Origin: a virus | DNA length: 64,000 nt | Direction: 5' to 3' (one strand) | IMG/VR virus record: IMGVR_UViG_3300035698_022475 | Location: 49,459-113,458 of that record | Shown here: one piece after another, positions 1-64,000 of the stretch | Numbering within the stretch: position 1 is the first letter of the stretch | Layout of the letters: every line of letters starts with the position of its first letter | The notes under the pieces: generated by a model | Told to the model about the DNA's origin: nothing | What the model saw: the letters and a program-made list of their open reading frames with translations, nothing else | Database searches by the model: none | Translations under genes and position numbers: made by a program

Positions 1-999
1 TCCATGCAAAATAACCAGTGCAGTCGGTGCGCCTCCGCCGCCAGAACCAACCGCGTCGAGGAAGTAGTCTGGGTCGCCGAACATCGCGCTCGGCTGATAA
101 ATACTCACAACGGAGAACCCGGCCGTGGCGTCCATCTTGATAACGGTCTTGGTAGGTGCCGTACTACCCGGGTTCATCTGGAACCTACAGCCGTTGCCTA
201 CAAAAAATGAGTTCTCGAAAATCTCTAAGCCGTAGTCGCCGCCTGCAATTATAGCTGCTCCGGCAAGACACATGCACGAAAGATCGGGAAGGGGTTTCAG
301 CCTAAGTCCTGTACGCCCCGAGCCGTCGCCTCCCATGCCTCCGTCTCCGGTAAGGAACAAGCCGCCGCCCTCGTTGAGCATGTAGTTCCCGCTATCGTAT
401 GCGTCTATAGAACTGGTGTCTAACAGGACAAATGGCTCACGAGGCTCGGCCGGGGGTCCGCCATTTGCGTCTCCAATAATTCGCAAGGCCCACGACCCAA
501 CTCCATCCGACACCAGACGAACACCGCGAATGACGGTCACGCCTAATGCTGGTTCAGGGTCCCCGGCGGTTCCAGTGACAGTAAGCACATCGCCAGAACC
601 AGGACGAATCACGGCTCCCACAGGCGAGTCTATGCAGATATAGTCAGGCATCACGACGTTCTCGGCATACGCAGCTTGCTCAAGACTAAGTGTGGCTGGT
701 CCCCCAATAGTCGCCACGATGTAGTCCACCGCGCCCTGGATAGTTCGGAACGGTTGTGCCGCCGTGCCTGTCTGTGGCGTGTCCGTATCCGTACGACTCC
801 CGTCAACGTGTATGCGCGTGCTTCCCATTAGGGAACCGCTGATGATCGCCCCCACAGGATTTCCCCCACCCATAGCGATGTTGTGGTGATAAGGAATCAG
901 GGCGTGGGTAGGGTTCGACGAGATATGACTCGCAAGATTGGCCTCGGGAATAATCTCCCCGCACGCCAAACAGAAAACAGATCGGTTCATTCCTGACAT
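1..999 (-). CDS. Tail-fibre-like beta-helix protein, partial (C-terminus outside window)
   Basis: The frame is open for 333 codons from an ATG at 999 to the window edge with no stop, so the C-terminus is missing. A GGAG site lies a few bases upstream. The first 30 residues hold Cys-x2-Cys followed by spaced histidines, a possible small zinc-binding element. About residues 64-85 carry the IHVDGS...PFRTIQ pattern typical of right-handed parallel beta-helix (pectate-lyase-like) phage fibres. The rest is rich in Gly, Asp, Thr and short beta-type segments. It follows another beta-helix gene at the end of the tail module, so a receptor-binding fibre or tailspike is inferred. An enzymatic (depolymerase) role cannot be judged. 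Confidence 0.75.
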   Translation of the reverse strand, partial: MSGMNRSVFCLACGEIIPEANLASHISSNPTHALIPYHHNIAMGGGNPVGAIISGSLMGSTRIHVDGSRTDTDTPQTGTAAQPFRTIQGAVDYIVATIGGPATLSLEQAAYAENVVMPDYICIDSPVGAVIRPGSGDVLTVTGTAGDPEPALGVTVIRGVRLVSDGVGSWALRIIGDANGGPPAEPREPFVLLDTSSIDAYDSGNYMLNEGGGLFLTGDGGMGGDGSGRTGLRLKPLPDLSCMCLAGAAIIAGGDYGLEIFENSFFVGNGCRFQMNPGSTAPTKTVIKMDATAGFSVVSIYQPSAMFGDPDYFLDAVGSGGGGAPTALVILHG

Positions 1000-1008
1000 T
1001 GTCGTCTC

Positions 1009-3018
1009 CTACTGGTACCGCACGATGCGGAGAGAAAGCCCTGGGACTCCTATTGAAATGGGAAAAACTCCTCCGAAGAAGCCCTTAATCCAAACCTTCA
1101 CTTCGATGTAGTCGTTAGCCAAAAACGGAATATGATACATCTCTGCATCCGCATTAGCACTAACCCCAGCTCCCGGAAAACCAGGAACACAGTTCACGTA
1201 TATCACCTGGTTTGGTGAAACCCCTCCGTTAACATGGAACCCTACTGCCACAACTGCGTCGAACAGGATTTGTTCGTTGGCAACTTGAATAAGCGCACTA
1301 ACGCTGTAATTACCATCGCGCAGAATACAGATACGTTCAGGACGAAGGCGGTCTGGGCCAAAATCAGTATCTTGGACCCCCCAATTCCACGAGGGAACTA
1401 AATATTCATTGGCCGGGATAAACGGCCCCTCAGGGTCATTTACAAGATCCACCGCCACATCATTCATGACATGGCACTGTGACTCCCCCTCCCGCACTAC
1501 TACATCAGCCGACGAAGTTACGTTATCCACTATAAACGCGTTCAGCCCCAAGTCCGTATCGAGCATGGACCGATAGCTCACCTTGTCGAAGGTGGGTCCA
1601 AACGGCTCCCCGAGAGAGCCTGTCGCGCCGTCCCATCCGAAAATGTAGCCCAGGTATGGACCTCCTCCAGCTTGGAACTCACAGTCCCGGAAGACCGGAC
1701 CCTTGTCGTCATTGGAGTCACGGCAGCCAATATATCCTCCCGGAGAAGGATTACGCATACCGTCAAAGGCTTTATTGATAACGGAGAACACACACTGATC
1801 CACGCTCTGGAAAACACACGAGGAAAAAACTCCGATACCAAAACGTGTTTCCCGCGCATAGATAGAGATGCTATTTTTCTCATCAGGTACAAGAGGTTCC
1901 TCTACGGAGCCGACCATCGTATTCCACGTAGGATCCACTTCCATACCCCCGAACACACAGCGATCCGTGTAGAGGCTCAAACTGCCTGTGGCATCAAGGG
2001 GTACTGCACCTCCGCTTGCGTTATTCAAGAGGGAAGATACTGATGCCATGTCCAAGTGAAGGCGTTGTCCTCCACTCCAAGGTCCTGACCCCGGGAACGC
2101 ATTCACGACAGTGATTCCACCTTCAAGACGGAAAGAGGGGCCGTAGGACTCAGGAATAATACTTGGAGAATAATCGAGAGCACGCCACCCTGTGCCTTCT
2201 CCGTTTACGAATAGCTCCGGCGGATACTGCGCAGGACTGAGCCCCACAGCCGCCCAGGCTCCCGGGTTGATGTCCCAGCGAAGCTGGTCTGCAATGATAA
2301 CGTCTCTTCCAGAAAAAGTAACCTTACGGCGGTGCGGTACCCGGATAACCGCGCTCATCGAAGTGTAGTAACCTGGCGCAATGATGAACTCATACGGTGT
2401 GAGGAACTCCGCAGGGTCCACAGTGGGACCGATAGTGCTTGCCGCATACGCTATCGTCGCATAAGGCTTCTCGTGACTTCCCGTACCGGTAACGTCGCTC
2501 CCGTTCAACTGATCGACATGGATGCGACCCCACCCTGTGGGTGTAACTACTCCGCCGCCAATCACGCTATCTACCCACTTGAGGTAGGCGTCGATCTTGG
2601 ATTCCCATCCACGGTAAGCGGGGTCATCCACGGAGTTGTCGAAGATGGTCTCTTCCAACGCCGGGAGAGCGAGACCGCTCACTGCCAAGCGAATGCCCAT
2701 GTACAGTACCAGCACGTCCTCTGTGAGCATTCCTGCATCCACCGTCAGGCGAATGAGACAGCCTCCGGCGTGCCCAAACGTAGCTGCTCCAATCCAGGGA
2801 GTTCCAGGCACAGGAGTAGTAATGACAACCGGAGGTCCTGGAACCATGGACTCCTGGGGCTGTGTGAGTACTTCCCAGTCGTACGTGGAGTGAGTCACAT
2901 CCTGCGCAGTGAAGTCCACATTGATACCAGCTTGAATATCCTGGGTTGCCTTCCCGAAAACACCTACTACGGGCGGCATCGCTCCCGGTTGGTCCATTTT
3001 GAAAAGCGCGGTCATCAC
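1009..3018 (-). CDS. Tail fibre / structural protein with parallel beta-helix domain (669 aa)
   Basis: Around residues 170-200 the sequence IHVDQLNGSDVTGTGS followed by KPYATIAYA is the classic entry motif of right-handed beta-helix proteins. It is shared with the neighbouring partial gene, so the two are likely paralogous fibre proteins. The N-terminal ~150 residues (starting MMTALFKMDQPG) would form the virion-attachment part. The C-terminus has short beta-rich repeats ending in a compact domain, as trimeric fibres often do. It lies downstream of the putative tape measure and baseplate genes. I infer a host-recognition role; no catalytic residues are recognisable. Confidence 0.75.
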   Translation of the reverse strand: MMTALFKMDQPGAMPPVVGVFGKATQDIQAGINVDFTAQDVTHSTYDWEVLTQPQESMVPGPPVVITTPVPGTPWIGAATFGHAGGCLIRLTVDAGMLTEDVLVLYMGIRLAVSGLALPALEETIFDNSVDDPAYRGWESKIDAYLKWVDSVIGGGVVTPTGWGRIHVDQLNGSDVTGTGSHEKPYATIAYAASTIGPTVDPAEFLTPYEFIIAPGYYTSMSAVIRVPHRRKVTFSGRDVIIADQLRWDINPGAWAAVGLSPAQYPPELFVNGEGTGWRALDYSPSIIPESYGPSFRLEGGITVVNAFPGSGPWSGGQRLHLDMASVSSLLNNASGGAVPLDATGSLSLYTDRCVFGGMEVDPTWNTMVGSVEEPLVPDEKNSISIYARETRFGIGVFSSCVFQSVDQCVFSVINKAFDGMRNPSPGGYIGCRDSNDDKGPVFRDCEFQAGGGPYLGYIFGWDGATGSLGEPFGPTFDKVSYRSMLDTDLGLNAFIVDNVTSSADVVVREGESQCHVMNDVAVDLVNDPEGPFIPANEYLVPSWNWGVQDTDFGPDRLRPERICILRDGNYSVSALIQVANEQILFDAVVAVGFHVNGGVSPNQVIYVNCVPGFPGAGVSANADAEMYHIPFLANDYIEVKVWIKGFFGGVFPISIGVPGLSLRIVRYQ

Positions 3019-3034
3019 TTACTCCTTAGCGGAA

Positions 3035-4138
3035 CTAGGGGGTTTCCCCGTTGATATAGTTATCGATCATCTCGGCGGTATCCATACTATCGTAGCCTGA
3101 CTCTTGTGCCGCGGCATAAGCCCACGAATCCGGATCTGCGAGGTAGTCATTAATGTCTACAGGATCGTCTTCAAATTGTTGTGCAGCACTCCCATCAACC
3201 GGATCCCCCGGGCCGCTTGAAGGGGGAGCAGTATCCGATGCCGCGGGCCCTGTAGACCCTGTCTCATTTGTGGGGGTTTCTGCTTGTGCAGTCTCTCCTA
3301 CGTCGCCCTCTGAAACCTCCTCGGGGATATAGGTGCCATTCTGAATCTCGTACATTTTGCGCCGCTGGTCTTGGAGCTGCTTTGCCAAATCGGCATCTGT
3401 CCTACTGAGATCATAAGGGCCATTTGAGTTAAAAGTACTGATGACTCCCTTCTTCACCAAAAAGTTAAAAGAGAAAGCCGCATACGTTTCTTGTCCTGCA
3501 ATGAGGCGCCAATTCAAATTGGTCATGGCGCCAAAAAAAGTAAAAGAATCATAGCGAAGCTGTAGTGCGAGCCCCCGCGACGCTAGTTGCGTACCTCGCC
3601 CCAGGTACTGAAATACTCTGTAGAGGTTTACAAGCCAATTGTCCTGATACGTATTCATCACCGTACCGGTATACGTAAACACAGGAGCTTGTTGTCCGAA
3701 GAAAAACGCTACATAGTTGTCAGACAACACCTCGGAAACCTGCATCTTCTCCTCATAACGGTGGTCTGCCGTATGGAGAAGAAAATCTAAATACCCCAGA
3801 CCTGCCTCGTTTTTACCGTAACCAACGAGGGCATCTACAACACTACCAACACCTCCGTCCGGGTCCCCTCCCTTGGCTCCTTTTATTGCGCTTTTGCGTA
3901 CCTTGTTAAATTGCGCCTTGGTATTGACGTTGATGTACATCCGCGCCATCGTGTCAAGGTACTCATGATTGCGGCCAGGAAGCCAACGCTCATACTGCGC
4001 AGTGCTCTGGCTATGAGCCGCAAGCACACCTCGAGCCTTGGGGTCTCGCCCACTCAACTTATTGAAATATTCAAAACTATCTGCCGTAGCACCCCCGAAA
4101 GGGTTTTTGGAGGGGTCACGCTCTGAGTACTCAACCAT
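3035..4138 (-). CDS. Putative tail/baseplate structural protein (367 aa)
   Basis: Residues 1-270 look like a folded domain, with a conserved-looking aromatic stretch around residues 150-230 (TYQDNWLVNLYRVF, then RYDSFTFFGAMTNL). I associate this with phage virion structural proteins of the distal tail, but cannot name a family. Residues about 280-330 are a low-complexity Glu/Thr/Ser/Pro/Gly linker, followed by an acidic C-terminal tail. The gene sits between the candidate tape measure gene and the fibre genes. That is where tail-tip or baseplate hub proteins are usually encoded. Confidence 0.6.
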   Translation of the reverse strand: MVEYSERDPSKNPFGGATADSFEYFNKLSGRDPKARGVLAAHSQSTAQYERWLPGRNHEYLDTMARMYINVNTKAQFNKVRKSAIKGAKGGDPDGGVGSVVDALVGYGKNEAGLGYLDFLLHTADHRYEEKMQVSEVLSDNYVAFFFGQQAPVFTYTGTVMNTYQDNWLVNLYRVFQYLGRGTQLASRGLALQLRYDSFTFFGAMTNLNWRLIAGQETYAAFSFNFLVKKGVISTFNSNGPYDLSRTDADLAKQLQDQRRKMYEIQNGTYIPEEVSEGDVGETAQAETPTNETGSTGPAASDTAPPSSGPGDPVDGSAAQQFEDDPVDINDYLADPDSWAYAAAQESGYDSMDTAEMIDNYINGETP

Positions 4139-4140
4139 TA

Positions 4141-4350
4141 TTAACGCCTCTTGATTAGCTTCGGCGATGCTTGCAGATTCCGCACAAGAAGATCACCGGT
4201 TTCATACACTACAGTATAGGCGCGGAGGACCAACGGAGGCAAAACCAACCGCGCCACTTTTCCCTCCCGAGCATTCATCAACAGATTCTCGTGCACATAC
4301 CGTAGCAGTGCTTCTCCTCGGGGCGGTATTTTTTTGACTTTCTGATCCAC
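4141..4350 (-). CDS. Small basic protein of the tail module (69 aa)
   Basis: A GTG start with AGGA seven bases upstream gives a 69-residue basic, leucine-rich protein that ends three bases before the next gene's ATG. Nothing in it is recognisable. Tight packing between the candidate tape measure gene and the baseplate-type gene argues that it is real. An overlapping frame at 4202-4408 has no comparable support. Confidence 0.55.
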   Translation of the reverse strand: MDQKVKKIPPRGEALLRYVHENLLMNAREGKVARLVLPPLVLRAYTVVYETGDLLVRNLQASPKLIKRR

Positions 4351-4364
4351 GGTACCGTCCTAAC

Positions 4365-7300
4365 TTAGAGATTATTACTCGCCGCTCTTGCTTCCTCTGC
4401 TTTGGCAAACGCCTGCGCTGCCTTCAAAAGACTGTCAGCGGCTGGTTTGAATTTATTTCGCACAACTTCTCCGAACTCATCCTCTCCTGCCGCGGCTGCT
4501 TTCTTCTCTTGCTTAAGGCGATCTGCTTCCGTGCCGGTTGCCTCATATGCTGACTTCTCCGACAATAACTCTTCAGGAGTAATAGAAATACCGGCCATCA
4601 CATCAGTACTGGCTTCAGCAGTTCCTCCGCCCTTAACGTACTTCAACAAATCCCCTGCCAAAGACTTCTGTTTACCGGTTCCGCTCTTCGACAGTTTCTC
4701 CAAAAACTCCGTAGTAGACTGTGCCGACCCTGACTTCTCCAGGCTTCCTCGTAATGATTCTACAATACCTTCAGCCCCTAGATCCTCGTAGGACTCGAGA
4801 CGTGACTGTAGTCCTTTGCCTGCACCTTCTCCGAGAATACCCGCAACCGTACCTGCCATCGCCCCTGACACCGCACGGCCCTGCACAAGACCCGTCATCT
4901 TACCTATATCCCGAATACCTTGCATTCCTTTAGTGCCTGATTTACGGATGGCTTTCTTTACATCCCCGCTTACGTCAGCCTTGAGCTTCCCTTGCATACG
5001 AGTCATAAACGTAGCGTAATCCGCGTCCTTAACATTACCCGCTGCCTTCTCTTGTTCAAACAGCGCCTCCATATCTGCACTAACATCCGCACCCCCAGCA
5101 ACCGCTGCCATACCTTGCATCTCGATCTTAGAAGTCTTCTGCATAAACTTTTCGAGATCTTCCAGGCCTTCGACATCTCCCCCTTTGTACCAAGAGTTAC
5201 TGAGTCCGAGCTTTCTTTCCACCGCATCAATCTCAGTATCGTAATCCTCCATTCGCGCCTCACGATTATCTTCCCCGGTCTTATTGAGTTCTAAGATCGA
5301 CGCAACCTCAGAATCAGCCTCTACCTCATCAAAGATTTCACTGTCAGCACTCTTCTCTCGGGCCGCATTACTCATATCCCCGAGGAACTTCTGACGAACC
5401 TCAGGATCCATAGCGCGCCACTCCAGCTCAGAAATACCAATAGCAGCCATACCTTGGATAGCTGCCTTCTCGAAGTCTCCGCTTGTGATGCGGTCATTTG
5501 TAAAGGTTCCAGCCCTTGACTGCACCATAGACGAATAGGCTTGAGCTGCCACCGACAAAGCCTGATACCCCTTGCTGCTATCTTTACCCTTGCGCGACGA
5601 CTTGGCCCCTATTTGGGACATCACATCGACTTTTTCTTTGGTAGACGCCTTTGCGCGCTTTTTACCCGCACCAAGCATTCCTACAACTCGCTCACGTTCT
5701 TGTTGCGCAGCAGCCATTACATTCCGTTCTTCGCCCGCCTCTAAGTTAGCGCCTACCATGCCCCCAAACATGAATTGCCCTACAGACTCCCCATACGGAA
5801 GACCTGCAGCAAGACTGAGGACATCTCCTATCCCACCACTCATACCTCCCAGGGCTTCACCCGCACGGGACAGGTCCCTGTTGGATATGTCCGTCGCAAC
5901 TCTGCGCGTCGAGCCTCCAGAGCGGCCTTTTGTAATATTCTCGTAATTTTTGGACAAGAAATCAGCCGCTTTACGTTCTGTTACATCCCGCCCACGGTCC
6001 CGACGCGTGATCATACGGCCCTCTTCCCATGCAGTCTCGTCGTCCATCCACTCACTGACATCGGAAGCTACACCAGAAATTTCTCTACCCGCAGCAGCAA
6101 AGGGGGCCGCGATAGACTCACCAACGCCCTTCACGAAACGGCCAGCACTGGAAGACTTCATCTTATCCCAGAGACCCGGTGCCCGTGCCTTGATGTCCGC
6201 GTACTGCTGACCTCCAAGCTCCTCGAGTCCTCGTTGTGCTTGTTGTTGTTGTGCTTTCCAGTACTCCGGATTCGACCCTTCCAACATCATCTGACGGGCA
6301 ATGTCGGGCCCGTACATGGCCTGCGCTCCAACGGATAGCGCATCAGCGCCCTTCATCCCGAGCATCTTCCCGGTATTCATGGCACCGCGGAAACGCATCA
6401 GGTTCATCTCACCTGGGGTCATAGTCTGTGCCGCCGCGGATGAAATCTCCTTCTGCATCAACCCGAAATTGGCAAGTGCCCCGATTCCGCCTTCCTGTAC
6501 TGCCTGGCCTAGATTCTGAACAGCCCCCATGACCATTCCGCGAGCGCCACCACCCCCGCTGTACTGCTGAGATAGATTCCCAGTGTCGAGTCCCCAATTG
6601 CCGTCTTTATAGCCGCCCACTGAGGCTGCGAAGAGGGGAGTCCCCATGTACGCCGCCTGTGCTTGTGTATTGCGTTGCGCCACCCCATGAACTCCACCCT
6701 GCATGGCGAGCTGCATGGGGGTAAAGGTTCCGGAAGCTACCGCCTGCCGTGCAGACGACATGGCATGCATCCCGTAGCCGAACCCCGCTGCGGGAGACAG
6801 CCCCGCCTGCTGGAACGTCGCAGCACCTGGGAGGCCTCCCTGCGACTGAATACCCCCAATAGAAGTGCCCGCCGCGCGAGCATACGCCTTCATCTGGTAG
6901 GCTGCTGACTCGATCTCAGGCATCTGCATACCCATCCCACGGAGCTGTGCCATCTGGCGGATGACGCTGGTAACATCCGGGTCATTCGTCAACTGCATAA
7001 ACGCACTCACTGTCCGACTGACTTTCTTCAATTGGGACTGAATCTGCGGAACACTCTGCTCCATGTCCATGAGGCCAGATTGCCCCGCCATACTGGTCAT
7101 GCGCGTCAGATCACTCCGATTGAACATTCCCCCAGTCTGTGCTTTGAACTCCTGGCTACCCGCCATCCCGCGAATACCCTGGGCCAGTTCCTGTCCTCCT
7201 TGCGGACTCAGGCCGCGTCCCATAGGATGCAAATCGGGTCCTGACATCACCCAGTTCTGAGACATCCGCTGCGCCGAAGCACCCATCTGCCGAGCGTCGA

Positions 7301-8006
7301 TGTTGGGCTGTACAGGAGCCATGGCCATCGTACCCATTCCCTGGGCCGCACCGCTGGCTCCCGCGAGGGCTGCTCCCCCTATCGCTCCCGCAATCGCTCC
7401 TGCGGGCCCAAACCGGCGTCCTGCTCCTGCACCCATGAGGGCTCCAACACCCAGGCCAGCGGCAGTACCGGCCACACGAGGGGCCTGCATAATATTAGAG
7501 TAGAGCTGATCCGCCCGCTGCTCACGTTGCATAGACTTCTGCTCCCAGGCAGTCCTGAACTGTGGCTGCGGCATCTGGGGAGTAAACGGAGTAGAAAACT
7601 GGGGCATCGTAGGCATCGGAGCCATCGGCGCAAAGGCTGCCGGCGCCGTAGGTGGCCGGAATATTCCTGTCTCTGGCGGCGTCATCATCATCGGAGATGG
7701 GAGCATAGCCGGAGCACCCCCCTGCTGGAGGGACTTCTGAAGCATAGACGCCACGTACGGATTCATGGACTGTGACTGCTGTATCTGGCTGAGTTGCGCT
7801 TGAAACTGTTGTCCAAAACCCGCCGCCTGTGCCGCAGGAGAACCCGCCATGTTCATCTGAGTAGCAATAGAGAGTTGCTGCGCAGCCTGGTTGGACATAT
7901 TTAGGGCGGTCTCAGCAGGAGAAGGAGTACGCATTGAAGGAACAGGAGACCCTCCCGGCCAGAGCCCCATGTTCATCTGCATCGAATTGTACTTACTGTC
8001 GGCCAT
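4365..8006 (-). CDS. Probable tail tape measure protein (1213 aa)
   Basis: This is the longest gene in the window. The N-terminal ~170 residues are rich in Met, Gln, Pro and Ala. A glycine-zipper hydrophobic stretch at about 180-230 (GVGALMGAGAGRRFGPAGA and onward) could insert into membrane. The rest is predicted mostly helical, with Gly/Ala-rich and charged coiled stretches. Length, composition and a membrane-active glycine-rich segment fit tape measure proteins. So does its place directly after a two-frame assembly-chaperone pair and before baseplate and fibre genes. The alternative is another large internal virion protein; no lytic domain is visible. Confidence 0.65.
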   Translation of the reverse strand: MADSKYNSMQMNMGLWPGGSPVPSMRTPSPAETALNMSNQAAQQLSIATQMNMAGSPAAQAAGFGQQFQAQLSQIQQSQSMNPYVASMLQKSLQQGGAPAMLPSPMMMTPPETGIFRPPTAPAAFAPMAPMPTMPQFSTPFTPQMPQPQFRTAWEQKSMQREQRADQLYSNIMQAPRVAGTAAGLGVGALMGAGAGRRFGPAGAIAGAIGGAALAGASGAAQGMGTMAMAPVQPNIDARQMGASAQRMSQNWVMSGPDLHPMGRGLSPQGGQELAQGIRGMAGSQEFKAQTGGMFNRSDLTRMTSMAGQSGLMDMEQSVPQIQSQLKKVSRTVSAFMQLTNDPDVTSVIRQMAQLRGMGMQMPEIESAAYQMKAYARAAGTSIGGIQSQGGLPGAATFQQAGLSPAAGFGYGMHAMSSARQAVASGTFTPMQLAMQGGVHGVAQRNTQAQAAYMGTPLFAASVGGYKDGNWGLDTGNLSQQYSGGGGARGMVMGAVQNLGQAVQEGGIGALANFGLMQKEISSAAAQTMTPGEMNLMRFRGAMNTGKMLGMKGADALSVGAQAMYGPDIARQMMLEGSNPEYWKAQQQQAQRGLEELGGQQYADIKARAPGLWDKMKSSSAGRFVKGVGESIAAPFAAAGREISGVASDVSEWMDDETAWEEGRMITRRDRGRDVTERKAADFLSKNYENITKGRSGGSTRRVATDISNRDLSRAGEALGGMSGGIGDVLSLAAGLPYGESVGQFMFGGMVGANLEAGEERNVMAAAQQERERVVGMLGAGKKRAKASTKEKVDVMSQIGAKSSRKGKDSSKGYQALSVAAQAYSSMVQSRAGTFTNDRITSGDFEKAAIQGMAAIGISELEWRAMDPEVRQKFLGDMSNAAREKSADSEIFDEVEADSEVASILELNKTGEDNREARMEDYDTEIDAVERKLGLSNSWYKGGDVEGLEDLEKFMQKTSKIEMQGMAAVAGGADVSADMEALFEQEKAAGNVKDADYATFMTRMQGKLKADVSGDVKKAIRKSGTKGMQGIRDIGKMTGLVQGRAVSGAMAGTVAGILGEGAGKGLQSRLESYEDLGAEGIVESLRGSLEKSGSAQSTTEFLEKLSKSGTGKQKSLAGDLLKYVKGGGTAEASTDVMAGISITPEELLSEKSAYEATGTEADRLKQEKKAAAAGEDEFGEVVRNKFKPAADSLLKAAQAFAKAEEARAASNNL

Positions 8007-8343
8007 CCTCGTCCTTATCTTTGACTGTCATAGCCTCCAGACGCTGCATCAACTTGTCTCTTTCAAATTCTTCCTCTAGTCGACTCTTCAGGCGACGCGC
8101 GTCTACCGATTCATACCTGAAATTATACCGTAGCTGGTAAAGTTCTTCCCTATACTTCTCAAGGAGATGATGCAAAGTAGCGTCAGGAATCCCCAGCCCC
8201 ATAGCAATCAAGCGGGCAAAGAGGGCCACTGATGAGTATTTCTCGTTCTTATCCCGAATGATCGCTTCGGTCAAAATTCGCTCTTGAAAAGAGCCGGGAG
8301 CGGGAAGCGGTGCCCCCCGCAACAGAGCGAAGGACCTCGTCAA
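7993..8343 (-). CDS. Tail assembly chaperone, second frame (T-like extension, 116 aa)
   Basis: This frame has no ATG. The only in-frame start near its beginning is TTG at 8343 with GGGAG five bases upstream. It lies -1 relative to the preceding 220-aa gene, stays open back to that gene's stop codon, and overlaps the tape measure start by 14 nt. The product is mainly helical and charged toward its end. In many tailed phages the protein before the tape measure is extended by -1 frameshifting (G/GT arrangement). I think this is the extension domain, with independent TTG initiation as the alternative. Confidence 0.6.
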   Translation of the reverse strand: MTRSFALLRGAPLPAPGSFQERILTEAIIRDKNEKYSSVALFARLIAMGLGIPDATLHHLLEKYREELYQLRYNFRYESVDARRLKSRLEEEFERDKLMQRLEAMTVKDKDEDGRQ

Positions 8344-8354
8344 ACCTACTCCCG

Positions 8355-8367
8355 TATTTAAAAATCC
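8355..8367 (-). other. Candidate -1 ribosomal frameshift site
   Basis: On the minus strand the first frame ends GAT TTT TAA inside the run GGATTTTTAAATAC. A tRNA-Phe on TTT can slip back one base and still read TTT while the stop codon occupies the A site. Decoding would then continue TTA AAT ACG GGA GTA GGT into the downstream frame. It is not a textbook X-XXY-YYZ heptamer, so this is a proposal from position and frame. Confidence 0.45.
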
Positions 8368-9020
8368 TGGGGAGCCCCCTCAGCAAACACTGAGCCCATT
8401 TTGAGATCAAACCGATACACCAGCTCCATGAGCTTCGCCATGACAATGGCTGGACGCGCCATCACAAACGACAGACGCTGCTTGAACGCGGCTTCCGTTT
8501 TTTGGTCAGTATCGACAGGAAAATCGAAAACGTTGTCGCCATACTTACTCAGAGAAGCCGCAACGTTGTATCGCGCAACAAGATCCTGAACACTCATGTT
8601 GTAGGTCGGATTCTCGACCTCCAAGTGCTGCTGTGCGCGGAGAGTATCACTGTAAGTCCTCGTGCGCAGCTTCACCGGCAGGGGACCAATCATGTATGAC
8701 TCCTCGTAATAGTCATTCACCAGGATCTTCTCCATGATGGCCCGGGCACTCGCCAGATCAAGACCCACCTCTTCGAGGCCCGTCACATAGGCGGTCTCTC
8801 GCTCTTCAGCAGTCAGCGGTCTGATCTCTTTACCCTTATCGGCCTCTCCCTGAAGTTCTGCTTCCAGTTCTTCGAGCTGCTTTTTGAGGTCTACGGGAGC
8901 AGTACCCTCAGTCAGAGGAACCTCTACGGGTTTCTGCTTCTCGCGGGGTTGGCGGGGCTCATTAGGTCCAGAAGGACCCAGGAATTGTCCTGGGATAGGG
9001 GTCGGTGTTTTATCGTCCAT
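8358..9020 (-). CDS. Tail assembly chaperone, first frame (G-like, 220 aa)
   Basis: The N-terminus is proline- and glutamine-rich and disordered (about residues 1-45), followed by a short coiled stretch. A helical and beta domain at about 70-215 ends in conserved-looking helices (ARPAIVMAKLMELVYRF). No enzyme motif is seen. Its position immediately before a frame-overlapping partner and the tape measure gene fits a chaperone that coats the tape measure during tail assembly. It is the first gene of the minus-strand tail block, whose start lies 89 bp from a divergent plus-strand gene. Confidence 0.6.
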   Translation of the reverse strand: MDDKTPTPIPGQFLGPSGPNEPRQPREKQKPVEVPLTEGTAPVDLKKQLEELEAELQGEADKGKEIRPLTAEERETAYVTGLEEVGLDLASARAIMEKILVNDYYEESYMIGPLPVKLRTRTYSDTLRAQQHLEVENPTYNMSVQDLVARYNVAASLSKYGDNVFDFPVDTDQKTEAAFKQRLSFVMARPAIVMAKLMELVYRFDLKMGSVFAEGAPQDF

Positions 9021-9069
9021 CGGTATCTCCTTGTTTACAGGCCTTAACGCCGACTATACACAAAAAGTC

Positions 9070-9078
9070 TGGTATAAG
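9070..9078 (+). promoter_or_regulatory. Extended -10 promoter for the plus-strand replication/repair block
   Basis: TGG followed by TATAAG matches the extended -10 pattern (TGnTATAAT) 31 bp before the uracil-DNA glycosylase start. No clear -35 box is present. The same TGGTA(T/C)A core recurs upstream of several other transcription units in this window. Confidence 0.55.
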
Positions 9079-9109
9079 AAAGCAGCTAAACCCCGTGTGA
9101 GGTTATAAA

Positions 9110-9667
9110 ATGGGATTCAACGAACAAGTTCTAAGTTGTCGTAAGTGTTCCGAATTAGCGGACACTCGTCAAAACGTCGTTCTCGGAGAAGGGGTAATCC
9201 CCTGCGATATTCTTTTCCTCGGAGAAGCCCCTGGGAGTAGGGAAGATAGTACTGGGAAACCTTATCAAGGAGCTTCCGGCCAAATACTCCGTGCTCTTAT
9301 GCACACCACTGGAATCTTTGCTCTCCGCATTCACATCCTCAACGTACTAAAATGCCGCCCTCCCAACAATCGAAATCCTCTTGAAGAGGAACTCAAAAAC
9401 TGCCGTCCATTCCTGGAGCATCAGCTCAAGGTCGTTCGTCCTAAAGTTATTGTCGCCATGGGACGGTACGCCCAAGCTTTCGTGCTTGAACAGGAAGCAG
9501 CCAAAATTCAAGTCCTCAAGAACGCTGGGAAGACCAATACATATCGCGGCATCCCCGTCGTTCTTACTTTTCACCCTTCCTATCTTTCACGCAGCGCTAA
9601 CTCACAAGTAGAAGCTGCATTCAAGATCCACCTCCAACTGGCTAAACGCCTGAGTCAAGGAGATTAG
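9110..9667 (+). CDS. Uracil-DNA glycosylase, family 4/5 type with Fe-S cysteines (185 aa)
   Basis: The motif GEAPGSRED at 38-46 is the uracil-recognition loop of family 4 enzymes. HPSYL at 155-159 is the leucine-loop/His motif. Cys10, Cys13, Cys82 and Cys98 match the four ligands of the 4Fe-4S cluster. It excises uracil from DNA, or may act in replication as some phage homologues do. Length is normal for the family. The downstream helicase gene starts right after the stop, so the two are surely co-transcribed. It suggests a genome that normally contains thymine, not uracil. Confidence 0.92.
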   Translation: MGFNEQVLSCRKCSELADTRQNVVLGEGVIPCDILFLGEAPGSREDSTGKPYQGASGQILRALMHTTGIFALRIHILNVLKCRPPNNRNPLEEELKNCRPFLEHQLKVVRPKVIVAMGRYAQAFVLEQEAAKIQVLKNAGKTNTYRGIPVVLTFHPSYLSRSANSQVEAAFKIHLQLAKRLSQGD

Positions 9668-11869
9668 ATGAGATGTTCCAAGTGCTCTAATGTCATTCAC
9701 TATGTGGACATGCCGAACAAGGACGACCTGGTCTGTACCGTGTGTAGAAACCCTATGGTTCCTACTGCACAGGACGTGCTCCAGGATGGCATGTTCAAGA
9801 TCGCTCGGGAAATTCGCCCAACTCAAGTGGAGCTGTCCCAAGATGTAGAGCGCATCTTTCGGAAGAGGGACGGCGCAACTCTCCTGGCCGAGGGCGGTAC
9901 TGGAATAGGCAAAAGCTTCGCGTATCTTATTCCTGCGCTCTTGAGTAGCAACTCTGGGCGCATCGTCATTTCGACGGCCAAGAAAGCGCTACAACACCAG
10001 CTCGCCGGAAGCGCCAGCAAGCCGGGCGATATTCCTTTTCTGCTCGAGAAGATGAATGTACGTCGTAAATTCGCCCTCTACAAAGGGAACGGCAACTACG
10101 CTTGTTGGCATCTCGAAGAAGAAGTGCCCAAGGGTATAGAACGAGAATCGTATAAGAACTTCATTCAAATCAGTCGCGGTACTGGTACTCCCGCTGACCT
10201 TGCCAACTGGCCCGGGGCCAAGCCTTTCTGGTGGTATAAAATCACTGTCGAGAACTGTGTGAGGCGCAATAGCTGCCCCGATGCAAGTAAATGCCGCGTA
10301 AGTCCCAAGGACTTCGACATTCTCGTGGTCAACCACCACATCCTATCCATAGACCTCCTCAGCAGTGAGGGACTTCCCGGAAGATTATTAGGCTCCTACG
10401 ATACCCTGATCATAGACGAAGCTCACAATCTCCCTGACGCATTTCGCTCCATTCACACTCAGAGCATCTCTCCGACCTACGTCGAAAAACAGAAGTCCAA
10501 ATTCAAGAAGGACAATGCCACACACAGCGTACTGGCAGACAGCGGCATCACAACAACAAAGAACGTGCTGAACAAGTTCGACGACCTCGAGAGTGCTGTC
10601 AACACGCTGCTACTTGCGGCCCACAAAGCGGCAGAAGACCAGAATGGTACCATCAGTGATACCGCCCCCCTGTTGGCGTCCTTCGTAGCCGTAAACGCAG
10701 CTCTCGTCTCGATCACGCAGACCATGAATTTCATCTTCGAGTACGCGGAGAAAGTCTACGCCAACAATCAAACATTCTCTGACAGCACTACAACCCCTGG
10801 AAAGCTACACGCCGTAATGGCTCGAGTAAAGAGGCACTCGCGCTCACTGGTGCGGGTACAAGCTCTCCTGAAGGAGATCGAACACGAAGCTACATTTGAG
10901 GACCACGTACCGCGTGGGAAGTTTCTGGTCATCTTCAACGAAGAAGGTTTGCACGCCAAACCGCTGATGGTCGGGGAGCTACTGGCACCTCCTATGCAGT
11001 GGATGCGTCACAAAATAATTACATCAGCGACACTCGCACAGGGAGGCAACTTCGAATACACGAAGTCTTTGTTCGGGGTAGACGAGGCTGTAGAGCGAAT
11101 CTACGACAGTCCTTTCGACGCCAAAACACAGTCAGTACTCTACATGCCTACCGACATCATCACACCCCAACATCAGGGCACCGAACAGCGGGATGAGTGG
11201 ATCGAGGCCATCTCAGAAGAGATTTACCGTATCACCACCGAACTCGATGGAAACGTCTTCGTACTATTCTCCGCGCGGGGAGATATGAATGAAGTAGAAG
11301 CGTATGTGGGCGCCCGTATCCGGGCTGCAGGACTCAACCTTGTGGTACAGGAAGATAACGCCGACCACACCGAATCGGAATACCGCAACAATCCTCGAAG
11401 TGTGCTCTTCGGACTGAAGAGTTTCTGGGAGGGAGTAGACATTCCCGGCGACAAGCTGCGGGGGATCATCATTCCCAAACTGCCTTTTCCTTACGTCGGA
11501 GACCCCATCATGCGGGCTCTCGACAAGAAACTGGGAAGAGAGTTCTTCCCCAAGATCTACATCCCTCTCATGATGATTGACCTCAAGCAGGGAATAGGGC
11601 GCCTCCTGCGGTCCAAAGACGACCGCGGACTTCTGGCTATCCTGGATCCTCGTGCCTGGACAGGCTCGTCCAAGAAGCACAAAAGCATCATGATCAAGAT
11701 CAAGGCAGCCCTTGAGGCCGAGTGGGATGGCAAGTACGGAGGAGAAAAGTTTTACGGTTACGGACGTCTCATCTCGACCGACCTTAACCAGGTGAACGTT
11801 ACAAACGACTTTACAACAGCGATCTCGTTTGTTAAACAACTGTTAACAGGCGTTAAACACGTACCGTAA
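9668..11869 (+). CDS. DinG/XPD-type superfamily 2 DNA helicase with zinc ribbon (733 aa)
   Basis: Residues 1-30 form a Cys4 zinc ribbon (C3, C6, C23, C26). Walker A is GGTGIGKS at 76-83, and the DEAH box (IIDEAHNL) lies at about 250. Four cysteines between them (one near 146, then three spaced by six near 196-208) match the Fe-S cluster of DinG and XPD. The C-terminal motifs FWEGVDIPG and KQGIGRLLRS (motif VI) are intact. It is a 5'-3' ATP-dependent helicase, perhaps resolving R-loops or forks for phage replication. The added N-terminal zinc ribbon is unusual for DinG. ATG overlaps the end of the glycosylase region with no gap. Confidence 0.93.
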   Translation: MRCSKCSNVIHYVDMPNKDDLVCTVCRNPMVPTAQDVLQDGMFKIAREIRPTQVELSQDVERIFRKRDGATLLAEGGTGIGKSFAYLIPALLSSNSGRIVISTAKKALQHQLAGSASKPGDIPFLLEKMNVRRKFALYKGNGNYACWHLEEEVPKGIERESYKNFIQISRGTGTPADLANWPGAKPFWWYKITVENCVRRNSCPDASKCRVSPKDFDILVVNHHILSIDLLSSEGLPGRLLGSYDTLIIDEAHNLPDAFRSIHTQSISPTYVEKQKSKFKKDNATHSVLADSGITTTKNVLNKFDDLESAVNTLLLAAHKAAEDQNGTISDTAPLLASFVAVNAALVSITQTMNFIFEYAEKVYANNQTFSDSTTTPGKLHAVMARVKRHSRSLVRVQALLKEIEHEATFEDHVPRGKFLVIFNEEGLHAKPLMVGELLAPPMQWMRHKIITSATLAQGGNFEYTKSLFGVDEAVERIYDSPFDAKTQSVLYMPTDIITPQHQGTEQRDEWIEAISEEIYRITTELDGNVFVLFSARGDMNEVEAYVGARIRAAGLNLVVQEDNADHTESEYRNNPRSVLFGLKSFWEGVDIPGDKLRGIIIPKLPFPYVGDPIMRALDKKLGREFFPKIYIPLMMIDLKQGIGRLLRSKDDRGLLAILDPRAWTGSSKKHKSIMIKIKAALEAEWDGKYGGEKFYGYGRLISTDLNQVNVTNDFTTAISFVKQLLTGVKHVP

Positions 11870-11880
11870 AGGAGAAATAA

Positions 11881-12036
11881 ATGCCACGTCGCTCCGGAAG
11901 TAAAGTTGTTCCGTGTCCTACCAAGAAGTGTTCGGGAAAAATCGTTGCGGTCCCCTCCGAGAGCGGGACGTGTAGCCAGTGCGGAGCCAAGCTCCGAGTC
12001 ACTAAGAAACTCCTTCGTGAACTCGGAAAACTGTAG
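11881..12036 (+). CDS. Small zinc-ribbon protein (51 aa)
   Basis: A strong AAGGAGAAATAA precedes the ATG 11 bases after the helicase stop. The 51-residue product has Cys-x4-Cys and Cys-x2-Cys pairs separated by about 12 residues (positions 12-33) and a basic C-terminal tail. It is a likely nucleic-acid-binding zinc ribbon and probably the last gene of the glycosylase-helicase unit, since a terminator follows. No specific function is recognised. Confidence 0.75.
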   Translation: MPRRSGSKVVPCPTKKCSGKIVAVPSESGTCSQCGAKLRVTKKLLRELGKL

Positions 12037-12057
12037 CCGCGATTTCCGCGCCTCCGG

Positions 12058-12093
12058 AAAGGGCAGTCTGTAATCGGCTGCCCTTTCTTTTTG
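12058..12093 (+). terminator. Rho-independent terminator after the zinc-ribbon gene
   Basis: AAAGGGCAG (12058-12066) pairs with CTGCCCTTT (12078-12086) around an 11-nt loop and is followed by CTTTTTG. A TTGACA hexamer (12094-12099) directly follows the T-tract and may be the -35 of the next unit, although no good -10 is seen. Confidence 0.85.
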
Positions 12094-12129
12094 TTGACAA
12101 CCCTGTTTAAGTAGCGAAAACATGGATAC

Positions 12130-12558
12130 ATGGCAATCTTCATCGGAATAGCGGTTAAGGAATACGATGAAAAATTCGTCGCAGCGGCTACTGCCTGGTT
12201 TGCCAACACTCCCGTCTTCAATATTACGGGAATGACGCTGGACTACATGCGCGAGAAACTCCTCTCTGTCGTCATTATTGAAAACTCCAACAAACTAAAA
12301 GCAATCAGCGCAGCTACCAATAGAACCCTCGAGAAACTTTTCGTCCGCCGTATTATTCCGTTGCCGCGTACTGACGGGAGTGACGTTATCCTCTTCGTTC
12401 CTCCAAGCCTAAAAAAACAAGAGTTCCCTACCGTATCCCGCGTCGAAACCAAACACTGGCTGGTACGAGGTGCTCGTCGCGCCCTTGCGGAATGGATAGG
12501 AGCAGAGAATGCCCGAAAACAAAAACGTCGCAAGAGAACACCTAAGCGCCCACATTGA
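12130..12558 (+). CDS. Unknown protein (142 aa)
   Basis: This is the first gene after a terminator. No Shine-Dalgarno is visible in front of ATG 12130, so the start is uncertain (leaderless or weak initiation is possible). The N-terminal 60 residues look like an alpha/beta fold and the C-terminus is very basic (KQKRRKRTPKRP). No family is recognised. Its end overlaps the next gene by 50 nt. Confidence 0.6.
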   Translation: MAIFIGIAVKEYDEKFVAAATAWFANTPVFNITGMTLDYMREKLLSVVIIENSNKLKAISAATNRTLEKLFVRRIIPLPRTDGSDVILFVPPSLKKQEFPTVSRVETKHWLVRGARRALAEWIGAENARKQKRRKRTPKRPH

Positions 12559-12748
12559 CTCAACCGTCTGTGGAAAATGCCGCCAACCCTTCTCGAAAGG
12601 GGACCGCGTCACTATCGCACATATCGTAGCGGACATCGGGATCGACGCCGCCACGTTCCGTAAAGGAACCACTATGGCTGGAGAATATGAGGTCGTTCAC
12701 GTTAATTGCCGCGATACACTACTCGTGAAGGGACTGCGCGATGCCTAA
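12509..12748 (+). CDS. Small protein with Cys-x2-Cys knuckle (79 aa)
   Basis: GGAG lies seven bases before the ATG. Cys21-x2-Cys24 and a later H-x3-Cys (VVHVNC) could bind zinc. FSKGDRVTIAHIV between them resembles treble-clef or zinc-ribbon folds that hold a protein-binding platform. It overlaps both neighbours, as is usual in this compact operon. Confidence 0.65.
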   Translation: MPENKNVAREHLSAHIDSTVCGKCRQPFSKGDRVTIAHIVADIGIDAATFRKGTTMAGEYEVVHVNCRDTLLVKGLRDA

Positions 12749-13193
12749 AGGGATTGTAAACCCTTTCTATGACCCTCCTAAACACGTAGACCCTCATGCG
12801 ATTCCCGTCCAACACGAGGGTGCAACCCAGCGTGAGGCACCTCTCCCTTCTGAGGAGAGTCATACTCACGTAGATCTGGACGGTGACTCGTACGTCGTAC
12901 GATTTCACCGAGTAAGTGACGTTCGTGCCATCGTGCGAAAAATTCTCGATCTAATCTACGGTGTAAAAAAGGAGCACGAATCCGAGCTAGAAACTTATGG
13001 AATTTACTATGAAGAACGCCCTCAGACATGGACACTACAGGACTCCGACGGCCGAGCTTTTTTTGTCGCCGTACCTGAAGAAGCAAGCGAAGTAGACGTT
13101 TACAGACGTTTAGGATATGCTCTCCTCAGGTTAAAAACCAAAATAGAACCTACGCTCAAAAAGATGAGCATTACCGTAATGGAAAGGGGTTAG
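12741..13193 (+). CDS. Unknown protein (150 aa)
   Basis: It begins 8 nt before the previous stop. The first 45 residues are Pro/His-rich and likely flexible. Residues 50-150 look like a compact alpha/beta domain ending in a helix (RLGYALLRLKTKIEP). No motif is recognised, but codon use and operon placement support a real gene. Confidence 0.65.
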   Translation: MPKGIVNPFYDPPKHVDPHAIPVQHEGATQREAPLPSEESHTHVDLDGDSYVVRFHRVSDVRAIVRKILDLIYGVKKEHESELETYGIYYEERPQTWTLQDSDGRAFFVAVPEEASEVDVYRRLGYALLRLKTKIEPTLKKMSITVMERG

Positions 13194-13196
13194 AAA

Positions 13197-13460
13197 ATGA
13201 ATCGCACTCCTTGTGGTCAGTGTGAAAAATATTGGGCAATACAAAAAGGATTGCGCGGGGGTGAGACCACTCCCCTCACACGCGGGCACTGCCTCGCACG
13301 CTCGCGCTACCCTAAAAACAAACCCGGTAGCCCTGTATTTCCCCCGGGAGCCAAGATTGTCGATCTTCCCAACAACGTCGCAGACCTCGTCGTAGTTCAT
13401 GAAAAACAGGTAGTCACGACCTGCCAAGACGTCGCACCCAAAGGAGGGAAGAAGAAATGA
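13197..13460 (+). CDS. Small Cys/His protein (87 aa)
   Basis: Cys6-x2-Cys9 plus HC near residue 31 suggest a zinc site similar to the phage C-x2-C...H-C knuckle. The C-terminus is basic. Its stop overlaps the next start by four bases. Function unknown. Confidence 0.65.
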   Translation: MNRTPCGQCEKYWAIQKGLRGGETTPLTRGHCLARSRYPKNKPGSPVFPPGAKIVDLPNNVADLVVVHEKQVVTTCQDVAPKGGKKK

Positions 13461-13798
13461 TAACCAAGGAAGTTCGCGTCCCTGACGGTAAGGGAGGATG
13501 GAAAACAACGCAGGCAACTCCAGTAGCAGGACAAACTCAGGATTCTGAGAAGGTTGATAATGCGATGCAGAAGGCCCAGGAGGATGACTTCTATATCCGA
13601 GTAGGCTCCTTCACGGAACACCTGAACCAGCTCATCAAGATCTACGGGCAAGAGTATAACCTGACCGCCGCTGAAGTCGCTGCTAGTGTCTTCCTTGAGA
13701 ATTGCAACATCCGTGAGACTTACCCCGAAGGCCACTCCGAGCACGACAAAGTTTGCGAGGCCGTGGCTGCCTGGTTCGAGCGCAACAAAAACTCCTAG
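13457..13798 (+). CDS. Unknown protein (113 aa)
   Basis: ATG overlaps the previous stop (ATGA). The 40 N-terminal residues are polar and flexible. Residues 45-113 are mostly helical, with the stretch VGSFTEHLNQLIKIYGQEYNL. Last gene of this small operon. No function assigned. Confidence 0.65.
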   Translation: MITKEVRVPDGKGGWKTTQATPVAGQTQDSEKVDNAMQKAQEDDFYIRVGSFTEHLNQLIKIYGQEYNLTAAEVAASVFLENCNIRETYPEGHSEHDKVCEAVAAWFERNKNS

Positions 13799-13820
13799 CT
13801 GCGTGGTAAAAGAAGATCCG

Positions 13821-13878
13821 AAGTCCTACATGTAGGAGCTTCACTCCCATTCCCCGCAGTAGCTACATCCGGTATAAT
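13821..13878 (+). promoter_or_regulatory. Palindrome plus -10 element before the transglycosylase-like gene
   Basis: The 144-bp gap holds a perfect 14-bp palindrome TCCTACATGTAGGA (13824-13837), flanked by GAAG and CTTC so it can extend as a hairpin or serve as an operator. A consensus TATAAT follows at 13873-13878, 65 bp before the ATG. No -35 is evident. I infer a regulated promoter for the lysis-type gene. Confidence 0.45.
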
Positions 13879-13942
13879 TTAGCATTCCCCTACAGGTTGA
13901 GTCGTACCCTAGACCCGCGTCTCGACAAGGAGGTTAGAAGTA

Positions 13943-14761
13943 ATGGCTGGTGAGGAAGTAAGTATCTGGAAGACCCTGACGGCACTATTATTGTTGTTCG
14001 TCGTAACGTCTACTAACGGCCTAGTATATGGAAACGAGGTTGCCCCGCCCAATACGGATGGACCACACTCAGTAGGAGTCACGGTAGATCCTCCCATCTA
14101 CCCTCTCAACCCCTACGAATGGGAAGAATTAGCGCGGTACATCTACCGCTACAAGACCAAACGCGATGGGGGAATCTGGAACATCTGTGGCCACTCTCTA
14201 TCTAAGGAGGAGATGAAAGAAGCGGCCCTTCAATACTCTAAAGAACTTCTCATAGCCCATCACACAACCACATACCCCATTAGACGGGGAGGTGTCAGGT
14301 ACGAGGTGAAGGTGCCCTTGAAGGGTGTCCTCGGTACAATGATGTCGGAGTCTCGACTCGACTATTGTGCCTTGGGGCCGAATCCCCGTAAGTGGGCCTA
14401 CAAACACGGACTGCTAGAGAAGAATCCCGAAGGGCAGCGCGGAACCCCGAGCTACTCAAAAGAAAACATCCTGGCAGTTCTGAATCACCCTAAATGGAGA
14501 AAACGCCTCGCAGACCTGGGATTAGGTCAAATGGTGTGGGGCAGAAACAAGAAGGCGATCTACAAAGGAGATCCTGAAGACCTTCTCTCCCTTCGTCCCG
14601 GCGTCAAAAAAGTATTTGAAGAAATGGCTGATCGCGGACGACGAAAGAATTCTCGACGTCCCTGGGAGTACTGGCCCGGTGAGCGGCGCCATATCTGGTA
14701 CGATGTTCGAATAACACGGTTTGAAAGGGCGATCTTTTTTCCGCCTTTGAAAAATTTCTAA
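13943..14761 (+). CDS. Exported lytic-transglycosylase-like protein, candidate endolysin (272 aa)
   Basis: AAGGAGG precedes the ATG by nine bases. Residues 8-24 are a hydrophobic export or signal-anchor segment. The motif MMSESRLD puts a Glu at 136 in the place of the catalytic Glu of SLT-type (lysozyme-fold) transglycosylases, and LGLGQMVW about 60 residues later matches the family's GLMQ block. This predicts cleavage of peptidoglycan after secretion, either for lysis (SAR-endolysin style) or for DNA entry. Between the two blocks the fold is divergent, so the assignment is by motif only. It lies alone between a regulated promoter and a structured non-coding stretch. Confidence 0.65.
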   Translation: MAGEEVSIWKTLTALLLLFVVTSTNGLVYGNEVAPPNTDGPHSVGVTVDPPIYPLNPYEWEELARYIYRYKTKRDGGIWNICGHSLSKEEMKEAALQYSKELLIAHHTTTYPIRRGGVRYEVKVPLKGVLGTMMSESRLDYCALGPNPRKWAYKHGLLEKNPEGQRGTPSYSKENILAVLNHPKWRKRLADLGLGQMVWGRNKKAIYKGDPEDLLSLRPGVKKVFEEMADRGRRKNSRRPWEYWPGERRHIWYDVRITRFERAIFFPPLKNF

Positions 14762-14769
14762 CAACTCAC

Positions 14770-15360
14770 TAGGACCATAAAGATGGAGCCGTAGTTACTA
14801 CGGTATTAGCGCATCTCACTTCGTGAGATCCGAGGACCGACCCGATCTGATATCTCATCATAATCACACTCCGTAACCCTCAGCTAGTGAATGTTGGGGA
14901 GCACCCGCTCTCCACTGGGAGCCTTCTTTTCAGGCGCCGTAGTTACTACGGTATACGCTCGCCTGTCTTCGACAGGACCGCGGGGCCTAGGAGTCCTCGA
15001 GCACGCCCGGAGCTGCTCCAGGACTGCAGTCCCATCCCTTAGCCAGTGGACGAGAAAATGCAACAGTGTTGGGAAACAAACTAAGTGCGTCCGAAGTTAC
15101 TTCGGAATACCCTCACGTGTCTTCGACACGAGGCAATCGCCGCGGTTCTCGTGGTAATTGCCGGCGCCCGGCCAGGCAGGCCAGGCACCACCCCAAGCCA
15201 ACACAATAAAACTTAATGAGAAACCCGCATGGGTTACCCGAAGCTACTTCGGGGTTCAGCCCTCCGGGGCGCGTTCGAATGGACGTGCGCCCCGAGCTGG
15301 CGGAGGGCCCTCGAGCTGCAAGATGAGCCTCCCTCAGTCATTAAGTTTTATTTTGTCTTC
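14770..15360 (+). ncRNA. Large, highly structured non-coding region; candidate ornate phage RNA
   Basis: About 600 nt without a credible gene. Four copies of a 6-7 bp hairpin with a three-base loop occur at 14789-14803, 14937-14951, 15090-15106 and 15237-15253. The stem changes from CCGTAG/CTACGG to CCGAAG/CTTCGG, a compensatory pair swap. The first three are followed 9-11 nt later by a second hairpin with loop TTC (14813-14829, 14962-14976, 15116-15130). Further stems: 15132-15137/15157-15162, 15259-15265/15302-15308, 15266-15272/15287-15293, and a perfect 15-bp pairing 15205-15219/15338-15352. Covariation argues for an RNA, or a DNA structure. Strand is taken from the flanking plus-strand genes and is uncertain. 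Confidence 0.6.
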
Positions 15361-15404
15361 AGCGTTAAACTCTGTTAACGTCTATAAAACTCTAAGAGGA
15401 GCAA

Positions 15405-15791
15405 ATGAGCCATACGTTCCAAGAAGGAAAAGAACAACTTGTTGGTCACCTGGAGACAGATACAGGGACCATCCTCCTCACTGACGGCATTTGGAATTCA
15501 GACATCCCGAGTGCCGACCAAAAGAGGGTCTTCCTCAACCTCGGAACCCAGCAGGTACGTATTCCAGTTTACGGCGTAATTCGAAATCGACGGCGCTACC
15601 TTATATTAGACATTGATGCTGCGGTTCCTAATGACCGGGATAAACAACAAGGCCTTGTCGCTGTAGAGGATGTTGTCATCCCCGATGAGGAACCTGGTCC
15701 CTCTTTCGAAAACCAAGAGATTCCATTCTCCATGGTCGATTTCCCTCAGTCCCCCGACGATAAGGACGAAGACGAGGAGCCAGCAGGATGA
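15405..15791 (+). CDS. Unknown acidic protein (128 aa)
   Basis: AAGAGGAGC lies before the ATG. Residues 5-85 look beta-rich and the last 45 are acidic and proline-rich. It overlaps the dNMP kinase gene by four bases, so it is translationally coupled to it. No family recognised. Confidence 0.65.
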   Translation: MSHTFQEGKEQLVGHLETDTGTILLTDGIWNSDIPSADQKRVFLNLGTQQVRIPVYGVIRNRRRYLILDIDAAVPNDRDKQQGLVAVEDVVIPDEEPGPSFENQEIPFSMVDFPQSPDDKDEDEEPAG

Positions 15792-16381
15792 TTGTAGGAA
15801 TCTGTGGTCCTATCAATTCCGGCAAAGACACTGTTGCAGACATCCTCTGTAATGAGTTCAACTTCTTGCGTGTAGCATTTGCTGATTCACTAAAAGACTT
15901 TTGTTTGAGAATGTTCCCTGACATCTTGGATGAGGAAACTCTGTGGGGGCCGAGCGAAAAACGTACCCCTAAGTGTCGGCACCTACTCCAACAACTTGGA
16001 ACCGACGTAGCACGACAATTCGACCCTGACGTCTGGGTAAAACACACTATGAATCGAATAGGCCTATTACAGCATCAAGGACTTGACGCTTTAGGCAGGC
16101 ACTTACCCACGAAACCAAATAGGTCCATCGTGGTTTCTGACGTACGATTCCTTAATGAGGCTGAAGGAATACGGGCGCAAGGAGGGTTTCTTCTCTCTAT
16201 CACACGCCCTGACAACTACGACTTAGTGAACACCGAACAAGCCGCGCGCACCCACAAATCCGAGACATCCATTTTTGAAATTCCTCCAGAACTCTTTACC
16301 GACCACATCGTAAACAATAAAACACTTGAAGACTTACGGATTCAAACCCAAGAAGTCCTGCTGGGGTTACTAAAGCCATGA
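15788..16381 (+). CDS. Deoxynucleoside monophosphate kinase (197 aa)
   Basis: The P-loop GPINSGKDT (7-15) is followed by FADSLK near 35, then LLQQLGTDVAR and VVSDVRFLNEAEGI. This block order is that of phage T4 gp1-type dNMP kinases. The reaction is transfer of phosphate from ATP to dNMPs, supplying dNDPs for phage DNA. Length is slightly below that of T4 gp1. It is coupled to genes on both sides by four-base overlaps and would work with ThyX and the purine enzyme further along. Confidence 0.85.
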   Translation: MIVGICGPINSGKDTVADILCNEFNFLRVAFADSLKDFCLRMFPDILDEETLWGPSEKRTPKCRHLLQQLGTDVARQFDPDVWVKHTMNRIGLLQHQGLDALGRHLPTKPNRSIVVSDVRFLNEAEGIRAQGGFLLSITRPDNYDLVNTEQAARTHKSETSIFEIPPELFTDHIVNNKTLEDLRIQTQEVLLGLLKP

Positions 16382-16800
16382 CAGACTACGAACTACCTGA
16401 AGACCCTGACAATGGTCAGATTTACGAACTCCCAGAGGGGAATACCGACAACTACTCTGGAATCATTGCTCTCTACTACGAGGGCGCCTGTATTGGGTAC
16501 ACCGAGAAAATAGAAACCGTTCCGAACATTAGTGGGATGACCGAACTGGGTCGTACAGTGCTTTCTACACGCCTGTTGAAAGACGCGTATATTACGGCCC
16601 AGTTCGAGGTCATCCCCATTCGTTCCTTGATCTTTGTCAATTTTTTTGGTTGGCAAGCATGTAAATATGCTGAAGAAGTACGTATTGACTGGCGTAAGAA
16701 TTTCAAGGTACTACACGCAGTAGAAATCCCCAACCGACCAGGTACGCAGATAATCTGTGAAAAGATTTGCGTTAAAAAAACCAAGGAGATCCTACAATGA
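16378..16800 (+). CDS. Unknown protein (140 aa)
   Basis: It overlaps the kinase stop and the next start by four bases each. The first 20 residues are acidic and the rest is mixed alpha/beta with a hydrophobic strand (RSLIFVNFFGW) near 80. Three cysteines in the last 60 residues are too spread for a classic zinc finger. No function assigned. Confidence 0.6.
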   Translation: MTDYELPEDPDNGQIYELPEGNTDNYSGIIALYYEGACIGYTEKIETVPNISGMTELGRTVLSTRLLKDAYITAQFEVIPIRSLIFVNFFGWQACKYAEEVRIDWRKNFKVLHAVEIPNRPGTQIICEKICVKKTKEILQ

Positions 16801-17615
16801 CTCAGGGCAGACTACCCCCCGGCATGATGCGACAAGGCACCCCCATTCTCGGCGGACCACCGCCCCAGCAGCAACAGGCTCCTCCCACGAAGCCGTCCTT
16901 CGCCGAGGCCAACCCCATTCCTCACGGACCCAAAGGGATGCAGACTCTTCGTGCGGTTTCCGATTGTGAAATTGTCAAGGAAGCTGAGGCTTTCAAGAAC
17001 GTTATTCCCAAGCTCCAGTACCTCAATGCGGATATCGAGGATCTTCTGGAACTCTACGGCCAGGGAGTTTCAACTATCGTCGGCGCAGACCACTACTGCA
17101 ATCGCCACACCAGTACCCGTACCGCCGTCACGTTTTCCGAAGACCCCACACTCGACCAGATCCACAAGGACTTGCAGAGCACCGTACAAGAACTGCAGGA
17201 ACTGATGCAAAAAATGGGGGAACTGCGACAGAAGGCCGGAGTACTCAACGAGAAGAGATGGGAACACTCGGTCAAAGTCATGGGGCTCAATCCCGAGGAA
17301 CGCTTCTACCGCATAGACGAAGAGAAGGGTATCATTGAGCAAGTGGATCTCAAGTGCCGCGAGTGCAAGGGTGCTACCCGAGCCCGGAAGCTGCGCCAAG
17401 AGCTGACGGACAAACTCATGCGCTTAGAATACGTCAAAGAGGAGGAACCCAAAGATGACGGACCAGGAACAAGAAGTGATGAGCCAGAGCCACAGAGCGA
17501 AGGTTCTGGAGAAGACGGAGAAGCCAGCGTTCAAGAGCAAGAAGTTTCTGGCATGGCTGCTCCAGCAGATCATGATGACGGCGATGGCGATAACGGCTCT
17601 GGTGAAACAGCCTGA
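16797..17615 (+). CDS. Coiled-coil protein with overprinted acidic tail (272 aa)
   Basis: Residues 1-45 are Pro/Gln-rich. Residues 50-150 are helical, with a coiled coil at about 120-150 (QELQELMQKMGELRQ). A CREC pair near 180 may bind metal. From about residue 220 the sequence becomes a low-complexity Asp/Glu/Gly/Ser tail exactly where the next gene starts in another frame. This suggests that the tail is shaped by overprinting. Function unknown. Confidence 0.65.
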   Translation: MTQGRLPPGMMRQGTPILGGPPPQQQQAPPTKPSFAEANPIPHGPKGMQTLRAVSDCEIVKEAEAFKNVIPKLQYLNADIEDLLELYGQGVSTIVGADHYCNRHTSTRTAVTFSEDPTLDQIHKDLQSTVQELQELMQKMGELRQKAGVLNEKRWEHSVKVMGLNPEERFYRIDEEKGIIEQVDLKCRECKGATRARKLRQELTDKLMRLEYVKEEEPKDDGPGTRSDEPEPQSEGSGEDGEASVQEQEVSGMAAPADHDDGDGDNGSGETA

Positions 17616-17826
17616 GCTGGGATGGCCTCTTGCCGCGTTCATGTGCGGCATCGTCTTCATGATGGGTATCAGTACCATGTGGTACCTGGGCAAGCAGGCC
17701 GCCGCCGACATCGCGGTCAGAGGCTACGCGATGGTGGGGAAGGTCGCGGGACTCGCAGGTACCGCAGTAGAGGCCCTCAAACCAAAAGAAGACGAGGGGG
17801 ATATAGGCCCCCCGCCTTCTGAGTAG
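17455..17826 (+). CDS. Two-helix membrane protein, holin candidate (123 aa)
   Basis: GAGGAGG lies nine bases upstream of this ATG, inside the preceding gene, and the two frames overlap by 161 nt. Two hydrophobic helices (about 30-48 and 56-78) are separated by a short loop, with charged termini and an acidic Pro-rich C-terminus. Topology and size fit class II holins or small membrane anchors; the function is inferred from topology only. It ends directly against the convergent DHH gene. Confidence 0.6.
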   Translation: MTDQEQEVMSQSHRAKVLEKTEKPAFKSKKFLAWLLQQIMMTAMAITALVKQPELGWPLAAFMCGIVFMMGISTMWYLGKQAAADIAVRGYAMVGKVAGLAGTAVEALKPKEDEGDIGPPPSE

Positions 17827-18981
17827 CTACTCCGCGATGCCGTTCAAGGCCTCGTAGACTCCATCCAGTTCTTCTTCTGCATCTGAGTACGAAGCAACCA
17901 GGGCCTCATCATGGCCCCGGCAGTCGTCCCTCTTGGTCCGGAGGCTGAGAACTACCAGTCCCAGGTGGTCTCGAAGCTCCTGGAGGCTCCAGGACTCCGC
18001 CTGGGCCTTCCTGTCGAGCGCCAGGGGCCCTTCCTCCGTCTCGATGTAGCTCGAGAGGTGTTCCCAGTCCGTCTGGAAGCCTGCGGCCCCCCTGTGGCCT
18101 CCTCCGGACTTGCTGGGGCCCTCATAGCCGAGTTGCTTGGCCAGCGCGCTACAATCGATCTTGGGGTTCTCTGTAAAGAGCGTAACACGCCAGAATTTTC
18201 CTTTGACGTGAGTGTACGCAACCATCAAATCAATGCCCGACAGATCATGGACCCGCGCAAACATCAGGCTGTTGGCGTGGCTCAGATTGGCGATGACCGC
18301 CGAATGGCCGGCGAACTTCCCTCGGTAGGAGGTAACCCCCAACATGGAGTCTTCCTTCCGGGTTTGATACCGGCGCATCACCGAACCCTGCCCGATCAGG
18401 TTCCCGAGTTGTCCCCGAGTCTGCACTCCAGTAGAATCCTGCAGCGCCGTCTCCAGGAGATTGAACCAGAATGTAATATTCTTGTGAGGTCGAGTATCTA
18501 AGGAGAAGAGGTACGTCTGAAGCGGCAACACCTCGTGCTCCCACTTTGCTTCGTCGTCTCGTCGGAACGTATCCCAGGTGCCAATAAGGTCCAGGAGCTG
18601 CGGCATCTTCTCCTTCGGGAAGAAATACTTCCATGTCAGTTCACACCCGGACAAGGAGATGGAGCGCTTCCCTGAGATCTCCTCGAGTCCAAAGTCTTTC
18701 TCACAGTCGATACTGGTCTGGTGGTGGTCTATCCAGACCATGCGCTCGCCTACCTGACGACACATTTCTGCCATCTGCTCGTACGGTTGCAGGCAGAAGT
18801 CCACGACGTACACCATGTCCTCATCGTAGTTGACGTTCTGGTCAGTCAGCTTCAGCCCGTTATTGATTCGCAAGAAGTGAATATCCGAGGAGGGTACCCC
18901 GCGCTTAACGAGGGCCAGGTAAACCACGGCTGCAGCCGCGTGTCCGTCGGAGTCCACGTGGTGAATGATGTGATGTTGCAT
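17827..18981 (-). CDS. DHH-DHHA1 family phosphoesterase (384 aa)
   Basis: HHVDSDGHA (7-15), VYVVDF near 58 and the signature WIDHHQ near 88 give the metal-binding DHH motifs. GGGHRGAAGF near 300 is the DHHA1 glycine-histidine motif. The family includes NrnA-type nanoRNases, pAp phosphatases and cyclic-dinucleotide phosphodiesterases. Which substrate applies here cannot be read from motifs. A phage copy could recycle short oligonucleotides or degrade cyclic signalling nucleotides used in host defence (inference). The C-terminal 80 residues are an extra charged extension. Confidence 0.85.
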   Translation of the reverse strand: MQHHIIHHVDSDGHAAAAVVYLALVKRGVPSSDIHFLRINNGLKLTDQNVNYDEDMVYVVDFCLQPYEQMAEMCRQVGERMVWIDHHQTSIDCEKDFGLEEISGKRSISLSGCELTWKYFFPKEKMPQLLDLIGTWDTFRRDDEAKWEHEVLPLQTYLFSLDTRPHKNITFWFNLLETALQDSTGVQTRGQLGNLIGQGSVMRRYQTRKEDSMLGVTSYRGKFAGHSAVIANLSHANSLMFARVHDLSGIDLMVAYTHVKGKFWRVTLFTENPKIDCSALAKQLGYEGPSKSGGGHRGAAGFQTDWEHLSSYIETEEGPLALDRKAQAESWSLQELRDHLGLVVLSLRTKRDDCRGHDEALVASYSDAEEELDGVYEALNGIAE

Positions 18982-18982
18982 G

Positions 18983-20326
18983 CTATTTCAACTTCCTTGT
19001 TCTCTCTGTGACTGGCGCCATCTCGGGACCACGCCAATGGGGTTTGATCCAAGTAGGTTTCCGGAGTTTGCGGTCCTTTCCGTACGCCTGAGAACGCCAA
19101 TGGCCTGAGACCATATAGCGCACCTTTTGCTTGCTTCCAGTTCCGTGCTCGTCTCCTTCTTCGGACTCTTTCTTCCTGTCGATGGTGAACGAGCCTCCCA
19201 AGTAAATATGCTGCTCGTTGTCGGGGCGCTCTCGTAGTCGCCCAAACAGTTTCTGTCGCTTCTTGCCCTTCGCCCGCATCGCGCGCTCGTGCAGAGTTCT
19301 GTAGTCTTTAGATGCGTGCCGGAATACCTGGTCCGACTCGGATGACGTCACGTAGAGTACTACGTTCATGATGTAACGAAACGCTTCCACAGTGTGGCTG
19401 TACATCATATTCCAGATGTCTCGGTGTACCTCAGCAACCTCAGACGCTATCTCTATGTCGCCAGCATCGGTCACTAGGATTTGGTCAGACTTCTCTCCCA
19501 AGGCGTGAGCTGCCGTGTGCTTCAAGCACGTATCTACAGTCTCTCCCTCCTTGAGAAGCACTGTGAAGTGGTAGATGGCGTCATCATAGGGAAGTCCCTC
19601 TCCATTCTCGTTCTTGCCAGCAACCATCACAATACGCCATGCTCTCGGAGACCGCAGACAGTCCTCCGATATGTACGCTCCTGCTGCTGAATGCCAAGAA
19701 GTCAACTCGTTGTAGATGCGGAACTTGGAAGGCAGCTCTATGTAGATGGCCGGGAACGGCAATCGCAAGTAGTCTGCGGGATAGTTCTTGATTGCTGTAT
19801 GTTCCGGAAGAAGAGCCCACTCCAGTTCTGGGGCTACCTCGTAAATCTTTTTTCCGTAGTGTTCAAGTGCTTTGAAGTGGAACTTTGAAATCAAGGAAGC
19901 GAATACCGTCATCCGCAACTGCTCCTGAAGGAGGGGGGTAGCGTCCGGACCCCCCATGATCTGCACCATAGTGTGAATCAGAAACGCGAAAGGTGTAGCA
20001 TGAGAAAACGTGGCGAAAGACGCTGCAACCTCCGTATTTCCCCGCGCTAAGAAGCGCTCGTACAAGTCATCAAAGACAACCCACGGAACGACGGACATCA
20101 TGTAGCTCGTCTGTAGTGGGCTCCGCGAAACATCTTTCTCGTGTTCGCGCAGATCGAACAATAGGAAAGACCGCAGCGCGGTCTCGAATTTCTTCTCGAA
20201 GTCTGCTTTCCCGTCCGTGAGCGGATTGAGATCAGTTTCTTTTTTGGTCTTAGCCCAGACCTGTGAAATTTGATTCACGTAGGGTTCGAAGAATCGGTTG
20301 AGAACTTCGAAGTGTGCTTCAGCCAT
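18983..20326 (-). CDS. AcrVA2-like protein (447 aa), candidate
   Basis: No enzyme motif is present. Two blocks resemble what I remember of AcrVA2-type anti-CRISPR relatives in phages and plasmids: LPFPAIYIELP in the middle (near 190), and a C-terminal block with GHWRSQAYG followed by WIKPHWRG. AcrVA2 inhibits Cas12a production by acting on its mRNA during translation. This relative is longer than the Moraxella protein and could have another role. The gene starts behind AGGAGG and an extended -10 promoter and is co-oriented with the DHH gene one base downstream. Confidence 0.45.
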   Translation of the reverse strand: MAEAHFEVLNRFFEPYVNQISQVWAKTKKETDLNPLTDGKADFEKKFETALRSFLLFDLREHEKDVSRSPLQTSYMMSVVPWVVFDDLYERFLARGNTEVAASFATFSHATPFAFLIHTMVQIMGGPDATPLLQEQLRMTVFASLISKFHFKALEHYGKKIYEVAPELEWALLPEHTAIKNYPADYLRLPFPAIYIELPSKFRIYNELTSWHSAAGAYISEDCLRSPRAWRIVMVAGKNENGEGLPYDDAIYHFTVLLKEGETVDTCLKHTAAHALGEKSDQILVTDAGDIEIASEVAEVHRDIWNMMYSHTVEAFRYIMNVVLYVTSSESDQVFRHASKDYRTLHERAMRAKGKKRQKLFGRLRERPDNEQHIYLGGSFTIDRKKESEEGDEHGTGSKQKVRYMVSGHWRSQAYGKDRKLRKPTWIKPHWRGPEMAPVTERTRKLK

Positions 20327-20345
20327 ATTGTTTACCTCCTATATA

Positions 20346-20354
20346 CGTATACCA
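20346..20354 (-). promoter_or_regulatory. Extended -10 promoter for the AcrVA2-like/DHH unit
   Basis: On the minus strand TTTTGG precedes TATACG, giving TGG plus a near-consensus -10 about 20 bp before the ATG at 20326. AGGAGG lies in the short leader. It belongs to the recurring TTTTGGTA-type promoter set. Confidence 0.6.
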
Positions 20355-20385
20355 AAATACCCTACAATTTGAGTGGAGGTACCGA

Positions 20386-20964
20386 ATGCCATATTTTCCT
20401 AACGAGTTGGACACCCTCTCCCCTTCGGAGAAGTTTAAGAAGATCTACTACCAAGAAGCGCGCATGTTCGACGTAGCTGAAGTACACGCCAAGGACAAGA
20501 AGTGGAAGCCCCTCTGGGCGGTCCTGGGCTTCTTCATGCGTATTCTAAGCCGTGGGAAAGTAAAAGATCAGCAGCACGCCTACATCACAACACTGGGCAA
20601 CAAGATCTTCTATCCCGCGGGTTGGCAGATAGATAAGGCTTCCGAACATGACTGCGCAGCCCTACGCCACGAACTTTGTCACGTCGGACAATACCGGAAA
20701 CTCGGATTCGGTAGGGTGTGGCTGGGCTTCATTGTCTTCTTGTTCTTGTACCTGTTCGTCTTCTTTCCTATTGGTGTCGCTTGGTTCCGTTGGAGATTCG
20801 AAAGAGTAGCCTACAAAGCAGGCTGGGAGGCTGCGAAAGAATTCAATCTCGAGTGGCGACCTAACCTCAACGACTACTGTGAGGCTATGACTGGGCCCCG
20901 CTACATTTGGGCATGGCCCTTCAAGTACCAGGTGTGTCGGTGGTTTAGGAAGAACTGTAAATAA
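20386..20964 (+). CDS. Membrane protein with HExxH metallopeptidase-like motif (192 aa)
   Basis: I chose ATG 20386 because GTGGAGG lies just upstream; an in-frame start at 20314 would overlap the divergent gene. RHELCHVGQ places HExxH at 95-99, directly before a long hydrophobic segment (about 108-130). A third zinc ligand is not obvious. A small integral-membrane metalloprotease or a catalytically dead relative is inferred. It stands alone between a divergent gene and a two-way terminator. Confidence 0.65.
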   Translation: MPYFPNELDTLSPSEKFKKIYYQEARMFDVAEVHAKDKKWKPLWAVLGFFMRILSRGKVKDQQHAYITTLGNKIFYPAGWQIDKASEHDCAALRHELCHVGQYRKLGFGRVWLGFIVFLFLYLFVFFPIGVAWFRWRFERVAYKAGWEAAKEFNLEWRPNLNDYCEAMTGPRYIWAWPFKYQVCRWFRKNCK

Positions 20965-21006
20965 AAAAAAGATCACGCGGTGCACGGGAGCATGCGTGAT
21001 CTTTAT
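20963..21006. terminator. Bidirectional terminator between convergent units
   Basis: AAAGATCACGC (20968-20978) pairs perfectly with GCGTGATCTTT (20994-21004), with A-run and T-run on the two flanks. It serves the plus-strand gene ending at 20964. On the minus strand it can stop transcripts leaving the 21073 gene. Confidence 0.85.
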
Positions 21007-21057
21007 GAGAATGACTAGCAACTAAAAACTACAATAACTATGATGTTTTTTCAAGAG

Positions 21058-21070
21058 TTTACGACGTAAA
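21058..21070. repeat. TTTACGACGTAAA palindrome, copy 1
   Basis: A 13-bp dyad (TTTACG-A-CGTAAA) just after the stop of the minus-strand gene at 21073. Two more perfect copies occur near 31.2 kb and 50.1 kb. A binding site or weak hairpin is possible. Confidence 0.5.
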
Positions 21071-21072
21071 AC

Positions 21073-21444
21073 TTAAGGGGGAGCTTCGGCCTCATTCTTG
21101 ATTCTCTCAAGCTCCTCCCGCACATCGAACAGCATTGTGTACTTACAGTGGTCGCATTTCACCGCAACGAAGATGTCCTTTGTAGGGAAATTTCCCATCG
21201 GACCAGCCCCCCGCAGGCTGATCAGAAGCCCTAAGAATGGAGATACTACCCATCCCGCGTGGCTACAAACAGGGCACTGGATATGTTTTCCGGGAGCGAA
21301 TCGCTGCCGGTACACCTTGAAGAATTTATCATCCACATCAGGCAGAGTAGACGCAGCGTACTCCAAAGCCTCCTTTGGAACTGCTCCGTCCATCATCTGC
21401 GAAAACTTATTGACGTCAAAACCTCCAAACTCATCAGCCCCCAT
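21073..21444 (-). CDS. Zinc-ribbon protein (123 aa)
   Basis: CPVC near residue 57 and CDHC near 97 form the two knuckles of a zinc ribbon, with a hydrophobic glycine-rich stretch between them. The N-terminal 50 residues are helical. It overlaps the next upstream gene by 11 nt. Function unknown. Confidence 0.65.
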   Translation of the reverse strand: MGADEFGGFDVNKFSQMMDGAVPKEALEYAASTLPDVDDKFFKVYRQRFAPGKHIQCPVCSHAGWVVSPFLGLLISLRGAGPMGNFPTKDIFVAVKCDHCKYTMLFDVREELERIKNEAEAPP

Positions 21445-21643
21445 CGTCGACTCCCTCCTCTGTGACGTCCGTAACCGTAATGGTCTGCTCCTCTAGAATG
21501 GCCTCAAGGACTCCGCTAATCATCCCGTTATCAATAAGATGGTCAACGCCCTCGTTCACAACGCCCTCGAAGTCGTAGAGGGTATGCCCCCCGTAGTTGT
21601 CGTACTCCAGGTCCAGCACGACTCGTATCTTCGTCTTTGCCAT
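21434..21643 (-). CDS. Small acidic protein (69 aa)
   Basis: The start is set at ATG 21643 because AGAGGAGG lies directly upstream. The product starts MAKTKIRVVLDLEYDN, followed by an amphipathic helix and an acidic tail. This pattern is common among small phage proteins of unknown role. Confidence 0.65.
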   Translation of the reverse strand: MAKTKIRVVLDLEYDNYGGHTLYDFEGVVNEGVDHLIDNGMISGVLEAILEEQTITVTDVTEEGVDDGG

Positions 21644-21672
21644 GAGTATTCCTCCTCTCATTTAGTAGCTAA

Positions 21673-22392
21673 TCATAGGCCAACTCGAGACAGATAGATG
21701 TGTAAAAACGCCTGCTCTTCCGAAGGCACCACATCCCAATCTCCTTTGTGTTTGTGGATCTTCTTGGCTATGTGGAGAGCGCGAGACTCTTCCGCCTCCA
21801 TCCAGCGGCACGTTTCTTCTCTCCAAGAACCACACCAGCCCGAGATAGGCTCGTAGCGCCGATGGAGGCGCTGCATATCCACCAAGTTGTCAGGGGAAAC
21901 AGTATCCCAGATGTCGTTCCACACGGCTCCATAGTGCACCCCTTGTGGGGGCTGATACTGGAGCGCATTTCCTTGAATGATTTCGACACGTCCGGGGAAC
22001 TTCTTCTTGTAGTGTTTTCCTACAAGCGCAATGACTTCTGGAGCAAACTCGATAACTGTGACCTTCGTTACGTCAGCAGATAAGCACAGTGCATTAAGTA
22101 CGACTCCCAAGCCAAGGCCGTTCACGAGAACGTGTCCCCGGCCTTTCTTGGCGATTTCCAAATGATCTCTGAGTTCACTGGGGGTATCGGACATCACCGT
22201 AATGTCTTTCTCGCCCGACCCCCGCAAGAGAGCTGTGTAGTCTCCAGCCTCAACACGCATGTCTTCGGTTCCGCGCAGGGAAGACTTTAGGTTATAGACC
22301 GCTGCTTGCTCGTGGGAAACTGTGAATTTGTGAATACGGTAGTTACCGACTTGCTTTTCAGGAAGATCCTTTACCTTCGGCAGTAGTTTCAT
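21673..22392 (-). CDS. Class I SAM-dependent methyltransferase / spermidine-synthase-like (239 aa)
   Basis: The start is set at ATG 22392 (GGAG upstream), inside the 3' end of the preceding gene. The glycine-rich motif I is LVNGLGLGVV near 105, and TVIEFAPEV supplies the acidic residue for the ribose. A VWNDIWDT block follows where spermidine synthases have their acidic catalytic motif. The fold is clear but the acceptor substrate is not: DNA, protein, polyamine and small molecules all remain possible. Confidence 0.75.
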   Translation of the reverse strand: MKLLPKVKDLPEKQVGNYRIHKFTVSHEQAAVYNLKSSLRGTEDMRVEAGDYTALLRGSGEKDITVMSDTPSELRDHLEIAKKGRGHVLVNGLGLGVVLNALCLSADVTKVTVIEFAPEVIALVGKHYKKKFPGRVEIIQGNALQYQPPQGVHYGAVWNDIWDTVSPDNLVDMQRLHRRYEPISGWCGSWREETCRWMEAEESRALHIAKKIHKHKGDWDVVPSEEQAFLHIYLSRVGL

Positions 22393-22978
22393 CTTTCTTG
22401 CTCCAGAGTTTATCAAGATACTTTTTCCTTTCCTCCATGTAGGCGGTTATTGCTGAGAACGTGACTAAGTTCCCCGCATGAGCATCGACGCCTACGTCCA
22501 TACTCATCCCCCACGGTTCCAACTTCTTGTGTACATGCCCGTAGAGGTGCCAAGACCCGTGGTACGAAGCATTCCAGGACCGCATAGGATAATGACAAAG
22601 AACAATGCGCTTACCCTCAACGGTAACCTCTTGTATTTGGTTCCACCTAATTTCGAGCGGATGCTCACTCAGGGAGCGCAGCTCAAATTTTGGGTCGTTC
22701 TCTTTGGCGCCATCATACTCCCGCAGCCAGCGGTCATGATTACCGGGAATCAGAATAATGCGCCCGCGCAGTAGTTCGATGATTTCCTGCACCTGGTAAA
22801 GATTACCAAAGCACAAGTCTCCCAGATGATAAACAGTATCGTCGTCTCCCGCAGTTTCATTCCAGGCGTTGATGTACGCGGCGTTCATCTCAAAGATGTT
22901 ATTGTAGGGCCGCGTCTCTGTCTGGTATTGCAGGATATTACGATGTCGAAAATGTTGGTCAGAAGTAAACAGTTCCAT
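22358..22978 (-). CDS. Calcineurin-like metallophosphoesterase (206 aa)
   Basis: SDQHFRHRNI at 6-15, GDL near 54, GNHD near 80, HYP near 133 and GHVH near 148 supply the full set of metal ligands of the phage-type metallophosphoesterases. Substrates of such phage enzymes are often cyclic phosphates or RNA ends. The specific one is unknown. It overlaps the methyltransferase by 35 nt, so the two are coupled. Confidence 0.88.
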   Translation of the reverse strand: MELFTSDQHFRHRNILQYQTETRPYNNIFEMNAAYINAWNETAGDDDTVYHLGDLCFGNLYQVQEIIELLRGRIILIPGNHDRWLREYDGAKENDPKFELRSLSEHPLEIRWNQIQEVTVEGKRIVLCHYPMRSWNASYHGSWHLYGHVHKKLEPWGMSMDVGVDAHAGNLVTFSAITAYMEERKKYLDKLWSKKDETTAEGKGSS

Positions 22979-22985
22979 TGTTCTA

Positions 22986-23492
22986 CTATCCCATCAGTTC
23001 GGGGTAATCGAATTTCTTTCCGAGTGCTTCCGTAATATAGATCTTCTTGTCAGACATTCCAGTACACTCCCGGCCTATGTCGTTACGCAAATGTGCGTGT
23101 GACGGAACACGGAGTCTCTGGTAAACAAAATCAATCCCTTCAATGGTTGGCCTATAAAGACCACAAGCAGCATTCCCCCGGTTGGTGTCGTCGGAACGCT
23201 CAATTAAATCCCAATAGATAAGCAGAGAACCATTTGTACCACCTACCTTCAAGTGGTTGTTCTCACGCAGAATCTCCTCCGTCGAGTACCACTTCGGATG
23301 CTGCTGATACTTCTTCACCAGCTTGATCAGGAAGAGTGCCATCTCCGCGTGCAGGGGGCGCGCATAGATCTTCACCAGGCGATTGCAGTTTGGGCAAACA
23401 CACCCCTCGTCCGCTAGACTCATTGTCAGTTCGCGCACCTTCTTCAGCGAGGCCTCCTCGCTGATCACTACTCTCTTTACTTTTTTTGTCAT
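22986..23492 (-). CDS. Unknown protein with CPNC knuckle and winged-helix-like part (168 aa)
   Basis: CVCPNCNRLV near 31-40 may bind zinc. Residues 48-130 alternate helix and strand in a way that suits a winged helix (WYSTEEILRENNHLKVGG). ATG has TAGGA upstream. Its first 77 codons overlap the 3' part of the next upstream gene in another frame. No function assigned. Confidence 0.65.
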   Translation of the reverse strand: MTKKVKRVVISEEASLKKVRELTMSLADEGCVCPNCNRLVKIYARPLHAEMALFLIKLVKKYQQHPKWYSTEEILRENNHLKVGGTNGSLLIYWDLIERSDDTNRGNAACGLYRPTIEGIDFVYQRLRVPSHAHLRNDIGRECTGMSDKKIYITEALGKKFDYPELMG

Positions 23493-23736
23493 GTTGTATT
23501 CCTACCTCTTGCTCGAGCGTTTCGATCCTCTTGTCGTGTTCTTCTAAAACCTCTGAGATTGCTCGTTCCCTCTCGGCTCCGGCCTTCAAGAGGTGCTGGT
23601 TGAGCTTTGTGGTTTCGTTAAGCATACCAAGGAGCTTCGTTACGTCGATTCGTTTGGTGTTTTTCCGTTCTTCACGTTGGGCTTTATTGTGGGTCTTCCG
23701 CTTGTTTCTGTCTGTTGTAGTTTTAGTTCTACTCAT
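23263..23736 (-). CDS. Basic coiled-coil protein with overprinted tail (157 aa)
   Basis: Residues 1-30 are strongly basic and about 35-80 form a coiled coil. The C-terminal half, overlapping the next gene by 230 nt, is low-complexity and may owe its sequence to that gene. ATG overlaps the upstream stop (ATGA). The first half fills what would otherwise be an empty gap, so a gene here is likely; its real end is less sure. Confidence 0.5.
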   Translation of the reverse strand: MSRTKTTTDRNKRKTHNKAQREERKNTKRIDVTKLLGMLNETTKLNQHLLKAGAERERAISEVLEEHDKRIETLEQEVGIQHDKKSKESSDQRGGLAEEGARTDNESSGRGVCLPKLQSPGEDLCAPPARGDGTLPDQAGEEVSAASEVVLDGGDSA

Positions 23737-24197
23737 TCGGTGTCTCGCTTTCGACCCACACTGCGTTCGATGTAGGCCATCATGTCTTCAAGGTCGAGGT
23801 TGTTCAGCCTGCTCAGAAATACTGGGAGGGGCACTTGGGTTTCCTGGGGTTTGAACAGGGTGTTCTTCAGCGACCAGTGAGGAGAGATGAAAATACTGAG
23901 GCGTTCATGTCCGTCGATGATGTCAATAGTGTAACGGTAAAAGCTGTGGCGTTTAGATTGGAATTGGGTTTGAAACCATTCAATGACCTCAAAGCAATCC
24001 GTGAGGCTTATGGAATTTACCACAAAGCCTAATGTTCCCCTCCGTCGGTACTCCCCGCGAATGAGTACTGCATTGTAATTAGTGAGGTGCTCGAACTTTT
24101 CAAAAAGAAAGAGACACGCTTTGCGCATATTAGTGATGTAGTTGCACGTCTGGTGAAACGCTCGTTGCGCTGGATCCAAGTAGGTCTCCTTGCCCAC
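23733..24197 (-). CDS. Unknown protein (154 aa)
   Basis: A GTG start without a visible Shine-Dalgarno; no ATG exists upstream in frame. The product is mixed alpha/beta with several aromatic residues. The start is doubtful because the reading frame stays protein-like for about 17 codons upstream of the GTG. Confidence 0.55.
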   Translation of the reverse strand: MGKETYLDPAQRAFHQTCNYITNMRKACLFLFEKFEHLTNYNAVLIRGEYRRRGTLGFVVNSISLTDCFEVIEWFQTQFQSKRHSFYRYTIDIIDGHERLSIFISPHWSLKNTLFKPQETQVPLPVFLSRLNNLDLEDMMAYIERSVGRKRDTE

Positions 24198-24247
24198 GTA
24201 AACTGGGCGGTTCGGATTCGTCCTCTTGTACCAGGGAAAGGTACGTT

Positions 24248-24628
24248 TTAATCGAGGTAGAACACGGCGAGGTGGAGAAGGCCATTGCCTCCATCTGCTA
24301 CGCGGCGCTCGCAGATACTGCCGCCACTCTTGGCGAACTCCTTCTCTTCAGTCCACTCTGCATATGCTCTTTCGAGCGATGCCGCGTCCCTGTGCTGGAA
24401 GAGCTTCAGCTTCTCATGCACATCTTTGACCGGAACGGGGGGCTCAGCTTCCGGAGCAACGGGAGGAGGTCCTAGCTCCGACGTCTCCGACGTCTCCTCT
24501 TCCGTGGGAAGCTCCTGCACGTCCTCAGCGGGAGGTGGGGTACCTCCGTCTACGCTCTCAGGCTCGGGAGTAGGTTCTTCAGTCTTGGGCTCCGCGGGGA
24601 GCGTTACGTCATCTTTTTTCTTACCCAT
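24248..24628 (-). CDS. Pro/Glu-rich unknown protein (126 aa)
   Basis: The first 70 residues are a low-complexity Pro/Glu/Thr segment, probably disordered. Residues 70-126 are helical with a short C-terminal domain. AGGAGG precedes the ATG. No function recognised. Confidence 0.6.
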   Translation of the reverse strand: MGKKKDDVTLPAEPKTEEPTPEPESVDGGTPPPAEDVQELPTEEETSETSELGPPPVAPEAEPPVPVKDVHEKLKLFQHRDAASLERAYAEWTEEKEFAKSGGSICERRVADGGNGLLHLAVFYLD

Positions 24629-24676
24629 CAGACAGTCCTCCTGTGTTTTGTAGGTTTACGGACGTTAACACATTTT

Positions 24677-24925
24677 TTATGACGTCGGAAGTCTGAGGGC
24701 AAGGAAAGTTATGGTAATATATGGAGTGTCCACGTCCGCAGGACGCGTGGGTCCGTAAACTGTGACCACGTCGGTATTCTGAGACATACTCTGAATTAGA
24801 TACCCTGAAGAATCCATGAGGGTCAACCACATGGTAACCTCGGCTTGCAGAACATCCGCGTTCGCAGCCGGTCGCCGAAAGATCTGGACTATCTTACCTG
24901 CCGGCACGACGCATCCTATCAGCAT
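24677..24925 (-). CDS. Small beta-rich protein (82 aa)
   Basis: This frame was preferred to an overlapping one at 24621-24830 because its composition is protein-like and its ATG follows GAGAGG. It overlaps the 3' end of the NUDIX gene by 32 nt. Residues 5-80 look like a small beta sandwich; a virion decoration or fibre accessory role is possible but not shown. Confidence 0.55.
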   Translation of the reverse strand: MLIGCVVPAGKIVQIFRRPAANADVLQAEVTMWLTLMDSSGYLIQSMSQNTDVVTVYGPTRPADVDTPYITITFLALRLPTS

Positions 24926-25829
24926 GCCTCTCGAGGAGGCGCTCTGCTATCTTCTGGGCCATGCTGGTCTTCGTGACTCCCTCGAACGCTCCGGGCTCTG
25001 TGCCGTCCGAGATGGGCTTCGTCTGGGGCAACGACGACTCCGTAGTAGACCGGGTCTGCGTAAACAAGGTACTACGCTCCGCGGGCCGAGTCGTGGTCAG
25101 GGTGTTCGAAGGATTCGCGGAATCATCCAAGCTCTTCTTTTCCATGATGTCGATTACTTTCTGGGCCCACTTTCGGTCCTGGTCCTTCACTTTCGCAGGG
25201 AGCTTCACATAAGGCACGAAGTGCTTCTTCCAACGGGCTTTTCGTTCCGGCTTTATCTTCTCGGTCTTGGCTACGTCCTTCGCCCATGCTGCCCATTGGT
25301 CATGCTCCAACGCTGCGAGCTGCTCTATCTTGGTGCTCATGCGTGTTTTGAGAGCTTCCCGGAGAGCCTTCAGGCGCTTTTCTCCGAGACCCTTGTGTCC
25401 TGGCTTTGCTTTTGTGATGGCTCGCTCTTGTAGTTCGATGGCGTCTTCGAGCGGCCGGAACTTGATGTTCTTGATATGGTCGGATGGTTCAGACTTCTTG
25501 CCGACCGTCCCCTGAGACATACTTCCGATGGCAAAATACGTCCGAGACCCTCGGTACTTCTTCAGGCGATCTGTCTTCCCTGACTTGCGCCACCCCTCAC
25601 GAACAACCTCGGATTCAGTGAACGGAGAGATACTCAGCCGCTGCACACTCTTGAGCTTGCGTCCCGACTCCTCTTTGAACTCACGTTTAGCAGCCTGAAG
25701 GACCGTCTCACCGCTATCGATTCCTCCGCCGAAAAGGCCGATGCTGTTATCCGGATAAAGGCCCGAGAACACCCTGCCTTTCTCATCCAGCGCAACAACG
25801 TCGACCCGGTTTCGGTAGGGCTTGCCCAT
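24894..25829 (-). CDS. NUDIX hydrolase fused to RyR-like domain (311 aa)
   Basis: The Nudix box runs from GGGIDSGETV at 34 through REFKEESG at 49-56, with all key Glu residues intact. It predicts cleavage of a nucleoside diphosphate linked to another group. At about 165-230 the pattern LAALEHDQWAAW ... VPYVKLP ... DRKWA matches the RyR domain found in phage and bacterial proteins. The last 80 residues are a Ser/Thr/Pro linker and a basic helix. The substrate is unknown. A second RyR-type protein lies at 55133-55867. Confidence 0.78.
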   Translation of the reverse strand: MGKPYRNRVDVVALDEKGRVFSGLYPDNSIGLFGGGIDSGETVLQAAKREFKEESGRKLKSVQRLSISPFTESEVVREGWRKSGKTDRLKKYRGSRTYFAIGSMSQGTVGKKSEPSDHIKNIKFRPLEDAIELQERAITKAKPGHKGLGEKRLKALREALKTRMSTKIEQLAALEHDQWAAWAKDVAKTEKIKPERKARWKKHFVPYVKLPAKVKDQDRKWAQKVIDIMEKKSLDDSANPSNTLTTTRPAERSTLFTQTRSTTESSLPQTKPISDGTEPGAFEGVTKTSMAQKIAERLLERHADRMRRAGR

Positions 25830-25960
25830 CAGCGTTCCAGGAGTTCCCGCACCGTCACTGAACCCTTCTTTATATCGGGAGTATGATCAGCCCACCGCTT
25901 GGCGATTCGCGGATGCTTGGCGAACATGAAGCGCTGTTGTGCTTTTGATTCAAAGGGCAT
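25829..25960 (-). CDS. Small basic protein, MPFESKAQQRFMFA-type (43 aa)
   Basis: A 43-residue frame whose stop shares bases with the ATG of the NUDIX gene (TGATG). The start MPFESKAQQRFMFA, followed by IAKRWADHTP, is a motif I recognise from very short conserved phage and bacterial proteins of unknown role. Good codon structure and coupling support it. Confidence 0.7.
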   Translation of the reverse strand: MPFESKAQQRFMFAKHPRIAKRWADHTPDIKKGSVTVRELLER

Positions 25961-25965
25961 CAGAT

Positions 25966-26697
25966 CTAACCTCCTGGCCTAGCCGTAGGAGCATAAGCCC
26001 TTCCTGGCCGTACTGTATGCGCACCCCCGATAGCAGCCCTCTCTGCTTGAGCCGCCTGACGAGCCAAAACCTGCTGCCGTACGGCCTCGAAACGAGGCTG
26101 AAGCGCCGGAGGCGCACTCCGCATCAGGGTATTAAACGCCGCGGTCTGGCCGGGAGCAGGTACCATGTGAGCGGGAACCGCGCGCATGTACGCTTGCTGG
26201 GAATTCGCCAAAGTGGGGAACGGAAGCGGCTTCGAGGCGATTCCTGCAGCGCTACGAACAGCCTGCGGCTTACTCATTTGGAGAGGGCCCGACATATGCT
26301 GCTGGACTCTCGGGAGGCGAGTCTCGGGCCTACTCTTGATGAGAGGGTCAATCCACTCGCTTTTCTGCGTTAGAAGCTGCTTATGGCGTGGATCTGGAAT
26401 CTTACCCAGGGTCTTGCGCACACCTTCGAGTTGCCTGTCAGCCTCGCGTCCAAACACGCGCTCTTGAGACTTCAACCGAGGGTCAGCTCCTCCTGTATTG
26501 AAGGCGCGAACGTCTCCCCGTCCCGAAAGGGCTTTCCCGGCAGCGTGTTGATGAGCCCGCACCTGGCCGGCTCTTCGCGCTTCTCCGGTCCATGCAGTCC
26601 ACGGCTTGCCCTTGATGAATCCCTTCATCTTGCGCAGCCACACCGGCACTGCCAGCTTCTCCAGCACAAATCGCATTACCTCAGGCTTGGCACTCAT
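25966..26697 (-). CDS. Basic, proline-rich unknown protein (243 aa)
   Basis: The N-terminal 30 residues are helical and hydrophobic (VLEKLAVPVWLRKMKGF). The remainder is rich in Arg, Pro, Ala and Gln with little predicted hydrophobic core. It resembles disordered virion-associated proteins but no family is identified. ATG overlaps the upstream stop by four bases. Confidence 0.6.
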   Translation of the reverse strand: MSAKPEVMRFVLEKLAVPVWLRKMKGFIKGKPWTAWTGEARRAGQVRAHQHAAGKALSGRGDVRAFNTGGADPRLKSQERVFGREADRQLEGVRKTLGKIPDPRHKQLLTQKSEWIDPLIKSRPETRLPRVQQHMSGPLQMSKPQAVRSAAGIASKPLPFPTLANSQQAYMRAVPAHMVPAPGQTAAFNTLMRSAPPALQPRFEAVRQQVLARQAAQAERAAIGGAHTVRPGRAYAPTARPGG

Positions 26698-26927
26698 TTC
26701 TTCCGGACTTTCTCAGTAACAGGTTCCTTACCAGGACACTCCACTAGAATTATAGCTGTTTTGGCTGTTTCTTCCAAAGAGGAAGTCCTGCATTCAGGAG
26801 GATACTGAGAACGAACGTACTTATGGGCCCCCGATACGCAACCACAAAACGACGTTATATACCCGAAAAGAAAGAGCACCCCCAGAACGAAGGCTACTAG
26901 AACAGTGGCTTTGTAGAGGGGGTTCAC
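26694..26927 (-). CDS. Single-pass membrane protein (77 aa)
   Basis: Residues 7-26 are a hydrophobic helix followed by a short Cys-containing segment (FCGCVSG) and a polar, charged tail. The location of the tail (periplasm or cytoplasm) cannot be decided. Coupled to the next gene by a four-base overlap. Confidence 0.6.
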   Translation of the reverse strand: MNPLYKATVLVAFVLGVLFLFGYITSFCGCVSGAHKYVRSQYPPECRTSSLEETAKTAIILVECPGKEPVTEKVRKK

Positions 26928-26946
26928 GTTGTCAACCGCAGGCGGC

Positions 26947-27255
26947 CTATTTGAAGACCGAGCGTGGTGTTGGCGCGGGTATAGAGGCAGCCGTCCCCTT
27001 GGCCTTCTGTACTTGGGACTTGAAGGTCGGCTGCATCTTCTTCTTCTGGGCGCCTACCAGCGCTTGACGCTTAGCCGGATCCATGGCGGCCATCCCCTTG
27101 CGAGTATAGTCCGCAGCACCCTTGATCTCATAGCCGAGCTTCGACATGGCATCCATGTAGCCCTGCTGCATCGGAGTCAGGTTCTGCTGACCGCCGTTCT
27201 CCGCCGCGAATTTCTCCTGCTCCAATTGAAGAGCGTGCTCGAGTGCCGTAGTCAT
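26947..27255 (-). CDS. Unknown helical protein (102 aa)
   Basis: ATG 27255 has AAGGAGG upstream and is preferred to an earlier in-frame start. Residues 5-70 are helical (amphipathic) and the tail is Lys/Pro-rich. Part of a set with the gene upstream. Function unknown. Confidence 0.6.
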   Translation of the reverse strand: MTTALEHALQLEQEKFAAENGGQQNLTPMQQGYMDAMSKLGYEIKGAADYTRKGMAAMDPAKRQALVGAQKKKMQPTFKSQVQKAKGTAASIPAPTPRSVFK

Positions 27256-27266
27256 GTTCTCCTCCT

Positions 27267-27479
27267 TCAACCCACCTTAACCGCATTAATATTGGTCACT
27301 GATGGGGGCTTCAGACGTGTTCCAGTTCTGGCAGGATCCTGCCACTTATTCTTCTTATCTCTTGAAGTTGCCGGGCCAAATCCCTTTTTAGGAGCGACGA
27401 AAGAGGAAGATGCCTTGGGGGCATCGGCTGCCACCTTACGCAGAACCTCGTCAGCAATTTGCGATACCGTCTTCTTCAT
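27267..27479 (-). CDS. Small protein with MKKTxSQIADEV N-terminal motif (70 aa)
   Basis: The first 17 residues (MKKTVSQIADEVLRKV) form a short amphipathic helix that recurs almost identically at the start of the protein at 50448-50771. The remainder is basic and disordered. A shared targeting or docking helix is inferred. Confidence 0.6.
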   Translation of the reverse strand: MKKTVSQIADEVLRKVAADAPKASSSFVAPKKGFGPATSRDKKNKWQDPARTGTRLKPPSVTNINAVKVG

Positions 27480-27514
27480 TGCGTAGTAATTATATGAGGA
27501 ACATCCTCAAATAC

Positions 27515-27853
27515 CTAGTGTAAGTTCGTCACTCCTGTAATGTGGCTGTGAGGCCTACTATCCATTCCTGGAAGCTCCACGAGAAGCTCTTGTACCCGGG
27601 CCTTGAAATGGTCGACCATCAAATCAGCCGCATGCTCACAAAGAACAGGATCAACGAGAGCGTCACGCAGAGTAAGGGCCGCCCCCTCCATCATGACCTC
27701 GAGACAGTCACGCCACTGGGGCGTCCCGTCAGGCACCGCCGCCACCCCATGCTCTCGCGCATACAGGACCTGGACGCAGGTGTCGCCCTCCTCGTCATTG
27801 GCTTCAGGAGTGAGAAATTCATCTGTAATCTGTATCGTTACTTGTCTGTCCAT
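27515..27853 (-). CDS. Unknown acidic protein (112 aa)
   Basis: ATG 27853 is chosen; a GTG two codons earlier is possible. No Shine-Dalgarno is seen. A -10-like TATGCT lies six bases before the ATG, so the mRNA may be leaderless. The product is acidic with a helical region at about 55-100. It is the first gene after a terminator. Confidence 0.55.
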   Translation of the reverse strand: MDRQVTIQITDEFLTPEANDEEGDTCVQVLYAREHGVAAVPDGTPQWRDCLEVMMEGAALTLRDALVDPVLCEHAADLMVDHFKARVQELLVELPGMDSRPHSHITGVTNLH

Positions 27854-27876
27854 AGACACAGCATAAAGGATTCACC

Positions 27877-27912
27877 CAAAAAAAGAAAAGGACTTTTGTA
27901 GCCCTTTTCTCT
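27877..27912 (-). terminator. Terminator of the amidase gene
   Basis: On the minus strand AGAAAAGG pairs with CCTTTTCT (27903-27910 with 27884-27891), followed by a run of T (27878-27883). It lies just after the stop of the amidase gene. Confidence 0.85.
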
Positions 27913-27920
27913 TGAAGCAC

Positions 27921-28892
27921 TCAGATATCATAGGCCCGAACACTGTAATCTCCCGCGGCAGGCGCAAAAACCATCTGCTGGACCGTCAGATCATTCCGGC
28001 AAATTCTACCGCTTAAAATCTTGAATAAATCCTCGAAACTTTTTCCCTTGTAGCGTTTCGCAGCCCGAAGAGCACTTTCATACCGCCCGTCGCTATCGCC
28101 AATAAAGTCATCGTCATTCAGATGTCCGAGTTCCTCGGTTAAATAGTGGTTGGTCACAACCAGAGGCTTATCATCAAACCAACGAATCGCGCTTTCACGA
28201 CACGTACGTTCAATAACACAGGCATTGTCGACCCCGCACACGGTGAAGAACACAGGGCTGCTGAGAGCAGTATTAGCCAATTGAGAAACGGCATCATCGA
28301 AATCGGTCGCGTTCTCGAGCACCCAGCGCAGTAGAAAAACGGGACCGAAGTCAAACCGCGGTCGTTCAGTGGGGGGCGCCCAATTGAGGGTGACGGAGAA
28401 CTTTTCTGGAACCATCCCAGACAGAATCCCGACAAACCCCGGGTTCGTGACTGCCACCACATCTCGGTCTTCGGTCTCAAGAATACGGACTATAGTCGTA
28501 TACCCCATTTCCAAGAGGTCCCAATCAAGATTGCGAACATGTACAAACCCATTCTTCGCAGTCTTCAAGACCACGGAAGTACAGCCTACTGCAGGAAAAA
28601 ATCTCTCCGACAAATACTGCGCAGCCTGAGCCAGCTCGTAGCTCACATTGGCTGTGATTATGTTGCCTTTACTTACCTGAAGGACTTTTGCCCACCGGCC
28701 GATCTCTTCCCGATACAAACCTCCGGACAAACTGTAGGCATTCGAAAGTACCCACTTAATGAGCGATGAGGCCTTCCCCACATACTCCTCGAGGGGCGCA
28801 AGAGCATTTTCCAAAAGTTCTCGGGCATCTTCAGTATGCTTTTCAATAATGTCGTCAAGGGAAGTGTAGACAGGCGGATCCAATATCATCAT
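27921..28892 (-). CDS. Acid-ceramidase / NAAA-like Ntn amidase (323 aa)
   Basis: VGCTSVVLK places Cys104 where choloylglycine-hydrolase/acid-ceramidase (NAAA) enzymes have their N-terminal nucleophile. HVRNLDWD follows 12 residues later exactly as in that family. Later blocks (VTLNWAP, and VVTNHY near 245) fit the oxyanion and Asn positions. Relatives cut linear amide bonds, such as N-acyl ethanolamines, ceramides or bile salts, after self-cleavage before the Cys. About 100 residues precede the Cys, a length like that of the pro-peptide. No signal peptide is visible. I know of no established role in a phage: lipid attack, signal quenching or drug resistance are guesses. Confidence 0.75.
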   Translation of the reverse strand: MMILDPPVYTSLDDIIEKHTEDARELLENALAPLEEYVGKASSLIKWVLSNAYSLSGGLYREEIGRWAKVLQVSKGNIITANVSYELAQAAQYLSERFFPAVGCTSVVLKTAKNGFVHVRNLDWDLLEMGYTTIVRILETEDRDVVAVTNPGFVGILSGMVPEKFSVTLNWAPPTERPRFDFGPVFLLRWVLENATDFDDAVSQLANTALSSPVFFTVCGVDNACVIERTCRESAIRWFDDKPLVVTNHYLTEELGHLNDDDFIGDSDGRYESALRAAKRYKGKSFEDLFKILSGRICRNDLTVQQMVFAPAAGDYSVRAYDI

Positions 28893-28909
28893 AAGCCTCC
28901 TCTTTGGTG

Positions 28910-28938
28910 TTTAACACTTTTACCTTTTTTCGTATACT
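28910..28938 (+). promoter_or_regulatory. Sigma70-like promoter for the YiiX-like gene
   Basis: TTTAAC (28910-28915) and TATACT (28933-28938) are spaced by 17 bp, 25 bp before the ATG at 28963. The region lies between divergent genes. Confidence 0.55.
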
Positions 28939-28962
28939 ATTTGGAGCAAAGGAAAAACTTGA

Positions 28963-30204
28963 ATGCCTACTACAGATCAAAATAACGACCTGACTCCGCT
29001 GCTGATGGCAGGAGGACTCGGGGCTGCCCCGTTCGCTGGCCTCATTGGAGAGCGGGCTATCACCAAAGACCCATTTCACAACAAAAATATCAAACGCATG
29101 TCCCCGGAGAAACTAGAGCAATTGGCTCGCGCAGGAGACGTTATACTAGCGTCCCGGCGGCAGGGAAGTTCGGTACGCTACAAACTGCCACAGCTCTTGG
29201 CCACAGGAAGCGAATTCTACCACACTGAACCTATAGCGGGGACCTACCAGCCTCGCGATAGTAATATCGATACAGGCAAAACAGAATATGGCAAACGGAC
29301 AGGGAGAGCCCTCGATTCCGGTAGAATGGAATACTCCGGAAAAAAGGTAAACCCCGCAGAGATCCTCAAAAAAGGTCCCGGCGAATTCGCACATCGCATC
29401 CCATTAGCAGACTACGAAGACACCCTCCTCATGCGCCCCAACAAGAAACTGTCCCCGGCCGACCTTAAGAAACTACAGCTCTCCCTTATTGAACAAAGTG
29501 CAAAGAAATACAGCAAACCAATGGGCACTCGTAGCCTGTTGCGCGACATCTTTCTCCCCAAAATACCGGGGGTCACTGGAAGAGTAGGTCCCAGGGTACT
29601 CTGTGAAGGAAATATGTGTTCCTCGCTCCCCGCAACTTCCTGGAAAGAAGTGGCAGGAGAACAAATCGCCAGAGGAAAACACCCCAAACATGTACTCCCT
29701 GCAGACTTCCTGAGAGAAGGATCCCCCTTCAAACCTGTCGCCGCATCTCTGGCAAATCCAGAAGCCCTAAAGAATACCACTGCCAACCGTATGGCGTTTC
29801 GGGGTGGTCTGGGGACGGCTATGGCAGGAACCGGTCTAGCAGCATACTACGAGCCTGAAATACTTCCCGGCATCGCCGCAGCGGCCGGAGTCCCGATGGC
29901 CTCTCGCACAGTTCTGGACTACCTACACAACAAAAACCCTAAAACAGTCAAAAACTTAAAGCTCCGCGCACTCCTCCAAAAGCTCAAACCTAAAAAATCC
30001 GGAGGCTACCTTCTTCCGCCAGGTATGGACATGGTTGAGAACACCGGGGAATGGACCAAGGCCCTCCGAAATATTCGCAAGCCAGGTAAGCCGCTTCCCA
30101 AAGCCATGATGAGTCTCCTCAAGCGCTTCGGAAAACGAACAGCGCCTTTGGCCGTCGGATCAGGCCTCGCCGCATACCTGGGTACCAAGGCTCTCACCGA
30201 CTAA
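28963..30204 (+). CDS. YiiX/NlpC-P60-like cysteine hydrolase with membrane-type tail (413 aa)
   Basis: The order GDVIL (59-63), FYHTEP with His87, and later CEGNMCSS (Cys214 and Cys219) matches permuted papain-like (YiiX/NlpC-P60) domains, where His precedes the catalytic Cys. Two glycine/alanine-rich hydrophobic segments (about 270-300 and 395-410) could enter a membrane. Such enzymes cleave peptide or acyl-amide bonds. A role in the virion or in lysis is inferred. This is the only plus-strand gene between 21 and 64 kb, and it has its own promoter. Confidence 0.6.
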   Translation: MPTTDQNNDLTPLLMAGGLGAAPFAGLIGERAITKDPFHNKNIKRMSPEKLEQLARAGDVILASRRQGSSVRYKLPQLLATGSEFYHTEPIAGTYQPRDSNIDTGKTEYGKRTGRALDSGRMEYSGKKVNPAEILKKGPGEFAHRIPLADYEDTLLMRPNKKLSPADLKKLQLSLIEQSAKKYSKPMGTRSLLRDIFLPKIPGVTGRVGPRVLCEGNMCSSLPATSWKEVAGEQIARGKHPKHVLPADFLREGSPFKPVAASLANPEALKNTTANRMAFRGGLGTAMAGTGLAAYYEPEILPGIAAAAGVPMASRTVLDYLHNKNPKTVKNLKLRALLQKLKPKKSGGYLLPPGMDMVENTGEWTKALRNIRKPGKPLPKAMMSLLKRFGKRTAPLAVGSGLAAYLGTKALTD

Positions 30205-30494
30205 TCACAGCATGTTCCTCTTTTGCTCCCGCGAACCGTTTGCGCTTGAGCAACCCCTCGACCTCGAACCTGAATCAACTCGTGCATCACACCATCAATA
30301 TCTACGGACACTCTAAACTGTCCTGGGTTATTCCGTGCGAGAGCACCCAGGGCTTTCGTGGCAGGACATGAGTCAGAGAACTCAGCCGACGGGGGAGTAG
30401 GGACATCCCACATATAACGGTACGGAGTTATCGTTACCCAGGACCGCTGGGCAGCATTGTAAACCTGTAAATAGAAAATGTTTTCTTCATCCAT
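30201..30494 (-). CDS. Unknown protein, probably leaderless (97 aa)
   Basis: The ATG is only six bases after a TATCAT -10 element that itself follows the T-tract of a terminator. The mRNA would therefore start at or beside the ATG, and no Shine-Dalgarno exists. The product is a small beta-rich protein ending in a Cys pair. It converges with the plus-strand YiiX-like gene, overlapping its 3' end by four bases. Confidence 0.6.
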   Translation of the reverse strand: MDEENIFYLQVYNAAQRSWVTITPYRYMWDVPTPPSAEFSDSCPATKALGALARNNPGQFRVSVDIDGVMHELIQVRGRGVAQAQTVRGSKRGTCCD

Positions 30495-30500
30495 AACGTA

Positions 30501-30509
30501 ATGATAGCA
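30501..30509 (-). promoter_or_regulatory. Extended -10 promoter fused to a terminator
   Basis: Minus-strand TGC-TATCAT begins on the last T of the preceding terminator's T-run. The next gene's ATG lies six bases downstream. Confidence 0.6.
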
Positions 30510-30534
30510 AAAAAAGAGCGACGGCCGCTCTTTT
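30509..30534 (-). terminator. Terminator of the DUF3846-like gene
   Basis: AAGAGCG pairs with CGCTCTT around five bases (30514-30532), with seven T on the minus strand. Confidence 0.88.
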
Positions 30535-30540
30535 GATGTT

Positions 30541-31182
30541 TCACTTCAGTTGGTCTTCCCGAAGAATAATCACCGGGCCTACCATGTCCTGGCCAACGAG
30601 TTGAGATGCTGCATTGTTGTACGGCATGTTCTGGAGGAGTCCCTCCTCGTTCACGATGGCGATGCGCTTCTCCTCATTGGGGAATTGCACAACTTCGATC
30701 ATGCCACCTACGTAACTTTGGAGTTGCTTGAGTGTGTACCCCATCTCGGGGTCCTCGGGAGGAGGAATGTTCGCCACGGAGCCATCAGGAGCAATAACGA
30801 TGTTCGGCTGCTCCAGTGGGGGGAGACCTCCCGTCTTCTGGACATAGTCCTCGATTATTTCGAGATCAATCTTCCCCTCGTCCGCACGTTCCCGCGCACG
30901 CTCCAGTACCCCAGGACCGCTGGTAACGAGAGCTTGGAGAGCTACTCCTGCCTCGACGCTACCTCCTGTGGCTTGGGCAATCATGTTCACATGCGATTCC
31001 ATGATGCCCGCCATAAGGTAGGTAAGCTGGAGCAGCGTCGCAGGGGACACCAGTTCCTCGCCGGGCTTCTTCCCATCTTCATGAATGACAACTTCGACAT
31101 TGGGATCCTTCTCGTCCACAAGAGTGGAGAGGGGATCGACGTTGAACTTCAAACTAATACGGGCACGCACTGACTTGGACAT
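30541..31182 (-). CDS. Protein with C-terminal DUF3846-like domain (213 aa)
   Basis: The last ~70 residues (from LKQLQSYVGGMIEVV through NEEGLLQNMPYNNAAS to VGPVIIL) follow the conserved pattern of the DUF3846 family, common in phages and plasmids and without a known function. The N-terminal 110 residues look like an independent alpha/beta domain with a glycine-rich helix. AGGAGG precedes the ATG, next to a palindrome at 31192-31204. Confidence 0.75.
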   Translation of the reverse strand: MSKSVRARISLKFNVDPLSTLVDEKDPNVEVVIHEDGKKPGEELVSPATLLQLTYLMAGIMESHVNMIAQATGGSVEAGVALQALVTSGPGVLERARERADEGKIDLEIIEDYVQKTGGLPPLEQPNIVIAPDGSVANIPPPEDPEMGYTLKQLQSYVGGMIEVVQFPNEEKRIAIVNEEGLLQNMPYNNAASQLVGQDMVGPVIILREDQLK

Positions 31183-31191
31183 AAATCCTCC

Positions 31192-31204
31192 TTTACGTCG
31201 TAAA
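31192..31204. repeat. TTTACGTCGTAAA palindrome, copy 2
   Basis: A 13-bp dyad abutting the Shine-Dalgarno of the gene starting at 31182. Placement beside a start would suit translational or transcriptional control. Confidence 0.5.
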
Positions 31205-31212
31205 CTAGCGTT

Positions 31213-31617
31213 CTAGTCACTTAGAATACACCCACTCTCCCGAATAGACTTGATCATCCACTCGTAACCACAGAAACCTCGGGTCTCACGGCGCAGGCGT
31301 CGTGCTTCTTGCGGGGTAACCGCTCGTGCACGGATACTCGCTGCCCATCCATCTCCGAAGTCATAACGGTAAGGGGACTCTGCGATGATCTTCTCTGCGA
31401 GTTTCTTTGCTTTTTGAGCAGGACCGAACTTAGTGAGATGTGCGTAACAGTTACCCTCTCCAGTCCCCTTACCGTCCCAGGCATTGTTACTGGGCATCGA
31501 CAGTTCGAACGCGACCGTGAGGGACTTGGGTTGTTTCGATTTGTAGAAAGTGCCTAAACACTTAATGCATAGACCTTCTTGAAGTACTGCATCTGTATTG
31601 CATTCGTTACACTTCAT
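31213..31617 (-). CDS. Zinc-knuckle protein (134 aa)
   Basis: The start is set at ATG 31617 (MKCNECNTD), which overlaps the upstream stop by 11 nt. Cys3/Cys6 and a Cys-x2-Cys at about 17-20 form a likely N-terminal zinc ribbon. A mixed alpha/beta domain with YDFGDGWAAS follows. No function assigned. Confidence 0.65.
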   Translation of the reverse strand: MKCNECNTDAVLQEGLCIKCLGTFYKSKQPKSLTVAFELSMPSNNAWDGKGTGEGNCYAHLTKFGPAQKAKKLAEKIIAESPYRYDFGDGWAASIRARAVTPQEARRLRRETRGFCGYEWMIKSIRESGCILSD

Positions 31618-32008
31618 TGGCCGCGCACGCTTCCCTGAGGCCGAGGCGTTCCCAGGCGTCATCGGGGATGAACGCCACGCGCTGCTCCAGAATGGTATCC
31701 TGTAACTCCGAAGACGTAACGACACGCTTGACGAAGTCGTCAGAGACAACACACCAACCGCCCGTGCGATAAGGATTCTTCATGTCAGAGGCACTCTTGG
31801 CTTCGTCGACGCTGATGAAGATGACGCCCTGCTTCATGTACTTTTGGCACTTGTCACAAGGCTCCTGATCGAAGGCGACTCCTTTAGGCGCCTCAGCATC
31901 CCCCTTGATCCTGCCCATGAGGACGATTTCGTTCTTATCCTCTCCACAGAGGAAACACTTCGGGATAGTGGGATTGAGTCCATGCTTTTCGGACAGCTTG
32001 ATGTTCAT
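31607..32008 (-). CDS. Double Cys-x2-Cys protein (133 aa)
   Basis: CFLCGEDKNEIV near 18 and CDKCQKYMKQG near 51 supply two knuckles. FISVDE and RTGGWCVV follow. This layout occurs in a small phage/bacterial protein family I recognise but cannot name. Start overlaps the previous stop by four bases. Confidence 0.7.
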   Translation of the reverse strand: MNIKLSEKHGLNPTIPKCFLCGEDKNEIVLMGRIKGDAEAPKGVAFDQEPCDKCQKYMKQGVIFISVDEAKSASDMKNPYRTGGWCVVSDDFVKRVVTSSELQDTILEQRVAFIPDDAWERLGLREACAANEV

Positions 32009-32211
32009 TTGATTTTAAACTCCTTTGCTTTTCCGCTGTGACCACACTTGAGACAGTGAAACGGTGATTCGTTATTCCACTCAAGGTCCGTGAAGTCTGA
32101 GACACCGTCATCACTTACATTGCGGAAAAGCGCTTCGCCGAAGACGTCAAAAGGGCCCTCGGATTTGCACTCAGGACATTGGATGCCTTGTAGCACGTTT
32201 TTGTTTGTCAT
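32005..32211 (-). CDS. Small zinc-ribbon protein (68 aa)
   Basis: CPECKS near 12 and HCLKCGHSG near 52 are typical zinc-ribbon halves. It starts one base after the next gene's stop and overlaps the following start by four bases. Confidence 0.7.
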   Translation of the reverse strand: MTNKNVLQGIQCPECKSEGPFDVFGEALFRNVSDDGVSDFTDLEWNNESPFHCLKCGHSGKAKEFKIK

Positions 32212-32541
32212 CTATTTCCTCTCGTACTCGACGCCCACCACTTTGCCGACGGACTCGAGAAGCTTCTTCAGCTCGGGGTTGCGTCCACCCCAGCACAGAA
32301 ACGTATACGTTCCTTTAGGAAGGTTGTGCTTGTTGGCTGCGATGTACGTGTTGGCCGCCTTCTCGGTGAAGAAGACGCTTTGGCCATACTCGACGCTACG
32401 CTCTACGCGGTCACCCTCCTCATTGAGATCCTGATAACGTAAATCGTAGTAGTACGGCGTCGAAGTTGATCGGTTGTCTTGGGTATTGAGTTCGGTCATG
32501 AATTCTTTGAGCCATCGAATGGCTGCGAAGTCGTCAGTCAT
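32212..32541 (-). CDS. Unknown protein (109 aa)
   Basis: Starts MTDDFAAIRWLKEF, similar to the start of the gene at 32891-33184 (MTDDFKIM), which may reflect old duplication of the 5' end. The middle is polar and the C-terminus alpha/beta. No function recognised. Confidence 0.6.
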   Translation of the reverse strand: MTDDFAAIRWLKEFMTELNTQDNRSTSTPYYYDLRYQDLNEEGDRVERSVEYGQSVFFTEKAANTYIAANKHNLPKGTYTFLCWGGRNPELKKLLESVGKVVGVEYERK

Positions 32542-32543
32542 AC

Positions 32544-32891
32544 TTAATCGCCTTTCAACATGGAGAAGAACTCTTTGTAGGGCATCATAGTAGCCTGCGC
32601 ACAGTCCTCCTTGCCTTTCTTTATTTGTTCCTTCAGCACATCCATATCCCCGGTAGCAATGTCTTTCTTGGCCTGGGATATTGCTCCGTCTTTAGTACGG
32701 GCATGCTGGACTAAAGCACCGCAGTCCTCGGACGCTACGTGCCATTGCTTGAGTTTGGGGTGCCGGAAGACGAGACCGTAGACGCCCTCTGCGAGCTTGA
32801 CTCGGGAGTATTCCTCAATCTCGGTCTTCACAAATCGCCCAACCCCTCCGTGCATGAAGGGCTCCGGCTTCCAGGTATAAATCTCAGGCAT
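32544..32891 (-). CDS. Unknown protein (115 aa)
   Basis: ATG 32891 has AGGAGG upstream and shares bases with the previous stop (TGATG); a GTG one codon earlier is less likely. The product is mixed alpha/beta with a central VYGLVFRHPKLKQWHV strand pair and a helical, Lys-rich end. Confidence 0.6.
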   Translation of the reverse strand: MPEIYTWKPEPFMHGGVGRFVKTEIEEYSRVKLAEGVYGLVFRHPKLKQWHVASEDCGALVQHARTKDGAISQAKKDIATGDMDVLKEQIKKGKEDCAQATMMPYKEFFSMLKGD

Positions 32892-33184
32892 CACTCGTCC
32901 TCCTTGTCTCGCCTCAGGACCATTCCGACGGTCTTCAGCGGGTATTTGAATTCAGCATCTACCGTGATGGAGTCCTGTACCTGGGCGAGGTTGGAAAGCT
33001 TCACAGCAGGGGACTCATCGCCATCTTCAGGCGCAAATATCCAGACTTCCCCCGGGGGAATATCTTTCGATACGTGAATAGTGAGTCCGAAGAGTCGTCC
33101 GTCCTCCTGAAGATAGGAGACGGCGAGGCTGGCTAGGTTTGGGGGGACGTCTTGTGCGGACATTATCTTGAAGTCATCGGTCAT
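32891..33184 (-). CDS. Unknown beta-rich protein (97 aa)
   Basis: Residues 30-90 look like a small beta domain (TIHVSKDIPPGEVWIFAPE). GGAG lies upstream. Part of the tight string of small genes from 31.2 to 34.9 kb. No function assigned. Confidence 0.6.
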   Translation of the reverse strand: MTDDFKIMSAQDVPPNLASLAVSYLQEDGRLFGLTIHVSKDIPPGEVWIFAPEDGDESPAVKLSNLAQVQDSITVDAEFKYPLKTVGMVLRRDKEDE

Positions 33185-33197
33185 GTGGAGTCTCCTT

Positions 33198-33743
33198 TCA
33201 GTCCTCTCCCAAAAGCTTCATGAGCTTCTCTGCGAGCCTTTGATTCCATCTCTTCTCCTCCGGCTCCAGATCCGCATACTTGGTGGTCATCTCACGTTTC
33301 CAGCGTTCCGCATCTTCTCTCTGGATAAGGTGCTGCCCGTACGCAAAGCACTCATCTTCATCCATGTACGTAGAACGCTCTTCGAGGAGATCCTTCATCC
33401 ATTGAGACCACGATTCTTCGTGAAGAAAAGCAGCAAGCTTCTCGCGCTTCTGGTCTACCGCGGTTCCTTGGTCCCCTGAGTAGATTGCTTCTGTCCCGTC
33501 CATATCCCAACTCAACAACATGTCGGCCTGTGCATCTTCGTAAGACAACTCAAATGCGGTATCCGGAGCGGGCATCAAGTCGATGAATTCTCTGCCGTCG
33601 TCTTCGGTAGTGATACTGGGAGTAACAAGCATATCTATATCCGGTTGCAGAGGATCGTCGTAGCGCATGACATATCTCACTACTCCGCCATTAACTATGA
33701 TCTTTAAAAGATGTTTCCCTCTTAACGGTTTTTGTTTATCCAT
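33198..33743 (-). CDS. Acidic unknown protein (181 aa)
   Basis: ATG 33743 (MDKQKPLRGKH) follows GGAG and overlaps the upstream gene by eight bases; a longer frame upstream is out of keeping with it. Residues 1-90 are beta-rich, and the second half is helical and strongly charged. Confidence 0.6.
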   Translation of the reverse strand: MDKQKPLRGKHLLKIIVNGGVVRYVMRYDDPLQPDIDMLVTPSITTEDDGREFIDLMPAPDTAFELSYEDAQADMLLSWDMDGTEAIYSGDQGTAVDQKREKLAAFLHEESWSQWMKDLLEERSTYMDEDECFAYGQHLIQREDAERWKREMTTKYADLEPEEKRWNQRLAEKLMKLLGED

Positions 33744-34161
33744 TCTCGTATTTCTCCTTCCATAGAGCGTCGAGACGCTCCACTTCGTCATAGGCAAAGT
33801 TGATGGCCTTCCGTATGTCGCCCTGTGCAGACTTCGAGATGTACATCTCATAGGCCTTCTCGCGCGTGAGGGGAGGGTCAGTCAGCAGTTCGTTGTCATA
33901 GTAGTATCCGGGGCACCCAAGAGTATCGGCCATCCACTCTAAGACACGATGGATGTAGATGCGCTCGGTGATGTCTATCCACGAGCTGTAATCGAAACCC
34001 ATTGGATGCCTGATGTCGTCAGGGCAATAAGAAAGCAGTGTATCGAGCCGGGCTGCCACGGGATCCGTGTCAGGACACGGCTTCAGATTCCTCCTCAGGA
34101 AGTTGAACATCTTGTTCTGTAGGTCAGCAGTAGGTGCTGACACGGAAAGCGTGTAGCCCAT
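33736..34161 (-). CDS. Unknown helical protein (141 aa)
   Basis: Starts MGYTLSVSAPTADLQNKMF. Mostly helical, with several Asp/Tyr/Trp residues and four spread cysteines. Structure and spacing fit a real gene; nothing further is recognised. Confidence 0.6.
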   Translation of the reverse strand: MGYTLSVSAPTADLQNKMFNFLRRNLKPCPDTDPVAARLDTLLSYCPDDIRHPMGFDYSSWIDITERIYIHRVLEWMADTLGCPGYYYDNELLTDPPLTREKAYEMYISKSAQGDIRKAINFAYDEVERLDALWKEKYENG

Positions 34162-34162
34162 C

Positions 34163-34654
34163 TCAGTTCTCCAATTCAGTAATAGCCAGGGGTTCGGTCT
34201 GCACTTCGATAGAAGTGTGTTTGATTGCCCCCACCCACTGGAACTCCTTGTCCGTCACGCGGAGACGTTGGACTTCAATACGGCGCTCGTACGCGTTCCA
34301 CTTCTCCGGCGGATCATCCACATCCTCGCACTCCCGGTAATCCGGAGTACAATCCCAAACTTCCGCGCAATAGAGGTTACCGTCAATGACTGCCTTGCGC
34401 ATGTCAAGAATACGGTTAGCCAGTTCTTCGCGGACTTCGATGATGGCCTTGGTAGGCACTTCGTCGTAGAGCTGAGATCCTTTACTGACGTCCACATTGA
34501 ATATCCAACACTTCTCGGGCTCTCCGCCTACCTCCAGATAGGCGTCCAGGTCGCCATGTGTTCGCAGCGTGAGCCCTCCTTCGTCGATGTACACATCACT
34601 CTCGGAGTCCAATGTCCCAAGCCAGCGCGTAAGTTCTAAAACACGTATACTCAT
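34163..34654 (-). CDS. Unknown protein (163 aa)
   Basis: The first 55 residues resemble a strand-rich domain (DVYIDEGGLTLRTHGDL) seen in small phage proteins. The rest is acidic with three Cys around 95-110. Overlaps the upstream gene by four bases. Confidence 0.6.
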   Translation of the reverse strand: MSIRVLELTRWLGTLDSESDVYIDEGGLTLRTHGDLDAYLEVGGEPEKCWIFNVDVSKGSQLYDEVPTKAIIEVREELANRILDMRKAVIDGNLYCAEVWDCTPDYRECEDVDDPPEKWNAYERRIEVQRLRVTDKEFQWVGAIKHTSIEVQTEPLAITELEN

Positions 34655-34896
34655 ACCAGCCCTCCCAGCTCTGACATCACAGAGTCCAACTCTGCGCGGG
34701 CTCTGCGCATCTGGTGAACGGCGGCAAGAACTTGCTCTTCATCCGTCGCATCTTCGTCAAATGTTTCCGACAACTCTACCATGATGAATTTCGCCAGAGA
34801 ATCCCCGTGGCTCGTCTCAGGCTCGTTGTAGTACTGCTCGATGAGGCCGTCGGGGTATCCCGAACTGGCCGCCTCAATCAGCTTTTTCAATTTCAT
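34651..34896 (-). CDS. Small acidic helical protein (81 aa)
   Basis: AAGGAGG precedes the ATG. The product is a mainly helical acidic protein. First gene of the transcript that starts at the promoter at 34946. Confidence 0.6.
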   Translation of the reverse strand: MKLKKLIEAASSGYPDGLIEQYYNEPETSHGDSLAKFIMVELSETFDEDATDEEQVLAAVHQMRRARAELDSVMSELGGLV

Positions 34897-34945
34897 TTAT
34901 CCTCCTTACTGTCGCACAAACTACGACATAATGATGACTCCTTCT

Positions 34946-34954
34946 CTCATACCA
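34946..34954 (-). promoter_or_regulatory. Extended -10 promoter joined to a terminator
   Basis: Minus-strand TTTTTGG followed by TATGAG; the T-run is that of the terminator at 34954-34980. The leader to the next ATG is about 45 nt and has a good Shine-Dalgarno. Confidence 0.55.
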
Positions 34955-34980
34955 AAAAGAAGAGACAAATCGTCTCTCCT
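34954..34980 (-). terminator. Terminator after the gene ending at 34988
   Basis: AGAGAC (34961-34966) pairs with GTCTCT (34972-34977), followed on the minus strand by TCTTTTT. Confidence 0.8.
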
Positions 34981-34987
34981 TATATGT

Positions 34988-35263
34988 TTAATCGTCTTTG
35001 GAAACCCAGACCCAGGCAGATATGTAGGCGCCGTCAGCATTGTCTTCATCAGGCAGCGAGACCGGAGCGTTGTCGTCTATCTCCAGTTCTCCCTCCACGC
35101 CAAACGCCTCCTTGGCCTTTACGACGTAATTTAATTCTTCCTGAGTGCGGTGCTTGGCGAAGAATGAAATGCAGTCAGCGAGGGTAAGACCCGAGCGAGC
35201 CAGACCTTCCAGCGCGTACTGTTTGACAGGAGCGGGCAAATCGGGAAGGTCTTTCTTAATCAT
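34988..35263 (-). CDS. Small helical protein (91 aa)
   Basis: Residues 1-55 are helical and the end is acidic with two Trp. It overlaps the ThyX start region by four bases and is the last gene of its transcript. Confidence 0.6.
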   Translation of the reverse strand: MIKKDLPDLPAPVKQYALEGLARSGLTLADCISFFAKHRTQEELNYVVKAKEAFGVEGELEIDDNAPVSLPDEDNADGAYISAWVWVSKDD

Positions 35264-35922
35264 GACAAGTACTCCTCTGCCTGATCCTCATAGAGGGATG
35301 GCATCTTCGCGTTGAACTGCTCGAGGACCTGTAGCATCACGCCACGGATAATCGGATGGGCAGGAGTATCGCAGCGCATCTTGAAGATGTGCCGCCACTC
35401 CCTGAGGTTGGCGCCGATGACGATCTCGGACTTCAGGCCGATGGGAAGCCACATCCTAGCAATCTGTGCTGGCTTAGCGATCCCGGCTTTCTTGGCCAGC
35501 TTCTCTGCTATGAAGTAATCCTGCTCCATACGCGCAGCACTGGCGTGCCAATGATCCCTCAACTCTTGAGTCATGTGAGGTACATCCGGAAGCTCGATCA
35601 CCGTTATCGAACTCTTAAACTTTCCCTTGCTGTAGTTACAGTAGCGAGTGCTCTCCTGCGCAAAGCTACAAAGCCTGTGCCGAACCAACTCGTGCGTGAG
35701 GCCGCGGTCCGCAACAATGCGGGCCGTCGCATAACCGAACTCCAGCATGGCGTGATGTTCTTGATTACGCACCATACGTACAAACGTAGGCGCCGACTCC
35801 TCAGTAATTCTGTCTTCTGATTTGTAGCAAGTACGTCCCGCTGCCTCTATGGCCTGCTCCGGGGTCTTGCCATCTTCTGGAGTGTAGAACGTTACTTCAA
35901 CTTGGGGCTGGACTACCTTCAT
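35260..35922 (-). CDS. thyX: FAD-dependent thymidylate synthase ThyX (220 aa)
   Basis: RHRLCSFAQESTRY at 81-94 is the ThyX signature (RHR-x7-8-S/E-x-R-Y). The enzyme makes dTMP from dUMP using methylene-THF, NADPH and FAD. Length is typical. The C-terminal block (MRCDTPAHPIIRGVM) fits the family. It supplies thymidylate for phage DNA and pairs functionally with the dNMP kinase at 15788. It is the 3' partner of a small Cys-rich gene that overlaps its start by 26 nt. Confidence 0.95.
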   Translation of the reverse strand: MKVVQPQVEVTFYTPEDGKTPEQAIEAAGRTCYKSEDRITEESAPTFVRMVRNQEHHAMLEFGYATARIVADRGLTHELVRHRLCSFAQESTRYCNYSKGKFKSSITVIELPDVPHMTQELRDHWHASAARMEQDYFIAEKLAKKAGIAKPAQIARMWLPIGLKSEIVIGANLREWRHIFKMRCDTPAHPIIRGVMLQVLEQFNAKMPSLYEDQAEEYLS

Positions 35923-36094
35923 TCTTTTCCTTCTCCTTTTGTTTTGAAAGCTCCTTGTAGTGGCGCCTCACCCCCTCGTGGGAAAGACACGCCGCTCCGA
36001 AAGAGCCGTGGAAGACGGCCTTTGTCTCGTCCTCGAGATCAGTCTTTGTCAGGTCCCCCAATTGGAGTTCTCTCTTGCAGATTCGACACATCAT
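35897..36094 (-). CDS. Small Cys-containing protein (65 aa)
   Basis: GAGG lies before two successive ATG codons (36094 and 36091); either could be used. CRICKRE near the N-terminus and one later Cys suggest a treble-clef-like site. The C-terminus is a charged helix. It overlaps genes on both sides. Confidence 0.6.
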   Translation of the reverse strand: MMCRICKRELQLGDLTKTDLEDETKAVFHGSFGAACLSHEGVRRHYKELSKQKEKEKNEGSPAPS

Positions 36095-36293
36095 TTTTCA
36101 CCTCGTTGTACTGTTTGCCGCCTCCCTCCCAACCACAATCCTCACAGATCAGGGTCCCCATGGGGTGCGGGATATCATCCTTCGTTTCGCCCACATCGAT
36201 GTTACCACCTTTATGGATTGCATCAACATACGCAAAGGACGTGTACTCCTGGCGAAAGTAGAAGCGTGGGGAGTCGCACTTGGGGCAATTCAT
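36039..36293 (-). CDS. Zinc-ribbon protein (84 aa)
   Basis: ATG 36293 has GGA upstream and overlaps the previous stop by four bases. MNCPKCDS and CEDCGWEG (about 50 residues apart) are the two halves of a zinc ribbon. The tail is polar. It overlaps the next gene by 56 nt. Confidence 0.65.
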   Translation of the reverse strand: MNCPKCDSPRFYFRQEYTSFAYVDAIHKGGNIDVGETKDDIPHPMGTLICEDCGWEGGGKQYNEVKNDVSNLQERTPIGGPDKD

Positions 36294-36442
36294 CTTTTTT
36301 CCTTTCTTAGATCTCCAACCTCTTTGTAAGAGCCGTCTTTCATGAGTATAAAGTAACCAATTATTTCCACGCAAATACCTGACTCGTGAGCATAAAGGTA
36401 ATAGTGGCCTTTAGGCCACGCGTTACAGTAGATGTGCGTCAT
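36290..36442 (-). CDS. Met-x-His family micro-protein (50 aa, MTHIYCNAW)
   Basis: This is the last gene of the first Met-x-His array. The start shares bases with the preceding stop. After MTHI the protein is aromatic-rich (KGHYYLYAH) and strand-like, with a basic end. It is too short to judge alone, but start, spacing and composition match its neighbours. Confidence 0.65.
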   Translation of the reverse strand: MTHIYCNAWPKGHYYLYAHESGICVEIIGYFILMKDGSYKEVGDLRKEKR

Positions 36443-36636
36443 CGGCTACGCTCGCGAGGATAGTAGTAACCCGGATTTCCGATACATACGAAAACCCACC
36501 TGCCTGTGGCGGTTATGGTGTAATCGTAAGCGAGGATCATGTTCAGAGAGATCGCGTACTTGGGCCACGCAACAAGAGGGATAAGCCGTAAGGATATGCT
36601 GTGCGTAGTTACGTTCTCGGGCTCTATGTGTACCAT
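36439..36636 (-). CDS. Met-x-His family micro-protein (65 aa, MVHIEPENV)
   Basis: ATG 36636 is chosen for the MVHI start and because it overlaps the upstream stop as TAATG. The body alternates hydrophobic strands with Trp/Tyr and ends in NPGYYYPRERSR. No Shine-Dalgarno stands out, so translational coupling is likely. Confidence 0.65.
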   Translation of the reverse strand: MVHIEPENVTTHSISLRLIPLVAWPKYAISLNMILAYDYTITATGRWVFVCIGNPGYYYPRERSR

Positions 36637-36824
36637 TAGTGCCCCAGCACCCCAACCAATTGCCACCCGCACCCGCGATACGACTTACGGTAGTAGAGAG
36701 TTTTTCCTTTGCGGCGGCCATCTCTCGGCATTCTCGCCGGATAAAGGTAAACAGGAGTAACCAGCATTTCCCAGATCTCACGGGAGGGGTGCTTCCGCGT
36801 TATATCTATGTTGACGTGAGTCAA
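36636..36824 (-). CDS. Met-x-His family micro-protein, TTG start (62 aa, MTHVNID)
   Basis: AAGGAGG lies seven bases before a TTG that overlaps the upstream stop (TTGA). Initiation there gives MTHVNIDITRKH, matching the array's signature. An ATG in the same frame upstream would miss the pattern. Arg/Tyr-rich body ending GWQLVGVLGH. Confidence 0.7.
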   Translation of the reverse strand: MTHVNIDITRKHPSREIWEMLVTPVYLYPARMPRDGRRKGKTLYYRKSYRGCGWQLVGVLGH

Positions 36825-36979
36825 AATGGCACCTCCTTCCAGGTGAAGTCGTCGTCGAGAATGAAAGTGTACTTCTCTCTGAAGAAGTAATTGTCCGCGG
36901 TTGTCACCCACATCGAGATGTGCAGTAGTCCCCGGGAATTGTTTTCGACAGTAGCGTAGCGCGCATTGATGTGGGTCAT
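36821..36979 (-). CDS. Met-x-His family micro-protein (52 aa, MTHINARYA)
   Basis: Begins MTHINARYATVENNS. The middle (GLLHISMWVTTADNYFF) reads as a beta hairpin and the end is acidic and aromatic. Overlaps both neighbours by four bases. Confidence 0.7.
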   Translation of the reverse strand: MTHINARYATVENNSRGLLHISMWVTTADNYFFREKYTFILDDDFTWKEVPF

Positions 36980-37146
36980 CGCAGCCTCCACTCCTCGTCC
37001 AAGAACCAGTAGACCGTCATCTGACTCAGGTGAATTGTATACTTGGTGAAGCACTCTCCCCAGAACGTGACGGGCACTACAGTTATTAGGGCGCATCCTC
37101 TCCCCGCGGAGAGCTGCGGGTAATAGCTGACATCTATGTGGGTCAT
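36976..37146 (-). CDS. Met-x-His family micro-protein (56 aa, MTHIDVSYY)
   Basis: Begins MTHIDVSYYPQL. Strand-rich core (CALITVVPVTFW) and a Trp-containing acidic end. Four-base overlaps on both sides indicate coupled translation. Confidence 0.7.
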   Translation of the reverse strand: MTHIDVSYYPQLSAGRGCALITVVPVTFWGECFTKYTIHLSQMTVYWFLDEEWRLR

Positions 37147-37319
37147 CCCCAATCGTCCCAGGGTCTCCAGTACCCCCCGATAAGCGCATAACAGCCCGTA
37201 CCGCAGGCTGGAGCTACGTAGTAGGACCTCCCCCAGTGAGTGTTGTAATGCGTTATGTCCATGCAGAGAAATTCCCCGCCCATCTTGGAGCGGCGTTGCT
37301 TGATGTCCACGTGTATCAA
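37143..37319 (-). CDS. Met-x-His family micro-protein, TTG start (58 aa, MIHVDIKQ)
   Basis: A TTG overlapping the upstream stop (TTGA) gives MIHVDIKQRRSK, in line with its neighbours; AAGGA is just upstream. The end is Gly/Trp-rich (GGYWRPWDDWG). Confidence 0.7.
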   Translation of the reverse strand: MIHVDIKQRRSKMGGEFLCMDITHYNTHWGRSYYVAPACGTGCYALIGGYWRPWDDWG

Positions 37320-37738
37320 TGCGACCCGTCCTTGACCTTGAGGATGTCCGCCACGATGCACTCCAGGCTGTCACGCCGTAACTTCTCGTATTCTCGACGA
37401 GCCCTGGCGAGAGAGTCTTCGCAGGTCTGGAGATCCCTGTCGACGTACTCGTAGCGGCGCATTTCCTTGTCGGCCTGCTCCTGCCAGTCCACCAGCGTGT
37501 CCCAACAGACGATCTCCCGGGAATCCTCGACGTACCGGTGTATGTCCTCCTGACATTCGGCCCAGGCAAGTTTGAACTCCATGGCTCGTGCGGTCTCTTC
37601 CTCTCCGCAGGAGGGCGGCGTAGCCTTTTCTAGTTGGTAGTACTGATACGCCAGCCCTCCCCACCCCGCCGTGAGAACCGAGAAGGCAATTATCATGATA
37701 GTAAAGCGTCTCTTGTAGTAGCTCATGATCTCAGACAT
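37316..37738 (-). CDS. Membrane-anchored coiled-coil protein, i-spanin-like topology (140 aa)
   Basis: AGGAGG precedes ATG 37738. Residues 10-30 are a hydrophobic N-terminal anchor. About 75-125 is a charged coiled coil with several Cys. This is the topology of Rz-type inner-membrane spanins, but many phage membrane proteins share it and no outer-membrane partner is seen overlapping it. It interrupts the Met-x-His array. Confidence 0.6.
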   Translation of the reverse strand: MSEIMSYYKRRFTIMIIAFSVLTAGWGGLAYQYYQLEKATPPSCGEEETARAMEFKLAWAECQEDIHRYVEDSREIVCWDTLVDWQEQADKEMRRYEYVDRDLQTCEDSLARARREYEKLRRDSLECIVADILKVKDGSH

Positions 37739-37773
37739 TGGTCCTCCTGTACTTCTCCCATCTCACTCATCAT
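37723..37773 (-). CDS. Possible 16-codon leader peptide
   Basis: ATG 37773 (MMSEMGEVQE) stands behind a strong AAGGAGATAAAT and its stop lies inside the spanin-like gene. It may couple translation into that gene or be spurious. Confidence 0.3.
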   Translation of the reverse strand: MMSEMGEVQEDQCLRS

Positions 37774-37791
37774 TATTTATCTCCTTGTGCA

Positions 37792-37995
37792 TCATCCCAA
37801 CACCTTTAGAAAGTCTGCGAAGGCCTCCTCAGTTATCAGGATCTTGTCCACCGGCAAAGGCTGGTTCAAGAAGGACTGTCCTGGACGTATTCCTCCGGTG
37901 GGAGGCGCATCATGGAATTCCCGACTGAAGCCGTCTCTACTGGACACCCAGCGGTATCCACCAACCCACGTTGATTTGCCATTGTAATGTCTCAC
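37792..37995 (-). CDS. Met-x-His family micro-protein, GTG start (67 aa, MRHYNGKST)
   Basis: GTG 37995 yields MRHYNGKSTWVGG, matching the MRH[FY] subgroup; AGAGA precedes it. Body with two Trp and a helical end (EEAFADFLKVLG). A longer ATG frame upstream is not supported. Confidence 0.65.
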   Translation of the reverse strand: MRHYNGKSTWVGGYRWVSSRDGFSREFHDAPPTGGIRPGQSFLNQPLPVDKILITEEAFADFLKVLG

Positions 37996-38204
37996 GCTGA
38001 CTCTCTTCTGTATGAAAAAGCCACGACACCCTCGCGCGTATCGAAGCGCCACGCTGTACGCCCGGGGGTTTCCACAGACCAAACATGAGTGCTCCGCTGT
38101 TCATTCCGGAGAATGCCTCCCCCTGTATGTGGGCGTCGTGTTACGGCATGCGCGTTGAGATGCCATATAGTGGTCATTCCTATTTGCTTTTCGAAGTGTT
38201 GCAT
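37992..38204 (-). CDS. Met-x-His family micro-protein (70 aa, MQHFEKQIG)
   Basis: Begins MQHFEKQIGMTTIW, followed by a His/Arg-rich body. Its ATG lies inside the 3' end of the preceding small gene. An internal ATG at codon 10 is an alternative start but would lose the signature. Confidence 0.6.
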   Translation of the reverse strand: MQHFEKQIGMTTIWHLNAHAVTRRPHTGGGILRNEQRSTHVWSVETPGRTAWRFDTREGVVAFSYRRESA

Positions 38205-38353
38205 ATTTTACTTAATTCCTCCTCTCGAATGTATCGAATGCTTCTGGGAGCGCGAGTAGGGTAGTGTTCAACCACAATTTCCCAATCAAGGCCCGGAGAC
38301 TTTGTAAACCATCGATTTCGAGTAACCCCAAGGCCCACATCATAATGCCGCAT
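38180..38353 (-). CDS. Met-x-His family micro-protein (57 aa, MRHYDVGLG)
   Basis: A 57-residue frame that starts MRHYDVGLGVTRNRW, sharing bases with the upstream stop (TGATG) and overlapping the next start by 25 nt. The stretch LDWEIVVEHYPTR resembles the second strand of its neighbours. Without it a 150-nt hole would break the operon. Confidence 0.7.
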   Translation of the reverse strand: MRHYDVGLGVTRNRWFTKSPGLDWEIVVEHYPTRAPRSIRYIREEELSKICNTSKSK

Positions 38354-38565
38354 CAGCCTCCTCCCCTCTCTACGCTCGCTTGGAGGTCTAGTAGAATCTC
38401 AGCTAGATCCTGGTCAGAGGACCTCTTGCTGCCAAAAGCGATGTCGCTCCAAAAGGAGAACGGCATTTGCCGAGAATAAACCTCGAGGACGAAACAGTTC
38501 CCGCCAACAACCGGGTCGAACCACACAACATCTCCTACGTCGTTGCCGTCATTGAAGTGTCTCAA
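38353..38565 (-). CDS. Met-x-His family micro-protein (70 aa, MRHFNDGND)
   Basis: Begins MRHFNDGNDVGDVVWF. Aromatic first half, then an acidic helical second half (DQDLAEILLDLQASV). Overlaps the upstream stop by four bases. Confidence 0.72.
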   Translation of the reverse strand: MRHFNDGNDVGDVVWFDPVVGGNCFVLEVYSRQMPFSFWSDIAFGSKRSSDQDLAEILLDLQASVERGGG

Positions 38566-38774
38566 TGTTCCGGCCTTCCCTGGGCGAAGTAGAAGGGGCC
38601 TATTCCGGGACCGCGAGGGTGCTGCTCGTACACGTGCTCAGAAAAGGCTCCCAGGTAAGTAGAGCCGTCGTACTCGACGTAGGGCTTCCAGCGACGATCC
38701 CCTACTACGGGAACACACCAGACGTACACAGGAGGTATGTCGTAATTAACGATTTTTCGGTCGAAGTGTCGCAC
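38562..38774 (-). CDS. Met-x-His family micro-protein, GTG start (70 aa, MRHFDRKIV)
   Basis: GGAGG precedes GTG 38774, giving MRHFDRKIVNYD. VYVWCVPVVG and the Tyr/Trp-rich region after it suggest a small beta sheet. The longer in-frame ATG upstream overlaps another gene and lacks the signature. Confidence 0.7.
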   Translation of the reverse strand: MRHFDRKIVNYDIPPVYVWCVPVVGDRRWKPYVEYDGSTYLGAFSEHVYEQHPRGPGIGPFYFAQGRPEH

Positions 38775-38962
38775 TAATATCCTCCTGTGGGCCAAAAGCG
38801 GCGGCCCAACCATCGGGGTCGTTGAAGTTTAGGTGAACCATGTCCTGTACGGTAAATCGACATACCCTGCCCGTTACAGCCTTCATTTACTTGATCCCAC
38901 CCCCCCGAAGTAGTCTCCATCCAGATTAAGTAATAGTCACCGTTTCGGTCGAAGTGTCTCAT
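38774..38962 (-). CDS. Met-x-His family micro-protein (62 aa, MRHFDRNGD)
   Basis: ATG 38962 gives MRHFDRNGDYYLIWMETTSG, sharing MRHFDR with the following gene. AGGAAA lies upstream. The start falls 26 nt before the upstream gene's stop. Confidence 0.72.
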   Translation of the reverse strand: MRHFDRNGDYYLIWMETTSGGWDQVNEGCNGQGMSIYRTGHGSPKLQRPRWLGRRFWPTGGY

Positions 38963-39158
38963 CGTATTTCCTGTACTGCTCAATTATCGCTTCGGCCTGA
39001 GCCTGTCCGGCCTGCTGTGCGTGCATTAACCCTAGGGTCATATCCGCACGGAGGTCTACAACCCTCCCGTAGTGGTCGAAGAACACCTGGTCGAACCCGT
39101 CGCACGAATCCAGCCAGCCGGGACTACCCATTATGTTGTTTCCATCGAAGTGTCTCAT
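38937..39158 (-). CDS. Met-x-His family micro-protein (73 aa, MRHFDGNNI)
   Basis: ATG 39158 gives MRHFDGNNIMGSPGWL. DGFDQVFFDHY echoes GGWDQVN of the next paralogue. The C-terminal half is a Gln/Ala-rich helix, an accretion not seen in the others. Confidence 0.72.
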   Translation of the reverse strand: MRHFDGNNIMGSPGWLDSCDGFDQVFFDHYGRVVDLRADMTLGLMHAQQAGQAQAEAIIEQYRKYDETLRPKR

Positions 39159-39613
39159 CGGGGACGCCGAGTAACGAACTCGATGATCTCTGCCAGCAGC
39201 CGGCGCCTTCCTACTGTCGAGGACGTCCAATACGCCTTCCTGACAGGCTCCAGCAGCTCGAGGATGTGATTGGTAGCCTTGTCCCTCTTCTCCCGATTAT
39301 GGTCCTCCATGACGGCCTCGGCATTGATGTCTTTGGCGCGCCACTCGGCGAGCTGCTCTGAAGTATCCTCCTGGCCCTGGTATCTCCAGTTACCATAAGC
39401 ATTACAGCCCCCATCGTCATCACGGGAAACATTACCTTCGTAGACCCCACCAATCACGTCGTGACTCCGCTTACCCGCGGGACCAAGCGGTGCTGTAAAA
39501 GACATAACCTCCCCGCCCGGGTCTACATACTGATGTCCGAACACACACTTACTTCCCGTATTTTGGACCTTGCGCCCGATGAACTTCCATTTTTCTATTT
39601 TCTTTTCGGTCAT
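39155..39613 (-). CDS. Unknown protein within the Met-x-His array (152 aa)
   Basis: Starts MTEKKIEKWKFIGRKVQ, so it is not a member of the micro-protein family. Gly/Asp-rich middle, then a helical end. Its first 65 nt overlap the end of a broken family member. No function assigned. Confidence 0.6.
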   Translation of the reverse strand: MTEKKIEKWKFIGRKVQNTGSKCVFGHQYVDPGGEVMSFTAPLGPAGKRSHDVIGGVYEGNVSRDDDGGCNAYGNWRYQGQEDTSEQLAEWRAKDINAEAVMEDHNREKRDKATNHILELLEPVRKAYWTSSTVGRRRLLAEIIEFVTRRPR

Positions 39614-39776
39614 TTTCTCGCTCCTCGCAATCGTTGTGGAGGTATACCCTGTTGTTGATTACCATTAAACGTAACGCAATGGCGCCCATCACTCGTGAGG
39701 TACCGCCGCAGTAGTGACACACAACAACGACATCGTCGCGGTAACATAGCGGACATTAGATTTCTACGTGAATCAT
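39549..39776 (-). pseudogene. Met-x-His zinc-ribbon paralogue with in-frame TAA at codon 7
   Basis: ATG 39776 reads MIHVEI and then TAA. The same frame then continues CPLCYRDD ... CHYCGG to a stop at 39549, a total of 76 codons. The intact neighbour at 39778-39996 begins MTHFEVICPLC, so codon 7 (Ile there) has become a stop here. Either this is a nonsense-mutated gene, or the stop is read through, or downstream reinitiation is used. Position one base after the upstream stop fits a once-normal gene. Confidence 0.5.
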
Positions 39777-39777
39777 G

Positions 39778-39996
39778 TTACTTCAGCGCCAGGCAGTCGC
39801 CGTCGATGTTGTAGAGGTCCCAGGCGAACTCACACTCGGAAGCCGTCCCGCATCCAAGACACGTCATCGCGTAATAAAGCTTCAGGCGGCCCCCCTTCTG
39901 GATGCGCGGCTGCACACCGCCCGTACACTCGAAATGACAATCAGAATCAGTTAGACCTCCCGCACAGAGAGGACAGATCACCTCGAAGTGAGTCAT
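39778..39996 (-). CDS. Met-x-His family zinc-ribbon protein (72 aa, MTHFEVICPLC)
   Basis: GAAAGGAG precedes ATG 39996. MTHFEVICPLC runs the family signature straight into a zinc knuckle. Further pairs (DCHFEC, CLGC with SEC) suggest one or two zinc sites. First gene of its transcript, behind the promoter at 40019-40027. Confidence 0.72.
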   Translation of the reverse strand: MTHFEVICPLCAGGLTDSDCHFECTGGVQPRIQKGGRLKLYYAMTCLGCGTASECEFAWDLYNIDGDCLALK

Positions 39997-40018
39997 ATAA
40001 GCTCCTTTCTGTTTAGTG

Positions 40019-40027
40019 CTTCTACCA
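40019..40027 (-). promoter_or_regulatory. Extended -10 promoter joined to a terminator
   Basis: Minus-strand ATTTTGG followed by TAGAAG, 22 bp before the ATG at 39996. Confidence 0.5.
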
Positions 40028-40039
40028 AAATAGGAAGGG

Positions 40040-40075
40040 GAATTAGCCCACTCCCCCAGAACGGGGGAGGGGCTC
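40040..40075 (-). terminator. Strong hairpin terminator of the SPFH gene
   Basis: CTCCCCC pairs with GGGGGAG, extended by AGCCC/GGGCT with one bulge (40045-40074). The downstream T-tract is weak (TTCCCCTTCC). Confidence 0.7.
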
Positions 40076-40089
40076 ACGGTTTGAGGTTG

Positions 40090-40959
40090 TTACTTGCCGA
40101 CCATTGGGATGGCACTACCCTCCCCGGTGACAATGACTTTATCGCCTGGACCTACCTTGCTGTACAGCAGCTTGTCGGCCTCGATACGCATACGATCCAG
40201 GTAGGCACGGGTGATAGCTTTCCCGACGATGGCGATGTACGCCGCCTCGGCTTCAGCCTCCGTCGCCCTCACCTGTTTCTCCTTCTCGGCAATCTCCTGC
40301 CGGTTCTTGGCCTGCAGCAACTTCATCGCTTGCTTGGCCGTCTCCTCGTCGATCTCGATTTCCTTTTTGCGCTTTTTCTCCACGGCGAGGGTTATGACTT
40401 CCGGGTAGTCAAAGTTCGACGTGTACGCAGCGATCAGCTCCATCGGCGTTCCTTTGAGAGCCTTCGCCAATTGTACGTTAATCGACTTCTGGATGGACTC
40501 GCGCTCTTGGCGGATACCTGTGGTGTCGTACTTGGACACCGTGTCACGTGCGATGGAACGTGCCGCGGGTTTTACGTACGTGTTGTAAATGGGAGTGAGC
40601 GTCAACAGCTTCCCCCCGCGCTCAGCAGCTACCATATTGGCGCCCTGCCGATTCAACAGTTCCTTGATGGCGGACCCGTCGGTTCCCCTCAAACGCACCT
40701 TAACAATCAAGTCAAACTTGAAGTTCAGGTCATCCTTGCACAGGATTGACAGCTCCTCCTCAGCGGCGATCTCTTTCGTCTCGATGAGCACCAGCTCATC
40801 ACGTCCCCAGCAGGAGTGGCGCCCAGGTTGGAGCGCCGACCCCGTGAGTCCCGCCGGTTGCATCACCATACCTACGTAACCGGGGGGTACCGTTTCGGTA
40901 CACCCTGCCAACAACATCACCACTAACGCCAGTAGCATAATTCCATAAAACTTCTTCAC
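40090..40959 (-). CDS. SPFH/band-7 family lipoprotein (289 aa)
   Basis: Residues 1-20 form a signal peptide ending in the lipobox LLAGC, so the protein should be lipid-anchored. VPPGYVGMVMQ begins the SPFH (stomatin/prohibitin) domain at about 24-180. A long charged helix follows at about 190-255 (KKRKKEIEIDEETAKQ), typical of prohibitins. Such proteins form ring-like membrane scaffolds. A phage-encoded one may protect the host membrane, modulate host FtsH, or exclude other phages; this is inference. Confidence 0.82.
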   Translation of the reverse strand: MKKFYGIMLLALVVMLLAGCTETVPPGYVGMVMQPAGLTGSALQPGRHSCWGRDELVLIETKEIAAEEELSILCKDDLNFKFDLIVKVRLRGTDGSAIKELLNRQGANMVAAERGGKLLTLTPIYNTYVKPAARSIARDTVSKYDTTGIRQERESIQKSINVQLAKALKGTPMELIAAYTSNFDYPEVITLAVEKKRKKEIEIDEETAKQAMKLLQAKNRQEIAEKEKQVRATEAEAEAAYIAIVGKAITRAYLDRMRIEADKLLYSKVGPGDKVIVTGEGSAIPMVGK

Positions 40960-41411
40960 TTGTTACCTCCTTGCATTTTGTTCGCTCGTTCGATTGCCTT
41001 CTTGATGTAATCGTCCTCCGTCCCTCCGTCTTGGGCAGCCTTTCTCCGCACCTCCTTGAGAACGTCAGGTAGTTTCTCTTCTCCGAGTTTCTCTTTCTCC
41101 TTGTCGCTGATCTCGTCTGGCGCCTCCTGCACAATCTGCTGGAAACCATCCGCGGATGGTGGTGGCAAATTGACGGGCTCTCCAGCACCATAAGCGCCGA
41201 AGACGAACCAGAGGCTTGTGGCGAAGAGGCCTACCGTGATGAGAGCGCTCACGAATACCTTGAGGAGTTCCTCACCCTCCGCCAGCTTCTTCCACTTGGA
41301 GAAGAGACGCAGAGTAATAAACAAGGCAATAGCGCAAAGAACCCAGGCGACAGCGGCACTGATCCAGACCCCTATGTCGGTGCCTGTGTTCGTTACTATG
41401 TTGGGGTCCAT
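40956..41411 (-). CDS. Two-helix membrane protein (151 aa)
   Basis: Start set at ATG 41411 (MDPNIVTNTG, AAAGG upstream) just after the purine-enzyme stop. Two hydrophobic helices at about 14-36 and 52-74 precede an acidic, helical cytoplasmic or periplasmic tail. It overlaps the SPFH gene by four bases, so the two may act together at the membrane. Confidence 0.7.
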   Translation of the reverse strand: MDPNIVTNTGTDIGVWISAAVAWVLCAIALFITLRLFSKWKKLAEGEELLKVFVSALITVGLFATSLWFVFGAYGAGEPVNLPPPSADGFQQIVQEAPDEISDKEKEKLGEEKLPDVLKEVRRKAAQDGGTEDDYIKKAIERANKMQGGNK

Positions 41412-41412
41412 T

Positions 41413-42534
41413 CTATTCAACCTTTCTGATGTCATTCGCTGTGGGGCCATCGCTTACGTAAACCGCCGTAGCTCCGACCGCGGTACGAATCCGTTTCAAG
41501 AAGTCCTCTTTCGACGCACATACAAGGGCCTTTCCATCCTCGTACAGACGATAGGGCTCCTCCAGAAGGTCCATACACGTGACGACCATATTAGCACCGT
41601 CCACGTAAGGGTCCTTCATTCCTGCGTACCTGAGTAGATCGAGGTCGAGCAGTCCCCGCCGAAACACTCCTTGCGGACCGTCGTCTCTGTTGTTCTCGTA
41701 GGGATTGATACGGATACCCTCGTCCAGAGTATTAGTCATCGGGCCCGCGCCATGGCGCGTCTGGTAGGTACGAGTAACAAGCCATACCTGCGCAGGAGGT
41801 GCTCCGTAGTTGAGCTTGAGAATGTTCTTCGTACCTGTGTTCGAGGGTGTTACGTGAGGAAAGAACCCATAGTCCTGGTCAAGGAGCAGTCCTTGCGAAC
41901 CTTCGAAGATGGTGGGCTGCAGTGTGGAAATACAAGTCGGAGTTCCATCAATCCCGTCCGCCTTCACCGCCTCCTCACAGGACCAGTAAAAATCATCCAA
42001 ACTGATGGCCTCCTCGGAATACCCATAGACCTTGTGCAACTGCTCCATCTTAATCTTCAGCGCTGCGGGGTGGAACAGATCTTCGAACCAGATATGATAG
42101 TTCTCACGCTCTCGGCGCACTGTGGCGAAAATTCCTCCACCACAGCTCCCGTGGCGGTTGTCCACCTCGTCGTGTTTGTTCGTCGCTATCTCATACGGAG
42201 TAATGACGGGACTTCGAGCAGCGATGTTAAGTACGGGAGAGAACCCTTTGGACACCAGGTCTGCGTACTCGTTGATCAGAGAGATAGGGTTCGTGGCGCA
42301 GAACTCAGACCAGTAGGTGGGCGCCCCCCGCAGGGTGCCGCTCCCGAAGTGCGAAGAGACGTGGTCCCTCCCGTCGGGAAGGACGACGTGATGTGCAGCC
42401 TGCGGACCGCCTGAAAAGCGGCAGACGACGGGGGCGGTAGCGTGTGCGCAGAGCCAGTCTACGACATGCCCCTTACCCTCATCGCCGAACCCCAGTCCGA
42501 TCACTGCATGGTCGCCAGTGATCCTCTTCATCAC
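41413..42534 (-). CDS. Adenylosuccinate-synthetase family enzyme (PurA/PurZ-like, 373 aa)
   Basis: GLGFGDEGKG (13-22) is the GTP/IMP-binding loop with Asp18 at the place of E. coli PurA Asp13. RFSGGPQAAHH (39-49) replaces the bacterial GGHNAGH block, keeping the catalytic His. VTPSNTGTKN and TRTYQTRHGAGP further down fit the family. At 373 aa it is shorter than bacterial PurA (about 430) and close to phage and archaeal forms. PurA makes adenylosuccinate from IMP; phage PurZ makes the 2-aminoadenine precursor from dGMP. Published PurZ enzymes mostly lack this Asp, so a canonical PurZ is not proven. Confidence 0.82.
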   Translation of the reverse strand: MMKRITGDHAVIGLGFGDEGKGHVVDWLCAHATAPVVCRFSGGPQAAHHVVLPDGRDHVSSHFGSGTLRGAPTYWSEFCATNPISLINEYADLVSKGFSPVLNIAARSPVITPYEIATNKHDEVDNRHGSCGGGIFATVRRERENYHIWFEDLFHPAALKIKMEQLHKVYGYSEEAISLDDFYWSCEEAVKADGIDGTPTCISTLQPTIFEGSQGLLLDQDYGFFPHVTPSNTGTKNILKLNYGAPPAQVWLVTRTYQTRHGAGPMTNTLDEGIRINPYENNRDDGPQGVFRRGLLDLDLLRYAGMKDPYVDGANMVVTCMDLLEEPYRLYEDGKALVCASKEDFLKRIRTAVGATAVYVSDGPTANDIRKVE

Positions 42535-43478
42535 ATCATCTCGATGTCTTCTTCGTTCACCCCATCGTCGTTCTTATGCACGCCTTTGCCCTCCTTAGGC
42601 TTTACGCCGGGCAACGGCCTCTTCCCCTGCACTTCGAGGATCTTGTCGGCGATGATGCCGGCGACATCGTCATGGTGCTGGGACGCGAGGACGTTGGGGC
42701 CCAGGAGGTCGCCCCACTGCTCCAGGCTGTCGGGCTGGCGACCGCGGTGCGTCTCCTGGATGTGGATGTGGTAGACCTCGTAGGTCTCCTGGACGCGCTC
42801 GAGGAGCTTCTTGGCCGTCTCATCGGACGCCTGGCTCCCCGCGCCCATGATGCGCTGCAGCGCGTGAGCCGGGAAGTGCGAGAGGGGCGGCTCGTCACCG
42901 ATGGTGAAGAGGATGCCCTTCTTCTTTCGCTTCTCCCAGCGGTCATGGGCCGTGTGGTTGGCGCCGAAATACCAGGCGAGCGGGTAGCTTTCTCCCGCGT
43001 TTCCACCGCCACCGCCTTCCAACCAGATGGCCTCGAGCCACTTCTCAAGCAGCTCATCGCTGGACTCAAACTGTCCCACTTGAAGCGGTGCCTGGTCCCC
43101 ACACTCGTGGTCTCCGATGGCCAGGAACATCACCTGAGGATCCTCGACCCCGGCCTGGAGGATCTTGTCCATCAGCTTGGGGAATCCCTCAGCCACGAGC
43201 TGATGGGGAACCCGACTCATGGAGGCCGTGACATCGAGGGCGATGATGATAGGGAGCGAGTTGGGATGCTCCTCGGAGTCCCGGGACTCACGCATCTGGA
43301 CGCCCACGGAGCGCATCTCATGATGCACCCGACGCTGTAGGAAGATGTCCGGGGCACTCTTGGGCGTGTAGCTATCGTTCACGAGACCGGTGTCCATCGC
43401 AAATCGCTTGTTGAGTTTGCCGCTGGTCACACCCCGGGACACGGCGTCGCTGTAGCTGTAGGTACCTCCACCCATCAC
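42531..43478 (-). CDS. Von Willebrand factor A-domain protein (315 aa)
   Basis: IIIALDVTASMS (from 78) carries a MIDAS-type D-x-T-x-S metal site. A glycine run (GGGGGNAGESYP) and IGDEPP later complete the fold. The C-terminus is charged. Phage VWA proteins often work with AAA ATPases, but none is seen in this window. Coupled by four-base overlaps to both neighbours. Confidence 0.78.
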   Translation of the reverse strand: MMGGGTYSYSDAVSRGVTSGKLNKRFAMDTGLVNDSYTPKSAPDIFLQRRVHHEMRSVGVQMRESRDSEEHPNSLPIIIALDVTASMSRVPHQLVAEGFPKLMDKILQAGVEDPQVMFLAIGDHECGDQAPLQVGQFESSDELLEKWLEAIWLEGGGGGNAGESYPLAWYFGANHTAHDRWEKRKKKGILFTIGDEPPLSHFPAHALQRIMGAGSQASDETAKKLLERVQETYEVYHIHIQETHRGRQPDSLEQWGDLLGPNVLASQHHDDVAGIIADKILEVQGKRPLPGVKPKEGKGVHKNDDGVNEEDIEMM

Positions 43479-43846
43479 TCACCTCCCGTGAAGAGGCGGT
43501 CATAGCGCCTGCGTGCGATGTCGAGCTTGATCTGCAAGTTGTGCATCTCGGTGCCGTACTTGAGGTCCAGCTCAACGAACTTGTCCGCGTCGAAGTCCTT
43601 ACCCAGCATCAGACTCTGGGCATTCTCCGGCGAGAGGTCGAGCATGTACTCGCGCTCCCTCTTCATCCGCTTCATGTCACGCTCCATGTCTTCGATGGTG
43701 CGCTTGAAGGTCATCTCCGCGTCTTCGGCGATGGCCTCGGCTCTGTCCCTCCGGATCTTTTTGTTGGTCCGGGTAAGGGAGTCCATGAAGGCACCCGACA
43801 ACTCGTCGGTGCCCTCCTCCTCTGGTCGTGTCTTCTCTTCAGTCAT
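43475..43846 (-). CDS. Coiled-coil protein (123 aa)
   Basis: Residues 25-115 are a nearly continuous, highly charged helix with many Arg/Lys/Glu/Met. It is coupled to the VWA gene by a four-base overlap, suggesting a complex. Function unknown. Confidence 0.65.
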   Translation of the reverse strand: MTEEKTRPEEEGTDELSGAFMDSLTRTNKKIRRDRAEAIAEDAEMTFKRTIEDMERDMKRMKREREYMLDLSPENAQSLMLGKDFDADKFVELDLKYGTEMHNLQIKLDIARRRYDRLFTGGE

Positions 43847-43914
43847 TTCGTTCCTCCTTGTTGTTGTTGAACGTTCAAACTACCGCACACGTGTTGAAAC
43901 CTTATCCCCTACGT

Positions 43915-44466
43915 CTAGATGACACCGTGGAATACGTACTTCTTGCAGTTAAGTTCAAACGGCTTTTTTGGAAACCCGCCGTAAAGCTTCGACGCTCTGA
44001 GTAGTGTGTCCCACACCTTCGCGGGAATCTTCCCACTGTTGGAACAACGAAAGCACTCCCGGATACGCTTATACGCAATCCAATACACTTTGTTCTGGCC
44101 CGAGGAATAGAACACAAAGACCGTGTCGTTCCCTGCCGCATCCAACGACCCTCTCCAAACAAGGTCCGGCATGTCGTCGTCGTCGTAGTCCGAACACATC
44201 TGGTGCCCAATCACCATCACATTATAGTGTGGAAGGTGCTTGAGCCCGGAACTACGCCAGACCTCTTTGCCGAGCCTCCTAATTATGACGTCCTTATTCC
44301 CTACTCCCCACTCCTTATCAACGGGAATATTCCGGGCATAGTCATCGTAATTTTGATCGAACTTTTCATCCCTTTCAACTATCCAGTCCCACTCAAACAT
44401 CCCAAACGCCTGGGCGAGACCAGACCACAAGAACAGAACTACCAATGTCGTGATAAATCGTTTCAT
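43915..44466 (-). CDS. Secreted protein of unknown function (183 aa)
   Basis: The signal peptide (MKRFITTLVVLFLWSGLAQA) is cut after about residue 20. The mature part has an Asp-rich stretch (SDYDDDDMPDLVW) and four Cys that could pair in the periplasm. Aromatic-rich. AAGGAGG upstream. Confidence 0.65.
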   Translation of the reverse strand: MKRFITTLVVLFLWSGLAQAFGMFEWDWIVERDEKFDQNYDDYARNIPVDKEWGVGNKDVIIRRLGKEVWRSSGLKHLPHYNVMVIGHQMCSDYDDDDMPDLVWRGSLDAAGNDTVFVFYSSGQNKVYWIAYKRIRECFRCSNSGKIPAKVWDTLLRASKLYGGFPKKPFELNCKKYVFHGVI

Positions 44467-44482
44467 TAGAACACCTCCTTGG

Positions 44483-45755
44483 TTACATACTTGTACCCAA
44501 AAAAGAGGAGGGCATTGGAGGGGCTATTTGTCGGGGCTCAGAAAGTAACACGCCTAGTTTAGTCAATTCGACGGTGAGGATCTTTTCGGTGCGGTCGAAG
44601 TCTTTGTAGGAGATGCGGATCAGATGGATGCCGTTGTCTTTGCAGTATTTGTCTTTGATGGCGTCACGCTCAATAATCTCAGCATATGCCCGCGCTCCTC
44701 CCCATGCCGAAATGGGCTCGAAATGTTGACGGCCATCAAACTCAATACATAAATTAATATCCTGTATATAGAAATCAAATGGTAATACATACTTAAAAGA
44801 ACATCCCCTGAATCTTTTTTCTCTGGTAAAAACTATGTGCCACTTAGACAACAACTCGGATATCTTGTTCTCTCCGAGAGAACGGCCTTTTCCATCACAA
44901 GATCGACAACCATACCCCATCAAGAAAGTAGCTGGAATTTTAGTAATAATCTCTCCGCAGCGATTACACAGGACAGTCACGCTCTTTAAGTTTCCTTCGT
45001 ACTCCCCTAATAAACTTAAAGAATTATACCCAAACAACTGGTCTAGTTCATTCTCAAAGACCTCTGGCTTTTTACGTGATTTCTTCCCGTTTTTTATGTA
45101 TGCACAGTGCCGACACTCGTGTCCCCTAAGAAGTTGATCAACTGTGGTAGTAAACACCCCCCCCACACTGCTTACAAGTTAAAGTAACCTTAGACATCCT
45201 GTCGGTATATCCGTCAAAATTGTAAGTGTATTTTCCAGGGTACTTAGCTTCAAGTTCTCTACCTCGCTCCTGCGGAGTAATAGCTCTAAGACCTCCTTTA
45301 CGTCTTCCTTCCACGTCTATCATGCGCTTCCACACACTAGCTTCCTCTTCGCAAAAGGTACATTCACGCCTCTTCTGCAAGGCCGTCGGAGTCATACTAC
45401 TTATTACACCGCAAGTTAAACACCGAATCTTAATTGGAGTTAGGTAGTCAATATAACTAGACAGACACTCAAAAGAAGCCCCAGAACTAATAGACAACAA
45501 CCCCGCAAACTCCATGAATCTCTGGGCACTTCTTACCCGTGCTTTTTCGCTCACAGCCGCGTCACTACATTTGGGACACACATATTTAGCTTTCAATTGC
45601 TCGCGGTATGTTCTAAAGAATTCTCCGTGAACAGAGCATACTATCCTCATAGGTACCGTAGCTCCCCTAAATTCATAATCTGGATATGTACATAAGTCGC
45701 CCCACTTTGCAAAAAGTCGTTCCAACACGTCTTTAGTTGTTATTATTTTTGGCAT
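44483..45755 (-). pseudogene. Zinc-ribbon homing-type endonuclease, frameshifted at a G8 tract
   Basis: Two frames (45138-45755 and 44483-45166) read as one protein if one G is removed from the run of eight at 45156-45163: CKQCGG would then continue VFTTTVDQLLRGHECRHC. Three or four repeated CxxC...CxxC modules (DNA-binding zinc ribbons) are followed by a nuclease-type end (LCIEFDGRQHF ... GIHLIRISYKDF), resembling the VSR/EDxHD fold of free-standing phage homing enzymes. It is AT-richer than its neighbours, as expected of a mobile gene. Real frameshift, sequencing error and slippage-controlled expression are all possible. Start set at ATG 45755. Confidence 0.7.
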
Positions 45756-45779
45756 AACCAAAACGTTAACACGCGTTAA

Positions 45780-45812
45780 CAAAAAAAAGAAGGACAACTG
45801 GTGTTGTCCCTC
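45780..45812 (-). terminator. Terminator before the endonuclease gene
   Basis: GGACAAC pairs with GTTGTCC around four bases (45792-45809), followed by TTCTTTTTTTT on the minus strand. The inverted GTTAAC sites at 45765-45780 come directly after. Confidence 0.88.
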
Positions 45813-45819
45813 TTGCAAG

Positions 45820-46416
45820 CTACTTCGATTTTTTGGTACGAAACGCCAGCAACTCTTCGAGCCAGTGCTTGGGAACGAGTATCCACGTTCCGCCGTTATG
45901 GTCTTGCTCCACCCAACCACTTCTGATGCCTCCGCCCAAAGTGCAGGCGGTATCGACGAGTACTTGGATGTCCTTGACGCGCCGACGCAGTCGATTGACG
46001 TAGGTCTGCCCCTTGTCGAGAACTGCCACAGCTTCGGTCTCGTTCACGGGGAAGCCCGCCTTCGCTGAGGAAGCGAGGATGCGCATAATTGTTGATGTCA
46101 CCTGGGCCCATTCGAATTCGGGCAACAGGTAGATGCGAGCCAGTTCGGCCCTGGCCTCTTTGAGCTGCTTGCGCATGGTGGCTACCATACCCGGCACGTC
46201 CTCCCAGTCAGCCATCCCAGGCTTCCCTTCTTGGATAACCCGACGGACAGTCCGAGCTTCCTGCGCGTGAATCTGAGCCTCGAGCTTTACCTTCTCGAAC
46301 AGCTCATACAGCTCGATGACGCCCTCAGCCAGCGCCATAATGGATGTCATCGGCGGCTTACCGACGAGACAACAATCTCGTAGCCCTACGGCTATCTCGT
46401 AAGCTTCATGCTGCAC
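45820..46416 (-). CDS. Helical protein with C-terminal domain (198 aa)
   Basis: GTG 46416 follows AAGGA and overlaps the upstream gene's end by 11 nt. Residues 25-110 are helical and partly coiled. The last 50 residues (from LGGGIRSGWVEQDHNG to WILVPKHWLEEL) look like a small beta domain. Unknown role. Confidence 0.6.
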   Translation of the reverse strand: MQHEAYEIAVGLRDCCLVGKPPMTSIMALAEGVIELYELFEKVKLEAQIHAQEARTVRRVIQEGKPGMADWEDVPGMVATMRKQLKEARAELARIYLLPEFEWAQVTSTIMRILASSAKAGFPVNETEAVAVLDKGQTYVNRLRRRVKDIQVLVDTACTLGGGIRSGWVEQDHNGGTWILVPKHWLEELLAFRTKKSK

Positions 46417-47032
46417 TGTGTTCCTTCCCGAATTCGCGCTCAGCCCGCCTCGAATTGTCGAAGGGAATAAGCCCGCCACAGTTCGCCTTCTCGAGTGCCG
46501 CGTATACGGCCCCCACATGCTCCCCGTGCGCTTCGTAGGGCATATTGGCGAGGTAGAAAATCTGGCTTAAAGAGTAGACCTTGGACCTCTCCTCGTTGGG
46601 GTGGAAAAGCGCACGGATGAACGGAAGCGCGTCCTTGAAGTCTACTGACACCTGTTGCTCGTCCGGGTCGTACTTAGGTATCGGCCGGGTGAGATACAGC
46701 GACGCGCGGAACTTGTTACCCCCTTCGTCGTACTCGTCTCCAATCTCCCCGAAGAACAGGTAAGGCCCCTTGACCTCGAACTGCCACCGAGTAGGGTCGA
46801 ACACCGTACCGTCCGAGAGCAAGACCCACCCGTGCTGTACGAGCATCCGGTTGTTACCCCTTCCTATCCACGGAGAACCGTCCTCAATCGTTCCCAAGAA
46901 ATGGCCGTACACAGGTGTACCTTCTACAACCCCCGCCTCTACGCACGCGCAGGCGATGGCGTAGCAGTTCGCTATCCATCCGTCGACCTCGATGCCAATC
47001 TGCTCGGCTACCTTGTTGATGTTCAGCGTCAT
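46406..47032 (-). CDS. Papain-like-fold candidate, QHGWVLLSDG family (208 aa)
   Basis: Cys23 (GWIANCYAIACA) and QHGWVLLSDGTVFDPTRW (from 66) provide a Cys, a His and an Asp in the order of transglutaminase/papain-like folds. I recognise this layout in phage proteins of unknown function. Proteolysis or deamidation is possible but not shown. Overlaps the upstream gene by four bases. Confidence 0.65.
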   Translation of the reverse strand: MTLNINKVAEQIGIEVDGWIANCYAIACACVEAGVVEGTPVYGHFLGTIEDGSPWIGRGNNRMLVQHGWVLLSDGTVFDPTRWQFEVKGPYLFFGEIGDEYDEGGNKFRASLYLTRPIPKYDPDEQQVSVDFKDALPFIRALFHPNEERSKVYSLSQIFYLANMPYEAHGEHVGAVYAALEKANCGGLIPFDNSRRAEREFGKEHSAA

Positions 47033-47322
47033 CCCAGCACCTCCAGCAGATCCGTGGACTGGTTAACTTCCCGTTGCATCTCGAGGATCTGGCGTTTCTC
47101 GGTTTCTACTTTGTCCAGGTCGATGTCGTAGTACTCGGCGAGGAGTTTCTCGGTGGATGTGAGCACAGTAAACAATTCGTGCTGCCCACAAATCTCAGGC
47201 TCCCCCAAGAACTCAGCAAGAATGATGTGGCGGTCATTACGCAACCAGTTTAAGAACTCCCCGATAGTTTGCGATTCATCTTGAATAGCAGAAAGTTTGT
47301 CACACTCTGGATAGTCATCCAC
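47029..47322 (-). CDS. Small helical protein of common phage type (97 aa)
   Basis: SQTIGEFLNWLRNDRHI near 18 and LLAEYYDIDLDKVETEKRQIL near 60 form a helical pattern common in phage proteins of unknown function. It starts one base into the previous gene's stop. Confidence 0.65.
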   Translation of the reverse strand: MDDYPECDKLSAIQDESQTIGEFLNWLRNDRHIILAEFLGEPEICGQHELFTVLTSTEKLLAEYYDIDLDKVETEKRQILEMQREVNQSTDLLEVLG

Positions 47323-47906
47323 TAATCACCCCTTTTGGTTATTTCGTTAATGCGGTTTTCAAGCTCATTGTCCCTTGGTGTACCTGCCGTAATCGTCAGG
47401 CTAATCATATCGGTGCCCCCCGGTTGCCCCTCAAGAAGCTCATCGCAGCGGTACGCATAGGCCGTATCGAACTCTGTAGCAACACAGACGACCCAGTGGA
47501 TTTCCGGGTGCTTTTTCGAGAGCTGCAGATGCCTGATTTGAAACGTCGATTGACCATATCGATTTCTAGTCAAAGCCACGTACGCCCGAACGTTTACCGG
47601 TGTCCCATCTTGCCGTTGGAACTTCAGCAGTGCGCCCCTCGCGAGAGCATGTCCCCTGTAGACGAGGTCACCACTAGACAACAAACGTTTGCGCAGCTTC
47701 TCACGCGCGACCTTAATACTCACTGACCTAAACGACTTCGAACCAGCGACCACCGTCTCGAGTATTGGGATCTCGAGTAATTGTTTGGAATCAAACATTC
47801 CTGTAACCGAATCCACGCGAACATTATGCTGTTCTAGCCAGAGGACTGCTCGCCAAGTATCAATAGAGAGCAAATTAGCAAATACCGTGATGGCTACCTG
47901 CTTCAT
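47322..47906 (-). CDS. Unknown protein (194 aa)
   Basis: ATG 47906 (MKQVAITVFANLL) overlaps the SGNH gene stop by four bases and is preferred to an upstream in-frame start. Predicted alpha/beta with a basic middle. No motif identified. Confidence 0.6.
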   Translation of the reverse strand: MKQVAITVFANLLSIDTWRAVLWLEQHNVRVDSVTGMFDSKQLLEIPILETVVAGSKSFRSVSIKVAREKLRKRLLSSGDLVYRGHALARGALLKFQRQDGTPVNVRAYVALTRNRYGQSTFQIRHLQLSKKHPEIHWVVCVATEFDTAYAYRCDELLEGQPGGTDMISLTITAGTPRDNELENRINEITKRGD

Positions 47907-48490
47907 GAAATAGTCCTCGACGTGGGAACCTGGGTGTAGACCCAATTGAAGAACTTCATCGCCCACCTCTTACTCTTCCAGCGTTTGACATGAAAGCCGG
48001 TTACGCTCTTGGGTGGAAACTTGAGTTCTTTCGCTGTGTCGAAGTAATGACAGCGAGAAGTAACAAAGCCTGGATAACTACGGAGCAACTTCCCCGCGCC
48101 CTCTATTAGAGGCGGCGGACCAATCCAGAAGCACTCACGATCTCCTACCTGGTCAAGCAAACGCCGAACAGGCCCACGCACACAAGAAGCGGGGGTTCTG
48201 AGGGTGTTCATTCCCAGGACGATGATGACAGTGTCTGGTTTAAACTCGTTGACCAGCTCTGCCATTTGGTTGTTTCGAGCGAAGGTGCTGGGACGCGCTC
48301 CGATACGCGAATCAATTTTGAGCGTAGAGGGCGCCGCTTCGAACGTCTCCTCTATATACAGCCCCAACCCTGAGCCCTCTCCGATGAGAGAATCCCCGAT
48401 CACGAGTATCTTTCGATACCGCCACACAGGATTCGTGTCTGCGGAGGCTGTTGCCGCGACGAGCAGAACAGCCATGATAAGGTATCTCAT
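47903..48490 (-). CDS. Secreted SGNH/GDSL hydrolase (195 aa)
   Basis: A signal peptide at 1-18 is followed by VIGDSLIG (Ser34, block I), a Gly in RIGARPS (block II), VLGMNT (block III, GxND-like) and TGFHV (block V His). All SGNH catalytic positions are accounted for, though the block III Asn/Asp pair is modified. It predicts an exported esterase or acyltransferase, perhaps acting on cell-wall or LPS acetyl groups (superinfection exclusion or lysis). Confidence 0.75.
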   Translation of the reverse strand: MRYLIMAVLLVAATASADTNPVWRYRKILVIGDSLIGEGSGLGLYIEETFEAAPSTLKIDSRIGARPSTFARNNQMAELVNEFKPDTVIIVLGMNTLRTPASCVRGPVRRLLDQVGDRECFWIGPPPLIEGAGKLLRSYPGFVTSRCHYFDTAKELKFPPKSVTGFHVKRWKSKRWAMKFFNWVYTQVPTSRTIS

Positions 48491-48873
48491 TTATTTTTCT
48501 CCAGTATCTCGCGTTCCTTGTCCAGGTCACGGTTGAGGGCTCCGTCTTCGTTGAACTTGTCACCGAAGCGGGCCTTGAGTTTGGCGATGTTCTTCTCCCA
48601 CACCTCTTCGAAAGAGATACCGAGAGCATCGCACAGAAGCGCCAAGTACCAGAAGGTGTCGCCGGCTTCTTCAGCCAGGTTAACCTCGTCGAGCGCGCCA
48701 CCGTAGTAGATGTGCTTCTTCACAGCATCGAGCATCTCTCCACCTTCTGTGGAAATGCCAATAGCCGCATGGAGCAGCCGTTGAGTTTTAGGAGACTCCA
48801 GACGATGAGCGATCTGCTCGTGGTCTCGGCTCTCGGTCTTGACGGCATTGCTTACGTATTCTTTTGGATTCAC
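48487..48873 (-). CDS. MazG-like nucleotide pyrophosphohydrolase (128 aa)
   Basis: E43-x2-E46 and E69-x2-D72 (EGGEMLDA, EEAGDTFWY) are the metal ligands of the all-alpha MazG/dUTPase-like superfamily. It hydrolyses an NTP or dNTP to NMP and pyrophosphate. Phage relatives include MazG that lowers (p)ppGpp and MazZ that makes dGMP from dGTP in 2-aminoadenine pathways. With a PurA/PurZ-family gene 6 kb away, the MazZ reading deserves testing. Confidence 0.8.
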   Translation of the reverse strand: MNPKEYVSNAVKTESRDHEQIAHRLESPKTQRLLHAAIGISTEGGEMLDAVKKHIYYGGALDEVNLAEEAGDTFWYLALLCDALGISFEEVWEKNIAKLKARFGDKFNEDGALNRDLDKEREILEKNK

Positions 48874-48886
48874 TTGTTCCTCCTAA

Positions 48887-49141
48887 TCAGTAGTCCTGAC
48901 GTCGCATGTTCCACACGTCATGGAGCATACGAAGACAGGTGTTCTCGGGGACATCTTCAAAATGAGTTCCTGTCTTGATACCATACTCCCCGCAAAGGGG
49001 GACAGTCGTATGAAGACTATAACGCCGGCTAAGGACGTTTTCACTCGGATAATGCGTAGCTTCTACAATAAGTGTGAATACCGGGGCGGCAATACCGTTA
49101 TTGAACTGCCGCTCCAGAGTCTTCCCAGTAACGTGATACAC
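48887..49141 (-). CDS. Met-x-His family protein (84 aa, MYHVTGKTL)
   Basis: Begins MYHVTGKTLERQF. Beta-rich, ends in charged residues. Last gene of the second array in transcription order, 13 bp before the MazG gene's start. Confidence 0.68.
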   Translation of the reverse strand: MYHVTGKTLERQFNNGIAAPVFTLIVEATHYPSENVLSRRYSLHTTVPLCGEYGIKTGTHFEDVPENTCLRMLHDVWNMRRQDY

Positions 49142-49149
49142 GCGCCCTC

Positions 49150-49458
49150 CTATTCGTAAAACGGTTGTGGTTTATCGTGATGGATATTGACTCCGTATTT
49201 AGGGCAAAGGTTATGTTTTGAAACGACGATAGAAAGGGGATTACGCTCTGTGTTGTACTCAACCATCCGGTCATTGCCGCGGTCAAACCAGTCGGAATGG
49301 TCTCGCCACCAAGTACAGTACACGAAACCCTCCCGGTGTCGGGACAGAGGTGCTTCGTTCACTACGACCGAATACTCGCAAAAGCTTTTCTCATAAGGGC
49401 CTCCCCTATCATGCCATGATATTTGACGTCGAAATGTTATCCGGCTTACGTGGACCAT
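49150..49458 (-). CDS. Met-x-His family protein (102 aa, MVHVSRITF)
   Basis: Begins MVHVSRITFRRQ. His/Trp/Arg-rich with YCTWWRDHSDWF near 48. Larger than most members. Its ATG sits directly on the preceding stop. Confidence 0.68.
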   Translation of the reverse strand: MVHVSRITFRRQISWHDRGGPYEKSFCEYSVVVNEAPLSRHREGFVYCTWWRDHSDWFDRGNDRMVEYNTERNPLSIVVSKHNLCPKYGVNIHHDKPQPFYE

Positions 49459-49727
49459 TAGAATACTCTCCCTACCAACACACTGTGTTCGCGAGGCAAG
49501 ATAGGCCCATACTCCCAGAGAGTCCGGGGGTTCTCACGAAGAACATGATACAAGGCCGCAATCCCATTAACCGCGTAGTACGAATACTGCGTGGTGTGAG
49601 TTGCGTAGTCTTTCAGGTATACAGTATTTTTAAAGACTCGCCGAAGTGCGACTCTCACATAGAAGAACAGATTGTCGTCCACCCCTCTAGTTTGAAGCTC
49701 TAAAATAACACGGTCAACGTGGTGCAT
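49458..49727 (-). CDS. Met-x-His family protein (89 aa, MHHVDRVIL)
   Basis: ATG 49727 gives MHHVDRVILELQTR; an earlier in-frame ATG overlaps the upstream gene and lacks the signature. FFYVRVALRRVF near 24 resembles EFRFFY-type segments of the next two genes. Confidence 0.65.
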   Translation of the reverse strand: MHHVDRVILELQTRGVDDNLFFYVRVALRRVFKNTVYLKDYATHTTQYSYYAVNGIAALYHVLRENPRTLWEYGPILPREHSVLVGRVF

Positions 49728-49908
49728 TATACCACTCGTATATCCCTCGGAGACGTGAGGAGTGGGGCACCTGGTGGTGCAAAAAGAGAAAGGATTCATA
49801 GCACCTCAGTGTGGGCATCCAGTAGTAAAATCTAAACTCAACGCAGTAGGTGCTGGTGATATGTGGGTGTCTTACAGTTAGCACCTCAACACTAGAGAAG
49901 TGGACCAT
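49714..49908 (-). CDS. Met-x-His family protein (64 aa, MVHFSSVEV)
   Basis: Begins MVHFSSVEVLTVRHP. Alignable along its whole length with the upstream neighbour: FRFYY, then ESFLFL, then RGIYEWY. Clear tandem duplicate. Confidence 0.72.
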   Translation of the reverse strand: MVHFSSVEVLTVRHPHITSTYCVEFRFYYWMPTLRCYESFLFLHHQVPHSSRLRGIYEWYNAPR

Positions 49909-50114
49909 CAGAAAATCCTCCCCCAAGTCAACGACTCGTACCACCGGTATATCCAACGAAGACACGGGCCGTGGAGTACCTCGTTGTACCGATAGAGAAA
50001 GGACTCGGCAATACGTAACTTCCCAATGCGCGAGAGGTCTATGTAGAAAAATCTGAAGTCGATGGCGTAAGGACGTTTTAGCCTTACCAGCTCGAGCCCT
50101 GAGAAATGCTCCAT
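49908..50114 (-). CDS. Met-x-His family protein (68 aa, MEHFSGLEL)
   Basis: Begins MEHFSGLELVRLKRP. FRFFY, ESFLY and RWIYRWYESL match the following paralogue in order and spacing. The ATG comes directly after the TTTACGACGTAAA palindrome. Confidence 0.72.
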   Translation of the reverse strand: MEHFSGLELVRLKRPYAIDFRFFYIDLSRIGKLRIAESFLYRYNEVLHGPCLRWIYRWYESLTWGRIF

Positions 50115-50115
50115 C

Positions 50116-50128
50116 TTTACGTCGTAAA
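50116..50128. repeat. TTTACGTCGTAAA palindrome, copy 3
   Basis: The dyad covers the stop codon of the upstream gene (50117-50404) and ends one base before the next ATG (50114). Confidence 0.5.
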
Positions 50129-50404
50129 CCCAAAGGCGGCGATTACACAGCCCAGTGGTTTTACGTTTGGGGGAATAGAGTGCCGGGTGAGTCTACCCTC
50201 ATAAGACCCATCCGGACGAGGATACGGCTTAGCAATAGTCTTGTGCACTGGGACGGGGCAGATAAACTGGGGAGCCTCTTCTAGAAGGCCTATGCTGCTT
50301 GTGACGCTTGTACCAGCCCCTTCGTGAGTATAGAGAGCCACAACCTGGATGACGTTGTCGAGATCCCTGTCCAAAGGACGCTGAGACATTAGGATAAAAT
50401 GCAT
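50117..50404 (-). CDS. Unknown small protein at the head of a Met-x-His unit (95 aa)
   Basis: AAAGGAGG precedes ATG 50404. Begins MHFILMSQRPLDRD, so the His is at position 2 instead of 3. Beta-rich with several prolines. First gene of the transcript from promoter 50428-50436. Confidence 0.62.
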   Translation of the reverse strand: MHFILMSQRPLDRDLDNVIQVVALYTHEGAGTSVTSSIGLLEEAPQFICPVPVHKTIAKPYPRPDGSYEGRLTRHSIPPNVKPLGCVIAAFGFTT

Positions 50405-50427
50405 CCTAAACCTCCTTTCGTTATTGA

Positions 50428-50436
50428 TTTATACCA
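50428..50436 (-). promoter_or_regulatory. Extended -10 promoter
   Basis: Minus-strand CTTTTGG followed by TATAAA, 23 bp before ATG 50404. The leader has AAAGGAGG. Confidence 0.62.
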
Positions 50437-50447
50437 AAAGAAGGTCG

Positions 50448-50771
50448 CTACTTGAGGCCAGAGGCCTTTCCTGCTGTAGGCATCGGCAGCTTGGGTGGTG
50501 TGGCCGCTTTCACGGGCCCCATCTTATTCGCGATAGTCGTGGACGGGAGAGTAACCTGTTGTGCCGACATAGGCGGAGTCAGCTTCGGTCTCTGCCCCGT
50601 ATTACTCGGCATTGTAGTTTTCGGAGTTGTGAAGTTTGCCTTGAGAGGCGACGGTGCACGAGTGACACTCCTCCCCAATCCTGCTGGAGTTCCGGTGCCG
50701 GTTCCGAAGCTCATGCCGGCAGCGACCTTGGCTATGACTTCGTCGGCTATTTGTGATGCTGTTTTTTTCAT
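50448..50771 (-). CDS. Protein with MKKTxSQIADEV N-terminal motif (107 aa)
   Basis: ATG 50771 overlaps the upstream stop (ATGA). MKKTASQIADEVIAKV is nearly identical to the start of the gene at 27267. The remainder is Pro/Thr/Ala/Lys-rich and probably disordered. The shared helix may direct both proteins to one partner. Confidence 0.65.
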   Translation of the reverse strand: MKKTASQIADEVIAKVAAGMSFGTGTGTPAGLGRSVTRAPSPLKANFTTPKTTMPSNTGQRPKLTPPMSAQQVTLPSTTIANKMGPVKAATPPKLPMPTAGKASGLK

Positions 50772-50938
50772 CGTAACCCCATAATCTCGTAATACGTAAA
50801 CATCCAGGCACCCGCACAGAGCAGGTAGATCACGGGAGGCTTGATATCTCCACCCTCCCACGTCAGCAACAAGAGAAGGGACGCTACAACAGCGCCAAAC
50901 ACGGAGCCCCAGAAAAGTCGTTTGTTTCTCTTCTTCAT
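50768..50938 (-). CDS. Small two-helix membrane protein, probably leaderless (56 aa)
   Basis: MKKRNKRLFW, then two hydrophobic segments (about 10-26 and 34-50). The ATG lies seven bases after a TATACT -10 box and has no Shine-Dalgarno, so transcription and translation would start together. The stop overlaps the next start. Confidence 0.65.
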   Translation of the reverse strand: MKKRNKRLFWGSVFGAVVASLLLLLTWEGGDIKPPVIYLLCAGAWMFTYYEIMGLR

Positions 50939-50945
50939 GTCTCAA

Positions 50946-50951
50946 AGTATA
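50946..50951 (-). promoter_or_regulatory. -10 element of a leaderless unit
   Basis: TATACT on the minus strand, with TG two bases upstream. The next ATG is seven bases on. It follows directly on the terminator at 50960-50990. Confidence 0.55.
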
Positions 50952-50959
50952 GGCAGAAA

Positions 50960-50990
50960 CCAAAAGAAACGGAAGGGCTAAGCCCCTCCC
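50960..50990 (-). terminator. Terminator of the gene at 51002
   Basis: GGAGGGGCT pairs with AGCCCTTCC (50971-50989), followed by GTTTCTTTTGG on the minus strand. Confidence 0.72.
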
Positions 50991-51001
50991 GCTCCTACGG
51001 G

Positions 51002-51388
51002 CTAGAGCCGCATGAAGGCTCTCTCAATGTCGCAGGTCTGCTCGTGTGTGAGGCCGGGACGCTGTTGTGCTTCGTACAATTGCTGGCCGTCGACGCGCTC
51101 GAGGCCCAGCCGAAAGGACTCCTCGATGGTGAGCAGCCTCAGCTTGGTACCAGACCAGTAGTAGGCCCGTAAGGGTTTGTCCTTCTTCCAGACGGATACG
51201 ACGCCATCTTCATTCCTGGCCACCCTGAGTATTATACCCGACTCACTCTCCTGCATTACCGACCCCAGAGTCTCAGGGCTGCACTGCGCAGGCTTGACCC
51301 TCTTGTAGGTCCGCTCCTTCGAATTGACCGTAAGAAAGCCGTTCTCCTTCATCTCGGCACGTACAAAGCGTGCTTCCTTGGATGCCAT
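51002..51388 (-). CDS. Unknown protein (128 aa)
   Basis: AAAGGAGG precedes ATG 51388. N-terminal half basic and strand-like, C-terminal part helical. It is a one-gene unit between a promoter and a terminator. Confidence 0.62.
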   Translation of the reverse strand: MASKEARFVRAEMKENGFLTVNSKERTYKRVKPAQCSPETLGSVMQESESGIILRVARNEDGVVSVWKKDKPLRAYYWSGTKLRLLTIEESFRLGLERVDGQQLYEAQQRPGLTHEQTCDIERAFMRL

Positions 51389-51416
51389 GTCACACCTCCT
51401 TTTAGGTTGTCATGTT

Positions 51417-51425
51417 CTTGTACCA
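51417..51425 (-). promoter_or_regulatory. Extended -10 promoter
   Basis: Minus-strand TGG followed by TACAAG, about 30 bp before ATG 51388. The same nine-base core TGGTACAAG occurs at 59988-59996. Confidence 0.5.
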
Positions 51426-51430
51426 CAACG

Positions 51431-51757
51431 TCAGGGGCGATACCCAGCCTTGCGGTTCGTCACATTATGTTCTTGCTCAAGCATCTCGTACTGGCCATTA
51501 GGCCAACGACGCCTCACGTGAACCACAACAGTAAACGTACGTGGGCACAGAAACGCTAACGCCGCCAACCGCAAGTCCGATAGGCTCCGAAGTTTTTGGA
51601 TAAGCATCTGGGTCGGAGGAAAGCCTCCAAAGTACTCATACCGCGAGTGGTTATTACTCGGAGTAACGTAATTAATATGTCCTTCACACAGCGACGTACG
51701 ATTACGGTCTTTGGCGTCGAAGCTGTACGCCACACGGATAGTATCAAACTGTAGCAT
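51431..51757 (-). CDS. Met-x-Gln variant of the array family (108 aa, MLQFDTIRV)
   Basis: Begins MLQFDTIRVAYSFD: the family's [FY][DE] after position 3, but Gln instead of His. VVVHVRRRWPNG near the end is strand-like. It overlaps the upstream gene by 14 nt. Confidence 0.6.
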   Translation of the reverse strand: MLQFDTIRVAYSFDAKDRNRTSLCEGHINYVTPSNNHSRYEYFGGFPPTQMLIQKLRSLSDLRLAALAFLCPRTFTVVVHVRRRWPNGQYEMLEQEHNVTNRKAGYRP

Positions 51758-52082
51758 CGAAGGGATACGACCTTTCCGGCTGCAACTCGAAGATATGTAC
51801 GGTTTGGGTGCCGTTGTCGATAACTGCTCCGCCGAGGTATCTGAAACGCTGGGGATTAAGCACCTCGCCGTAAACCGGCCTCAAGCAATAACCCTGAGTG
51901 GCCAAGTATAGATCTACGGGTACCGCCCCCACTTCGTCAACCGGCGCCCAGTACACAACTGCGGGAGTGTTCCCTTCTGTGCAAACCCCGACAAGAATTG
52001 AACCTTTGGGGAATTGCTCTGTGACGGGGCCGTTGCTAGTGTAGAGAGGAAGTACCGAGAGGGTGTACTCAGTCTGTGACAT
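51744..52082 (-). CDS. Unknown beta-rich protein (112 aa)
   Basis: Begins MSQTEYTLSVLPLYTSNG. Regular strand pattern with Gly/Asn/Pro turns and no charged helices. No signature or motif recognised. Confidence 0.6.
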   Translation of the reverse strand: MSQTEYTLSVLPLYTSNGPVTEQFPKGSILVGVCTEGNTPAVVYWAPVDEVGAVPVDLYLATQGYCLRPVYGEVLNPQRFRYLGGAVIDNGTQTVHIFELQPERSYPFDATV

Positions 52083-52704
52083 CCACGAGGCCGGTGCTGG
52101 TCAGGAGCCGTCCCTGGGGATCGGTCTGATAGAAATTGTTCTCACAGGCACCGTACTCCACCTTCCATGTGCCGGCATCAACGTCCCACTCGGCGTGCGC
52201 TGTGCACAGCATGTCGGTAGCACCTTCGCCCTCGGTAAGCAGCTCACCGGAGAGGGGGTCACGGCGTCGGAACCTGGTGCCCTCTTTGAGTTGACTCCAG
52301 TACCCCGACTTCCACTCGTGTGACCCTGCATTCCACACCTCGAGCATGACAGGAGGATTCACCTTCACGTCGGGATCCTCATGGGGCGGCAGGCCCTGGG
52401 CGTAGGCTGTTGCCAAACGCTGCAGCGCTTCGCTCTGCTCTTTGGAGTCATGCAGCTCCTTGTGGAGACGCTGTGACTCGATGTAGTCGTGGTTGAAGAG
52501 AAGCGCGTGATGTACGCCCTCGTTGACCCGCGGACTTGAATGCGGGACTTCCCGAAGACGATACTCCGGCGGGAGCACGAGGTGCAGAAGGCCGGGTGTG
52601 GCCTTGAGGTCAAGAGTAAGTACGAGCTTGCTGTCCACGATGACCTTGACAGGCCCCTCGACAGACTCGGTTTTGAATTCAACAATTGTGGGATCAATGT
52701 CCAT
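52069..52704 (-). CDS. Unknown two-part protein (211 aa)
   Basis: ATG 52704 (MDIDPTIVEF) has AGGAGG upstream and is preferred over an upstream in-frame start. Residues 1-65 look like a beta domain, 75-115 a helix, and 125-211 a second beta domain with two Cys. Function unknown. Confidence 0.6.
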   Translation of the reverse strand: MDIDPTIVEFKTESVEGPVKVIVDSKLVLTLDLKATPGLLHLVLPPEYRLREVPHSSPRVNEGVHHALLFNHDYIESQRLHKELHDSKEQSEALQRLATAYAQGLPPHEDPDVKVNPPVMLEVWNAGSHEWKSGYWSQLKEGTRFRRRDPLSGELLTEGEGATDMLCTAHAEWDVDAGTWKVEYGACENNFYQTDPQGRLLTSTGLVDVTD

Positions 52705-52966
52705 TGTTTTCCTCCTGGTTTGGCTTAACGTGTCTAAACGTATACACACGTTCTTTGAAAGTAAAGGAGCGTCGAAACATAATATTAGAGTACATGTGGG
52801 TCGTCGCTGACGAGTAGATGTCTCGGGGCATGAGGACATGTAAGTGAAGAGACCGGGGAAGCTGGCTATTACGAATAATAGTGTACTCTCCTTCCCTTGA
52901 TCCGGGGACGTCGTAAGTCAGAAGTACGTGGATACCTTCACCCCCGAGAATGCCTACGTGCCGCAT
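52694..52966 (-). CDS. Met-x-His family protein (90 aa, MRHVGILGG)
   Basis: Begins MRHVGILGGEGIHVLLTYDV. Regular strands, then a basic stretch. Overlaps the next gene by 11 nt and the previous by 13. Confidence 0.68.
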   Translation of the reverse strand: MRHVGILGGEGIHVLLTYDVPGSREGEYTIIRNSQLPRSLHLHVLMPRDIYSSATTHMYSNIMFRRSFTFKERVYTFRHVKPNQEENNGH

Positions 52967-53193
52967 CGGCTTGCTATGCCCCGGGCAAGCGCGGCCACCC
53001 TCTTGGCTCCTGTGTCACCAAAGCGGTCAACGTAAGCAAGATATGGGCTACAAGGGTTAAAGGGAAGCTTAATAATGTTGTAGATACGAGGGCCTATCAG
53101 GAGGGAATAGAAGCCAGGGGCTTCACTAGTATCCCACATCCACACATAAAGCTCGCCGAAAGAGTTCAGTTTAGCTTGTTCAAAGTGCATCAT
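52954..53193 (-). CDS. Met-x-His family protein (79 aa, MMHFEQAKL)
   Basis: Begins MMHFEQAKLNSFGELYVWMW; the second ATG is a possible alternative start. LYVWMWDTS matches the aromatic strand of other members. Its start overlaps the upstream stop. Confidence 0.68.
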   Translation of the reverse strand: MMHFEQAKLNSFGELYVWMWDTSEAPGFYSLLIGPRIYNIIKLPFNPCSPYLAYVDRFGDTGAKRVAALARGIASRCGT

Positions 53194-53372
53194 CAAAGCC
53201 CCCGCGGCATCGGAATTAAGCCTGTGTGGATAAGCTTCTCCAATACTTCTTTTGTGAGAGTATCTTCCGGATTATCGAGGAAGATCGATTGAAAGCTCCA
53301 ACCCGATCTTGAGTCTCTGAACCGGTAGGCGACCCCGCCTGGAGCGGAGACAGTGCCTTCGTAATGTTTCAA
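53193..53372 (-). CDS. Met-x-His family protein, TTG start (59 aa, MKHYEGTVS)
   Basis: The frame has no ATG near its beginning. A TTG that overlaps the upstream stop (TTGA) gives MKHYEGTVSAPGGVAYRF, fitting the array. GWSFQSIFLD follows, then a helical end. It fills an otherwise empty 175-nt interval. Confidence 0.68.
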   Translation of the reverse strand: MKHYEGTVSAPGGVAYRFRDSRSGWSFQSIFLDNPEDTLTKEVLEKLIHTGLIPMPRGL

Positions 53373-53578
53373 AATACCCTCGGGCGACCTAGTTGCGCCC
53401 GGATGAAGTTCGACATCTCTTCTCCCATCGCAGCCTCCATAGCGGTTTGGGTGCGGGTGACGTAGGGACCTTCTGTGATTTGTCCAGCTCCGTGCTTGTG
53501 AGTTATCTCAACCCACGAGTACTTGGACCTTGTAGGAATAAGGGGATGCTGGAGGTATTTGCAGTCGAAGTGTCTCAT
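53369..53578 (-). CDS. Met-x-His family protein (69 aa, MRHFDCKYL)
   Basis: Begins MRHFDCKYLQHPLIP. KYSWVEITH is the aromatic strand. The end is a Met/Ala/Glu helix and a basic tail. Confidence 0.7.
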   Translation of the reverse strand: MRHFDCKYLQHPLIPTRSKYSWVEITHKHGAGQITEGPYVTRTQTAMEAAMGEEMSNFIRAQLGRPRVF

Positions 53579-53581
53579 TCG

Positions 53582-53710
53582 TCAAACCGCCCATGAACCA
53601 GGATCGAGATAGTGCTCTGTAACCCTGGACCCACCTACCGCCCCCCCGGCACGCCAAGAGAGCACCCACAAATACTTAAAGAAAGGGCGTCGCCCATCAA
53701 AGTGTCTCAT
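53582..53710 (-). CDS. Met-x-His family protein, shortest (42 aa, MRHFDGRRP)
   Basis: ATG 53710 gives MRHFDGRRPFFKYLWVLSW, then a Gly-rich turn and a third strand. At 42 residues it shows the minimal body of the family: signature, aromatic strand, turn, strand. Confidence 0.68.
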   Translation of the reverse strand: MRHFDGRRPFFKYLWVLSWRAGGAVGGSRVTEHYLDPGSWAV

Positions 53711-53891
53711 TGGATTCCTCCTCTCTTCGCCGCAGGCGAGCAGCGCACACAGGACTGAGACCATATTTTCCGATTGAGTGAGGATAATACATTGAGTAAA
53801 TGAGTCGCCAATTCCGCGGCCCGCGCCTGGTCCAGCGTACAGCCCAATTAGCGCCGCCGCCGTCAGGGTCTAATGAATCAAAATGCCTCAT
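53697..53891 (-). CDS. Met-x-His family protein (64 aa, MRHFDSLDP)
   Basis: Begins MRHFDSLDPDGGGANWAVRW. WRLIYSMYYP is a further strand and the tail is Arg/Glu-rich. Overlaps both neighbours by 14 nt. Confidence 0.7.
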   Translation of the reverse strand: MRHFDSLDPDGGGANWAVRWTRRGPRNWRLIYSMYYPHSIGKYGLSPVCAARLRRREEESNETL

Positions 53892-54207
53892 GGTCCCTCC
53901 TTTCTACCTTTTGGATACTACCATTAAAGTGGTCTCGGACAACATCATCTCCCACATGGACACTGCCGCCCGCAACCGCCCAGTAGGTTTGTATGGATCT
54001 GACACAGTCAGGAAACAGAGGAGCTATCAGCGCTTCCGATATCTCGGCCTGGTCCCAGCCTTCTAACGAGGGGTCGTTAGCCTGAAAGCTACACTCGGCG
54101 ATAAAGTCACACCCTCGGGAGCCGCTGTAGTAGATCTCGACGAGTCCGCGAGCATTCGCTCCCCAGTTTCCCTCGCAGAAGCATTCTTGCAGATGAACTT
54201 GAAACAT
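53878..54207 (-). CDS. Met-x-Gln variant of the array family (109 aa, MFQVHLQEC)
   Basis: AGGAG precedes ATG 54207. MFQVHLQECFCEGNWG keeps the pattern of a short strand after Met but has Gln at position 3. Longer and more acidic than its neighbours, four Cys. Confidence 0.62.
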   Translation of the reverse strand: MFQVHLQECFCEGNWGANARGLVEIYYSGSRGCDFIAECSFQANDPSLEGWDQAEISEALIAPLFPDCVRSIQTYWAVAGGSVHVGDDVVRDHFNGSIQKVERRDHEAF

Positions 54208-54237
54208 TAGTAATCTCCTAAAGAGTGAATCATATTC

Positions 54238-54459
54238 TCACCACCCAAGCATATCGTCAGGCTGCCAGTGAAAAGGGTGTACACGCAGAACGCTACCTGT
54301 AGTCATCACTCCGGTTACTACTTGAGGCGCTCTGATACTGTACAGCTCTCCAATCACTCGTCCACGGGAAATATTTCTGTATAAGATTACGACGGAATAC
54401 TTGGTGTAGGCCGCCATCTCCCCTGCGATGCTGGGCTCGGCGTGGTAAACGTGAATCAT
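54238..54459 (-). CDS. Met-x-His family protein (73 aa, MIHVYHAEP)
   Basis: Begins MIHVYHAEPSIAGEM. Two strands (YSVVILYRN) and a C-terminal block TTGSVLRVHPFHW shared with the next two genes. Confidence 0.7.
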   Translation of the reverse strand: MIHVYHAEPSIAGEMAAYTKYSVVILYRNISRGRVIGELYSIRAPQVVTGVMTTGSVLRVHPFHWQPDDMLGW

Positions 54460-54668
54460 GTCCTTACCCCCTTGTGAATAGTTAAGGGTACGCAGTTCCA
54501 GCGCCGGCTGGGTTGTCGGAGGACGCTACCCGTAGCGCGCACCTCGTAGCGCCGCAGCTCCATTCCAATCGTTGTTACAACCGGATGCCATGTTACTATG
54601 AATGTATATATAGCTCCGGTGGAATATGTCATTATCGGAATAGCTTTAGTGTGTTCAATGTGAATCAT
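54456..54668 (-). CDS. Met-x-His family protein (70 aa, MIHIEHTKA)
   Basis: ATG 54668 gives MIHIEHTKAIPIMTYS. The block YEVRATGSVLRQPSRRW corresponds to the downstream paralogue's TTGSVLRVHPFHW, so the two are sister genes. Confidence 0.7.
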   Translation of the reverse strand: MIHIEHTKAIPIMTYSTGAIYTFIVTWHPVVTTIGMELRRYEVRATGSVLRQPSRRWNCVPLTIHKGVRT

Positions 54669-54898
54669 CTCGACCACGCCGCTACTGAGGATACCAAAAT
54701 CCAGTGCTTGGGGGCTATTCGAAGAATACTCCCCGCCCTCCTCCCACTACCCGCACCCAAAGGAGCACAAATGGTCCAATTATCGATGCGCCTTGGCGCA
54801 GGATCTGCGGAGTTATAGTACTCAAGACGAAGAGCGTATATTGACGAAAAGCTATTATGTCGAAGAGTAGTAAGACCGCGGGGGCTTACGTGAATCAC
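54665..54898 (-). CDS. Met-x-His family protein, GTG start (77 aa, MIHVSPRGL)
   Basis: GTG 54898 (GGTGGG upstream) gives MIHVSPRGLTTLRH. RAGSILRIAPKHW matches the GSVLR block of the two following genes. Confidence 0.68.
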   Translation of the reverse strand: MIHVSPRGLTTLRHNSFSSIYALRLEYYNSADPAPRRIDNWTICAPLGAGSGRRAGSILRIAPKHWILVSSVAAWSR

Positions 54899-55155
54899 GG
54901 TCCCACCAATACGCGATACCAAAGCTCCGTCTTATACCAATTATCCGCGTTGGGAGGGACAACGTAGTCGTAGTATTCTGTATAGACGGCGCCTGGGGAT
55001 AGCCCCCTGAGTCCCCTATAGTGGAACTCGAAAACAACAGTAGCAGGACGAGGAGGTGAAGGGGCCTTAACGCGTTTACCTGTATTAATACTGTGCACCG
55101 CCGGTCGACCTGGCCGTGGGAGCGTACGCTCTTTAAGATACGCTGTCACGAACAT
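54895..55155 (-). CDS. Unknown protein next to the array (86 aa)
   Basis: GAGG lies seven bases before ATG 55155 (MFVTAYLKERT). TVVFEFHYRGLRG and YTEYYDYVVPP suggest a beta structure like the neighbours', but the His signature is absent. Possibly a distant relative. Confidence 0.6.
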   Translation of the reverse strand: MFVTAYLKERTLPRPGRPAVHSINTGKRVKAPSPPRPATVVFEFHYRGLRGLSPGAVYTEYYDYVVPPNADNWYKTELWYRVLVGP

Positions 55156-55867
55156 CGGGGAGCCTCTTGAGCCCACGCACGATACTCTTTGCGTGGAAGG
55201 TCACACGCCGATCACCCGGGTAAACGACTGCGGAGATTGCTTGTATTGTGGTATTCCACTCAGCACGCTCGGCCTCCAACGCCGCGACGCGCTTCTCCAA
55301 CTCCTGCTGGTCATCGCAGGGGGCGCCGGGCTCGTGCACCCACTTACGGGCTATCTCACACAGGGCCACAAACACTGCATCTTTGTCACGCTCCAGATGT
55401 CCCAGCTTGTAGTAGGACACCATGTCAGGATGTGTCTTGGCTTCAGGGTCACGAACCTCCCCGTAAACCCATCCCATCTTTTCGTAGGCTTTCATCCAGT
55501 CCTGATGCAGAGCTGCAGCGTTGCTGCTACGGCCAGGCCCCATCTGTTTCTCGATGACTTTCTCGAACTGCTCACGGAAAGCCAGCTCACGGTCGTCGTA
55601 GGGCTCGGGGACTATGGGAGCCTCCGCGGCTGCCGCAGCAATACGAGTTCCCTCGTAAACGAACTTGGCTCTTCTGTAATTCAGACTCATGACTTTTTCC
55701 TCCCGAACGTGCAGGGGCTCCATCGTACAACCCCGACAGACAGCCCGGCACGCAGGAGGCCAGTCATGGCAACGCGCCTCGTACTCCAACTCTCCGCCTT
55801 CGGGAGCCTCGCCTACTCCGACAGTTTGTCCACAATGAGCACACTCACCTATCTTACTCGTCTCCAT
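55133..55867 (-). CDS. Zinc-finger and RyR-domain protein (244 aa)
   Basis: ATG 55867 (METSKIGECAHCG, AGGAG upstream) is preferred to a longer frame. Two Cys-x2-Cys pairs (ECAHC, VCRGC) bracket a zinc site at 9-48. At about 120-180 HQDWMKAYEKMGWVYG ... KTHPDMVSYYKL ... RDKDAVF is a full RyR domain. A coiled coil follows. Such phage RyR domains are thought to bind nucleotide-derived ligands, though this is not established. Confidence 0.75.
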   Translation of the reverse strand: METSKIGECAHCGQTVGVGEAPEGGELEYEARCHDWPPACRAVCRGCTMEPLHVREEKVMSLNYRRAKFVYEGTRIAAAAAEAPIVPEPYDDRELAFREQFEKVIEKQMGPGRSSNAAALHQDWMKAYEKMGWVYGEVRDPEAKTHPDMVSYYKLGHLERDKDAVFVALCEIARKWVHEPGAPCDDQQELEKRVAALEAERAEWNTTIQAISAVVYPGDRRVTFHAKSIVRGLKRLPDVRDSVS

Positions 55868-55868
55868 A

Positions 55869-56183
55869 TTACTTTCTCCTCTTTTTCTTTTGTTTGTTTC
55901 TTGAGCGCTGAGAAGCCGGCCACCATCGTCCACAACCTTTCTTGCTGAAACAAGCCAAGCTGCGCTGCCCGAAGGCTATCCAGATGGACAGCTTCTCACA
56001 CCCACAATAAGGGCATTTCACGTCAACTTCCCCCTCTCCGTGAGGGTCACAGAGGATGTTGAAGACATCCTTCGGCCCGTCCGCTCCGTCAATCAGGTTC
56101 TGCCAAAACTTCCTTGTCTGGAGCTTTTTGAACCATTTCATCTTTTCTTGTTGCCGTACTGTCTTGTAAGGCTCGTTTTGCAT
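55869..56183 (-). CDS. Zinc-ribbon-like basic protein (104 aa)
   Basis: CPYCGCE near 57 and a later C-x5-C (ACFSKKGC) suggest a zinc site; the end is very basic. GGAG lies ten bases before ATG 56183. An in-frame ATG at 56141 would reduce the overlap with the upstream gene from 95 to 53 nt. Confidence 0.6.
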   Translation of the reverse strand: MQNEPYKTVRQQEKMKWFKKLQTRKFWQNLIDGADGPKDVFNILCDPHGEGEVDVKCPYCGCEKLSIWIAFGQRSLACFSKKGCGRWWPASQRSRNKQKKKRRK

Positions 56184-58092
56184 TCTTCTTTGTCTCCTTT
56201 GCTTTCAACGCCGACGCTTTGCGGAGACGTTTGAGCATAGCAGGGTTAGCCCGTAAGTGCGGGAGCTTGCTTCGGTCGGTGATACCCTGATCAATCAGTT
56301 CGTAGCACAAGTAGCGGGCTCGGCGACAAATCGCATCCCACGTACGGCCCGGGCATCCTTCCAGGATCCAACGACGCTCACTCGCACCCATCTCAGGGTG
56401 ATAGTGTTTGATGATGATGTTGTCCTCGGTGTGGTGGTACGGCTCCGAAAATACCTTCTTCGAGACCGTATGCGCCTGCTGGTGGCGACGCTCCAAGAAC
56501 CGTGATGACTGCCTATAGACACCCAACTCCCGGGCTGTGAGATTCTTGAACTCTCCGAGCCACTCGTACACGGAGTCATAGTCAAAGTTGCCTCCAAAAT
56601 GAACAGAGCGCAGAAACTCAATAGTGTAGTACTCGTGTTCGATGTCTGCGTGAACGTAGACACCTTTCTTCACCACCTCTATTCCGCGAGTATCCACTCT
56701 GCGCGTGTCACAACGTGGGATTTCCCAGTCCAGGGGGCTGAAGTAGGCGTTGCCAAACCACAGGAGAACACGCACACGAATCTTTCGGCCTCCTGTAACA
56801 TCAAACTCAGGTGATTCAGCAACGAAAGGACGCCTGCCCCAACGCTTGGCCTTCTCGGGGTTACGCACACGCACATCAAGAGTCGCACGAATATTGTACG
56901 CTTTCCGCATATGCTTTCGTATTTCTGCCATTGGAACGATCCAGAGTTCACTCTCTTGAGTAGCCTCCCCGAAGTAGGAGCGGGCCATCCCGATGAACTT
57001 CGAGTAGTCCACAGCGTAATCGAAGTAGGGGTAGCGCAGCCTGAACCAATCAACAAAGACAGCACCACAACTACTCAAAGGCTTCCCGGCCATCTTCTGT
57101 TCTTTCAAGAAGTCAACGAAGGTCTGACAACCAGCCTTGGTGCGTAGCTCTGCGTACTTCCCCATGTGGATGATAGCGTAGGGTATCTTCCGCACCGGAG
57201 TGGGATGGTAGGTGTAGTAGTGGACTCCGTGGTCCTTGGCGTTGGTGGCACTGTAGATGTAGGACAGCTCATAAAAACGACGGTTCTGGGGGTCGGGGAG
57301 GTTGGTGAAGCCCTCTTCTTCCATCTTCGGAGTGATATCGATATCCTTGTAGTCCGGGAACTTCTGCCGGTTGGTGTTGACCACCCTACTGAGACTGAGG
57401 GCACTGAGGCGCTGCTTAAGAGGAGCATCGTACTCTGACTGGTAGTAGAGTTTACGCAGTAAATCATCTGTGTTTTTTCCCAAGAGCCCCGGCGACTTGA
57501 AATAGCCCGAAAAGTTCTTACGAATCGTCCCCTGCAGTGCGTGGAGGATGAGACCGTCACTCAGCACGTAGTTGTTGAACTGCTGCAATATATCGGTTTC
57601 ACGTCGTGTGAGTGCGGGGTAGCGGACAGGGTCAAAGCTGACGCTGTTGAAGGCCAGCCCGAACGCTTGAATCATCTGCCTGGTGAGCAGCTCTGCCGGC
57701 ATGAGGGCCCGGCGCCGCACGAAGTTGCCGTACAGTCCCCACCACAGCAATGCAAGAGCGGGGAGGCTGCTGACGTTGGTAATCATGTCGGGTCCTACCT
57801 TAAAGAGGACACCCCAGTCGATGACAACCCAGAGGGGGCGCCGAATGCTCTCGAGAGGCTTCCGGCGTTGGAACGCCCAATCACTGGTGGTGAAGATGCC
57901 AGCAGGAGGCATCCTACCGTCTTCTGCCAGCTCTTCAAGAGAAGGAACCATGTCGGTGCGGTCAGCACCAAAGACGTGAGCGAGTACACCCCTACGCAGC
58001 TCGTGAAGCACAATACCTGGCCAGTAACGGAAGGCTTCGACAGCCCTCGTCAGCGGCTCAGATTCGAAAATTTGGGACAGCTTTGTATACAT
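56089..58092 (-). CDS. Large protein of unknown function (667 aa)
   Basis: This is the biggest early-side protein. It has Trp/Tyr-rich alpha/beta regions, a helical part near 140-260 and a His-rich segment near 560 (YHHTEDNIIIKHYHPE). A C-terminal helix-turn-helix-like region (EGCPGRTWDAICRRARYL) precedes a Lys/Ala-rich tail. No polymerase, helicase or nuclease motif is recognised. It is the first gene after a 1.5-kb gene-free region with a consensus promoter. Confidence 0.65.
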   Translation of the reverse strand: MYTKLSQIFESEPLTRAVEAFRYWPGIVLHELRRGVLAHVFGADRTDMVPSLEELAEDGRMPPAGIFTTSDWAFQRRKPLESIRRPLWVVIDWGVLFKVGPDMITNVSSLPALALLWWGLYGNFVRRRALMPAELLTRQMIQAFGLAFNSVSFDPVRYPALTRRETDILQQFNNYVLSDGLILHALQGTIRKNFSGYFKSPGLLGKNTDDLLRKLYYQSEYDAPLKQRLSALSLSRVVNTNRQKFPDYKDIDITPKMEEEGFTNLPDPQNRRFYELSYIYSATNAKDHGVHYYTYHPTPVRKIPYAIIHMGKYAELRTKAGCQTFVDFLKEQKMAGKPLSSCGAVFVDWFRLRYPYFDYAVDYSKFIGMARSYFGEATQESELWIVPMAEIRKHMRKAYNIRATLDVRVRNPEKAKRWGRRPFVAESPEFDVTGGRKIRVRVLLWFGNAYFSPLDWEIPRCDTRRVDTRGIEVVKKGVYVHADIEHEYYTIEFLRSVHFGGNFDYDSVYEWLGEFKNLTARELGVYRQSSRFLERRHQQAHTVSKKVFSEPYHHTEDNIIIKHYHPEMGASERRWILEGCPGRTWDAICRRARYLCYELIDQGITDRSKLPHLRANPAMLKRLRKASALKAKETKKNAKRALQDSTATRKDEMVQKAPDKEVLAEPD

Positions 58093-58232
58093 ATTACCTC
58101 CAGTGTATAGCTCCTAAAAAAACGGCCCTCTAACAACATAATATCATTAAACTTTTTTGTGTTGTGTAGAACGCATAGCTTTTGACGTTTATACATCGCG
58201 CTAAGTCATTGAAATTACATAACGCCAAATTC

Positions 58233-58260
58233 CCCAAAACCGTTGCCTTTCTACGTAAGA
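58233..58260. repeat. 28-bp repeat, copy 1
   Basis: Reads CCCAAAACCGTTGCC then TTTCTACGTAAGA. Copy 2 differs at four positions and copy 3 is more diverged. Confidence 0.7.
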
Positions 58261-58561
58261 CCTAAGGGCTTGAAATCATTGAAAACATTAGGGGTCAAAA
58301 TACGATGTATTTTTACCTACCTCGTAATTGAATGATTACAAGAAGTTGCGGGACAGTTGTGTCGTGACGCGTTGCGAACGTACGATGCATTTTCCACCTT
58401 TTTCCCAAAACCACACCCTTTGCCAAACGTCTTTTGTGAATATCATTACGTTTTCTCCTGCCAAGTAGGAAGGTCAATGGGTTGTCATTTGAGTCGGACG
58501 AGAACTGTTTTATCTTGAAGAGCGATACATCCCCGCGGTTGCTGGGCCGGAGAGGCAACTT

Positions 58562-58589
58562 CCCAAAACCATTACCTTTCTACATAAGA
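58562..58589. repeat. 28-bp repeat, copy 2
   Basis: Reads CCCAAAACCATTACC then TTTCTACATAAGA. On the minus strand it starts just after TGG-TATAAC, an extended -10 match, so it may lie in an early transcribed leader. Confidence 0.7.
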
Positions 58590-59282
58590 GTTATACCACT
58601 AATGGTCTCGGGAAGTAAACTCCATTATAAGCACCATATAATTATATGTTCGACCCCACACACGGCCCGGGGGTCGAGCATTCAGACCTTTTGAAAACCC
58701 CAACGCGGGAAGCCCAACAACCGTACGGCTCAAAAAAATATACATAGCCTTTTTAGCTTGCCCGTGCGGCGAGCAACGTGGAGAATCACGTACTTTCACA
58801 TAAAAAATACAAAAGGGGTTTTTCCAACTTACCCCACAAACGCGATACAAAAGGGGCTCCTACACTATCCCACTCCACTACACCACCAACCACACAGACT
58901 CACAATGTACTCAATATAAGTAGATAAGCATACATTTCATCACCAACCTTTCCAGCGCTAAGGCCTACCGCTACTGACTTTCAACAGTATTATATCAAGA
59001 GGCGATAGACCAAAAATCTCGCACGCGTAGCTTCGGATACACACACATACTATACATCTACAATGAGTATATAAAAGCCAATAAAACCGCTTTTGTGTAT
59101 ATGTGACTAAATAAGGTGATTCTTCTCATTGCCTTGTTTACGCCCACCCCCCGCCATTCTAATTTACCTTATACTTACACATACTTAACCCTTAAAAACA
59201 ACCCCATGCTCTCGTAAACGCTTGCCCCCACTTCAAGCACGAGGTTTGCACCACCAGCCTTACCCCCTAACCCTATCATACC

Positions 59283-59312
59283 ATTATACTTTCTCTTCTT
59301 AAGTACTGTCAA
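59283..59312 (-). promoter_or_regulatory. Consensus sigma70 promoter
   Basis: Minus-strand TTGACA (59312-59307) and TATAAT (59288-59283), both perfect, are separated by 18 bp. No gene starts nearby; the next on this strand begins at 58092. The transcript would have a 1.2-kb leader or be a non-coding RNA. Confidence 0.75.
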
Positions 59313-59329
59313 TTGATTGGGACCCCGAA

Positions 59330-59370
59330 CACTTCTTGCCCTACTTAGAGTAGGGCTGGAAGTGCTTTTA
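59330..59370. terminator. Strong hairpin upstream of the consensus promoter
   Basis: CACTTC/GAAGTG and GCCCTAC/GTAGGGC stack around a 2x2 internal loop with loop TTAGA (59330-59364). CTTTTA follows on the plus strand. It may insulate the promoter at 59283-59312 or stop a plus-strand transcript. Confidence 0.6.
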
Positions 59371-59399
59371 GCGATTTACGTCTCTCGTCCTGCTCTGTG

Positions 59400-59426
59400 C
59401 CAAACCGTACACCTTCCTACATAACA
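59400..59426. repeat. 28-bp repeat, copy 3 (diverged)
   Basis: Reads CCAAACCGTACACC then TTCCTACATAACA. A partial fourth match (ACCTTCCCCTACATAGTTAGA-like) lies near 59500. Confidence 0.5.
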
Positions 59427-59529
59427 CTCGCACAGCCTACTGACAGTAATGAACTCTCCTTACGGGGAGGTCATAACTACATAGGTATGGCGTTGACTAC
59501 CTTCCCCTACATAGTTAGATCGTAAGAGC

Positions 59530-59580
59530 GATATAGAACCCGTACAGTACCGTAGACCTGTACTGTATCGTGGCTATATC
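59530..59580. repeat. Symmetric nested inverted repeat
   Basis: GATATAG (59530-59536) pairs with CTATATC (59574-59580), and inside it TACAGTAC (59543-59550) pairs with GTACTGTA (59560-59567). Spacers of six bases are on both sides, with a nine-base centre. It could be a double operator or a cruciform/RNA hairpin. Confidence 0.65.
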
Positions 59581-59603
59581 ATCCCCCGATATCCACTTAT
59601 ATC

Positions 59604-59642
59604 AAAAAATAACACAAGCCCCCGGAGCCGGCGTTATTTTTT
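59604..59642. terminator. Bidirectional terminator after the Met-x-His gene at 59679
   Basis: AAAAAATAAC (59604-59613) pairs perfectly with GTTATTTTTT (59633-59642); the GC-rich loop contains CCGGAGCCGG. Confidence 0.85.
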
Positions 59643-59678
59643 ACATGAGTATACGATTTGTAATTCTACAGTATGTTT

Positions 59679-59888
59679 TCAATTGGGGGGACGATAGGTG
59701 TGTTCTAATACTTCAGTGAGGGGTGTGTCGTCCGAGAGGAAGAGCCTGTCCCAGGGGGCGATGGGGTCTTTGACCCGCTGTGAGTGGGAATGGGAGACGT
59801 TCCCGGCACTATCTACTACTACGGAAAATACAGACCCTCCAACACCCCCGGGCCACTTCGCTACTCCAATTAAATTTACGTGGTACAT
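59679..59888 (-). CDS. Met-x-His family protein, isolated copy (69 aa, MYHVNLIGV)
   Basis: Begins MYHVNLIGVAKWPGG; GGAAG precedes ATG 59888. It lies alone between its own promoter (59988-59996) and a terminator. Strand-rich first half, acidic/Pro-rich end. Confidence 0.7.
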   Translation of the reverse strand: MYHVNLIGVAKWPGGVGGSVFSVVVDSAGNVSHSHSQRVKDPIAPWDRLFLSDDTPLTEVLEHTYRPPN

Positions 59889-59987
59889 TTTTCTTCCTCC
59901 AAAAAGAAACTACTCGGTAGCGCTCCGTCGCGTGCAATCTTACTTGTTCCTCGCGGCTTAGCTTGTGGACGTTGTCTTACTCGTATT

Positions 59988-59996
59988 CTTGTACCA
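59988..59996 (-). promoter_or_regulatory. Extended -10 promoter joined to a terminator
   Basis: Minus-strand TTTTTTTGG followed by TACAAG, directly after the terminator stem at 60002-60029. It drives the isolated Met-x-His gene with a ~90-nt leader. Confidence 0.6.
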
Positions 59997-60030
59997 AAAA
60001 AAGAGAAGCAGGTTTTACCCTGCTCCTCTA
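59996..60030 (-). terminator. Terminator downstream of the repeat region
   Basis: AGAGGAGCAGG pairs with CCTGCTTCTCT (60002-60029, one G-U), followed by seven T on the minus strand. Confidence 0.88.
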
Positions 60031-60474
60031 CGCCCTCTTACGGGCAAAGTTTCCGGCCACTCCGCGGGATTCGCGTCAGCTATCTTCTACGCCCTCTTAG
60101 GGGCAAAGTTTCCAGCCGGTGGGCTGCTAGCCGTTGCGGAACAAGGGTTCCAGCCTGTGGGTGCGGCTCGTGTCGAATCATGTCGCATTGTTCCACCCGG
60201 ATCCAACACCATCTCTTCGGTGGTCATCCTACCCGTTACGCCCTCTTATGGGCAAAGTTTCCGGCCATTCGGCGGTCCTCCGGTCTCTTACCTCCTGGGC
60301 CGTTCGTTTCCTGTACGCCCTCTTAGGGGCAAAGTTTCCAGCCACTCGGATCCAACACCACCTCTTCCGAGCCGATCCTATCCGTTACGCCCTCTTATGG
60401 GCAAGTTCCTGCCGGCCCGCGCTTTTGGATTCACATCGCTTCGAACGCGCATACGCCCTCTTATGGGCTAAAGC
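60029..60474. repeat. Six copies of a ~30-bp repeat with irregular spacing
   Basis: Copies at 60029-60058, 60088-60117, 60237-60266, 60314-60343, 60386-60414 and 60452-60474 (last two shortened). Core TACGCCCTCTTA-n-GGGCAAAG followed by TTTCC(G/A)GCC, with a GCCC/GGGC mini-hairpin whose central base varies. Spacers are 29, 119, 47, 42 and 37 nt, and two of them share about 45 bp (starting CGGATCCAACACC). The last copy overlaps the end of the 60468 gene. No CDS is credible here. Confidence 0.75.
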
Positions 60475-60944
60475 ACTTTGTCGACGGCCTTGTAGACCTC
60501 GTTGAGTTCGGAGATCTGGGTGTACTTCGCCCGCCATCGTTTGAGTTCCAGGAGGGCCTGGGATTTCCATTTTTGGCGCAGCTCCTTGTTGGTCAGGACC
60601 TTGCTTGTATCTCGGTAAGGGGTGTTGTCTGCGTTGATGGAGGTGTAGGCGTGGGTCGTGATCTCTACTTCTTCGAAAGTCCATTCGGCCTCAATAGCGC
60701 GCAAGACGTATCGTGCCTGTTCCAGGCGGTACTCTCGTGCGGCGAGGGTGTCGTCCCACTCGAACTCGTCGTGGAGAGGGCTCTGGGGGTCCTGGGCGTC
60801 CTTCACAACGACAACAGGGGAGATCTCCCCGTCGGGTCCTTGCAGCTTCCGCAGCCGCTTGCCGATTTTGGTGACGTTGCCTTTGACGTGGAATCCCGGG
60901 CGCTTACTATACTTGACGGGTTGGACTTGTTTCCTTTTCGCCAT
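60468..60944 (-). CDS. Unknown basic protein (158 aa)
   Basis: ATG 60944 (MAKRKQVQPVKYSKRPGF, AAAGG upstream) is preferred to a longer start. N-terminal ~45 residues are basic with a KGNVTKIGKRLRKL strand-helix; the rest is charged and helical. Nothing recognised. Confidence 0.6.
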   Translation of the reverse strand: MAKRKQVQPVKYSKRPGFHVKGNVTKIGKRLRKLQGPDGEISPVVVVKDAQDPQSPLHDEFEWDDTLAAREYRLEQARYVLRAIEAEWTFEEVEITTHAYTSINADNTPYRDTSKVLTNKELRQKWKSQALLELKRWRAKYTQISELNEVYKAVDKVL

Positions 60945-60948
60945 GTAA

Positions 60949-61119
60949 CTAGCCTTTCTTGTAGCGAACTGTAGGGGGCGCGTCTTCAACTATGTGGAAA
61001 GCCCCGCGGGTATTTCCCCGGCCGACACGCCTAGTTCCCACTCCCTCTTGTGCCCCTGTACGGGCGACGAGGTTCAGTACATCTTCCGCAGTGAAGAGGT
61101 CCCCATCAGCTATTCCTAT
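60949..61119 (-). CDS. Start-less coding stretch, +1 relative to the upstream gene (56 codons)
   Basis: From 61119 to a TAG at 60949 the frame reads IGIADGDLFTAEDVL ... GTRRVGRGNTRGAFHIVED ... KKG. Its composition is clearly protein-like. It has no ATG, GTG or TTG at its beginning. It lies +1 to the 61106 gene and overlaps its last five codons. Either the upstream protein is extended by a frameshift, or a base is missing/extra in the sequence and the two are one gene. Confidence 0.5.
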   Translation of the reverse strand: MGIADGDLFTAEDVLNLVARTGAQEGVGTRRVGRGNTRGAFHIVEDAPPTVRYKKG

Positions 61120-61318
61120 CTATGCTCTTGATCTCCTTGGCGAGTTCCTTCTCCATTGCGTGGAGTGTGGTCATCATGTCGATGAGGTTGTTCTTGTACG
61201 CGTATACGTTCCGCTGCAGTTTCTGCAGAACGTACTTACGTTTTGGGTTGAAGCGGTCCTTCTCGTTCGGGAAGTCCCGGATGGTGTCGTCTATCTGTTG
61301 CAGTAGTTCTTCGTCCAT
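61106..61318 (-). CDS. Small helical protein (70 aa)
   Basis: A charged helical protein (MDEELLQQIDDTIRDF) with coiled-coil potential. It may be the N-terminal part of a longer product continued in the +1 frame (see 60949-61119). Confidence 0.6.
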   Translation of the reverse strand: MDEELLQQIDDTIRDFPNEKDRFNPKRKYVLQKLQRNVYAYKNNLIDMMTTLHAMEKELAKEIKSIDRNS

Positions 61319-61528
61319 TTATTTCTCCTTGCTTCGCAGCTCGTTCAGCAGTGTGTCGCTCGGGTCGAGACTGCGGAGGCGTGTCAGACACCCGGTGCAG
61401 TACCCGATGTCTATTTCGCTGTACATGTGAAGGGCTCGATTACACTGACCGCACTTGGGCTTGGGTTTTCTGGCCGGTGTGCGCTTCTTGCTCTTGGAGC
61501 CTGATTTGCGTTGTCGTGGTTTGGACAT
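61319..61528 (-). CDS. Basic zinc-ribbon protein (69 aa)
   Basis: The first 25 residues are Lys/Arg-rich, then CGQC (26-29) and CTGC (44-47) form a zinc ribbon. Likely nucleic-acid binding. ATG overlaps the upstream stop (TAATG). Confidence 0.68.
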   Translation of the reverse strand: MSKPRQRKSGSKSKKRTPARKPKPKCGQCNRALHMYSEIDIGYCTGCLTRLRSLDPSDTLLNELRSKEK

Positions 61529-61605
61529 TATTCACTCTCCAGACGTTCTTTGTATTTACTCATCTCTCGGGCCGCGTCCTTCCCGGGAAGGCCCCGCACG
61601 TTCAA
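61528..61605 (-). CDS. Micro-ORF with TTG start (25 aa)
   Basis: TTG 61605 overlaps the upstream stop (TTTGA) and its own TAA overlaps the next ATG. MNVRGLPGKDAAREMSKYK is helical and charged. The same overlap geometry as the array genes suggests real translation, but the length is small. Confidence 0.45.
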   Translation of the reverse strand: MNVRGLPGKDAAREMSKYKERLESE

Positions 61606-61886
61606 ACAGCAATAGCGTTTACCTCCTGAAACTCAGTGCCGCACGGACAGGTGCGTGTGAAGCCTATCGTCTCCGCAATTTCGGCATCTTCTTTCTGCCC
61701 GAAGAGGTGCTTGAAGCGCCCCCAGTCCACTGTAGTGCCGGTAAGACATCCCGAGCGTTTGCACAGCAGTCCGTGTTTACGCCGTAAAAAGTACACGTAC
61801 TTGGGGTTGCACCCCACACGTTTGGCGAACTCCTCATCGGGGATTTTCCCAAGCTTGGGATTTCCTGCGCGGCCCCAGCGCTTCAT
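61602..61886 (-). CDS. Unknown protein with HTH-like and Cys elements (94 aa)
   Basis: AAGGAGGGG precedes ATG 61886. IPDEEFAKRVGCNPKYVYFLRRKH reads like a helix-turn-helix. Further Cys near 42 and 46 and CPC near 80 could bind metal. A small DNA-binding regulator is possible. Confidence 0.6.
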   Translation of the reverse strand: MKRWGRAGNPKLGKIPDEEFAKRVGCNPKYVYFLRRKHGLLCKRSGCLTGTTVDWGRFKHLFGQKEDAEIAETIGFTRTCPCGTEFQEVNAIAV

Positions 61887-62290
61887 AACCCCTCCTTGCG
61901 GGTCAGGTGCCACTTCTTACAGTGGGGACAGTGATACACTCGCTGCCCGGCCTGCCGTGCCCTGTTATCCGCTACGTCTTTCGATGAAAATGCCACTTTC
62001 TTTCCGCAGGATTTGTATTCTCGCACGCTGTTTTTCTGCAACACCTGGAGGTACTTTTGTTCCTGCTCTTTGAGTTTCTTCTCTGCTTTGTGGAGACGGT
62101 TCTGTAGGTCAATTTTTGTTTGGGCGTTCTCTTCCGTAGGTTTCGCGTAACGGGATCCCTGTTTCCATTGGTTACACCAGCCGTGCACGAGGACCGTTCT
62201 GTGCCGGCAGGTCAGTGCGTGTCCGTTATCGGAAGAGTGGGTGCAAGCAATACAGACTTCTCGGATGACGTAGGTTTTGTGGTCCATCAT
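61883..62290 (-). CDS. Cys-rich protein with C-terminal zinc finger (135 aa)
   Basis: The N-terminal 45 residues contain C-x2-C and further Cys/His. The middle is a coiled coil (about 60-90). The end YHCPHCKKWHLTRK is a zinc-ribbon tail. Start ambiguous by one codon (62290 or 62287). Confidence 0.65.
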   Translation of the reverse strand: MMDHKTYVIREVCIACTHSSDNGHALTCRHRTVLVHGWCNQWKQGSRYAKPTEENAQTKIDLQNRLHKAEKKLKEQEQKYLQVLQKNSVREYKSCGKKVAFSSKDVADNRARQAGQRVYHCPHCKKWHLTRKEGL

Positions 62291-62664
62291 TCACACTTAG
62301 TTCTGCACTCCTCGAGATCGTCCCGGCAGTCGTAGAGTTCACTACACCGGCCACTCTCCAGGCGGTCCCAACAGGTACGGAACGCTTGTTCCTTGTCGTT
62401 GAAAGTCCCCTCACCGAAGCGGTCGATGATGTAGAGGCACTTGTCACGCGGTGCTGCCTTGTCCAGCTCAGGCGTGAGGACGCCCTTGATGTCCCGGGGA
62501 CACGCAAGGGGCTCGGGCGTCTTCATGATCGAGACCTTGTCGATAAGGTCGATGCGGTCGTGTAGGCACTCTCGGTATTCCTTGCGGAACTGTTCCTCGT
62601 CTTCGATTTGCTGCTGGGTGGGACAGCCCACCAAGAACAGCGCGATCAGTATTGTGTACTTCAT
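62287..62664 (-). CDS. Lipoprotein, Cys-rich (125 aa)
   Basis: ATG 62664 (MKYTILIALFLVGC) gives a signal peptide with a lipobox Cys at 14. The mature part is acidic with eight Cys likely paired in the periplasm. A small outer-membrane-anchored lipoprotein such as an o-spanin or exclusion protein is possible; no partner is identified. Confidence 0.7.
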   Translation of the reverse strand: MKYTILIALFLVGCPTQQQIEDEEQFRKEYRECLHDRIDLIDKVSIMKTPEPLACPRDIKGVLTPELDKAAPRDKCLYIIDRFGEGTFNDKEQAFRTCWDRLESGRCSELYDCRDDLEECRTKCE

Positions 62665-62767
62665 TCGATATCCTTCCCTTTGTGAATTCTTCATCCATCA
62701 AAAACGCCAGGGTTACGTCTCTCAAATCCTGATACGTTTCATTTGCTATTAATGTCGCTCGTTCCAT
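62468..62767 (-). CDS. Small protein with overprinted tail (99 aa)
   Basis: AAAGGAAG precedes ATG 62767; MERATLIANETYQDLRDV is well-formed and fills the gap between two genes. From about residue 35 the frame lies over the lipoprotein gene, and its Arg/Pro/His-rich sequence looks like an out-of-frame shadow. The real product may be shorter or frameshifted. Confidence 0.45.
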   Translation of the reverse strand: MERATLIANETYQDLRDVTLAFLMDEEFTKGRISNEVHNTDRAVLGGLSHPAANRRRGTVPQGIPRVPTRPHRPYRQGLDHEDARAPCVSPGHQGRPHA

Positions 62768-63059
62768 CGTTTCTTCCTTTCTGATTAAGATCGAAGGGTA
62801 CGATTTTCTCTTTTTTGAGTGCTTCTTGTACCCATGACACCCAAGCAAAAAGTGAATGGTCAACTACGGGTGTTTCTAAGATAGCCTTGCTAGCTTTTGC
62901 CTCATGCGTAACACCATCTGTGTATGTAAGTTTAATACACCCAGTAGTTGATATTCTAGCATCGGCAATACCACACATGAGGCAGTCTATAGACGGCGCA
63001 TTTAAAATTAAGCACTGTTTTTTATCAAGTTTCTTTAAGGCGTCTTGTGTCGTCTCCAT
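62739..63059 (-). CDS. Unknown protein (106 aa)
   Basis: Begins METTQDALKKLDKKQC. CLMCG near 26 is a single knuckle. Alpha/beta pattern. Overlaps neighbours by 29 and 35 nt. Confidence 0.62.
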   Translation of the reverse strand: METTQDALKKLDKKQCLILNAPSIDCLMCGIADARISTTGCIKLTYTDGVTHEAKASKAILETPVVDHSLFAWVSWVQEALKKEKIVPFDLNQKGRNDGTSDINSK

Positions 63060-63201
63060 CGTTTTTCCTTTCGTGAATTTCCCATCCTTTATCGGTGAAT
63101 ATCAAGTCTGTCTCTATGCCGTTTTGCTCTAAGGCTATCTGAGCGAAGGCTGCGGTAGACTTGAATTCATATATGTATATTGCTTCTTTTTTTGTTTTCA
63201 T
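63025..63201 (-). CDS. Small protein (58 aa)
   Basis: ATG 63201 (MKTKKEAIYIYEFKSTAAF) starts on the last base of the upstream gene. The product looks like a short alpha/beta domain (strand, helix, strand) and ends 35 nt inside the next gene. Confidence 0.62.
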   Translation of the reverse strand: MKTKKEAIYIYEFKSTAAFAQIALEQNGIETDLIFTDKGWEIHERKNDGDDTRRLKET

Positions 63202-63779
63202 TAAATTAGATTGCCATCCGCGTCGAACAAGTAATCATTCCCGCTTGCCATATCTTCAAAAGCTTCAAGGCTAGTATCAGCTTCATACGACTCTTCCAAG
63301 TCTTTGTATATTTGATCGGCGTAGGATCTAGCCTCACTCAACATAGCCAGCTCTATTTCACGAGGTATACAGAGATCAGGTATAGACATAGTGCCTGAGT
63401 GGGCGTAGTTGCCCTGAGTTTTTATTTCAATGTCCTCACTGAGTTCACCAGATTCGATAAGACTCTCGGCGTTAGGTACGCCATGTACCTCACACCATGC
63501 TCGCGCATCTATATAACCTACCCAAGAAGCGCCGTCACCCTGTGACCCAAAACCAGAGAAGTGAACGTCCTCTATATTGAAATAGGTGGGCGCTTCTTCT
63601 TTTGCGTTGTCAATCACGTACTCCGACCAATACTGCTCTTGTGAAGTGAACCCAACAAAAAGCTGATGTGCGTGCTCTTTTGCTGCAGAACCAAGCTCGC
63701 TCAACGTAAAAGCGCCTTCGTCGGGTGAGAAAGTCTGTGCAAGCTCATTGCAGCTTTTATTTGTTTTTGCGCATCCCAT
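63201..63779 (-). CDS. Unknown protein with FSGFGSQGDGASWVG motif (192 aa)
   Basis: ATG 63779 (MGCAKTNKSC) has AAGGGG upstream. FNIEDVHFSGFGSQGDGA near 68-85 is a motif I recognise from phage and plasmid proteins of unknown function. The second half is acidic and helical. Confidence 0.7.
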   Translation of the reverse strand: MGCAKTNKSCNELAQTFSPDEGAFTLSELGSAAKEHAHQLFVGFTSQEQYWSEYVIDNAKEEAPTYFNIEDVHFSGFGSQGDGASWVGYIDARAWCEVHGVPNAESLIESGELSEDIEIKTQGNYAHSGTMSIPDLCIPREIELAMLSEARSYADQIYKDLEESYEADTSLEAFEDMASGNDYLFDADGNLI

Positions 63780-63851
63780 TTTCAATCCCCTTTTTTAATT
63801 CGTGCATCCACCGCAACCCCGGATAACTCCGAGGCTGGGATAGGGCAGGAA

Positions 63852-64000
63852 CTAATCTCCCGGCCATTCAGGAATTTCTTTGTGGATGTCTCTTGCTTGT
63901 TGTTTACATTCTTTTTCTCGTGCGGCGGCGGCGTTGGCGGCGTCGGCGGCGGCGTTGGCGTAGGTGGCGGCGTCGGCGGCGTAGGTGGCGGCGGCGTTGG
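63852..64000 (-). CDS. Alanine-repeat protein, partial (N-terminus outside window)
   Basis: The frame is open from a TAG at 63852 to the window edge. The visible part repeats Ala-Ala-x units (Tyr/Asp/Asn/Thr as x), then a helical end EKECKQQARDIHKEIPEW. GCC-rich 15-bp DNA repeats underlie it. Such Ala-rich tails occur in phage proteins sometimes labelled immunity-like; I make no functional claim. Confidence 0.7.
   Translation of the reverse strand, partial: NAAATYAADAATYANAAADAANAAAAREKECKQQARDIHKEIPEWPGD

Follow-up and report, generated by a model that had tools for sequence, protein, structure and literature searches.

The closest working precedent for the genes described here is given by T4 Ip1-3, products of the ip loci of Tequatrovirus. 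These are non-essential, diverse proteins which have only an N-terminal sequence in common and block different GmrSD restriction enzymes (PMC12373910). Their leader directs packaging into capsids, and three such genes are found in two loci (PMC12373910). A further relevant system is the host-takeover module of the large lytic phage SPO1, a block of 26 mostly small genes in one region for which no common N-terminal motif is described (PMC6873191). Finally, segmental amplification of tifA/dmd in T4 shows how a small counter-defence locus is copied in tandem when under selection (PMC9391042).

Analysis of a 64,000-nucleotide window of an environmental phage (positions 49,459 to 113,458 of IMG/VR record IMGVR_UViG_3300035698_022475; window coordinates are used throughout) led to the identification of 29 complete minus-strand genes, mostly overlapping end to end, whose products start with Met-x-His (M-x-H genes, Table 1). 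As in T4 Ip1-3, what unites the whole set of proteins is an N-terminal sequence, with weak body similarity within classes (see below), but there are about 29 of them and the signature comprises five residues. A capsid-targeting leader of the T4 kind was not found, as the members share only M-x-H-[FYIV]-polar. The array resembles the SPO1 module in that mostly small genes are grouped in one region, which is a trait of host-takeover modules. Whereas SPO1 genes have strong promoters, none were detected at the M-x-H array in a consensus scan (2 promoter-like sites versus 3.5 in shuffles), with the restriction that the phage's own promoters may differ from the consensus. The T4 tifA copies are recent and arose in laboratory evolution, unlike the M-x-H copies, which can scarcely be aligned.

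Layout and N-terminal signature

An earlier note on this DNA described fourteen minus-strand genes encoding proteins of 50-73 amino acids at 36290-39996, each starting with M-x-H-[F/Y/I/V]. All are present, including the proposed division into six genes of the MTHI/MVHI/MTHV/MIHV type (36290-37319) and eight of the MRHY/MQHF/MRHF/MTHF type (37792-39996). The use of alternative start codons also holds (9 ATG, 3 TTG and 2 GTG). Overlaps of one to four bases had been reported, and indeed nine of the eleven neighbour junctions overlap by 1 or 4 nt, but the other two overlap by 25 and 26 nt. The run is broken by ordinary genes at 37316-37738 and 39155-39613, with the 14th member located 164 nt past the latter. 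The gap before this member harbors a broken 15th copy (MIHVEI*CPLC..., TAA at codon 7), which adjoins and resembles the 14th (MTHFEVICPLC). The gene set is also larger than the earlier note indicated, with clusters at 36.3-40.0, 48.9-50.1 and 52.7-54.9 kb and a single gene at 59.7 kb.

Table 1. M-x-H genes and neighbouring features in the window.
Position	Strand	Feature	Class	N-terminus	GTG/TTG start	Length (aa)	Remark
36290..36442	-	M-x-H gene	B	MTHI		50	
36439..36636	-	M-x-H gene	B	MVHI		65	
36636..36824	-	M-x-H gene	B	MTHV	TTG	62	
36821..36979	-	M-x-H gene	B	MTHI		52	
36976..37146	-	M-x-H gene	B	MTHI		56	
37143..37319	-	M-x-H gene	B	MIHV	TTG	58	
37316..37738	-	interposed ordinary gene					one hydrophobic segment, N-terminal; conserved at 55% identity in relative G001, where no array surrounds it
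37792..37995	-	M-x-H gene	A	MRHY	GTG	67	
37992..38204	-	M-x-H gene	A	MQHF		70	weakest class A member
38180..38353	-	M-x-H gene	A	MRHY		57	
38353..38565	-	M-x-H gene	A	MRHF	TTG	70	
38562..38774	-	M-x-H gene	A	MRHF	GTG	70	
38774..38962	-	M-x-H gene	A	MRHF		62	
38937..39158	-	M-x-H gene	A	MRHF		73	
39549..39776	-	broken M-x-H member		MIHVEI*CPLC...			TAA at codon 7; like 39778 gene
39778..39996	-	M-x-H gene		MTHF		72	CxxC motifs (zinc-ribbon-like)
48887..49141	-	M-x-H gene		MYHV	GTG	84	second cluster; sole member best in another codon-usage frame
49150..49458	-	M-x-H gene		MVHV		102	
49458..49727	-	M-x-H gene		MHHV		89	
49714..49908	-	M-x-H gene		MVHF		64	clear paralogue of 49908 gene
49908..50114	-	M-x-H gene		MEHF		68	
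51431..51757	-	neighbouring small gene		MLQFD			Gln at position 3; possible divergent member
51744..52082	-	neighbouring small gene		MSQTE			Gln at position 3; possible divergent member
52694..52966	-	M-x-H gene		MRHV		90	
52954..53193	-	M-x-H gene	A	MMHF		79	
53193..53372	-	M-x-H gene	A	MKHY	TTG	59	
53369..53578	-	M-x-H gene	A	MRHF		69	
53582..53710	-	M-x-H gene	A	MRHF		42	
53697..53891	-	M-x-H gene	A	MRHF		64	
53878..54207	-	neighbouring small gene		MFQVH			Gln at position 3; possible divergent member
54238..54459	-	M-x-H gene	B	MIHV		73	
54456..54668	-	M-x-H gene	B	MIHI		70	
54665..54898	-	M-x-H gene	B	MIHV	GTG	77	
59679..59888	-	isolated M-x-H gene		MYHV		69	

Across all 29 proteins, similarity is confined to a five-residue start, Met-x-His-[Phe/Tyr/Ile/Val]-polar; the remainder is almost unalignable. 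His occupies encoded position 3 in 29/29 members, and residues 4 (F12/V9/I5/Y3) and 5 (D10/E6/N5/S4 and four others) are constrained. In the rest of the 113-kb record, no more than a few genes encode His as the third residue. Three nearby small genes carry Gln at this position, which is the His position of the ATCUN motif considered below. Reading by eye also revealed two short orphan frames, MIHSLGDY and MMHKEINNDE, that retain an ATG-x-CAC start.

Protein bodies and relatives

Two classes were distinguished among the genes, A (MRHF-D) and B (M[T/V/I]H[V/I]), which have nothing in common beyond the start. As had been noted, the bodies hardly align: similarity within the classes is above that of shuffled sequences but weak (z 3.0 and 5.6), and there is none between classes (z 0.1). 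The proposed aromatic strand and Gly/Trp turn was recognized in class A but not beyond it. The clearest paralogue pair is 49714/49908 (38% identity, E 2e-13), and weaker pairs with similarity beyond the start were also found. Leave-one-out profiles built from the bodies alone recognized almost no member, so that the bodies need not all descend from one ancestor, and the two classes could, judging from these comparisons, be independent in origin. AlphaFold models based on 12 and 6 sequences, which are of low confidence (pLDDT 66 and 63), point to folds that differ between classes A and B, with M-x-H-[FYIV]-polar predicted to open the first β-strand of a small fold. A PDB fold search gave no match below E 0.2.

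The earlier note knew of no described phage gene family with this layout, and searches of Pfam, PHROG, PADLOC and PDB sequences likewise gave no match. Scans of 26 members against Pfam and PHROG revealed no family at E 0.01, and none of 10 members matched PADLOC, which covers defence rather than anti-defence systems. In the databases searched, no member matched a known anti-defence, takeover or other protein. Rfam contained no match for the array, tblastn against phage records with an E cutoff of 10 returned only chance-level matches (E of 1 or worse), and IMG/VR scans with the 38562 and 49908 genes, with confirmation by tblastn, yielded none. Other arrays were sought with patterns of two or three M-x-H starts set apart by distances typical of genes. 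The pair patterns for class A matched the window 2 and 3 times; in IMG/VR one of them gave a single chance match in structural genes and the other none. In GTDB genomes these patterns matched four times, and the sole chained match has the appearance of a short repeat in Ureibacillus DNA. The class B triple matched only the antisense strand of a repeat protein, and a looser triple matched at least 120 loci, where the chains among the matches listed were low-complexity repeats only. Array-specific patterns revealed no second M-x-H array in IMG/VR or among GTDB genomes, and the family is apparently genome-specific and fast-diverging.

A co-linear relative (G001/G002) shows synteny across the structural genes and retains the 37316 gene that lies between the two sub-arrays, and it has no M-x-H array. 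G001 does possess a tandem array of its own at 71.8-79.8 kb, in which 10 of the 19 genes encode an N-terminal [FYC]P[GED] motif. As in the M-x-H array, the genes follow one another on a single strand and diverge fast, and the phage lineage is the same, but the proteins are mostly longer (37-185 amino acids) and have no M-x-H start. No sequence relation between the two arrays was found.

Coding status and alternative explanations

In Markov-shuffled sequence that was given the same start-codon freedom as the real sequence, a mean of 0.84 M-x-H ORFs was obtained (maximum 6 in 1000 shuffles, longest chain 2), versus 16 in the first array (the 14 genes and 2 incidental ORFs) with a chain of 7. The probability of an M-x-H start in 14 of 17 genes is about 6e-21. 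Chance origin of the array is excluded. By codon usage the proposed frame was the best of six for 33 of the 34 array genes, and the frames of the array are shown to be real coding frames. The notion that these are spurious open frames from which no proteins are made, the pattern being accidental or due to over-reading of start codons, could draw on the low codon-usage score per codon (0.037 versus 0.106 in this phage's ordinary small genes) and on the frequency of GTG/TTG starts (8/34 array genes versus 13/132 elsewhere). Against it stand the null simulation, the frame test and the end-to-end tiling, which make it the least probable of the explanations considered.

Assuming that proteins are made, the conserved start might be an N-terminal targeting or packaging tag, with products that either enter the virion and are injected, as T4 Ip1-3 are, or are delivered to a single phage compartment, and with bodies that are possibly unrelated. 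This would agree with the restriction of the similarity between both classes to the first five residues. However, five residues would make a very short packaging leader, a cleavage motif could not be seen, weak body similarity does exist within the classes, and over 25 kb of the record separates the arrays from the virion gene block, so that we regard a tag as unlikely. Retention of the start as a DNA or RNA element (for translation coupling, regulation or recombination) that reads Met-x-His by chance is less probable still. The ATGA overlaps at most junctions force an A at the first position of codon 2, which accounts for how often Thr, Ile, Met, Lys or AGR-encoded Arg is found there, and the two orphan frames with their ATG-x-CAC start also fit such an element. 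Yet codons 2-5 show synonymous change: Arg is encoded by AGA, AGG, CGA or CGG, His by CAC (24) or CAT (5), Phe by TTC or TTT and Asp by GAC or GAT, which places the signature at the protein level. Moreover, what is kept at residues 4 and 5 is the chemical class and not the base, the amino acid motif is retained with GTG and TTG starts, and Rfam offers no support. Another possibility is a metal site, since Met-x-His at a free amino terminus is an ATCUN motif for Cu/Ni binding, and His is encoded at the required third position in every member. ATCUN binding also requires the amino terminus to be free, and methionine aminopeptidase normally removes Met before Thr or Val. These residues occupy position 2 in 8 of the 29 members, where Met removal is expected to shift His to position 2. 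The constant hydrophobic residue 4 would also be left unexplained, and a metal site seems highly improbable.

A constant start with variable bodies

We favor, at a probability of about 0.5, the reading that these are accessory proteins of a birth-and-death family in which the start is constant and the bodies vary, and that they plausibly act in anti-defence or host takeover. The picture of a tandem diversifying family with a single N-terminal signature, already drawn in the earlier note, is supported, and the M-x-H genes are very probably tandem paralogues. The family, with 29 complete genes and at least one broken copy, would grow and die through local duplication, divergence and loss, with the protein start held constant and the bodies free to diverge. 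The tandem overlap of the genes is consistent with translational coupling. The constant start may serve as a shared handle or structural keystone that docks one common partner or targets the protein like the T4 Ip leader, and the variable bodies may bind different host or defence targets. A function directed at host or defence, as guessed in the earlier note, is a reasonable but tentative proposal based on the small size, packing and divergence of the genes and their absence from the relative. Rather doubtful is the more specific version in which a five-residue handle for a single phage or host partner is joined to some 30 small, freely evolving bodies encoded in translationally coupled tandem arrays, each body with its own host or defence target, and the lineage repeatedly founds arrays with different handles.

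Phages carry many short orphan genes of obscure origin. Here, 29 orphans with one readable N-terminal signature, together with a pseudogene, allow relatives to be recognized after their bodies have lost similarity. The array also supplies a ready set of proteins to screen against defence systems. Should the start prove to be a shared handle, it would represent a compact modular design of host-targeting proteins and a marker for searches elsewhere.

Tandem genes with a Met-x-His start

The window comprises bases 49459-113458 of an IMG/VR virus record of 113,458 bp. All 14 small minus-strand genes that the earlier note assigned to the first array, encoding proteins that start with Met-x-His (M-x-H), were found with the starts and lengths described, five of them using TTG or GTG as proposed. 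Ordinary genes interrupt the array at 37316-37738 and again at 39155-39613, and the claimed start/stop overlap of 1-4 nt applies to nine of the 11 member junctions (1 or 4 nt) and fails at two (25 and 26 nt). In total the window contains 29 M-x-H genes, the remainder lying outside the range originally claimed.

Locations of M-x-H genes and three other genes in the window
Feature	Position	Genes
First M-x-H array	36290-39996	14
M-x-H cluster	48887-50114	5
M-x-H cluster	52694-54898	9
Isolated M-x-H gene	59679-59888	1
Adenylosuccinate-synthetase-like enzyme	41413-42534	
MazG-like pyrophosphohydrolase	48487-48873	
ThyX	35260-35922	

When region 36240-40000 was shuffled 1000 times with a first-order Markov model, a shuffle contained on average 0.84 M-x-H open frames of 40 aa or more (at most 6), and no chain exceeded two. 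The real strand has 16 (the 14 genes and two incidental frames), with a chain of seven, and the opposite strand three. Histidine occupies position 3 in 14 of 17 genes (P ~6e-21, given that His makes up 2.3% of codons); outside the arrays a rough gene caller found it there in only about three genes of the whole record. Three neighbour genes (51431, 51744, 53878) carry Gln instead. A codon model built from the genome's own long frames ranked the proposed frame first of six for all but one of the 34 array genes (33 of 34); only 48887 scored better in another frame. The score per codon was 0.037 for array genes versus 0.106 for other small genes, which would fit array genes that are young, fast-changing or foreign.

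A broken member is present at 39549-39776, in the stretch 39155-39996. It reads MIHVEI*CPLCYRDD..., with TAA at codon 7, and matches the intact neighbour at 39778-39996 (MTHFEVICPLCAGG...); it is possibly a zinc-ribbon protein with a premature stop. Two short frames spotted by eye, MIHSLGDY and MMHKEINNDE, may be further array remnants. Elsewhere in this otherwise dense genome, about 1.5 kb (58100-59670) is nearly devoid of predicted genes, and a gene-poor stretch at 60193-60404 holds a 77-bp tandem repeat in about three degenerate copies.

Relations among members and the constant start

In BLASTP comparisons of the members, only 49714 and 49908 form a clear pair (38% identity, E 2e-13); other pairs are weak, with many alignments beginning at residue 1. 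After removal of residues 1-5, mean local similarity exceeded that of shuffled sequence within class A (MRHF-D type starts; z 3.0) and within class B (M[T/V/I]H[V/I] starts and relatives; z 5.6), and lay at the shuffled level between the classes (z 0.1). Leave-one-out profiles recognised class A members with the start included and almost none with it removed, and in profile-profile comparison of the two classes the first nine columns alone aligned. Because of these BLASTP, similarity and profile results, common descent is shown for some members, is likely within a class, and may or may not extend across the two classes. The aromatic strand and Gly/Trp turn proposed earlier can be recognised in class A only, as a hydrophobic-x-Trp strand and a Gly. 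AlphaFold2 models of class A (12 aligned members; pLDDT 65.7, pTM 0.34; short strands followed by a long helix) and class B (six aligned members; pLDDT 63.0, pTM 0.45; strands throughout) are too weak for fold comparison, and PDB searches with them gave no match below E 0.2.

Position 4 holds Phe in 12 of the 29 proteins, Val in nine, Ile in five and Tyr in three; position 5 holds Asp in 10, Glu in six, Asn in five, Ser in four and some other residue in the last four. The motif can accordingly be written M-x-H-[FYIV]-polar. Residue 2 varies, with frequent Thr, Ile, Met, Lys and AGR-encoded Arg because ATGA overlaps require a second codon starting with A. Synonymous codons are used within the motif (AGA, AGG, CGA and CGG for Arg, TTC and TTT for Phe, GAC and GAT for Asp, 24 CAC and five CAT for His), and three different start codons precede it. 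This variation favours selection acting on protein rather than nucleic acid; Rfam gave no family match. A start serving purely as a metal site is disfavoured, since eight members are expected to shed Met, which would move His to position 2. The start may form a structural first strand, a docking handle or a targeting tag.

Related genome, searches and precedent

The 42531-43478 protein matches relative IMGVR_UViG_3300017963_000232 (68% identity) and a sigma-factor-like protein matches IMGVR_UViG_3300029258_001504. With a 12.4-kb overlap at 99.6%, these contigs are two pieces of a single ~165-kb genome, which is co-linear with this record across most structural and replication genes. The homologue of gene 37316 is kept there; the M-x-H array is absent from both contigs. 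The relative has its own tandem array at 71.8-79.8 kb of IMGVR_UViG_3300017963_000232, with ~19 fast-diverging genes (37-185 aa) and detectable paralogy among three consecutive ones. The motif [FYC]P[GED], picked by eye from these same genes, occurs within the first 45 residues in 10 of 19 versus 4 of 107 elsewhere. Duplicated small genes also occur in the relative near the syntenic site. From this different array and the duplicated small genes, tandem accessory arrays therefore seem a recurrent feature of this phage lineage, each array being specific. The 42531-43478 protein also has relatives in Vibrio and mycobacterial phages (~35% identity); the annotated ones among the listed hits are all hypothetical.

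Sequence and profile searches with array members gave nothing beyond chance-level hits. Of two class A pair patterns, one occurs twice in the window and the other three times; across 2.9 million IMG/VR contigs they gave no genuine hit, and their hits in GTDB genomes were all repeats or isolated chance pairs. A class B triple pattern was also negative, weakly so as it misses the first array too (one spacing is two bases short), and among the matches listed for a looser triple the only chains were low-complexity repeats; for these reasons, absence elsewhere is firm only for close class A copies.

The synthetase-like enzyme, the MazG-like protein and ThyX make a 2-aminoadenine (Z) DNA pathway possible in the same phage, but the synthetase-like enzyme retains the GDEGKG motif including its aspartate, and its PDB matches are all named adenylosuccinate synthetase.

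Together the observations support the M-x-H set as a real, protein-level, tandem and unstable accessory protein family with a constant start. The nearest working precedent, to which membership is not claimed, is the T4 internal proteins Ip1-3, which are unrelated apart from an N-terminal leader and each inhibit a different GmrSD enzyme (PMC12373910). From the size, operon packing, divergence, and loss and gain of the M-x-H proteins, we infer that they would contact changing host targets.

What the first reader, a model, noticed from the sequence alone, without database searches (positions are those of the whole stretch)
48887..54898. Second and third Met-x-His arrays, with recognisable sub-families
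The same N-terminal signature returns in five genes at 48887-50114, and in nine genes between 52694 and 54898. The two Gln-for-His variants (51431-51757 and 53878-54207) fall just outside or inside the third block. An isolated member lies at 59679. With the first array this makes 29 intact members. Neighbouring genes align best with each other (49714 with 49908; 54238, 54456 and 54665), so the arrays grow by local duplication followed by fast divergence.
Basis: seen in the sequence. Interest (0 to 1): 0.82.

Follow-up and report, generated by a model that had tools for sequence, protein, structure and literature searches.

The report
Phage arrays of tiny Met-x-His proteins
A virus of bacteria carries about 29 tiny genes in tight tandem arrays whose proteins share little more than their first five residues (Met-any-His-greasy-polar); they match no known family, are missing at the same places in the one related virus that could be compared, and are probably a fast-changing set of proteins made early in infection against the host.

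Summary
In detail: five M-x-H genes at 48887-50114, nine at 52694-54898, one at 59679, 29 in all with the first array, all on the minus strand, mostly with overlapping stop and start codons. The record has 20 tandem pairs of such ORFs; eleven terminase relatives have none. Codon choice at positions 4-5 follows ordinary usage, so the protein is conserved, not the DNA. Beyond residue 5 most members are unalignable. Local duplication is clear for 49714/49908 (E 3e-13; 72% DNA repeat), supported for 54665/54238, and shown statistically by neighbours sharing residue 2 (p 0.0002). Moderate-confidence AF2 models of two sub-families both give beta-beta-beta-alpha with His3 at the start of strand 1; no Pfam, PHROGs, PADLOC, PDB or BFVD relative was found. 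The only relative with a syntenic accessory half (86 kb) lacks the arrays at all three places: they are lineage-specific. Another relative expands a different small-protein family. The record's only perfect sigma-70 promoter lies upstream of array 3. Best reading: an early-expressed, lineage-specific bank of small anti-host proteins with a shared N-terminal strand. The function is inferred.

The parts
52694..54898 (-). Array 3: nine M-x-H genes (54665, 54456, 54238, 53697, 53582, 53369, 53193, 52954, 52694) plus the Gln variant 53878-54207
   Evidence: ORFs and N-termini; overlaps of 1-14 bases
48887..50114 (-). Array 2: five M-x-H genes (49908, 49714, 49458, 49150, 48887)
   Evidence: 49714/49908 tandem duplicates
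36290..37319 (-). Array 1b: six M-x-H genes, mostly MTH[IV][DN]
37792..39158 (-). Array 1a: seven M-x-H genes, mostly MRH[FY][DN]
39778..39996 (-). MTHFEVICPLC, zinc-ribbon-like member at the head of array 1 (His3 may be coincidental)
39549..39776 (-). broken copy of the preceding gene: MIHVEI, in-frame stop, CPLC...
   Evidence: translation
54207..54233 (-). stub MIHSLGDY* between 54238 and 53878
   Evidence: read from the sequence
59679..59888 (-). isolated M-x-H gene MYHVN
51431..51757 (-). Gln-for-His variant MLQFD
59283..59312 (-). perfect sigma-70 consensus TTGACA-18-TATAAT, the only one in the record, reading towards array 3
   Evidence: a consensus match, not proof of function
50965..50996 (-). 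terminator-like hairpin between arrays 3 and 2
   Evidence: 10 such sites found against 10.3 expected, so only the stem length (13 pairs) speaks for it

Best explanation
The arrays are a lineage-specific, tandemly duplicating set of small phage proteins (42-102 aa). Shown: the ORFs stand in overlapping minus-strand chains, are constrained at the protein level at their start (M-x-H-hydrophobic-[D/N/E/S]) while their bodies are almost free, and are absent from the syntenic places of one relative. Shown for some pairs only: growth by local duplication. Supported by moderate-confidence models: two sub-families fold as beta-beta-beta-alpha with His3 at the beginning of strand 1. Inferred: the first strand is the common working part (self-assembly or docking on one shared partner) and the rest of the domain varies to meet different or changing host proteins. 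Inferred: array 3 is expressed early from the consensus host-type promoter at 59.3 kb, and the set works as a bank of small host-takeover or counter-defence proteins that the phage expands and discards quickly.
For: 20 tandem pairs against 0 in eleven relatives. Protein-level constraint: codon identity at codons 4 and 5 equals codon-usage expectation. Duplication. Gene decay beside intact copies: broken copy, stub. Absence in the syntenic relative G028 although flanking genes keep their order. Same predicted topology in two separately aligned sub-families. Only perfect sigma-70 promoter upstream of array 3. Relatives expand other small families in their accessory halves.
Against: No member has a known homologue, so the function rests on location, promoter and turnover alone. 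The two models are of moderate confidence (pLDDT 82 and 71, pTM 0.58 and 0.46) and hhalign finds no similarity between the sub-families beyond the start. Some members score low in the codon model. The promoter is a consensus match; arrays 1 and 2 have none nearby. Only one syntenic relative was available.
Confidence: 0.45

Rival explanations
1. Weakly constrained duplicates: the arrays are a neutral or nearly neutral product of duplication, kept open for a while, with the start conserved mainly because the copies are young or the start is needed for translation coupling.
For: Low codon-model scores, stub and broken copy, absence in the syntenic relative.
Against: Bodies have diverged beyond recognition while His3 stays, and codon identity at codons 4-5 is that of saturated synonymous sites, so the start is not conserved through youth. 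Ribosome-binding sites need no His codon. 29 open frames of 42-102 aa in a row are hard to keep without selection (27 array ORFs, 1842 codons, against 40-102 stops in the other frames; partly by construction).
Confidence: 0.2
2. Amino-terminal copper/nickel site: M-x-H with a free amino group is formally the ATCUN arrangement (His at position 3, residue 2 free), so the proteins may share a metal-binding start and little else.
For: Invariant His3 with a free residue 2 in 29 members; the ATCUN definition is from papers found (e.g. PMC9698028, abstract only).
Against: Residues 4 and 5 are constrained too, which ATCUN does not need. About a third of the members have Thr or Val at residue 2, where the initiator Met is usually removed (established knowledge of methionine aminopeptidase), which would put His at position 2.
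Confidence: 0.07
3. The N-terminus is a delivery or assembly tag, like the capsid-targeting start of T4 internal proteins (recalled), and the proteins are packaged in the virion and injected.
For: Short conserved start with variable bodies; many small paralogues. The comparison with T4 is from memory.
Against: The arrays sit in the accessory half, not among the structural genes, downstream of a host-type promoter. A different start, MKK[ST]A.QIADxV, is the better candidate for a virion tag in this phage group.
Confidence: 0.1
4. A DNA-level element at each start (recombination anchor or regulatory site) is what is conserved, and the shared residues follow from it.
For: Some copies in array 1a share about 23 nt around the start; codon 3 is CAC slightly more often than expected (0.70 vs 0.55 pair identity).
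Against: At codons 4 and 5 identical-codon frequencies equal codon-usage expectation (0.44 vs 0.44; 0.45 vs 0.49), and no base outside the ribosome-binding site and codons 1, 3, 4, 5 is conserved.
Confidence: 0.04

Closest known systems
Segmental amplification of tifA, a small toxin inhibitor gene of phage T4 (PMC9391042, abstract read)
   Same: A small accessory phage gene multiplies by recombination; accessory genes reflect past hosts; a counter-defence role is the reading proposed here
   Different: tifA amplifications arose in an evolution experiment from one known inhibitor; here the copies are natural, about 29, strongly diverged, and their function is unknown
MTPFE array of relative G013 (L093 3959-5081)
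   Same: Four small tandem coupled genes in a related phage, with a shared start
   Different: Similar over their whole length, unrelated to the M-x-H proteins, only four copies
CxxC-H-C small-protein family of relative G017
   Same: Lineage-specific expansion in several clusters, short conserved motif, variable remainder
   Different: A zinc-type motif in the body, not a fixed N-terminus; joined by BLAST links into 16 genes, some links doubtful
T4 internal head proteins with a capsid-targeting start (recalled, not tested)
   Same: Short shared N-terminus in front of variable small proteins
   Different: Longer start, cleaved, virion-borne; no evidence of either here

Membership tests
One homologous family of all 29 members | Shared start M-x-H-hydrophobic-polar | tested here: met
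   His3 in 29 of 29 chosen members (chosen by it), residue 4 hydrophobic, residue 5 D/N/E/S in most
One homologous family of all 29 members | Detectable similarity beyond residue 5 | tested here: inconclusive
   Met for 49714/49908 and 54665/54238; mean z 0.2 over all pairs; hhalign between sub-families aligns only residues 1-9 at probability 1%
One homologous family of all 29 members | Common fold | tested here: inconclusive
   Two models with the same strand-strand-strand-helix order; other members not modelled; no coordinates compared
Known protein families (Pfam, PHROGs, PADLOC) | Profile match | tested here: not met
   Best E 0.04 in Pfam and 0.028 in PHROGs, each for a single member; none in PADLOC
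COMM-domain or other solved fold | Structural match well above background | tested here: inconclusive
   Best second-look Z 4.5, COMM domains, 2.7 A over 51 residues, tied with unrelated rows
Phage counter-defence proteins | Inhibition of a host defence or enzyme | not testable with these tools
   Only location, promoter and turnover point that way
ATCUN metal-binding N-termini | Free amino terminus with His at position 3 of the mature protein | tested here: inconclusive
   His3 in all, but Met probably removed where residue 2 is Thr or Val (Met removal not measured)

The most novel reading that the evidence does not exclude
A new protein family in which the N-terminal strand M-x-H-h-[DNES] is a fixed docking element and the rest of a small beta-beta-beta-alpha domain is a freely diversifying surface, so that one phage carries about 29 interchangeable binders against one conserved host machine or against many host defences.
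Probability: 0.2. Interest if true: 0.85.

Novelty: new variant of a known kind. Interest (0 to 1): 0.55.

Why it matters
Small unannotated accessory genes fill much of large phage genomes. A set held together by five residues, expanded in one lineage and absent from the syntenic place of a relative, while other relatives expand different small families, gives a concrete system for asking how phages generate new anti-host proteins and why such families stay invisible to homology searches.

Tried and rejected
DNA-level motif as the cause: not supported by codon choice. Tandem MRHFD pattern in viral contigs: none. Three-in-a-row M-x-H-h-[DN] pattern in viral contigs: 21 hits; those displayed (the output was cut) are low-complexity repeats read in odd frames or loci without tandem pairs. 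The MRHFD pattern in genome contigs: one stretch, L158, whose gene calls show no array. Close relatives of the 667-aa gene and of gene 52069 in viral contigs: none. PurA/PurZ-like gene: relatives at 47% or less. Fold searches: no match at E below 0.07. Phage RNA-polymerase inhibitor P7 appears at Z 3.6 for the MRHFD model, tied with unrelated proteins, so not used. Hydrophobic-moment test of the bodies did not show an amphipathic beta pattern (mean z -0.5). Paper searches found no description of such an array.

Full report
Setting. The window is bases 49459-113458 of a 113,458-base IMG/VR virus record, a tailed phage with a terminase, a family-A DNA polymerase and a primase-like protein. The terminase finds 29 related contigs at 38-87% identity. 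Eleven were fetched. The left part of the record and the window up to about 21 kb are largely collinear with them; the rest of the window, which holds the arrays, has few homologues there. The nearest relative, G001 (87% terminase), is a fragment that does not show this half.

Observation. ORFs of 45-125 aa starting M-x-H-[FVIY] number 37 in the record and form 20 tandem pairs; the eleven relatives have 1-23 such ORFs each and no tandem pair. In the relatives His is residue 3 in 1.6% of predicted genes. Successive genes mostly overlap by 1-26 bases or lie within a few bases of each other, as in translationally coupled chains (established knowledge). Codon-usage scores of some members are low, which fits young or fast-changing genes but leaves individual ORFs uncertain.

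What is conserved. Residue 3 is His, residue 4 is F, V, I or Y, residue 5 mostly D, N, E or S; residue 2 is free over the set but shared by neighbours. At codons 4 and 5 the frequency of identical codons among pairs with the same residue is what codon usage predicts, so the constraint is on the protein. Upstream there is only a ribosome-binding site. Beyond residue 5 the mean all-against-all z-score is 0.2.

How the arrays grow. 49714 and 49908 are clear tandem duplicates in protein and DNA. 54665, 54456 and 54238 share a GS[VI]LR...W segment. Adjacent genes are more similar than permuted order allows, also without the best pair (p 0.01). The stub MIHSLGDY* (54233-54207) and the broken copy MIHVEI*CPLC beside the intact MTHFEVICPLC gene look like gene death. 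For the majority of members descent from one ancestor is inferred from the start alone.

Comparison with a syntenic relative. A search with the gene at 42531-43475 found L155, part of an 86,218-base contig, G028. G028 shares structural and helicase genes and their order with the record, and keeps homologues of the 667-aa gene (22%), 43475-43846 (62%), 42531-43475 (68%), the PurA/PurZ-like gene (54%) and 37316-37738 (55%) in the same order. Between and beside them, where arrays 1, 2 and 3 would lie, it has other genes and no M-x-H array. G028 has no terminase match, being a fragment. One relative cannot tell gain from loss, but the arrays are not fixtures of these places. Other relatives expand other small genes: a 16-gene BLAST-linked set in G017, mostly CxxC-H-C proteins, and four MTPFE genes in G013.

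Structure. AlphaFold2 models of 49714 (pLDDT 82, pTM 0.58) and 53193 (pLDDT 71, pTM 0.46), from separate alignments, both read strand-strand-strand-helix, with His3 in or at the start of the first strand. The other four models of 49714 had pLDDT 61-66, so the best one was selected from an uneven set. Searches gave no convincing known fold.

Expression. The record has one perfect sigma-70 consensus promoter, at 59312-59283, reading into the 667-aa gene and on towards array 3. It lies in a 1.5-kb stretch of low G+C without a clear gene. Terminator-like hairpins with long stems lie at 60029-60002, 50996-50965 and 45814-45787, though hairpins are not over-represented as a class around arrays 2 and 3. 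This suggests early transcription of array 3 by host RNA polymerase; for arrays 1 and 2 there is no such sign.

Interpretation. I commit to an early-expressed, lineage-specific bank of small anti-host proteins whose first strand is the common working part. Shown: the ORFs and their chains, the protein-level constraint at the start, the absence in the syntenic relative. Supported: local duplication for some members, a common topology for two sub-families. Inferred: early expression, docking by the first strand, anti-host function. Weakly constrained drift is the strongest rival.

Noticed in passing
60024-60471: Six copies of a 20-nt repeat (TACGCCCTCTTAnGGGCAAA) with a perfect 12-base core at irregular 59-149-nt spacing, upstream of the isolated M-x-H gene; core expected 0.2 times in the window, found 6 times.
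   Followed up: partly
58090-59680: A 1.5-kb stretch of low G+C without a clear gene, holding the record's only perfect sigma-70 promoter and a 33-nt direct repeat (58228, 58557; 85%), a candidate early control region.
   Followed up: partly
41413-42534; 48487-48873; L002:10771-13794: A PurA/PurZ-like enzyme, a MazG-like protein and a family-A polymerase with sub-cut-off PurZ and DpoZ matches; together they raise the question of 2-aminoadenine DNA, not settled here.
   Followed up: partly
L003:1177-2373 (+): A reverse transcriptase (RVT_1, best NCBIfam matches retron Ec67 and St85 below cut-off) with homologues in most of the fetched relatives, in the core half of the genome.
   Followed up: no
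50448-50771; G001 43073-43339 and 61721-61930: Proteins sharing the start MKK[ST]A.QIADxV..KVA, repeated within G001; a candidate virion or processing tag of this phage group.
   Followed up: no
55133-55867: A RyR-domain protein (Pfam E 1e-8) next to array 3.
   Followed up: no
L098-L107 (G017): A 16-gene BLAST-linked set, mostly small CxxC-H-C proteins, clustered near 9-11, 110-111, 161-163 and 182-183 kb of a related phage.
   Followed up: partly
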